Part shown: positions 1 through 26,941 of the stretch, in pieces
Layout of the letters: each line of letters begins with the position of its first letter
How positions within the stretch are numbered: position 1 is the first letter of the stretch
DNA from: a virus
Length of the DNA: 26,941 nucleotides
IMG/VR virus record: IMGVR_UViG_3300046369_001449
Span: 1 to 26,941 of that record
Direction: 5' to 3' (one strand)
The notes under the pieces: model-generated
What the model was told of the DNA's origin: nothing
What the model saw: the letters and a program-made list of their open reading frames with translations, nothing else
Database searches by the model: none
Translations under genes and position numbers: made by a program

Positions 1-274
1 CTGTTATTTCACCTGGAGGTAAGTTTGTTAATTGTGAACCATCACCTTTAAAGTTTGAAGCGGTTATGGCACCATTTAAAGAAAGAGAACCAGTGATTGG
101 TCTTGGGTGAGAGTTTACAGTTAATATTTCTGAGATTGATTCAAGTGATGAAGATTTTTTTAGAAATAATCTTCCATCATAGGTATTCATTGCCAATTCA
201 CCTAATTCAAGATTAGATGTACTTGGTATCTTACCACTAACTGCCGTTCTTTTTAGTTTAATTAACTGTGCCAT
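1..274 (-). CDS. Fibre-type protein, MAQ-IKLKR adaptor family (3' end outside window)
   Basis: The gene starts at the ATG at 274 and reads open to the left edge of the window, giving 91 residues with the C-terminus missing. It begins MAQLIKLKR, followed by LELGELAMNTYDGRLFLKK. This matches position by position the first ~50 residues of the 210-residue protein encoded at 4086-4718 (MAQIIKLKR, LSIGELAINVDDGKVFLRR). Around residue 78 it has FKGDGSQLTNL, a short module shared by the other fibre genes here. The N-terminal block resembles the adaptor found at the start of many phage receptor-binding proteins (Mtd N-terminal type), which attaches the fibre to the tail or to another fibre; that assignment is from memory of the family. 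AAAGAG lies upstream with a long spacing. It follows the 1234-residue S74 fibre gene by 67 bases. Its total length and receptor-binding part cannot be judged. Confidence 0.85.
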   Translation of the reverse strand, partial: MAQLIKLKRTAVSGKIPSTSNLELGELAMNTYDGRLFLKKSSSLESISEILTVNSHPRPITGSLSLNGAITASNFKGDGSQLTNLPPGEIT

Positions 275-308
275 ATCTATGACTTACTCTTTCATTATAT
301 AATTAACA

Positions 309-347
309 AAATAAGAAATCCTTATATAAGGATTTAATTTCTTATTT
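309..347 (-). terminator. Hairpin at the 3' end of the 1234-residue fibre gene, terminator-like
   Basis: A perfect 20-base palindrome (AAATCCTTAT/ATAAGGATTT) lies at 316-335. An outer pair of 11-base arms (309-319 with 337-347) is also complementary, so either a simple hairpin or a longer stem with a 5-base bulge can form. The stop codon at 342-344 lies inside the outer arm. In the RNA the hairpin is followed by CUUAUUUUGUU, a weak U-rich tail. It could be an intrinsic terminator or an mRNA 3'-end stabilising structure. The stem is AU-rich, so termination strength is uncertain. Confidence 0.45.
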
Positions 348-3300
348 CAACTTTTCTTTTAAACTATCGATTTCTTTTTGTTGCTCTTTAATAGCCTCTA
401 TTAAGAGACCAGTAAGTTTAGCATAATCTACTCCTTTATATCCATTATCTCTATTAGTTACCAATTCTGGTAATACTTTTTCAACATCTTGTGCAATTAC
501 ACCAACATTTGGTAATGTTTGTTGTAATTCATCTGCATTTTCATTCCAATTCCATGTTACACCTTTTAAAGATTGTACTTTTTCAATTGGGTTAGAGATA
601 AGTTCTATATTATCTTTTAATCTTTCATCCGAAGAAGCGAATGCTACAACATCTCCACCTACGTTTAATGCTCCACTAATACCAACACCACCAGTTACTT
701 TAAGTGCTCCAGTCGTTTTGGATGTTGAAGCAGTTGAGTTTGTGATTGATATAATACCAGTTGCAGTATCATTAGCATCACTTCTTAGATATTTACTATC
801 TGTTTGAGATGTAATATCAAATGATGAAATATAGTTAGCACCATTTGCAATGTATTGGTTATCTAATGCTCCACCATTACCAGTATAAGTTGATAATGCT
901 GTGTTTTCAACATTTCCTAAACCTAAATCTCCTTTAGTTAAGTTTCTTGTTGCAACACTACCATTTGCATCAGTAACACGTCCACTCGTATCTGTTGTAA
1001 TATTAATATCTAAATCAGATATTACAGTTGCACCTGATAAAAGAGTGGTATCGATATCTATATCATCTCCAGCTAAGTTAGTTGGAAGTACATAGTTAAC
1101 TGTTCCTGCAGCATCTACTCCTAAGTTTGTTCTTGCAGTAGCAGCATTTGTTAAATCACTTAAGTTTTGGTCTTTTTGTAATTTTCCACCAACAGTAGTT
1201 GTTAATGATGCCAGACCTGATTGGTCTGATGCTAAAGAAGCGGATAATTCACCAAGTGTATCTAATGTTGAACCAGCGTTTCCGATAATGTCATCAATTC
1301 TACCTTGTACGAATGCCGTAGTTGCTATTCTTGTAGAAGAGTTAGCAGCATCTTGAGTAGGAGCGATAGGATTACCAGTGAATGTTGGTGATGAAAACAT
1401 TGTTGATTTAGATTCGTTTGTTACGTTTCCTAAACCTAAATTAGTTGCGGTTAGTGTTCTTGTTGCAACAGAAGCGTTTGCATCTGTTACTAAACCACTT
1501 GTGTTTGTTGTAATATTAATATCTAAATCAGATATTACAGTTGCTCCTGTCAACGCACCTGTATCAATATCGATATCATCACCAGCTAAGTTAGTTGGTA
1601 AAGTATAATTTACAGTTCCTGCTGGGTCTACACCTAAGTTAGTTCTTGCAGTAGCAGCATCTGATAAATCAGATAAGTTTTGGTTTTTTTGTAATTTTCC
1701 ACTTACAACAGTAGTTAAAGAATCAAGTGCTCCCTCATCAGCTGCTAGTGAAGCAGATATCTCACCAAGAGTATCCATTGCCGCTGGAGCGTTTCCTACT
1801 AAAGCAGTAAGTTCTGTTTGTACATAAGCAGTTGTTGCTATTTTAGTTGAGTTATCATCAGCTGTTGGAGTTGGTGCTACTGTTGTTCCAGTAAATGTAG
1901 GAGAAGCAAACATTGTTGATTTTGATTCATTGGTAACATTACCTAAACCTACATGAGTAGCGGTTACACCAGCAACTGTTCCAGTAAATGTAGGAGAAGC
2001 AAACATTGTTGATTTTGATTCATTGGTAACATTACCTAATCCAACATGAGATTTTGTTACACCAGCAACTGTTCCTGTAAATGTTGGTGATGCAAACATT
2101 GTACTTTTACTTTCGTTTGTTACATTACCCAATCCAACATCACCTTTTGTAGTTCCTTGTGCTCTTAAACTTGCATAAGTTCCACTTTGTGAGAAAGCAG
2201 CAACATCAGTAATATCAGCAGATGTAATTGAACCACTAAGTACTGATAATGAATCTAAATGGTCTGTTACATCCGAATCACTATAATTAGTAGCACCACT
2301 TGAAATATTTAAGAATGAACGAACTTCAGATGCCGAACCACTTACTACTGAATCTGCAGTTATTTTTGTTTTTACTTTTGCATCTGTATAATATTTGTTT
2401 GTACCCTCAGATACATTTGAAGTTGATAAGTTTGAAATATCTGTACTAGCATCTACTTGATTTCTTGTTATTACTTGACCACTTATTGAAATATAATCAT
2501 ATGAACCAGCAAGTGTTACATCAGTTGAATTATCTGTTCCTGCTGCATCTACACCAAGTGCTGTTCTTGCTGCACCTGCTGTGGTTGCTCCTGTACCACC
2601 ACTTCCAATTGGAACTGTTCCACCAGTTATTTCTTGACCTGATATAGATAAGTAATTTGTATTTTCAAGTGTAACATTGGTTGAATTATCTGTTCCAGCT
2701 GCATCAACTCCAAGTGCTGTTCTTGCTGCACCCGCCGTAGTTGCACCTGTACCACCACTTCCGACTGGTACTGTTCCACCAGTTATTTCTTGTCCACTTA
2801 ATGATAAGTAATTTGTATTTCCTAAAGTTACATCTGTTGAATTATCAGTTCCAGCTGCATCAACTCCAAGTGCTGTTCTTGCTGCACCTGCTGTAGTTGC
2901 TCCTGTACCACCTCTATTTACTGCTAAAGTACCAGTTGTTGAACCAATTGAAACTTGAGATGAACCAGAGATTACTGTATTACTATTTAATATAGGTACA
3001 ACATTTCCAGCATCAGTTACATCAGCACCACCTTCAATACCATCTAATTTAGATTTTAAAGTATTTGTTAAATTATTTGTATCCGATTCACTAAATAATG
3101 CAGTTTTAATTTCAGCACCTGTCTGGTCTGCCGTAGCACTACTTTCAATACCATCTAATTTAGATTTTAAAGTATTTGTTAAATTATTTGTATCATCTTC
3201 ACTAAATAATGCAGTTTTAATTTCAGCACCTGTTTGGTCTGCGGTTGAGCCATTTTCAACATTTAGTAAAGTTCTTACTTGAGATGCTGAACCACTTATT

Positions 3301-4046
3301 ACTGATAATGAATCTAAATGGTCTGTTACATCCGAATCACCATATTGTGCCGAACCATCAAGTGTAAGTGTACCAGCTGAATCGTTATAAGTTGCTGTTA
3401 TACCAGTTCCACCTACTATTAATGCATTAACTCTATCATCTACTCTTTCATTTGTAAAGTATAAGTTACTTGAACCTTCTGTAATTTCATCTGTATTATC
3501 TTTTGTTAAGATTTGTGAATCTACATAAGCTTTTACTGATTGTTGTGTTGGAAATTTGGTGTTTGAGTTGGAATTCATATTATCTTCATCAACACCAACT
3601 AAATTAATAATTTGTGATGAACCACTTACTACACTATCACCATTAATTTCTAAATATCTTAAGTCAAAGGAAGATGTTAGTTGAGAAGAACCACTAAACA
3701 AACCAATAGCATTAATACCAGATACAAATGTTGCTCTTTTTTCGTTTCCACTATCAGATGTATCTGAAAATAATACTTCATCATCTCCAGCCAATGTTCC
3801 AGCTGAAAATCCATCTATGTTTAGTGAAGTTGCAGCAACTCCAGTTAAGTTTGAACCATCTCCAAGGAATGAACCTGTGAATGAACCACTTAAGTTTGTA
3901 CTTGGTTTGGTTGAGGTTTGGTTTCCACTTGTATCCTTTTCAATAGTTTCAAGTTCTCCACCGGTTGAAATCTGTAATACAACTTCTGTCCCATCTTCTC
4001 TTGGGAAAGCTAACGAACCTGTAATTTTTGGACTGTGTATAATCAT
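342..4046 (-). CDS. Large tail fibre protein with C-terminal S74 self-cleaving chaperone domain
   Basis: This 1234-residue protein is Ser/Thr/Gly/Asn-rich and built almost wholly of repeats, as in trimeric phage fibres. Near the N-terminus (~50-70) is GSFLGDGSNLTG. Residues ~140-350 contain the block SGSSQ, DLRYLEINGD, GVDEDN, LYFTNERVDD and TADQTGAEIKTALFSE, shared with the 1134-residue fibre. Next come three 52-residue repeats (GGTGATTAGAARTALGVDAA), three 31-residue repeats (VGLGNVTNESKSTMF) and two 171-residue repeats. The last ~98 residues (from ASSDERLKDN) are a Peptidase_S74 / endosialidase-type intramolecular chaperone with SDERLK, a GVIAQDVEKVLPELV core and a C-terminal helix. In this family the chaperone assists trimer folding and then cuts itself off just before the Ser of the SDxRLK motif. 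The start has AAAGGAAGAG upstream. It lacks the MAQ-IKLKR adaptor of its neighbours and begins MIIHSPKITGSL. It is probably a distal fibre or receptor-binding component; the receptor is unknown. Confidence 0.9.
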   Translation of the reverse strand: MIIHSPKITGSLAFPREDGTEVVLQISTGGELETIEKDTSGNQTSTKPSTNLSGSFTGSFLGDGSNLTGVAATSLNIDGFSAGTLAGDDEVLFSDTSDSGNEKRATFVSGINAIGLFSGSSQLTSSFDLRYLEINGDSVVSGSSQIINLVGVDEDNMNSNSNTKFPTQQSVKAYVDSQILTKDNTDEITEGSSNLYFTNERVDDRVNALIVGGTGITATYNDSAGTLTLDGSAQYGDSDVTDHLDSLSVISGSASQVRTLLNVENGSTADQTGAEIKTALFSEDDTNNLTNTLKSKLDGIESSATADQTGAEIKTALFSESDTNNLTNTLKSKLDGIEGGADVTDAGNVVPILNSNTVISGSSQVSIGSTTGTLAVNRGGTGATTAGAARTALGVDAAGTDNSTDVTLGNTNYLSLSGQEITGGTVPVGSGGTGATTAGAARTALGVDAAGTDNSTNVTLENTNYLSISGQEITGGTVPIGSGGTGATTAGAARTALGVDAAGTDNSTDVTLAGSYDYISISGQVITRNQVDASTDISNLSTSNVSEGTNKYYTDAKVKTKITADSVVSGSASEVRSFLNISSGATNYSDSDVTDHLDSLSVLSGSITSADITDVAAFSQSGTYASLRAQGTTKGDVGLGNVTNESKSTMFASPTFTGTVAGVTKSHVGLGNVTNESKSTMFASPTFTGTVAGVTATHVGLGNVTNESKSTMFASPTFTGTTVAPTPTADDNSTKIATTAYVQTELTALVGNAPAAMDTLGEISASLAADEGALDSLTTVVSGKLQKNQNLSDLSDAATARTNLGVDPAGTVNYTLPTNLAGDDIDIDTGALTGATVISDLDINITTNTSGLVTDANASVATRTLTATNLGLGNVTNESKSTMFSSPTFTGNPIAPTQDAANSSTRIATTAFVQGRIDDIIGNAGSTLDTLGELSASLASDQSGLASLTTTVGGKLQKDQNLSDLTNAATARTNLGVDAAGTVNYVLPTNLAGDDIDIDTTLLSGATVISDLDINITTDTSGRVTDANGSVATRNLTKGDLGLGNVENTALSTYTGNGGALDNQYIANGANYISSFDITSQTDSKYLRSDANDTATGIISITNSTASTSKTTGALKVTGGVGISGALNVGGDVVAFASSDERLKDNIELISNPIEKVQSLKGVTWNWNENADELQQTLPNVGVIAQDVEKVLPELVTNRDNGYKGVDYAKLTGLLIEAIKEQQKEIDSLKEKLK
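905..1930 (-). repeat. Two direct copies of a ~513-base coding repeat inside the 1234-residue fibre gene
   Basis: Two consecutive segments encode the same ~171-residue series: VGLGNV, PTFTG, IATTAFVQ/IATTAYVQ, a DTLGE(I/L)SASLA stretch, KLQK(N/D)QNLSDL, ARTNLGV, LPTNLAGDDIDIDT and VISDLDINITT. The same landmark (AGCTAAGTTAGTTGG on the plus strand) occurs at about 1071 and 1584, which fixes the period at 513 bases. Both copies are in frame. Confidence 0.85.
1888..2160 (-). repeat. Three tandem 93-base coding repeats
   Basis: Copies begin at 1888, 1981 and 2074 on the plus strand. The first two are identical for roughly their first 58 bases. Each encodes 31 residues with VGLGNVTNESKSTMFASPTF. 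A further diverged copy occurs near 1375-1440. The in-frame 93-base period allows copy-number change without frameshift. Confidence 0.9.
2466..2933 (-). repeat. Three tandem ~156-base coding repeats (GGTGATTAGAARTALGVDAA)
   Basis: Three 52-residue units run GGTGATTAGAARTALGVDAA, GTDNST, VTL, an aromatic NYLS or DYIS step, SGQ.IT and GGTVP. The last unit diverges at its end. GGTGATTAAAART-type repeats are common in phage fibres. Confidence 0.9.
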
Positions 4047-4069
4047 TTTTTAATCTCTTCCTTTTATAT

Positions 4070-4077
4070 TATAAATA
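4070..4077 (-). promoter_or_regulatory. Late-promoter-like octamer before the 1234-residue fibre gene
   Basis: The plus strand reads TATAAATA, so in the direction of the gene it reads TATTTATA within AATATATTTATAAT. It lies 24-31 bases before the ATG at 4046, followed by the AAAGGAAGAG ribosome binding site. The same octamer recurs in five other gaps. Function is inferred from position and recurrence only. Confidence 0.35.
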
Positions 4078-4085
4078 TATTATTT

Positions 4086-4718
4086 TTAAATAGAACCACC
4101 ATCTATTTGATTTATTGATGAAGATGATGCTGTTCCCGTTACATCTCCTGTTAAAACTACTTGGGATGAACCACTTATTAAACCACTTGGTAAATTTGCT
4201 ACTATTTCTGCAGATAATCCCGATACATTGGTTGCAGGTATTGAACCACTAACTACATGACCACCCTTTGCAACTACAACATATCCACTTTCTGCCTGTG
4301 GGAATGTTATTGTTACTGTATCGTTATTTGTTATTTTAAGAGTGGCTGGTATTACTTGGAAATCATTTGAATCATATACTTGTACTATTGCATTTGGTGT
4401 ATCTAAGTTATGATTTACTACCCATGTTGATGAGTTAGAAAATGTTCTTTTAATAGTTGCAGATTGTTCAACAGTAATATTTTCTAATCTACTACCATCT
4501 CCAACAAAATATGATGCGGATATAGAACCAGTTACATCTATCGAACCTGTATAAATATTTCCTACTAACTCTTGTACCGTATCACCTTGAGAACCACTTC
4601 TTCTAAGGAAAACTTTTCCATCATCAACATTTATTGCTAATTCTCCTATTGATAAATCTGAGGTGGTTGGTGAAGAGCCGGGGCTGGTACTTCTTTTCAG
4701 TTTAATAATCTGAGCCAT
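4086..4718 (-). CDS. Short fibre-associated protein with MAQ-IKLKR adaptor and IDGGSI tail
   Basis: This is a 210-residue protein. Residues 1-45 form the adaptor block (MAQIIKLKRSTSPG, LSIGELAINVDDGKVFLRR) shared with the gene cut by the left edge. Residues ~70-80 carry SYFVGDGSRLENI. The middle (~95-140) has WVVNHNLDTPNAIVQVYD and a run of short beta strands (DTVTITFP, SGYVVVAKGG), a small beta-sandwich type seen in marine phage structural proteins. The end has SGSSQV and then IDGGSI, the C-terminal tail also found on the 196-residue protein and, as IDGGTF, on the 1134-residue protein. It starts 3 bases after the stop of the 1398-residue gene with only a weak GGGAT upstream, so translation is probably coupled to that gene. 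It may be a short accessory fibre, an adaptor or an assembly partner of the S74 fibres; the sequence does not decide. Confidence 0.82.
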   Translation of the reverse strand: MAQIIKLKRSTSPGSSPTTSDLSIGELAINVDDGKVFLRRSGSQGDTVQELVGNIYTGSIDVTGSISASYFVGDGSRLENITVEQSATIKRTFSNSSTWVVNHNLDTPNAIVQVYDSNDFQVIPATLKITNNDTVTITFPQAESGYVVVAKGGHVVSGSIPATNVSGLSAEIVANLPSGLISGSSQVVLTGDVTGTASSSSINQIDGGSI

Positions 4719-4721
4719 TCT

Positions 4722-7700
4722 TTATCCCAATCTTTTTTTTAATTCAGAAACTTCGTTGTTTAATTCTTTTATTCCCTCTATAAGTAAAGATACTAATTTA
4801 TCATATTTTACAGCCTTGTATCCATCTGTTTTTTCTTGAACTAGCTCTGGTAATACTTTTTCTATTTCTTGTGCAATAACACCGTAGTCTTTACCTTTAT
4901 AAATATTTTGTTTTTCTTCATTCCATACGAAACTATTACCAGAAATCTGATTTATTTTTTGAAGAGGATTTTCGATTGGTTTTATATCATTTTTTAATCT
5001 CTCATCTGAAGATGCGTATGCAATTATATCATCACTTGCCTTTACAGTTCCAACTACATAAATATCATCAGATATATTGAATCTTGAGTTTGAGTGGTCC
5101 CAAGTAATTGATTCATTTGCCCCATCAATTTCAATACCTGCACCATTGGCCGCTGCAGAATCTGCAGAACCACTTGCAACTGTGATAAGTTTATCTTCAA
5201 TTTTTAATTCTGTTGAAGATATTTCAGTTGCAGAACCAAGAACTACAAAGTTACCACTTACAGTTAGATTACCTCCAAATGAACCACTATTAAATGAAAC
5301 ATCTGAAGTTGTTGATAAATTTTGGTTAATTGTATCAAGTTCTGTTTTATTTGAATGTGTATGTGTACTACCTTCTAATGAATCTATTCTTGAATCCAAT
5401 GAAGTTGATACTGCAGTTCCTACAAATAAATTATTTACTTGAGTTGAACCACTTACAACTGTTTCAGTATCTAATTTTTTCTTTGTACCTTCTAAGAAGT
5501 GAGCTGAACCAGTATCTAAGAATATACTTCTATTTTGGTCAATAGTACCACCACCATCTAAACCTTTACCACTACCAACTGTGAGAGTAGCGTGGTCTAT
5601 GTGTCTACTTGCAGTATAATTTGTAGTTTGGTTATGGTCAATTTGTGATGAACCACTAATTACTCCTTCAGTATTTAATTTTGTTTTTACTCTTAAATCA
5701 GTATAGTAAAGATTGGTTGAACCTTCTGATAAATCATCGGTATCAAATCCACTAAGTGATATTTGTGCCGAACCACTAAGTACACCTTCGGTATTTAAAA
5801 CATCTACGATTTGTGATGAACCACTTACTACCCCATCTCCGTTAATTTCTAAGTATCTTAAATCTAAAGATGAAGTTACTTGGGATGAACCACTTATTAA
5901 ACCACTTGGTAATTGAGGTGCAATACCTTGTACACCACCAACGAAGTGAGCTGAACCAGTATCTATTGAAAATACAACATCACCAACATTACCATAGTAA
6001 CCACTACCATCAGTAGAACCATCTCCAGTATGAGAAATACCTGTTCCCGATGATGGATATAAATTTGAAGAGTTTACTGATGTTATATCACCTGCACCTG
6101 CATCAATTAATGCTTGATTTACTGCATAGTTTGTTGGAATTACATTTTGGTCGTTATCAATTGAGTTAGATACATTTAAGAATGCAGCCGTACCTAAGTT
6201 TCTATATCCTACCGAACCTGCAGAACCACTAATAAGTGTTGCGGTTTCTCCAGTCCCCAATGAACTAAGAGTTGTAAGTGATAAACCATTAAATGTTGGA
6301 GAATCTGATTCTTTTAAACCCAAATCTACATTAGTACTATTTGAATTTATACTTGCTGTTACAACACCTTGGTGATTTGATGCAAATGATGAACCACTTA
6401 CAACATTATCTCCGTTAATTTCTAAGTATCTTAAATCTAAAGATGAAGTTACTTGAGAAGAGCCACTCAAAACTCCCTCTACATCTAATTTTGTTTTTAC
6501 TTTACTATCTGAATATTGATTTATTGAACTGTAATTTGTTGTTGCGGTTACATCAACTTGTGAAGAACCACTAATTACAGTTTCAGTATTTAGTACATCA
6601 ACTATTTGTGATGAACCAGATACAATACCACTTGGTAATGCACCTATATCAAAGAAATTTACTTGTTGAGATGATGTGAATACGTTATCACCATTAATTT
6701 CTAAATATCTTAAATCTAAAGATGAAGTTAGTTGAGATGAACCAGAAACAACACTACCAATTAAATCTGCCGTAATATTACCATTTGTTATGGTAAAGTT
6801 TACTGTTGATGAATCAGTTGATTGTGAAACTATATTTGAATCTCTATTTGATATATCACCAAATTCTACTTGAGATGAACCACTAAATACATTATCTCCA
6901 TTGATTTCTAAGTATCTTAAATCTAAAGATGAAGTTACTTGGGATGAACCACTTACGATTCCTCCTATTACATCACCAGTTATATTTCCATTTGTTATAG
7001 AGAAATCGATAGTACTTGAATCAGTTGATTGTGAAACTATATTTGAATCTCTGTTAGAGATATCACCAAATTCTACTTGAGATGAACCACTAAATACATT
7101 ATCTCCATTGATTTCTAAGTATCTTAAATCTAAAGATGAAGTTACTTGAGAAGAGCCAGATACAATGTTACTTCCACCAAATACAATACTTCCATGTTGA
7201 ATGTTTGTTAATTCAGAACCATCTCCTTTAAATCCAACTGATGAACTTACTTTTGCATCTAATACAAATGAAGAAGTTGCATCATCCCATTTTAATGATT
7301 TATTAGCTCCTGCAATTTCTAACCCAGCCCCATCAGCCTGAGCAGAATTTTGAGAACCACTAGCTACTGTTATTAATTTATCTTCAATTGTTAATTCTGA
7401 AGTTCCTATTTCTGTTGCTGCACCTAATACTGTTAAATCACCTGTAATTGTTACATCGCCACTTGCAGTTATATCATTGAATAATACATTTGAAGTTGTA
7501 CTAAGGTTTTGATTTATGGTATCAAGTTCTGTTTTATTTGAATGTGTATGGGAAACCCCTTCAAGAGTATCTAACCTTGAATCTAAAGATGTGGAAACAG
7601 ATGTTCCTACAAATAAATCATTAACTTGGTCAGAACCACTTACTACACCACCTAATATATCAGCTGATATAGAACCATTGGTTATGGTTATATCTATATT

Positions 7701-8918
7701 TGCAGTATCTACTGAAGAAGAAACTATATTTGTTCCTCCAGTTACAACAGATACATCAACTTGGGATGAACCACTAATTACAGTATCTGCATTTAATTTA
7801 TCTTTTACATTACTATCAAAGTTTGTAATTGAATCAGCATCTACTTGAGATGAACCACTAAATAATATGTGAGTTGCACTTGATTTTTGTTCATAAGTAT
7901 CATCAAGTGATGATGAGAAAGTTTCTAAATCCCCTATTCTGTTTTCATGGTCTGAACCAGTTGATTCTAAATCTACTATTCTATTTCTATGGTCTGAACC
8001 AGTTGATTCAGTATTTACTAATCGTGTTTCGTGGTCTGAACCGGTTGATTCTAAATCTACTATTCTACTTCTATGGTCTGAACCGGTTAGTTCAGCATTA
8101 TCTAATCTTAAATCAATTGAAGTTGAAAATGGGCCTTCAATAGTATCTAATCTGGATTCATGGTCTGAACCAGTTGATTCTAATTCAACTATTCTACCTC
8201 TATGGTCTGAACCAGTTGATTCATTATTTGATATACGAGTTTCATGATTTGAACCAGTTGATTCTAAATCTACTATTCTTTCTCTGTGGTTAGAACCACT
8301 TAATTCTGCATTATCTAATCTTAAATCAACTGAAGTTGAGAACGGACCTTCTAATGTATCCAATCTTGATTCATGGTCTGAACCTGTTGATTCTAATAAT
8401 ACTATTCTACCTCTATGATTTGAACCACTCGATTCTGCGTTATCTAATCTCAAATCAACTGATTCTGAATAATCTGTAAAGTTTGTTACTGATGAAGATA
8501 ATATACCACTATTTGGTACTGATAAATCTTCTATCGATGCAGAAACAACATAAAGATTTTTATATCTATATGTAGATGAACCTAAGTCATATACAGCATC
8601 TGTATCAGGTATAAGAGAACCACTTAAAGATGCATTTACAATAATTTCATCAGTAGCATCTCCATCACCCAAATATATACTACCACCAAGTACTATATTT
8701 CCATCAATTGTTGCATCACCTGTAAGTTTTAGATTAGATGCGGTTAAATCACCACTCAAACTTACATAATCAACAGTATTTGAACCTGATTTTAATAGAA
8801 TATGTGAATTCGTACCATCACCTACAACAATTGTTGCAAGAGTTTGGTGATAAAACAGTTCTGATTCTGCAAGAGAAGGTATTGATGTTCCTCTCCTTAA
8901 TTTTAGTATAGCTGCCAT
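4722..8918 (-). CDS. Very large tail fibre protein with 14-residue His repeats and C-terminal S74 chaperone domain
   Basis: This 1398-residue repetitive protein begins MAAILKLRRGTSIPSLAESE with VVGDGTNSHILL at ~31-42, a diverged form of the adaptor block of its neighbours. Residues ~159-331 hold ten 14-residue units of the type STGSDHxxRIVDLE, broken twice by GPFSTSVDLRLDNAE-like spacers. Residues ~340-1280 contain over a dozen SGSSQ(V/I/L) peptides, five copies of SSLDLRYLEINGD, and two copies of the LTVLGAATEIGTSELTIEDK module known from marine T4-like phage structural proteins. Residues ~1302-1398 are an S74 intramolecular chaperone (ASSDERLKND, GVIAQEIEKVLPELV, terminal helix), expected to cut itself off before the Ser of SDERLK after the trimer folds. 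A terminator lies upstream, so this gene probably starts a new transcription unit with the 210- and 1234-residue genes. A long tail fibre is the best reading; the receptor is unknown. Confidence 0.9.
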   Translation of the reverse strand: MAAILKLRRGTSIPSLAESELFYHQTLATIVVGDGTNSHILLKSGSNTVDYVSLSGDLTASNLKLTGDATIDGNIVLGGSIYLGDGDATDEIIVNASLSGSLIPDTDAVYDLGSSTYRYKNLYVVSASIEDLSVPNSGILSSSVTNFTDYSESVDLRLDNAESSGSNHRGRIVLLESTGSDHESRLDTLEGPFSTSVDLRLDNAELSGSNHRERIVDLESTGSNHETRISNNESTGSDHRGRIVELESTGSDHESRLDTIEGPFSTSIDLRLDNAELTGSDHRSRIVDLESTGSDHETRLVNTESTGSDHRNRIVDLESTGSDHENRIGDLETFSSSLDDTYEQKSSATHILFSGSSQVDADSITNFDSNVKDKLNADTVISGSSQVDVSVVTGGTNIVSSSVDTANIDITITNGSISADILGGVVSGSDQVNDLFVGTSVSTSLDSRLDTLEGVSHTHSNKTELDTINQNLSTTSNVLFNDITASGDVTITGDLTVLGAATEIGTSELTIEDKLITVASGSQNSAQADGAGLEIAGANKSLKWDDATSSFVLDAKVSSSVGFKGDGSELTNIQHGSIVFGGSNIVSGSSQVTSSLDLRYLEINGDNVFSGSSQVEFGDISNRDSNIVSQSTDSSTIDFSITNGNITGDVIGGIVSGSSQVTSSLDLRYLEINGDNVFSGSSQVEFGDISNRDSNIVSQSTDSSTVNFTITNGNITADLIGSVVSGSSQLTSSLDLRYLEINGDNVFTSSQQVNFFDIGALPSGIVSGSSQIVDVLNTETVISGSSQVDVTATTNYSSINQYSDSKVKTKLDVEGVLSGSSQVTSSLDLRYLEINGDNVVSGSSFASNHQGVVTASINSNSTNVDLGLKESDSPTFNGLSLTTLSSLGTGETATLISGSAGSVGYRNLGTAAFLNVSNSIDNDQNVIPTNYAVNQALIDAGAGDITSVNSSNLYPSSGTGISHTGDGSTDGSGYYGNVGDVVFSIDTGSAHFVGGVQGIAPQLPSGLISGSSQVTSSLDLRYLEINGDGVVSGSSQIVDVLNTEGVLSGSAQISLSGFDTDDLSEGSTNLYYTDLRVKTKLNTEGVISGSSQIDHNQTTNYTASRHIDHATLTVGSGKGLDGGGTIDQNRSIFLDTGSAHFLEGTKKKLDTETVVSGSTQVNNLFVGTAVSTSLDSRIDSLEGSTHTHSNKTELDTINQNLSTTSDVSFNSGSFGGNLTVSGNFVVLGSATEISSTELKIEDKLITVASGSADSAAANGAGIEIDGANESITWDHSNSRFNISDDIYVVGTVKASDDIIAYASSDERLKNDIKPIENPLQKINQISGNSFVWNEEKQNIYKGKDYGVIAQEIEKVLPELVQEKTDGYKAVKYDKLVSLLIEGIKELNNEVSELKKRLG
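5830..7160 (-). repeat. Dispersed near-identical DNA repeats (DLRYLEINGD / SGSSQ module)
   Basis: Five copies of a ~60-base stretch encode SSLDLRYLEINGD plus the flanking SGSSQ peptides, near 5840, 6415, 6695, 6895 and 7095. Two successive copies starting near 6889 and 7089 are almost base-identical and repeat with a ~200-base period together with SQVEFGDISNRDSNIVSQST. A related copy occurs in the 1234-residue gene near 3650. The low divergence points to recent duplication or gene conversion. Confidence 0.85.
7925..8440 (-). repeat. 42-base repeat array encoding ten 14-residue His-containing units
   Basis: Ten units of 42 bases encode (S/L)(S/T)GS(D/N)Hxx-R(I/L)xxxE, grouped 2 + 4 + 4 and separated by two copies of a 15-residue spacer GPFSTS(V/I)DLRLDNAE. 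On the plus strand the landmark is TGGTCTGAACCAGTTGATTC. The period is two heptads, with Ile/Leu three residues before Leu, which fits a coiled-coil stalk. Confidence 0.88.
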
Positions 8919-8943
8919 CTAAATTATATTCCCATTTATTTTA

Positions 8944-8951
8944 TATAAATA
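8944..8951 (-). promoter_or_regulatory. Late-promoter-like octamer before the 1398-residue fibre gene
   Basis: In gene direction the sequence reads GGTATATTTATATAAA and contains TATTTATA. It lies 26-33 bases before the ATG at 8918 and downstream of the terminator at 9025-9057, which is where a promoter for this unit would be expected. Only a weak GGGA lies between it and the start codon. Confidence 0.4.
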
Positions 8952-9024
8952 TACCTAAATTTGTATTTTAAGATTTGTGTAAGTAATACTCCACCTATAT
9001 AAGTATAAAAATCAGTAAAAGTAT

Positions 9025-9057
9025 AAAAAAAATCCCCAACCTTTCGGAAGGGGATTT
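9025..9057 (-). terminator. Intrinsic terminator after the 1134-residue fibre gene
   Basis: In gene direction AAATCCCC pairs with GGGGATTT. Inside are a UU/UU internal mismatch, a CC/GG pair and a GAAA loop. A run of eight U follows the stem directly. It begins about 20 bases after the stop at 9079 and closes the 2076-196-1134 part of the fibre block. Confidence 0.85.
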
Positions 9058-9078
9058 AAAATTTATAAGTAAATTCTA

Positions 9079-12000
9079 TTAGAATGTACCTCCATCAATT
9101 TCTCTACTTGCAACGAATGATGAACCGTTCCATTGAATTACATCTCCAGCATTTGAAGGTGTAACTGCCTCAAGTGATTTATTTGTATCGAAATAAACGA
9201 ATGAGTTAGCAGTTCCTGCATTAATTCTTAATTCTGCAGTTCCACTAATTGTTACATTTGTTCCATCATCAGTAATCAATGAGTCAACTAATAATCCACT
9301 TGAATTAGCCTTAAGTACTGTGTTAGAAGTTGGAGATGCATTTAATCTTGCAAGTTCCTTTTCACTTCCAGCTGCACCACCCTTCCAATAGTCATTAGTT
9401 CCATCCCATAGTAAAGAACCACTTATTGTATTAGGTGCCTGAGCATCAGTTACTAATAAACCAGCATCTGTTTGTGCACCTCCATAGTTAAGTTCTAATA
9501 CATTATCACCGATTTGTACAGTAGTTGAATCAACAGTTGTAGTTGTTCCTAATACTGAAAGGTTACCTGTAATTGTTGCATTTCCACCAACTGAAAGGTT
9601 TTGTTGAATAGATGCAGTTGCGATAGTTACTTCATCAGGTAAACCAACAGTTACAGTTCCACCACTACCTAAAGTTACCGAACCTCCACTTACTTCGATT
9701 TCATTATTAGTACCTTGAACAGTTAATCCAGTATTACCTTCTACAGCAGTTCCTGCAGTTGAACCATAATCAACTTCTACTGCGTTATCAACACCATTAA
9801 GTGAGATACCTGTACCAGCAACATCAGCCGCGAGTGCAGAAGCGGGAACTCCACCATTTTTGATTGTTATGTTACCACTTGAATCACCAAAGTTAGTTGA
9901 TGAGAACGAAGCAATACCTTTAACAGATGTGGAAGCATCTTGTATATTATAAGTTACAGTATCATCAGTTACTGCCGCACTTATACCAGTTCCTCCACCA
10001 AATGTAAGTGTACCAGTTGATAAACTTACAGTATCAGTACCACTATCACCTGCAATTCCTAATGTTGTTGCTATTCCTGAAAGACCGGAACCATCTCCTA
10101 CAAATGAACCACTAAATGAACCACTTGCCGTAAAGTTCTCTATATTTGCACCTTCTAATTGAGATGAACCACTAATTACACCTAAAGTATTTAAAATTGG
10201 TGTTACATTTCCAGCATCAGTTACATTTGCACTAGCCTCAATACCATCTAATTTAGATTTTAAAGTATTTGTTAAGTTGTTAGTATCCGATTCACTAAAT
10301 AATGCAGTTTTAATTTCAGCACCTGTCTGGTCAGCCGTAGCACCATTTTCAACATTTAATAAAGTTCTTACTTGAGTTGCTGAACCACTTACTACTGATA
10401 GTGAGTTAATATGGTCTGTTACATCAGAATCTCCATATTGTGCCGAACCAGCAATTGTTAATGTACCAGCTGAATCATCATATGTTAATGAGATACCAGT
10501 ACCTTCTGTTAATAATGTATTAACTCTATCATCTACTCTTTCATTTGTGTGAAATAAATTTGATGAACCTTCTGTTATATTATCAGTATTACCAGTTACA
10601 CTACCTAAAGAAACTTGACCCGAACCACTAATAACAGTTTTTGCATCCATTCTAGCATCTACATTAGAATCAAAATTCGTAATTGTATTTGCATTTACTT
10701 GAGATGAACCACTAATTACATTACCACTTACTGCGTTTGCAATTGCATCTGCAGATATAGAACCACCTAAAGATGTATCTACTCCAGCGATTGTAATTCC
10801 ATCATTTGTAAGGGATGAATTAGCAATGTTTGAAATAGTATTGTTTGAACCATTAATTGTTTTGTTAGTTAAAGTTTGTGTTCCACTTATGTTAACTAAA
10901 GCGATTTCACTTCCTTTTACACCAGCAGCCCAAAGGTCATTTGCTGAATCCCAAATTAGGGAACCAGTATCAGTATTAGGTGCAGTTGCATCTTTTACAT
11001 GGATACCACCATTTGTTGCTCCTGTTCCATTTAATTCGATGATGTTATCACCAATCTGAACAGTAGTTGAATCAACAGTTGTAGTTGTTCCTTGTACATC
11101 TAAGTTACCAACAACAGTTAAATCGTTTCCGATAGTTACATCATCTGGTAAAGAGATTGTTACTGTGTTATCTGTTACTGCGGTTGTGATTTCATTTGCA
11201 GTACCTGCGAATGTCAAAGCATTATTAATTAAATCAACAGTATCATTTCCAGTTGAACCACTAATATTTAAGTTAGTTGCTAAACCAGTTAATCCACTAC
11301 CATTACCAACGAATGAACCAGTGAAAGTTGAACCTCCATCTGCATCTCCGAAGTTATCACCACTTACTCTACCAGTTCCGAAATCGGTTGCCTGATTTGA
11401 AAGTAATGAAACGATTTGTGAAGAACCACTAACAACTGTCTCAGCATCTAATCTTGTTTTTACTCTTGCGTTTGTAAAGTATAAATTTGTACCTTCTGTT
11501 AAGTTAGTAGTACTTGAACTTGATTCATCTATAAGTTTTATCCAGCTACCACCATGTGCGAAATATCCTTTACCAGTTCCATGTACATGAGCGAACATAC
11601 CATGATAAGTTCCTGCGTTTGGTAAATCTGATTCTGCAGAGTAAACATTTGAATATAATACTTTACCTGTTGTAGTAATATTAAATGCTTGTGCATCTAA
11701 GTTACCTCCTAATTGTGGAGTTGTATCTTCTACAACATTGTTTATAGAAACTGCTTCTGCTCTTGCATTTGTAAAGTACAAGTTAGTTGAACCTTCAGTT
11801 ATTTCATCTGAATTATCTTTTGTTGCAATTTGTGTGGCAATGTATGCCTTAACAGATTGTTGTGTTGGAAATTTAGTTGCCGAATCTGATGAGAAGTTAT
11901 CTTCATCAACACCAACTAAACTAATAATTTGTGCCGAAGCAGAAACTACACTATCACCACCTGTATTTAAATATCTTGTATCAAATGCAGATGTAAGTTG

Positions 12001-12483
12001 ACCTGAACCAGAGATTACAGTTTCAGCATCTAATCTTGCTTTTACTCTTGCATTTGTAAAGTATAGGTTTGATGAATCTTCAGAAACATCTGCAGTGTTA
12101 AATCCAGTTTTATCTGCATCATTAAGAACTACTTGAGATGAACCAGAAAATATACCTGTTCCACCTGTTTGAGCGGATGCTTTAACTTCAACATTACCAC
12201 CCTTGTTTAAGATATATAGTTTTTGGTCATCTGTATCGTAGAATGGAATACCATCTACTGAAGTATCATAGGATGCACCAGTTAAGTCAGGTACAGATGT
12301 ACCTTGTAAAATTTTGTTTGCAGGAGTTGCGGTTGAACCATCAATACCTACAAATAAGAGGGAGTCTCCATTGGTAGCTGTAATTCCTGATGAACCTGTG
12401 ATTACGAGTAATTCACCCGCTCTCTTAGTTGCAGACCCAACGGTTTCTAACGCACCTCTTCTATGTTTAATAATTTGTGCCAT
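9079..12483 (-). CDS. Large tail fibre / structural protein with GMFAHVHG motif, no S74 domain
   Basis: This 1134-residue protein begins MAQIIKHRRGALETVGSATKRAGELL, the MAQ-IK adaptor with its GEL motif. Residues ~165-245 (GVDEDN, KFPTQQSVKAY, EITEGSTNLYFTNAR) and ~640-760 (NERVDDRVN, QYGDSDVTDH, QTGAEIKTALFSE) match one continuous block of the 1234-residue fibre but are separated here by ~400 residues. That insert contains, around residues 285-315, GMFAHVHGTGKGYFAHGGSW, a motif I recognise from cyanophage and other marine T4-like structural proteins. Two copies of TTTTVDSTTVQIGDN followed by a LIWD/LLWDGTNDYW step are also present, as are FVGNGSGLTGLA and FVGDGSGLSGIA. It ends IQWNGSSFVASREIDGGTF. 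Unlike the two S74 fibres it has no self-cleaving chaperone, so folding help, if needed, must come from elsewhere. The start has AAAAAGGA upstream, about 10 bases from the ATG, with a 146-base leader before it. Its position in the fibre is not known. Confidence 0.88.
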   Translation of the reverse strand: MAQIIKHRRGALETVGSATKRAGELLVITGSSGITATNGDSLLFVGIDGSTATPANKILQGTSVPDLTGASYDTSVDGIPFYDTDDQKLYILNKGGNVEVKASAQTGGTGIFSGSSQVVLNDADKTGFNTADVSEDSSNLYFTNARVKARLDAETVISGSGQLTSAFDTRYLNTGGDSVVSASAQIISLVGVDEDNFSSDSATKFPTQQSVKAYIATQIATKDNSDEITEGSTNLYFTNARAEAVSINNVVEDTTPQLGGNLDAQAFNITTTGKVLYSNVYSAESDLPNAGTYHGMFAHVHGTGKGYFAHGGSWIKLIDESSSSTTNLTEGTNLYFTNARVKTRLDAETVVSGSSQIVSLLSNQATDFGTGRVSGDNFGDADGGSTFTGSFVGNGSGLTGLATNLNISGSTGNDTVDLINNALTFAGTANEITTAVTDNTVTISLPDDVTIGNDLTVVGNLDVQGTTTTVDSTTVQIGDNIIELNGTGATNGGIHVKDATAPNTDTGSLIWDSANDLWAAGVKGSEIALVNISGTQTLTNKTINGSNNTISNIANSSLTNDGITIAGVDTSLGGSISADAIANAVSGNVISGSSQVNANTITNFDSNVDARMDAKTVISGSGQVSLGSVTGNTDNITEGSSNLFHTNERVDDRVNTLLTEGTGISLTYDDSAGTLTIAGSAQYGDSDVTDHINSLSVVSGSATQVRTLLNVENGATADQTGAEIKTALFSESDTNNLTNTLKSKLDGIEASANVTDAGNVTPILNTLGVISGSSQLEGANIENFTASGSFSGSFVGDGSGLSGIATTLGIAGDSGTDTVSLSTGTLTFGGGTGISAAVTDDTVTYNIQDASTSVKGIASFSSTNFGDSSGNITIKNGGVPASALAADVAGTGISLNGVDNAVEVDYGSTAGTAVEGNTGLTVQGTNNEIEVSGGSVTLGSGGTVTVGLPDEVTIATASIQQNLSVGGNATITGNLSVLGTTTTVDSTTVQIGDNVLELNYGGAQTDAGLLVTDAQAPNTISGSLLWDGTNDYWKGGAAGSEKELARLNASPTSNTVLKANSSGLLVDSLITDDGTNVTISGTAELRINAGTANSFVYFDTNKSLEAVTPSNAGDVIQWNGSSFVASREIDGGTF

Positions 12484-12561
12484 TTTTTATTTTTTCCTTT
12501 TTAATTAAAAAATTAATCGAAAACCTTTATTTGTTCAACAGGACATTTGCCTAAATATATG

Positions 12562-12577
12562 AACTCTATGTAGAGTT
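12562..12577 (-). other. Small perfect hairpin in the leader of the 1134-residue gene
   Basis: AACTCTA and TAGAGTT form a 7-base inverted repeat with a 2-base centre. It lies just downstream (in gene direction) of the TATTTATA octamer at 12583-12590, so near the 5' end of a transcript starting there. It could stabilise the mRNA or bind a protein. No U tract follows, so it is not an intrinsic terminator. Confidence 0.45.
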
Positions 12578-12582
12578 ACGAA

Positions 12583-12590
12583 TATAAATA
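12583..12590 (-). promoter_or_regulatory. Late-promoter-like octamer upstream of the 1134-residue gene
   Basis: In gene direction it reads CATAGATTATTATATTTATATTCG and contains TATTTATA. The ATG is about 100 bases away, longer than at the other sites. The same ATAGATT-TATATTTATAT arrangement occurs before gp22 (26265-26272), which also has a long leader. Confidence 0.35.
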
Positions 12591-12629
12591 TAATAATCTA
12601 TGAGAATAGTGAATTTTTAAAGTGATTAG

Positions 12630-13220
12630 TTATATTGAACCACCATCTATTGTAGTTTTCTGTACACCTCCAGTGAAATGAGCTGAACCTGTATCAAGAT
12701 TAATTCCATCAGAATTTAGAAAAATACCATTACCAGGGTCTAATTCCAATACTACATTTCCACTTGATGCACCACCTTTAATACCTTCATCAGATGTAAA
12801 TACAGCAGTGATATCACCACTACCACCTCCTCCACCACCCTCAAGTGAAGATAAATCAATTGAAGATGAAACCCTCGTTGAACCAGCTATATCTTGACCA
12901 AATAAAGTTAGGGTTGATGTTGAACTATCAAATGATGCGGATACAAACGAACCACTATCAAAAGAAAACTGAGAAAATGCGACTGTATCTTCAAATGTAT
13001 TTACATAATCTGCTAATGTAACATTAGCCTTATATAAAGAACCACTATCTTGTACATATACAATCTGACCATTAGTAAAATAGTTTACAGATGTTGAATT
13101 TAAATCACTTGAATTATATACCTTAAAGGCACCCTTAATTCTTTGAATATCAGCTAGTATTTCATTAGCTGATATTGCTCCTGAACTTAATTGTAGATTT
13201 GTGGTTATATTTAATGGCAT
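12630..13220 (-). CDS. Short structural protein with IDGGSI tail (fibre-associated)
   Basis: This 196-residue protein begins MPLNITTNLQLSSGAISANEILADIQRIKGAFKVYNS. The next part (~50-80) has TNGQIVYVQDSGSLYKANV, a short beta module like those that describe fibre or baseplate plugs in marine phages. A poly-glycine hinge (GGGGGGSGDI) at ~128-137 splits the protein in two. The C-terminal half has NGIFLNSDGINLDTGSAHFTGGVQ, which is echoed in the 1398-residue protein (DTGSAHFVGGVQ), and ends in IDGGSI. GAGGA lies ~9 bases before the ATG, and the late-promoter-like octamer lies just beyond. No specific function is recognised. The shared tail and position suggest a part that assembles with the 2076- and 1134-residue proteins. 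Confidence 0.8.
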   Translation of the reverse strand: MPLNITTNLQLSSGAISANEILADIQRIKGAFKVYNSSDLNSTSVNYFTNGQIVYVQDSGSLYKANVTLADYVNTFEDTVAFSQFSFDSGSFVSASFDSSTSTLTLFGQDIAGSTRVSSSIDLSSLEGGGGGGSGDITAVFTSDEGIKGGASSGNVVLELDPGNGIFLNSDGINLDTGSAHFTGGVQKTTIDGGSI

Positions 13221-13239
13221 CTTTTTTTTCCTCTATCCT

Positions 13240-13247
13240 TATAAATA
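13240..13247 (-). promoter_or_regulatory. Late-promoter-like octamer before the 196-residue gene
   Basis: In gene direction it reads AAATATTTATAAGGATAGAGG, so TATTTATA lies 20-27 bases before the ATG at 13220 and runs almost directly into the ribosome binding site. It occupies most of the 36-base gap after the 2076-residue gene. Confidence 0.35.
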
Positions 13248-13256
13248 TTTTATTTT

Positions 13257-16200
13257 TTAAAAATCTCCAAGTGAACCACTACTTGGTAATACTTTTAATC
13301 TCATTGTTGTTCCTGAATTTTGTCCTTTTGTTCCTATTACATTCCACTCTGTAAATCCATCTTTTGCCGAATCTAACACAATAGAGTGTATTACGGTTGA
13401 AGCTACTCCTAATGGTGCACCTGTACCATCCACATATTCTACTAAAACAAATTCTCCTGCAGTACTTCCACCAAATGAATCTGTCATAGATGTTGGTACA
13501 CCACCCATTGATGAACCACTTGGGAAAACTATAATTGTTTGTACTCCATTTGCCCAACTCATAGCTCCTGCTGATGCAGATATTGCTGTATTTAAATCTG
13601 AACCACTTACTGTTGCGGCCAATGTTGCAGTTTTACTTCCTGCTAATGAAATCGTTGTACTTCCTATATCACCTGCTTTAAATTTATAATATGGTGATGC
13701 AGTATTTGCCGTATAAGCAGTTACTTCTGGTGGAGTATCACTATTTAGAGTACTACCACCCATTACTGCTAAATAGTTAGAATTAAATCCTGCAACTGTT
13801 CCATAATTTGAGTAGTAAATATAAATCTTACCATTATTTGCAGATTGGTCAACTGTTATTGTTTCACTTGTTAAAGTTACTGATTCTGAATAACTATCAG
13901 TTACAGTTATGTTAATTGTATATGTTCCTGCCGATAATGAACCAGTTGGTTGTATTTCAAATGGGGATGATGAACCACTTACATCAAATTTACCACCATC
14001 TGTTCCCGCGAGCGTGATTGTGAACGGTGAATTCGATTCCGTATCTGATACTATCAATGAACCTGCATCAGAACCACTCGTTGAGTTATCACTTTCATAA
14101 TTCGATGATGATACAAATGAAGCTGCTGGTGATTGATTACCAAATAAAGTTGCAGTTACCGAACCACTTCCTATATTTCCATATTGGTCTGAGAATGTTA
14201 TTGTAGAACTTATATTATCTCCACTTTGAGTTACAGAACCACTTAAATCTAAACCTAATGTTAAATTACCACTATTATCAATAGAAATTGCCTGATTTGA
14301 AGAAGTAAATGATTGAACCACAGGTGAACCATATGATGGTGAGTAAGATACACTTACTTGTGCCGTATTTCCATTGTTATATCCAGTTGCATCTCTGAAT
14401 ACATCTCCACTTTCGGCAGATTCTATAATATAGATAGAAGTATCACCACCAAGTGTTCCTAAATCAGATTGTGCAATCGTTATTGTATGTCCTTCTGTAT
14501 TTGTTCTGAAAGAATGTACATCATCTACCGATGAACTGAATGTATAATTTGATGCACTTAGTTGTGAGTTTGCAGTTACTAACCAAGTATTAGAATTTTG
14601 TGTAAATGTTAATTGATTTGATGAATCTGAGAAGGTTACACCATCATAATCAATACCATCCGACTCAGTATCACTAAATGTTAATGTTACCAATGTTCCA
14701 CCTGAACCAGTTGCCTGGTTTGTATTCAATATAGATGAATTACTAAATGTAATATCAGGTGCATTGTTTGTTGTTACATTCACCGATATACTTCCACTTC
14801 CTATATTTCCATATTGGTCCGCGAAGGTGATATTTGATGAAATAACATCTCCACTTAATTGACCACTACCACTAATGTTAGTACCAACAGATAAGTTACC
14901 ACTTGAATTTACATCAATCAATGCATTTGAAGAAGTAAATGATTGTACAACTTGTGAACCATAGTTTGGTGAGTAAGAAACTGATAAATCTCCTTGTGTT
15001 CCTGTTCTACCATTTGAATTTGTTACTATGTTGTTACCATTTACAGCAGATTCTATAACATAGAATGTACCATTTGTACCTAAAGTACCTATATCCGCTT
15101 GAGAAATAGTTAATGTTCTATCATATGATGATGATTTACCAAAATTATCAAAAACATTGAGTGTATAATTGTAAGTTTGAGCAGATAAATTAGATGCCGC
15201 TTGAATATCAAGTGATGATGAGTTTGAATTGTTATATTGTAATTGGAATGATGAAGCATCTGTACCACTTAATGATGATGAGTATGGAGTATCTCCCTCA
15301 GTATCAGTAATTGTTACATTTACTAAATCAGTACCAGTTGTTGCTTCGTTTGAATTTAAATCACCAGTTACATCTGTGAAAGATGCACTTGGATGGTGAT
15401 TATCAAATACATTTACAGTTACATTACCAGTATCTATGTTACCATATTGGTCTGAGAATGTTATAGTTGATGTTATCGTATCTCCACTACCAGTAGTTGA
15501 ACCACTTATATTCAATCCAAGTGTTAAATTACCACTATTATCAATAGAAATCGCCTGATTTGATGATGTGAATGATTGAACAACAGGTGAACCGAATGAA
15601 GTTGAGTATGAAACTGAAACTTGTGAAGTATTTCCTCCACCAAATCCACTTGCATCTCTAATTGAATCACCACTTTGACCAGATTCTATAATATATGATG
15701 TGGTATCTCCACCAAGTGTACCATTATCTGCTTGTGCAATGGTAAATGAACCACTTTCTTTGTTTGTTCTGAATCCATGAACATCTTGAAGTGATGACGT
15801 ATATGAATATGTACCAGCAGGTACTGAAGTATTGTTTACTAATAACTTCATTGATGGAGTTGATATAGAAGGAGTGAAATAAGTTGTATTATATCCCTCA
15901 AAACTCAATCCACTATTAGGTATCGAATCACTTTCGGTATCTGATATAGATAAAGATAGTATTTCTTCTGAACCAGTTGCCTGATTTGTGTTTAAATTAG
16001 AAGTTGATGTTGAACTTATAGTTGGTGCTTCGTTTGTAGTTACACTCACACTTAAGCTATCAGTAGTTGTTGTACCAAATGTGTTTGTAAATGTAATTAC
16101 TGAATCAATTGTATCACCACTACCAGTACTTGAACCACTTATATCCAATCCTATCGATAAATTACCATTTGAATTGATTGAAATTGATGGTTTTGATGAT

Positions 16201-19200
16201 GACCATGTACCACTTTGGTTAGAACCATAATCTGCCTGTGTTCCTGTTCTACCATTTGAATTAACTCTAACTAAATCATTACTAACCGATGATTCTATTA
16301 TATACGGACCTGCTGACCAGTTATCTGAAAGTGTTGCTGGTGTATCATCATCGATGTTTATTGTAATTAACCCTACTGCAGAATCTGTATTGTAAGAATC
16401 AGTTACTTGAACTCTATAAATGTATCTGTTTATTAAATCTGAATTTATATAAACACCTGTTTTTCTTGTTATCACACCACTTGAACTCATTTGGAATGGA
16501 TTTTCGTGTGGGTCTGTTAATTGTGATGAACCACCATAAGAACCACTTGAAACATTACTACCATCTAATAGAATTTGGTGTAATTCAAAGTTTTTAAATG
16601 TTATTGTATCACCTTCACTATCAGCAGATGATATAGTTCCAACAGTTGCCCCATTTGAACTATTCTCATTGATAGAAGATAGTGTTTGGTTGTTTACAGT
16701 TGGTGTTGCGTTATCAACAACATTAACAGTAATAGGTAAAGTTGCTATAGAATCCGAATCTTGTCCTGCTTCATAGTGTTCATCTGATGCGGATATACTA
16801 AATGTATAAGTTGTTTGTGATTCATAATCCAATGAACCTGTATTTTGTCTAATATCAACATAAGTTGAGTATTTTGTTATATCAAAGTGGTTGTTATCAA
16901 TAGAAGATGAGTGAATTGTAATAGTATCTCCATTTGCATCTGTAAAATATACTCTTTTTACCAAAGTATCATTAGCTGAACTTTCGTTTAAGTTAGAAGT
17001 TACTGATGTTATGATATTTCCACTTGTAGAAGTTTCTCTAAATACTGGTGTTGAGTTTGGAGTTACAAAAACAGTAATATCTTTTTCAACAGTTGAGTTA
17101 AATGTATCAGTTGCTGTTGCGGTAAAGGTATGTCCATGTACTCCACCAACTAAATCAGTATTAAATGATGATGATTCTGCTAATGCATTTAAAGTTAGAA
17201 CACCATTTGATGCAACTCTAACTAAATCATCAGTATATGAAGAAGCTGTACCAAATGAAAGTGTTTGTCCTTCAGGGTCTGTTCCTGCAATAGTTACAAT
17301 CGTTGTACTACTTGGTGTATATTCTGCAATTGTTTGATTACCAGTTGTAATTGAGGGTGAACTATTTGGATAAAATACAGCATTTAAAAAATCTGTTATA
17401 GAACCACTTGTACCAGGATTAAATGATGCTGAAAACAATTGTGGTAATTTATCTTGTGATACGATTCTATTTCCATCAAAATCTGTTGAACCTCCACTTG
17501 AACCACTTAATGCATATCTTATATCATAAGAAGATGTTAATTGTGAAGAACCACTTATTGTACCACTTGGTATTTCTGTTTTAGAACCACTTAGTAATCC
17601 ACTTGGAAGTGAAGTAATATACGATGAAGTTACTGCACTTAAACCATCAACTTCTGTTTGTATTGATGATGTAAATGTGTTAAGTGATGAAATATCTGTT
17701 TTAGAACCACTTAAAATACCAGTTCCATCAGTTGAGAATGATTCTGATATGAATCCTAATGATGTTATTTGTGCAGAACCACTAATTGTTCCTTCAGGTG
17801 TGTTATCTCCACTACTACTTACAAATCCTAATGATGTAATTTGAGCCGAACCACTAATTACACCTGTTGGTAGAGCATTTGTAGTATCAATTGATATTAC
17901 CCAATATCCATCATAATAAACATAGAGGTTACCATCATCAGATTTCCACCATAAATCACCTTCAGATGGTAAATTTGGTGCAGAATCAGAAACAGTTACA
18001 TTTGAACTACCTCCACTTGCAGAAGATGATATAATATAGTTACTACCATCTACATTTATTGTTATATTTTCACCAGCAACTATCGAACCACTAAATACAC
18101 CATCAGAATCTAACTTAGATTTTATAGTTGAATCGATTGATGATGTAAATGTTTCAAGAGCCGTTAATCTTTGTCTACTTGAAGTGTAATGATTTGCAAA
18201 TGCCGTATCATTTGTTGTATCTGTTGAATTTACTAAGTTTACAATCTCTACAAATTGGTCATAATCTGAGTTTGCTCCACTTAATATATTATCTATTCTT
18301 GTTTTTTCGGTATCAATCCTTGAATCAATGGATGAACTAAATGAACCACTTACTACTCCACTTGGAATTGATGTTAAATACGATGAGGTTTGAGAAGATA
18401 TTGCATCTACTTCGGTTTGTATTGAACTTGTAAAAGTATTTAGTGAATCAATTAATGAAGCATCACTTCCACTTACATCAGATGCACTAATTGTGATAAT
18501 TCCACTACCAGAAGTAATTGTTACATTCGTACCACCAACCAACGAACCACTTATAACATCAGTTCCATCTAAATTCCTTAGTACAGAACCACTTACTACT
18601 CCACTTGGAATTGATGTTAAATAAGATGATGTTTGTGAAGATATTGCATCTACTTCTGTTTGTATTGATGAAGTAAATGTATTAAGTGATGAAATATCAG
18701 TTGAACTACTCTGAGATATAAAACCTAATGATGTTATTTGAGCCGAACTACTAATTGTTCCACTTGGTAATTGTGATTCTATCGAACCACTAAGTACATT
18801 TGTTCCATCTAAAGTTCGTAATACCGAACCACTAACTATACCAGTTCCATCTGTTGAAAATGATTCGGATATGAATCCAAAATCAGTTATTTGTTGAGAT
18901 GAGGATATTATTCCCTCTGGTAGTAAAACAATTATTTGTCCTGAACCAGATACAAGTCCACTTGGAATATTTTGTAAATTTGTTGACCAATCTGCTCCTG
19001 CACCACCTGCAGAAATACCTGTTATTCTTGAATCAACTGATGAACTAAATGATGTAAAGGTTGAACCACTTATGATTCCACTTGGGATACCACTTAGTTC
19101 ACTCCACGAGGATGCTCCACCACCACTTCCAGTCGGTATAGTTATAGTATTACCACTTGAGATTGTAAGTTGGTCTCCAACAATAGAAAGTATTTGAGAA

Positions 19201-19487
19201 TCAGAGCCAGTATCATCTGTTGCTCCTAAATCATTAGAAATAGTATATGTACCACCAACTTCTTGAATTGTAATACCAGTACCTCCAATAAAACTTGGTG
19301 TACCTTGTACATCAGTATATCTAACACCATATATTGGGCCAGAGGAAGAAATAGATGATGCAGTTATGTTACCAAAAATGGAATTTGAACCGGTTGCGAT
19401 AAACGAACCAGAAACTTTAAATTCCCCTTCAATAACTGAAGCGGTTACTACACCTTGTATCTGTTTACTTGCAATTAAAGTTGCCAT
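13257..19487 (-). CDS. Giant structural / adhesin-like fibre protein with tandem cadherin/Ig-like domains
   Basis: This 2076-residue protein is the longest in the window. Residues ~1-690 are SGS-rich fibre repeats: SGSSQLTSSYDIRYALSGSS, three copies of SLNTFTSSIQTEVD...TSSY, and at ~499-530 APNLPSEGDLWWKSDDGNLY, a motif known from marine phage structural proteins. Residues ~707-1045 hold three cadherin-like domains, with DANGD and LDYE...SASD resembling calcium-binding cadherin motifs. Residues ~1058-1880 are four tandem ~210-residue units, each starting Y(I/V)IES and containing GNL(T/S)(L/V)G, SGD and DQYGNI (diverged in the first unit). The last ~195 residues (from KIYIYYSNYG) form a separate domain ending SGSLGDF, with no S74 chaperone. 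It begins MATLIASKQIQGVVTASVIEG, with TAA-T-ATG coupling to the gene before it and no clear ribosome binding site. Position right after the neck operon suggests a tail- or head-attached fibre. Cell-surface or polysaccharide binding by the Ig-like stack is inferred. Confidence 0.88.
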   Translation of the reverse strand: MATLIASKQIQGVVTASVIEGEFKVSGSFIATGSNSIFGNITASSISSSGPIYGVRYTDVQGTPSFIGGTGITIQEVGGTYTISNDLGATDDTGSDSQILSIVGDQLTISSGNTITIPTGSGGGASSWSELSGIPSGIISGSTFTSFSSSVDSRITGISAGGAGADWSTNLQNIPSGLVSGSGQIIVLLPEGIISSSQQITDFGFISESFSTDGTGIVSGSVLRTLDGTNVLSGSIESQLPSGTISSSAQITSLGFISQSSSTDISSLNTFTSSIQTEVDAISSQTSSYLTSIPSGVVSGSVLRNLDGTDVISGSLVGGTNVTITSGSGIITISASDVSGSDASLIDSLNTFTSSIQTEVDAISSQTSSYLTSIPSGVVSGSFSSSIDSRIDTEKTRIDNILSGANSDYDQFVEIVNLVNSTDTTNDTAFANHYTSSRQRLTALETFTSSIDSTIKSKLDSDGVFSGSIVAGENITINVDGSNYIISSSASGGSSNVTVSDSAPNLPSEGDLWWKSDDGNLYVYYDGYWVISIDTTNALPTGVISGSAQITSLGFVSSSGDNTPEGTISGSAQITSLGFISESFSTDGTGILSGSKTDISSLNTFTSSIQTEVDGLSAVTSSYITSLPSGLLSGSKTEIPSGTISGSSQLTSSYDIRYALSGSSGGSTDFDGNRIVSQDKLPQLFSASFNPGTSGSITDFLNAVFYPNSSPSITTGNQTIAEYTPSSTTIVTIAGTDPEGQTLSFGTASSYTDDLVRVASNGVLTLNALAESSSFNTDLVGGVHGHTFTATATDTFNSTVEKDITVFVTPNSTPVFRETSTSGNIITSVTSNLNESSANDTLVKRVYFTDANGDTITIHSSSIDNNHFDITKYSTYVDIRQNTGSLDYESQTTYTFSISASDEHYEAGQDSDSIATLPITVNVVDNATPTVNNQTLSSINENSSNGATVGTISSADSEGDTITFKNFELHQILLDGSNVSSGSYGGSSQLTDPHENPFQMSSSGVITRKTGVYINSDLINRYIYRVQVTDSYNTDSAVGLITINIDDDTPATLSDNWSAGPYIIESSVSNDLVRVNSNGRTGTQADYGSNQSGTWSSSKPSISINSNGNLSIGLDISGSSTGSGDTIDSVITFTNTFGTTTTDSLSVSVTTNEAPTISSTSTSNLNTNQATGSEEILSLSISDTESDSIPNSGLSFEGYNTTYFTPSISTPSMKLLVNNTSVPAGTYSYTSSLQDVHGFRTNKESGSFTIAQADNGTLGGDTTSYIIESGQSGDSIRDASGFGGGNTSQVSVSYSTSFGSPVVQSFTSSNQAISIDNSGNLTLGLNISGSTTGSGDTITSTITFSDQYGNIDTGNVTVNVFDNHHPSASFTDVTGDLNSNEATTGTDLVNVTITDTEGDTPYSSSLSGTDASSFQLQYNNSNSSSLDIQAASNLSAQTYNYTLNVFDNFGKSSSYDRTLTISQADIGTLGTNGTFYVIESAVNGNNIVTNSNGRTGTQGDLSVSYSPNYGSQVVQSFTSSNALIDVNSSGNLSVGTNISGSGQLSGDVISSNITFADQYGNIGSGSISVNVTTNNAPDITFSNSSILNTNQATGSGGTLVTLTFSDTESDGIDYDGVTFSDSSNQLTFTQNSNTWLVTANSQLSASNYTFSSSVDDVHSFRTNTEGHTITIAQSDLGTLGGDTSIYIIESAESGDVFRDATGYNNGNTAQVSVSYSPSYGSPVVQSFTSSNQAISIDNSGNLTLGLDLSGSVTQSGDNISSTITFSDQYGNIGSGSVTATLFGNQSPAASFVSSSNYESDNSTSGSDAGSLIVSDTESNSPFTITLAGTDGGKFDVSGSSSPFEIQPTGSLSAGTYTINITVTDSYSESVTLTSETITVDQSANNGKIYIYYSNYGTVAGFNSNYLAVMGGSTLNSDTPPEVTAYTANTASPYYKFKAGDIGSTTISLAGSKTATLAATVSGSDLNTAISASAGAMSWANGVQTIIVFPSGSSMGGVPTSMTDSFGGSTAGEFVLVEYVDGTGAPLGVASTVIHSIVLDSAKDGFTEWNVIGTKGQNSGTTMRLKVLPSSGSLGDF
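13830..16312 (-). repeat. Four tandem ~625-base repeats encoding Ig/cadherin-like units
   Basis: Units begin near 16310, 15690, 15062 and 14434 (gene direction), each marked by a plus-strand ATTCTAT(A/T)A(T/C)A landmark encoding Y(I/V)IES. Each unit has about 207-210 residues and two beta-sandwich-like halves. Units 2 and 4 are most alike, sharing GSPVVQSFTSSNQAISIDNS. Units 1 and 3 both have VNSNGRTGTQ. This alternating pattern suggests that a two-unit block was duplicated. Confidence 0.85.
18340..18690 (-). repeat. Direct repeat pair in the N-terminal part of the 2076-residue gene
   Basis: Near-identical ~100-base segments at about 18340-18440 and 18590-18690 encode SIQTEVDAISSQTSSYLTSI plus PSGVVSGS. 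A third, more diverged copy lies near 17590-17690 (TEVDGLSAVTSSYITSLPSG). Confidence 0.82.
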
Positions 19488-19488
19488 A

Positions 19489-19854
19489 TTATCTACTCAC
19501 TATTTTACCTTTTACTGAAAAATCTGTATTAACTATTAACTGAGGAGCTAAAGTTATATTTTCAGTAAAACTAATTACTATATTTGTTCCATTATCAGTA
19601 ACCGAGTAAGAATCTGCATCTTTTTTTACACCTTGTAAATAAACATCAACATAATCAGAAGATGAGTCTACCTTTATATCTTCAAATACAAATTTCTTAT
19701 TAGATAAAGTAAGTGTAAATAATACACCACTTAAACTAATAGAATCTGGTATATGAGTAAATATTGAAGTATCTTCAATTACCTCTTGTACCAAATTTTT
19801 AAATCTGCTTTTATCATTAAAAGGAGTTACTATATCAGGTTTTTTCTTACTCAT
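19489..19854 (-). CDS. Small beta-rich protein of the neck/tail operon, function unknown
   Basis: This is a 121-residue protein. The N-terminal part (MSKKKPDIVTPFNDKSRFKN) is charged and followed by a helix-like stretch (LVQEVIEDTSIF). From ~38 on it is beta-rich. The segment VYLQGVKKDADSYSV followed by NIVISFTENI looks like the beta-hairpin module (V/I)Y.NG....Y...I.F, also present at the end of the gp15-like protein and in the 109-residue protein next to it. The start overlaps the stop of the preceding gene (ATGA); an AAGGAG lies 13 bases upstream, rather far, so coupled translation is likely. The next gene starts one base after its stop. No family is recognised. The operon position suggests a tail, connector or fibre-attachment part. 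Confidence 0.78.
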   Translation of the reverse strand: MSKKKPDIVTPFNDKSRFKNLVQEVIEDTSIFTHIPDSISLSGVLFTLTLSNKKFVFEDIKVDSSSDYVDVYLQGVKKDADSYSVTDNGTNIVISFTENITLAPQLIVNTDFSVKGKIVSR

Positions 19855-20180
19855 ACTAAATCTATATCTCCTTCAATTTTTATATCATCATCACCTTCTA
19901 AATTATATTGAAAGTTTGATTTTTTAAACTTTATATATAAATCATTATTAACTTGTTCTTTTATATAATCTCTTTCAAGAATATATTGACCATTTATAAA
20001 TATATCAAATCTTGCGTGTTCCTTTCTTAAAGGTCTTAAAAATGATTCCAAATCTTTCATTTTAGCATTTTCAAGTTTCCATATAAAATATGTTTGATGA
20101 TTCAAATTATGAGGCACCAATTTATATTCATCTGGTTCATGTACTTGTTTTAATATTTTTTGTAAATCTTTAATAGCCAT
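19851..20180 (-). CDS. Small protein of the neck/tail operon with C-terminal beta hairpin, function unknown
   Basis: This 109-residue protein begins MAIKDLQKILKQVHEPDEYK, mixed helical and charged, with an aromatic patch HQTYFIWKLE at ~29-38. The C-terminal part has FDIFINGQYILERDY and then NDLYIKFKKSNF. That follows the same I(F/Y).NG.....Y...I.F pattern as its two neighbours, and the protein ends with an acidic tail (EGDDDIKIEGDIDLV). It starts one base after the gp15-like stop and overlaps the next start by four bases. No strong ribosome binding site is present near the ATG, so coupling to gp15 is likely. No family is recognised. Confidence 0.75.
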   Translation of the reverse strand: MAIKDLQKILKQVHEPDEYKLVPHNLNHQTYFIWKLENAKMKDLESFLRPLRKEHARFDIFINGQYILERDYIKEQVNNDLYIKFKKSNFQYNLEGDDDIKIEGDIDLV

Positions 20181-20181
20181 T

Positions 20182-21339
20182 TTATAATTCTATAAATTTT
20201 CCTGTTATACCAATTTCATCACTACTACTTAAAATATATCCTAATTCAGTTGATGTAGATTGTAAATCAGTAGGATATGTTCCACCTACCGAAAGTGAAC
20301 CTGTTGAAAAATTAAACTCTATTTCATTATTTGCATATGAACCAGTATAAGAATATTTTGTAGATGGAATAAATACCCCATTAACATAAACTCTAAACCA
20401 ATCATTTGTATCAAATACACCATTTAATTCTGGTGGTAACTTAGGAAGTTCTACATTTGATAATTTAACACTATCACTATCTACAAAAACTGTTTCTTGT
20501 GAACCCCTTATTGACATAAAATCAATTACATCTGAATATTCGTTATACAATTGTTTTTCTACTGTTTTACCGGTTACATTTGAACCTAATCCTGTTAAAT
20601 CAGTTTCAGTACCCCAAACTACTTTTTTTGGAGTAATTGATTTTTTATGAGTTGATTGGTTATCAAATTGTTCTGGTAAAAGATAAGCATAAACAGCCAT
20701 TGTAAAGTTTGTTCTAACTATTCTTTGAGAACCTTCACTTACCTCAGTTGTATTATCAAAATTATCTATTTTTACTCTAAACTTAAAACCATCTTTATCT
20801 CCCCAATATTCATCGGTTGCATATTGAAACGCTTCTACAATTTTATTCATGTGTTCTGTAAAATCAGTCCAAATGATTACTTCATATGTAATGTTTACAT
20901 AATCAGGCATTACAACATCAAATAATTCAACAGGTCTTTTAGTACCTGTCATAGCTGAAAATTTATCGTATTTGTGTTTTTTAGAATATCTCGATACTGA
21001 TGGATAAGAAATGTGTCTATTCATTGTGTTAGCAAATGAATCATCTCTTGCTATAGAATTTCTCTTGAACATTATTAAAGGAATCTGTAACATTCCTTTT
21101 TTATCTCTTAAAAACCCATCTTTTTGAATAGATTTCCATCTTTCAGGATTACCATATACAACTGGTATCTTTTGTTTTTCTTCAAATATTTCAACAGTAG
21201 GCAATACAGTATCAATCATATGTTCTGCCATTGCTAAATCAACATCATATAATTTTACACCTTTTCCTTTTTCAATACTTTCTTTTTTGTATTGTAGGGC
21301 TCTGTTTACAGGTTTATTTTTTAAAGGGTCAATTGCCAT
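20182..21339 (-). CDS. 15: Tail terminator / sheath stabiliser, T4 gp15-like, with C-terminal extension
   Basis: This is a 385-residue protein. Residues ~40-240 follow the T4 gp15 layout: IPVVYGNPERWKSIQKDG, then LQIPLIMFKRNSIARDD, a VMPDYVNITYEVIIWTDFTE segment, HMNKIVEAFQY, YWGDKDGFKFRVKIDNFD, then RIVRTNFTMAVYAYLLPE. In T4 gp15 there is IPVTYASKEHF, a KMIYELSIFTRYEDDM segment, and LTFEVNGWMYPP near the end (recalled, not aligned by tool). In T4, gp15 forms a hexameric ring that caps the tail tube and sheath and joins the head neck. T4 gp15 is about 270 residues, so this protein has ~115 extra residues at the C-terminus, containing WFRVYVNGVFIPSTKYSYTG and GEIEF-like strands. The start overlaps the previous stop (TAATG), with AAAGGA ~10 bases upstream. 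The gp13-gp14-gp15 order supports the call. Confidence 0.8.
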   Translation of the reverse strand: MAIDPLKNKPVNRALQYKKESIEKGKGVKLYDVDLAMAEHMIDTVLPTVEIFEEKQKIPVVYGNPERWKSIQKDGFLRDKKGMLQIPLIMFKRNSIARDDSFANTMNRHISYPSVSRYSKKHKYDKFSAMTGTKRPVELFDVVMPDYVNITYEVIIWTDFTEHMNKIVEAFQYATDEYWGDKDGFKFRVKIDNFDNTTEVSEGSQRIVRTNFTMAVYAYLLPEQFDNQSTHKKSITPKKVVWGTETDLTGLGSNVTGKTVEKQLYNEYSDVIDFMSIRGSQETVFVDSDSVKLSNVELPKLPPELNGVFDTNDWFRVYVNGVFIPSTKYSYTGSYANNEIEFNFSTGSLSVGGTYPTDLQSTSTELGYILSSSDEIGITGKFIEL

Positions 21340-21902
21340 TAGTGATATGTCCTTTCATCTATTTGAATTTGACTTCTTCTTACCATAAACCCAACACCAA
21401 TAAGTGTGTTGTTAGAATTTTGGAATGTATTTGTTTCTTTATCATAAACTTGAGGTTGTCCACCAATTCTTTGGTTTTCTCTTATGTTATCCATTTCATA
21501 ATAAATACCATCAAATAAAATCACATCACCTATTTCAGGATAACCAACTGTAAGGTTTTGGATTGCCTCTGTTGGAACTAAAGTACCATTTATATCTCTT
21601 ACCTTTGGTACTGCAAAAGAAGTTTCTCTCAATCGTTCTCTATTGAACCTAAATTCAACTGCTTGTTGTTTATCTGCACCAAATCCCTCATATACAACAT
21701 TCATAGGCTCCCTATCAACTATACACATTACAGTTGAAGGTGCTCTCCAAACCTTTCCTAAAGATTCACCATATAGATTAGTTTTTGTTTCACCAACTGA
21801 TACCTTAAATAAAGTTACAGCTTGCTCCACCACATAATCCACTACTTCTTCAGAAATAGTTTTTATAAAATCTACATCTTTTGCATTGAAAAACTTTGGC
21901 AT
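21339..21902 (-). CDS. 14: Neck / head-closure protein, T4 gp14-like
   Basis: This 187-residue protein begins MPKFFNAKDVDFIKTISEEV. It then has LYGESLGKVWRAPSTVMCIV at ~43-62, REPMNVVYEGFGADKQQAVE and FRFNRERLRE, a GDVILFDGIYYEMDNI strand pair at ~125-140, and FMVRRSQIQIDERTYH at the end. The order LYGES...G.D..Q.V.F.F.R..L......P..GDII.....YYE...........QF is typical of gp14 in T4-like phages. There, gp14 works with gp13 to close the head after packaging and give the tail a docking site. It is shorter than T4 gp14 (~256 residues), as in several distant T4 relatives. TAGGA lies 8 bases before the ATG. It sits 4 bases after the gp13-like stop and overlaps the gp15-like start by one base. Confidence 0.78.
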   Translation of the reverse strand: MPKFFNAKDVDFIKTISEEVVDYVVEQAVTLFKVSVGETKTNLYGESLGKVWRAPSTVMCIVDREPMNVVYEGFGADKQQAVEFRFNRERLRETSFAVPKVRDINGTLVPTEAIQNLTVGYPEIGDVILFDGIYYEMDNIRENQRIGGQPQVYDKETNTFQNSNNTLIGVGFMVRRSQIQIDERTYH

Positions 21903-21906
21903 AATA

Positions 21907-23058
21907 TTATCCTACATAAATATTTAATGGAACTCGAGTCATTACTTGTTGTTGTTGTTCAACCATAGCTGCCTCATTCTCCATTCTTTGTTTTTTACTT
22001 ACCTCATTCAGATTCTCTCTTAATTGTTCAACAAGAGCATCTTTTTCTGTTTGTGCTTCAGCTCTTAATGCTGCACCATCTAAAGAAACTTCTGAACCTG
22101 GTATAGGAACAGTTGAATATTTTTCTCTAACTGCACCTAACATCTCTTTTGCCAAAGCGAGTGTATATTTTCGTATCCATTGTTTACCAACATCATTTAT
22201 TTTAGTATATTCAGCAAAATTATATCCTACGTTTGAGTAATCTGATACTACATTAGGAGTTATGATTGTTGAATTTTCTCTTCTATCTTTTACAACTTGA
22301 TATTCAAACCATAAAGGGTAAGATGTTGTTGGTTTTGGAAATATTTGTAATTTATTGTTTACTATATTAAATGTATGTGCTGATTTTCTGATTTGGTCGT
22401 TGAATTCAATCTGTTGAATCCTTAACATATCCTCATAAATTGGCATCAAGATAAATTGTGCCGCTGGTGAGAATGAACCGAAACCAAATTCATCAATCAA
22501 GTTAAGAGTTCCTTGTCCACTTACTGAGTATGGGTCAAAGAATCTTTGAATTGCTGGAGTTGATTCGTAAAATACTTTCGTTACATCAATTCTTTCTCCA
22601 CTTTCAGAAACATCTGCAAATAAGGTTTGTAAATCGTATTCTTGAGAACCAGTACCAACTGTAATATAATCTTTCTTTATATCAGTTCTACCACCAACAT
22701 TAGCAAAATTACCATAGGTTTCTGCTATTGTTGCTATATTATTAAGTTCCGAACCAATTACTGATTGACCAGTATAATTAGAACCAGTTGCCTGTCCTTC
22801 TAATGCTCCGAGGTTATTTCTTATATTAAATTGGTTTACTTGAGATGAGTATTCACTCACTGCTTCTTCAAATACCGCAAAGAAATTATCACCTTCTAAT
22901 TCAACATCTATAATAGGATATCCTAATCGTTTAGCACACCAAGATGCAACTTTTGGTGCATCTGTTTGAAATAATGAATCAGAATCATAAATTCCAAATG
23001 GTGTTGATGAACCAGAAGTAAATGATGATGTTCCTGTCCACACTCTTGCTTGAGACAT
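21907..23058 (-). CDS. 13: Neck protein, T4 gp13-like
   Basis: This is a 383-residue protein. The segment VASWCAKRLGYPIIDVELEG at ~38-57, followed by FFAVFEEAVSEYSSQVNQF, matches the pattern F..WC...LG.PVI.VE......F..A.EY seen at the start of gp13 in T4-like phages. Further on are SQEYDLQTLF at ~138-147, RIDVTKVFYES, a central FSPAAQFILMPIYEDMLRIQ stretch, then LWFEYQVVKDRREN. The C-terminal helical region has WIRKYTLALAKEMLGAVREK with PIPGSEVSLDG and a Gln-rich stretch (VEQQQQVM). Gp13 sits at the portal and, with gp14, closes the head. The start has a strong AAAGGAG six bases from the ATG. A terminator and the octamer motif lie upstream, so this gene probably opens the neck operon. Confidence 0.82.
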   Translation of the reverse strand: MSQARVWTGTSSFTSGSSTPFGIYDSDSLFQTDAPKVASWCAKRLGYPIIDVELEGDNFFAVFEEAVSEYSSQVNQFNIRNNLGALEGQATGSNYTGQSVIGSELNNIATIAETYGNFANVGGRTDIKKDYITVGTGSQEYDLQTLFADVSESGERIDVTKVFYESTPAIQRFFDPYSVSGQGTLNLIDEFGFGSFSPAAQFILMPIYEDMLRIQQIEFNDQIRKSAHTFNIVNNKLQIFPKPTTSYPLWFEYQVVKDRRENSTIITPNVVSDYSNVGYNFAEYTKINDVGKQWIRKYTLALAKEMLGAVREKYSTVPIPGSEVSLDGAALRAEAQTEKDALVEQLRENLNEVSKKQRMENEAAMVEQQQQVMTRVPLNIYVG

Positions 23059-23092
23059 ATATTTTTCTCCTTTACTTATACAATTATACTCT

Positions 23093-23100
23093 TATAAATA
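23093..23100 (-). promoter_or_regulatory. Late-promoter-like octamer before the gp13-like gene
   Basis: In gene direction TTTATATTTATAAGAG contains TATTTATA, 35-42 bases before the ATG at 23058. A TATAAT hexamer also lies at 23083-23088, 25 bases before the ATG, with no good -35 box. Both lie downstream of the gp23 terminator, so a promoter for the neck operon is expected here; which element is used is unknown. Confidence 0.4.
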
Positions 23101-23129
23101 TAAATTATTTGAAAAGGAGAGTATAAAGC

Positions 23130-23158
23130 AAAAAAAAGAGGGAACTTTCGTTCCCTCT
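23130..23158 (-). terminator. Strong intrinsic terminator after gp23
   Basis: In gene direction AGAGGGAAC pairs perfectly with GTTCCCTCT over nine bases around a GAAA loop, followed directly by eight U. It lies ~50 bases after the capsid gene stop. This separates the very highly expressed capsid transcript from the neck operon. The loop and tail match those of the terminator at 9025-9057. Confidence 0.92.
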
Positions 23159-23207
23159 AATTTTATCATCACTATTGTAATGACCTATTTACTAAGTTTA
23201 TCAACTA

Positions 23208-24839
23208 CTATAAGTTAGATAAATCTTTAACATAGATTTTACCATAGAATTCTGGTCTTACCATTTTCTTAGCGTATCTAGTCATTACACCTCTTCTTGG
23301 TGTAAAGTTAGTTGGGTCATATACAAGAGGAGTCATGATTAATGGTACATACGGTGCATATACAGCTCCAGTTTCAAGGAAGTTACTTCCTTTAAATCCT
23401 AATAAGATTTCGTTAGAAGTCATATAAGGGTTTTTGTAAACTGTGTATCTGTTTGCAATAGAACCAACAGTAGTTACACCAGCTGCGAAAGATGAAGCAT
23501 CTTTATCAGCAGATACAGTAAATCCTGGGATAGATTCTAAAATAGTACATACATCAGGAGAAGCAACTACGAAGTTAGCACCACCTCTTAAAGTTAATTG
23601 GTGAATCTTGTTCGAAACTTTGTTAAGTTTAGCACCTAAAGTCTGGAACCAAGAGTTCTTAGTGTAAGCTGCAGAGTTAGAACCAGCTAACCATACATTT
23701 TGGATTGAATCAAACTCTTCACCTAAAGTTACTGACCAGTATTCAGTTGTTAATGCGTTAGACTTTAACATATCTAAGATTTCTAAGTCAATCTCTAATG
23801 AGATATACTCAGATAACATAGAAGTTAATTCAGCCTCAGCATCAATACTGTGGTAAGCATTTAAATCTTGAGCTAATTCAGGTGTCCATACAGCCTTAAG
23901 TTTTCTAGTCTTAGCAACAATTGCCTCTGACTTCAACTCAAGGTCAACTTCTGGAATTTCTAAATCGAATCCAGATGCTGATGAATTTGAACCAAGTGCG
24001 TTACCTTTAGCTTCGAAATCACCTCTATCAGATGCAACTGGTTGCTCTGAGAAGTAGATGTTATCGATAGTTGAAGGGTCACTAGCACCTACTGCAATCT
24101 TCACGATAAATGCAACGTTAGTTCCATCTTCTGAAGTGTGTGCAGGATAGTAATCAGTAATTGCTGAATCAGCGATTCTGAAACTTCTTACTGCATCAAA
24201 ATCAGCGTTTGATAAATCAGATTTAGCAACTTCTACTTTTGCTAATGTTCCAGCTGCGATTGAAGCTGAAAGTGATGAATCATAAGATACATCAGCTAAT
24301 GAAGCTGAATCCCATGATACAGTTGATTTACCTGCAGCTGCAGTTTCGTTTAGAGTATATCCAAACGCACCGTCTCCGTAAAGACCGTTTTCAGCTTGTT
24401 TTGTTTGACCAAAACCAGCGTCAATAGTAGCACCACCAGCACCACCAAATAAAGAACCAGCTGCACCATCACTTCTACCAGCTTGGCCATTAGTTCCATA
24501 TTTAAAGTCTAAGTAAAATATTAGACCTGAAGGTAAGTTCATTGGTTGTACACTAACGAATTCTTTCGATGCAATTTCACCGAAGATTCTTCTTACTAAT
24601 GGAAGGGCTACCCCACTCCATTCTTCACTACCCGCTGATGTTCCAGTCGAAGTAGCTTCATCAAGCAATTGTTTTGCTTGGTTTTCTAACAATACAGAAA
24701 TCTGTGATTGTTCTCTTTCTCCTAAACCTTCAAGAAGTCCAGTTTGTTCCCATTTTCCTTTAAGCTCTCTTGTTTCAGCAAGCATTACAGACTGTGGGTT
24801 CTTTCCTTCCATCAATTTAGATAAATCAAAATTTGCCAT
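23208..24839 (-). CDS. 23: Major capsid protein, T4 gp23-like
   Basis: At 543 residues it is close to T4 gp23 (521). Collinear landmarks: ILVLLENQAKQLLDE-like N-terminal helix (~47-61); VRRIFGEIASKEFVSVQPMN at ~81-100, where T4 has VRRAIPNL..F.ICGVQPMN; LDFKYGT; SMLSEYISLEIDLEILDML; NFVVASPDVCTILESI; and near the end YKNPYMTSNEILLGFKGSNF, GAVYAPYVPL, DPTNFTPRRGVMTRYAKK. The protein forms the hexamers of the elongated head. T4 gp23 is cut by the gp21 protease after ...LTE; here QLLDE ending at Glu61, followed by ATSTGTSAG, is the equivalent (L/I)xE site, so mature capsid would begin near Ala62 (inference). AAGGAG lies 8 bases before the ATG, a strong initiation site. It lies 23 bases after gp22, as in T4, where 22 also precedes 23. 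Confidence 0.96.
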   Translation of the reverse strand: MANFDLSKLMEGKNPQSVMLAETRELKGKWEQTGLLEGLGEREQSQISVLLENQAKQLLDEATSTGTSAGSEEWSGVALPLVRRIFGEIASKEFVSVQPMNLPSGLIFYLDFKYGTNGQAGRSDGAAGSLFGGAGGATIDAGFGQTKQAENGLYGDGAFGYTLNETAAAGKSTVSWDSASLADVSYDSSLSASIAAGTLAKVEVAKSDLSNADFDAVRSFRIADSAITDYYPAHTSEDGTNVAFIVKIAVGASDPSTIDNIYFSEQPVASDRGDFEAKGNALGSNSSASGFDLEIPEVDLELKSEAIVAKTRKLKAVWTPELAQDLNAYHSIDAEAELTSMLSEYISLEIDLEILDMLKSNALTTEYWSVTLGEEFDSIQNVWLAGSNSAAYTKNSWFQTLGAKLNKVSNKIHQLTLRGGANFVVASPDVCTILESIPGFTVSADKDASSFAAGVTTVGSIANRYTVYKNPYMTSNEILLGFKGSNFLETGAVYAPYVPLIMTPLVYDPTNFTPRRGVMTRYAKKMVRPEFYGKIYVKDLSNL

Positions 24840-24862
24840 TTTTTTATCTCCTTAATAATTTG

Positions 24863-26119
24863 TTAATTAATGTTAGCAAGTTTTTTGAATCTTTCTGCCA
24901 TCACATTAGTTGATTCAGTAATTACTTCCTTTTTAGGAGCAGTACTTGCAACTGGTTTAGATGCGAATGATTCGTTAATTTTCTTACTTGATTTTACTCT
25001 TTTTGTAGTTCCATTAATCTTGAAACTCTCAGCTAATGTTGAGAATACAAGTTTAACTTCTCTTACGTTACCAGTTCTGTCTAATGTTTCAACAACTTTC
25101 ATTTTCTGGTCGTTGTTTAAGTCATAAGACCTGAACAATTTGTTTGTGTAAAGTAATTTTGCGTTTAACAAGTTAACTTCATTGATAGTAGATTTAAGTT
25201 CCTTGATAGTAGACATTGCCTCTTCCAATTCAGCTTTAACCTCTTCGATTTCGTTACCTTCTTCAACACCTTCTTCATCAGATTCTTCTTCATCTTCAGA
25301 AATATCACCATAACCCATCTCTTTTAAGATTTCGTTAAGGTCAATTTCTTCATCTAAATCTTCATCTTCAGATACTTCTTCTTCTACCTCTTCATCGTGA
25401 GTTTCTTCACCTTCAGAGTGTCCGTATCCTTCTTCGTGTTTCTCATCTTCATGAGAACCAACAGCGTCATCAGCGATATCTTCAACTTCTTCCTTTTCTT
25501 CATCATCAAGTTCTTCTTCAACTTCAGCTTCTTCTTCGTGAGAATCTTCTTCAAGTTGTGATTCAAGTTCTTTAATGATTGATTCAAGGTCAAGTTCGTC
25601 ATCATCTGACTCTTCTTCAGAAACAACATCTTCTTCACCTTCAGAGTTGTAAGCACCTTCTTCAACTTCCTCACCTTCAGAATCTTCTTCTTCTGTGATT
25701 TCGTCTCCTTCAGTTACTTCTTCTCCTTCAGCGATTTCTACGTTGTCATCTTCTTTCCCAACCTCAGAAGATTCAACTTCTGTATCAGGATTTCCTTGAG
25801 CTATGTCTGATGATGAGTTAGCGTCATCTGCTGGAGATTTATTTTCTCCATCACCAATATCAGATGCATCTCCATCAGGAGCATCATCCTTATCGTACTC
25901 TTCATTAACTTCTTCTTCTTCGGTTACAGCAGTAGTTTCTTCTACTTCTTCCTTTTCCTCATCACCTTCTTCAATTTCTTGTTGAAGTTTTTGAGAAAGG
26001 ATAGATTGTAATCTTGGAGTGAAAGCCTCTTCAAGAGCGATTTTAGCATTAGCGATAGCAGTTTCACGAACAGCTTTAGCATCAGCGATAGCTTCTTTTA
26101 ACAAATTTGAATTTGCCAT
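24863..26119 (-). CDS. 22: Prohead core / scaffold protein, T4 gp22-like, highly acidic
   Basis: This is a 418-residue protein. Residues 1-47 are helical (MANSNLLKEAIADAKAVRET, ALEEAFTPRLQSIL). Residues ~48-285 are extraordinarily rich in Glu and Asp. The C-terminal third has a coiled coil (EVKAELEEAMSTIKELKSTI), then LLNAKLLYTNKLFRSYDLNN, KMKVVETLDRTGNVREVKLV and a basic KRVKSSKK segment, ending ERFKKLANIN. The conserved N- and C-terminal parts and position directly before gp23 identify it as the scaffold around which the capsid shell assembles and which the gp21 protease then degrades. It is much longer than T4 gp22 (269 residues) because of the acidic middle. Several LEE and IxE-type sites could serve as cleavage points. 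AAAGG lies 8 bases before the ATG, after a long leader. The acidic stretch makes the coding strand strongly purine-rich. Confidence 0.9.
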   Translation of the reverse strand: MANSNLLKEAIADAKAVRETAIANAKIALEEAFTPRLQSILSQKLQQEIEEGDEEKEEVEETTAVTEEEEVNEEYDKDDAPDGDASDIGDGENKSPADDANSSSDIAQGNPDTEVESSEVGKEDDNVEIAEGEEVTEGDEITEEEDSEGEEVEEGAYNSEGEEDVVSEEESDDDELDLESIIKELESQLEEDSHEEEAEVEEELDDEEKEEVEDIADDAVGSHEDEKHEEGYGHSEGEETHDEEVEEEVSEDEDLDEEIDLNEILKEMGYGDISEDEEESDEEGVEEGNEIEEVKAELEEAMSTIKELKSTINEVNLLNAKLLYTNKLFRSYDLNNDQKMKVVETLDRTGNVREVKLVFSTLAESFKINGTTKRVKSSKKINESFASKPVASTAPKKEVITESTNVMAERFKKLANIN

Positions 26120-26212
26120 AATAGTTACCTTTCGTTTTGTTTCGTGAAAATATTAAGGGATTTTCAATAAGATTAGTTTTCAAGGTTTTTTTGGTCACCT
26201 CACATAAGAATC

Positions 26213-26256
26213 GTGGGTATTCATTAACCTAAGTATAAACCCACATTAGGTGGGTT
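26213..26256 (-). other. Leader structure between bS21 and gp22: hairpin or alternative pseudoknot
   Basis: A hairpin AACCCAC/GTGGGTT with a 5-base loop lies at 26238-26256. It competes with a second arrangement: GTGGGT at 26213-26218 can pair with ACCCAC at 26239-26244, and ACCTAA at 26227-26232 with TTAGGT at 26246-26251. These two helices cross, as in an H-type pseudoknot. Only a short U stretch follows the simple hairpin, so it is a poor terminator. The region lies in the leader of gp22, and could act in attenuation, mRNA stability or protein binding. Confidence 0.45.
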
Positions 26257-26264
26257 ATTCAGTA

Positions 26265-26272
26265 TATAAATA
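26265..26272 (-). promoter_or_regulatory. Late-promoter-like octamer upstream of gp22
   Basis: In gene direction ATAGATTGTATATTTATATAC contains TATTTATA. It lies about 146-153 bases before the gp22 ATG and just after the bS21 stop, so a transcript from here would carry a ~140-base leader with the structure at 26213-26256. The ATAGATT element beside it is shared with the site at 12583-12590. Confidence 0.38.
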
Positions 26273-26292
26273 TACAATCTATAATAAAAGCG

Positions 26293-26598
26293 TTATTTTT
26301 TATTAGATTTATTTTTATCTTGTGTTTTAGAACCTTTTTTCTTTTTTCTTTTTTTAGTAGGTAAACTTACTTTTGTATTACCTTCTGAAATTTTATCAAG
26401 TATAGTAAGTTTATATTGTTCTCTAACAGCTTGTTGTTTTTGTTTTCTTCGGATGGTTGTGGGTTTTATGTAGTATTTTCTTTCTCTTAATTCCAAAAGG
26501 TGACCCGAATCCATAACACCTCGTTTAAACTTTTTAAGTGCTCTGTTAATATCTCCTTTGATAACTTTAACAGAAACTAATTTTTTACCTTTACTCAT
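26293..26598 (-). CDS. rpsU: Phage-encoded small-subunit ribosomal protein bS21
   Basis: This is a 101-residue protein. Residues ~8-65 match the bS21 family: VKVIKGDINRALKKFKRGVM followed by DSGHLLELRERKYYIKPTTI and RRKQKQQA. The cellular pattern is VRENE..D.ALRRFKR...KAGVL.E.R.REFYEKPT..RKR....A. Bacterial bS21 is ~57-75 residues; this one has an extra ~30-residue Lys-rich tail (KKRKKKKGSK). In the ribosome bS21 sits on the 30S platform near the 3' end of 16S rRNA and the mRNA Shine-Dalgarno helix, and it can leave and rejoin the subunit. Phage bS21 genes have been described in SAR11 phages and in many uncultivated viruses, and such proteins can replace the host copy. Here it lies among head genes, just before gp22, so it is probably made late. 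Its AAAGGAG is only one base from the ATG, and no other start fits because an in-frame TAA precedes it. Confidence 0.92.
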   Translation of the reverse strand: MSKGKKLVSVKVIKGDINRALKKFKRGVMDSGHLLELRERKYYIKPTTIRRKQKQQAVREQYKLTILDKISEGNTKVSLPTKKRKKKKGSKTQDKNKSNKK

Positions 26599-26606
26599 TC
26601 TCCTTT
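26599..26606 (-). promoter_or_regulatory. Ribosome binding site of bS21 with abnormally short spacing
   Basis: In gene direction AAAGGAG is followed by a single A and then ATG. Other genes here have 6-10 bases between the purine-rich site and the start (gp13, gp14, gp22, gp23). An in-frame TAA upstream and the absence of nearby alternative starts make this ATG the only candidate. Confidence 0.7.
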
Positions 26607-26644
26607 ATTTAGTGTAACAATTATAAGTATATATATTTTATTTT

Positions 26645-26941
26645 TTAAGAACCTTTACCAGTTCCACTTTTTCTTCCTTTTGTATGTGTAGAAACATTAA
26701 TAGGTTTTTTACCCTGTCCTGCAGATGATTTACCACCTCTATTGGATTTGTTTTGTGCTGCTCTTTTTCTACGAGTTGCAGATTCTTTTTCTTTTTTACT
26801 CATAGATGCGGCTTTCTTGGCAGGAACACATTTAGCATATCCTTTTTTCTTACCACTTGTACCACATGGAGGATGTTTACCACTTTTATCTTTTTTACCG
26901 ATATTAACCCACTTGGATTTAAACCAGTTTCTCAAATCTTC
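26645..26941 (-). CDS. Small Lys-rich, Cys-containing protein (5' end outside window)
   Basis: The frame is open to the right edge. An in-frame TTG at 26935 is possible, but the two codons before it (Glu, Asp) continue the frame, and proteins of this type usually begin with a Met followed by E-D-L-R. So the true start is probably just outside the window. At least 98 residues are present. The N-terminal part has EDLRNWFKSKWVNIGKKDK, then HPPCGTSGKKKGYAKCVPA with Cys in PCG and KCV, then KAASMSKKEKESATRRKRAA and a Gly/Lys/Ser-rich tail. I recognise the W..KW..I......CG.......KCVP....SMSK.E....RRK pattern from small proteins of T4-like marine phages and some algal viruses (DUF5872-like, from memory). 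Function unknown; the basic tail suggests nucleic-acid binding, and the paired Cys may bind metal. It ends 46 bases before bS21. Confidence 0.82.
   Translation of the reverse strand, partial: EDLRNWFKSKWVNIGKKDKSGKHPPCGTSGKKKGYAKCVPAKKAASMSKKEKESATRRKRAAQNKSNRGGKSSAGQGKKPINVSTHTKGRKSGTGKGS

Follow-up and report, generated by a model that had tools for sequence, protein, structure and literature searches.

The stretch of DNA analysed here (the window) is a 26,941-base IMG/VR virus record from a T4-like phage, a 27-kb fragment that holds structural genes only. Its minus strand encodes a gp22-like scaffold, the gp23 capsid protein, a neck protein and long fibres, and on the same strand as gp22 and gp23 lies a gene for ribosomal protein bS21 (rpsU-like). 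The features around this gene, listed in the direction of transcription, are:

26645–26941, minus strand: small basic Lys/Gly-rich protein just 5′ of bS21, incomplete at the window edge (relatives have 114 aa)
26613–26618, minus strand: GTTACA element upstream of bS21, perhaps a transcript start, with GTTACA/GTTATA variants in many relatives
26599–26610, minus strand: AAATAAAGGAGA leader, with A at −3, −6, −10, −11 and −12, delimited by column conservation
26600–26606, minus strand: AAAGGAG, Shine-Dalgarno-like by sequence, 1 nt from the ATG
26293–26598, minus strand: bS21 gene, 101 aa
26422–26424, minus strand: codon of Arg59, which a MAFFT alignment to the 7jil chain matches with Tyr54 of F. 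johnsoniae bS21
26296–26385, minus strand: Lys-rich C-terminal tail, residues 72–101, predicted to be unstructured, after the helix ending at 71
26238–26256, minus strand: hairpin 3′ of bS21 (AACCCAC-CTAAT-GTGGGTT), a possible terminator from its fold
24863–26119, minus strand: acidic gp22-like scaffold downstream of bS21, with AAAGGT at 26127–26132
23208–24839, minus strand: gp23 major capsid protein, 3′ of the scaffold, from its matches to major capsid proteins
21907–23058, minus strand: neck protein, whose orthologue in a 276-kb relative matches the PHROG head-tail adaptor Ad2

The initial annotation of this DNA had recognised a bS21 with an added Lys-rich tail, placed among late head genes between a small basic protein and the scaffold, and each of these points is borne out. 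The protein matches Pfam PF01165 (Ribosomal_S21) with E = 3.3e-16 and 54.2 bits (cut-off 27), sequence comparison with the PDB yields bS21 proteins (E. coli-type chains at E about 1e-6, F. johnsoniae at 1.3e-5), and its relatives in IMG/VR are 45–78% identical. Structure prediction, which the annotation had proposed as a check, gives the two-helix architecture of bS21 (helices 17–31/33–39 and 46–71; mean pLDDT 75), with the tail (residues about 72–101) lying beyond the helix end. A Foldseek search with the AlphaFold model returned weak bS21m matches (best E 0.06) and added little. Upstream of bS21 is the small basic protein, and downstream come the gp22-like scaffold and then gp23. The gene thus sits inside a terminase-portal-protease-capsid region, of which gp22 and gp23 are in the window, and TerL, portal and protease in the 276-kb relative (G002, the contig of locus L003). 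The 68-nt stretch with the hairpin after bS21 folds at −12.6 kcal/mol (z −1.25). Elsewhere in the window, positions 342–4046, 4722–8918, 9079–12483 and 13257–19487 encode very long, repetitive, fibre-like proteins with many SGSSQV repeats; two of the window's long fibre-like proteins end in a DERLKDNI-type chaperone-like domain.

A single A, at 26599, separates AAAGGAG from the ATG of bS21 (26598–26596), as had been noted at the outset. The Shine-Dalgarno (SD) sequence forms 7 bp with the Bacteroidota 16S tail, at −9.1 kcal/mol. The accompanying statement that other genes have spacings of 6–10 nt holds for gp23 (AAGGAG at 24848–24853, 8 nt from the ATG, −8.2 kcal/mol) and for the neck gene (AAAGGAG at 23067–23073, 8 nt, −9.6 kcal/mol), but several window genes have a weak SD or none. 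No other start codon is available to bS21, as there is no in-frame ATG, GTG or TTG upstream or near downstream, and the start position is fixed by relatives that swap ATG for GTG at the same spot (four of the 42 contigs with 1-nt spacing). These contigs come from a scan of IMG/VR with the bS21 protein and then with an alignment, which found relatives in 80 contigs; in 42 contigs, the window included (34 distinct proteins), GGAG ends exactly 1 nt before the bS21 start. A search for this short spacing in other phage bS21 genes had been suggested, with normal spacing in related phages named as a refuting outcome; in the relatives the short spacing is conserved, so that this check did not refute the idea.

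Among 33 distinct leaders, AGGAGA (−6 to −1) is invariant, as are A−10 and A−11. A−3 and A−6 are present in all and A−12 in 91%, positions −7 to −9 vary (AAA, ATT or TTA), and conservation from −14 to −30 is only 36–79%. The conserved block spans the start codon and extends into codons 2–3. In the flanking genes of the same loci (n = 325), GGAG lies at 4–11 nt in 135, farther away in 2, and at 1 nt in 5, which belong to two other gene families. The rpsU leaders with GGAG that we sampled from Bacteroidota have spacings of 6–14 nt, and the 1-nt spacing occurs in none of the sampled leaders. Masking of the start by RNA structure was rejected, as the leader folds no better than shuffled sequences (z 0.61). 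Starts in F. johnsoniae rely on A−3, A−6, A−12 and A−13 (PMC8710568), and the A residues of the AAATAAAGGAGA leader resemble SD-independent Bacteroidia starts. With A−3, A−6 and A−12 present and no unusual structure, the leader looks startable without an SD.

Two observations concern sequences near these starts. A GTTACA-like element also precedes bS21 in loci L065, L074, L104 and L122, from several clades, at 2–23 nt from the start; in L074 it is so near the ATG that a transcript starting there could have almost no leader. As a genome-wide promoter GTTACA was discarded, with no enrichment in G002 (6/116 intergenic stretches). In L036 (also L037, L046 and L047), GGTGGAGG abuts the assigned ATG of a head-cluster gene 2 kb upstream of bS21 (MEEMLINERF...); it lies within the overlap with the preceding gene, and the start may be mis-assigned.

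The 3′ tail of 16S rRNA is held in Bacteroidia ribosomes by bS21 together with bS18 and bS6, with Tyr54 of bS21 stacked on A1534; in F. johnsoniae, a Y54A change or loss of bS21 frees the anti-Shine-Dalgarno (ASD), and reporters with a strong SD then rise about 3-fold (PMC9976891). Arg59 of the window bS21 aligns with this Tyr54 (MAFFT, F. johnsoniae chain of 7jil), and all 42 contigs with 1-nt spacing have Arg, none an aromatic residue, at the position (hereafter residue 54). Tyr54 is found in 33 of the 37 rpsU genes sampled from Bacteroidota and Ignavibacteria, and an aromatic residue in 33/35 of those from Bacteroidia (32 Tyr, one His). Three sampled rpsU genes have Arg54, two of them from Ignavibacteria, which lie outside Bacteroidia. 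Since Chen et al. found an aromatic residue in all 61 of their phage bS21 proteins (PMC9723584), the Arg54 clade differs from the phages of that study. The single His54 contig in our collection (L339, IMGVR_UViG_3300002520_000085) was set aside, its bS21 and leader being equal to those of a bacterial genome (L393); it is probably bacterial.

We scored SD use at each bS21 locus by pairing the 20 nt upstream of the flanking genes with the 16S tail ACCUCCUUUCU in ViennaRNA duplexfold. The SD excess is this pairing energy minus that of shuffled windows, which replaced mock windows inside the preceding genes. Its mean was −2.55 for Arg54 (n = 89), −2.66 for Ala54 (6) and −1.58 for Lys54 (8), against −0.25 for Tyr54 (27) and +0.03 for Trp54 (2). 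Collapsed into 70% clusters, all loci gave a mean of −1.99 for 25 non-aromatic clusters versus −0.10 for 6 aromatic ones (p = 4e-4). Where a capsid gene lies in the flank, the two classes separate completely, though over few independent lineages: 84 non-aromatic loci range from −4.41 to −0.78 and 10 Tyr54 loci, which form two bS21 clusters, from −0.70 to +0.37 (p = 1.3e-7). As the Tyr54 loci come from few lineages, this result establishes an association between residue 54 and SD use, not a number of separate evolutionary events; both traits might follow from differences between hosts. For reference, the window has an SD excess of −2.8, as do T4 late genes, and the cultured Flavobacteriia phages FCL-2 (−0.01), phi14:2 (−0.20) and immuto (−0.19) have none. 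A link between this bS21 and ASD access, which the initial annotation had drawn by analogy, fits strongly with Arg at the Tyr54 position and with the SD association.

Some loci depart from the pattern or stand beside it. Loci L061, L081 and L104 have Arg54 and no SDs nearby, and bS21 there lies away from head genes; in the contig of L061 (G013), SDs are found on capsid, neck and sheath genes. Loci L074–L076 were considered as an independent reversal, with Tyr54 within the Arg54 bS21 group and no SDs nearby, but are not counted as evidence because their contigs yielded no capsid gene. In the first 50 kb of the Bacteroides phage crAss001 (NC_049977), the SD excess is −1.0, with 26% of genes at −6 or below; no bS21 is annotated in this part, and simple ASD masking leaves the excess unexplained. 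Another phage (L107 and L113–L116) has a Tyr54 bS21 (L107, 6001–6192) preceded by a normal, host-like SD, TAGGAGATTATATTA-ATG, at −9.6 kcal/mol and 9 nt; perhaps it has copied rpsU-type autoregulation.

The distribution of SDs within genomes was examined in G002, taken whole with PHROG gene names, and in other contigs to which gene classes were passed from G002 by phmmer. In G002, SD pairing is −5.62 kcal/mol for structural and −0.70 kcal/mol for non-structural genes (p = 5e-8). Values for structural genes include TerL −5.5, protease −7.0, sheath −7.8 and neck −7.7; among the others are thymidylate synthase +2.0, SbcC +0.9, ribonucleotide reductase 0.0 and DNA polymerase −3.1. The split runs in the same direction in G010, G011 and G012 (each p < 0.01) and in G016 (p 0.046), and is not significant in G013, G017, G018 and G020 (G020 p 0.10). 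G018 and G020, which have Arg54, N-terminally extended bS21 proteins and T9SS domains, carry SDs more evenly on structural and other genes. Late-only SDs are not a T4-like habit, because the early and middle genes of T4, whose host uses SDs, have an excess of −1.7. The proposal that host ribosomes are remodelled for late mRNAs, also made at the outset, gains specific support from residue 54 and the late/early split. As to the ends of G002, the same 110-aa reading frame start is found at both (1106–1438 and 275053–275385), which hints at a terminal repeat or at a circular genome of about 274 kb, although no second copy of the first 50 bases is present.

Within this pattern bS21 is the odd gene out. 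We compared, by pairing energy, 65 distinct bS21 genes that encode a non-aromatic residue 54 and lie close to a capsid gene with their 683 neighbours. A normally spaced strong SD precedes none of the 65 but 384 of the neighbours (56%; p = 2e-22), a short-spaced one 32/65 versus 16/683 (p = 2e-26), and no SD is found before 33/65 and 283/683, respectively. This excess of short-spaced SDs, together with the conservation of the leader, rules out chance as the source of the 1-nt spacing. The absence of a normal SD is what would be expected if synthesis of bS21 has to precede the release of the ASD. It also accounts for the persistence of a compressed SD, which would give unconverted ribosomes no advantage and could get in the way of converted ones.

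Indications of the host come from relatives and point to Bacteroidota, which we presume to be the host group of the window phage as well. The GroEL of G002 is placed inside Bacteroidota, beside Flavobacteriia (100/82), a placement made uncertain by its long branch, and T9SS sorting domains occur in the Arg54 contigs G018 and G020. Intergenic stretches of G010 are enriched in promoter-like TATATTTG motifs and in GTATATTTGG-like motifs that include TAnnTTTG, the Bacteroidota −7 element. Capsid relatives include Flavobacterium phage immuto (50%). The bS21 itself gave no host, because a pattern scan of genome contigs returned no bacterial relatives of it. We also note that the promoter-like motifs TTTTCGTATATTTA / TTCGTATATTTGGAAA and the motif TATATTTATA are strongly enriched between genes of G002 and G010, and could yield transcription classes, and that two short records labelled Listeria phage (OR847531, OR848244) have a bS21 gene and are perhaps host DNA.

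From these observations we propose, with a probability of about 0.55, that the phage bS21 converts SD-blind Bacteroidia ribosomes into SD-reading ones and thereby favours late messages. Host ribosomes would ignore SDs while their own bS21 (Tyr54), with bS18 and bS6, keeps the 16S 3′ tail away. The phage protein keeps the bS21 core and has Arg at the Tyr54 position, where SD-using bacteria have a basic residue. Lacking a usable SD, its mRNA would be translated by unconverted host ribosomes through the A-rich, SD-independent route; the product would then displace host bS21 on 30S subunits and leave the ASD free. Converted ribosomes would prefer well-placed SDs, which virion genes have and replication genes lack. 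In the clade of the window, AGGAGA may further pair with the ASD of a converted ribosome, keep the start codon off the P site and so damp bS21 synthesis: if the SD helix took up its normal position, roughly codon 3 (AAA) and not the AUG would come to lie in the P site. This shut-off by a mis-spaced SD is the less certain half of the proposal, and we hold it only tentatively, at somewhat under an even chance. It would not be universal, since no SD precedes half of the Arg54 bS21 genes. The residue, its association with SD use, the late/early split, the lack of normal SDs on bS21 and the conserved 1-nt spacing are seen in the sequences; the host of the window phage, the exchange on the ribosome, the release of the ASD and the shut-off are inferred. 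That all the parts are right together (a one-step switch, SD-tagged virion mRNAs favoured over SD-less host and early mRNAs, and self-shut-off) is a shade more doubtful again.

The chief rival to a switch is that the hosts of Arg54 phages already use SDs, and that phage bS21 and phage SDs simply match them. We regard this as unlikely, although the C-terminal half of the phage protein is like that of SD users (E. coli-type chains match slightly better), Ignavibacteria, outside Bacteroidia, have Arg54, and SDs are spread more broadly in G018 and G020. The main argument against it is the late/early contrast: the DNA-metabolism genes of the same genomes lack SDs, unlike those of T4. Furthermore, GroEL in G002 and T9SS domains in G018 and G020 point to Flavobacteriia and Bacteroidota, respectively, and Bacteroidia, as sampled, almost always have an aromatic residue 54. 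The same contrast bears on another idea, that phage bS21 just tops up or replaces host bS21 with mRNA choice unchanged, the late SDs being historical. As far as it is described where it is cited (PMC9723584), the bS21 of HTVC008M enters E. coli ribosomes with no change in selectivity shown, which would agree with this idea; nonetheless it seems improbable to us, given that SDs are kept on late genes, are absent from DNA-metabolism genes in several genomes and are avoided on bS21.

Two further alternatives concern the leader. AGGAGA-ATG might be an operator, with a phage protein or bS21 itself as the repressor, or an initially transcribed region, its likeness to an SD being incidental. T4-like phages do use operators that overlap starts, such as the targets of RegA, and here too the start codon lies within the conserved block, which reaches codons 2–3, and a GTTACA-like element lies at a similar upstream distance in many relatives. 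Yet the invariant core is exactly the part complementary to the ASD, positions −7 to −9 next to it vary, and sister clades with SD-free leaders have no such operator-like block, so that we consider this reading distinctly unlikely. The remaining alternative is close to the autoregulation suggested in the initial annotation: a positive sensor, in which the compressed SD is better translated by ribosomes that lack bS21, as in F. johnsoniae, where bS21-less ribosomes prefer the SD-bearing rpsU (PMC9976891). The SD is indeed a conserved part of the leader, and Tyr54 phages such as that of L107 have a host-like SD at 9 nt. However, autoregulation of F. johnsoniae rpsU needs an extended SD of 9–13 bp, below −13 kcal/mol (PMC9976891), and the 7 bp and −9.1 kcal/mol found here fall short of this, although the two energies come from different programs. 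The 1-nt spacing is likewise far from the 6–14 nt of GGAG-containing host rpsU genes; the window bS21 thus has neither an extended SD nor a spacing usable for initiation, and half of its Arg54 relatives have no SD at all. Nor would the loop close, because a product with Arg54 would not be expected to cover the ASD again. Pairing too weak for the rpsU threshold, an unusable spacing and a product without the masking residue make a sensor of the F. johnsoniae type a poor fit and the least probable of the readings. More plausible is a block that comes into force after the ASD has been released.

Both phage bS21 and the hiding of the ASD are already known. Sequestration of the ASD was reportedly treated by Jha et al. 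in 2021. The nearest relation is to F. johnsoniae rpsU (McNutt et al. 2023, PMC9976891), where bS21 likewise governs ASD access, with which the SD of its own gene is connected. There, however, the SD is extended and normally spaced and the product re-masks the ASD, whereas in the window phage the SD is short, at 1 nt, and the product lacks Tyr54. The jumbo phages of Chen et al. 2022 (PMC9723584) likewise have Bacteroidota hosts, late expression and bS21 next to genes for terminase, portal, protease and capsid, and substitution of their bS21 into host ribosomes was proposed too. Their bS21 proteins are aromatic at 54, with an inferred host-like function, and are encoded on the opposite strand, whereas the window phage has Arg54, bS21 on the head-gene strand and SDs on head genes; SDs on late genes are, as far as we found, not mentioned there. 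Viral bS21 and the hypothesis of hijacked initiation are shared with earlier studies of phage ribosomal proteins (Mizuno et al. 2019, PMC6375957; Al-Shayeb et al. 2020, PMC7162821), neither of which named a residue or an mRNA signal. Al-Shayeb et al. tied missing SDs to phage S1 domains, and the bS21 extensions in their phages are N-terminal, not C-terminal as in the window. The Microcystis phage Mel-JY01 (PP395634) resembles the window phage in having bS21 between prohead protease and capsid genes, with Lys at 54 and an SD excess of −2.0 in the bS21 neighbours; it differs in that its reported cyanobacterial host may use SDs anyway, and in the weaker bS21 SD, at 9 nt. In the literature covered, mostly papers outside subscription, we found no prior statement of a link between residue 54 and SDs or of late-only SDs.

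The presence of bS21 in phages calls for an explanation, and it is debated whether ribosomes that differ in composition choose different mRNAs. The clade described here offers a clean natural test, in that residue 54 covaries with the SD signal and, inside individual genomes, the SD marks late but not replication genes. If the proposal is true, these phages would make a viral specialised ribosome through a known molecular lever, the masking of the ASD, for which an assay is ready in F. johnsoniae, and it would explain why a Shine-Dalgarno sequence is conserved at a site where it should fail.
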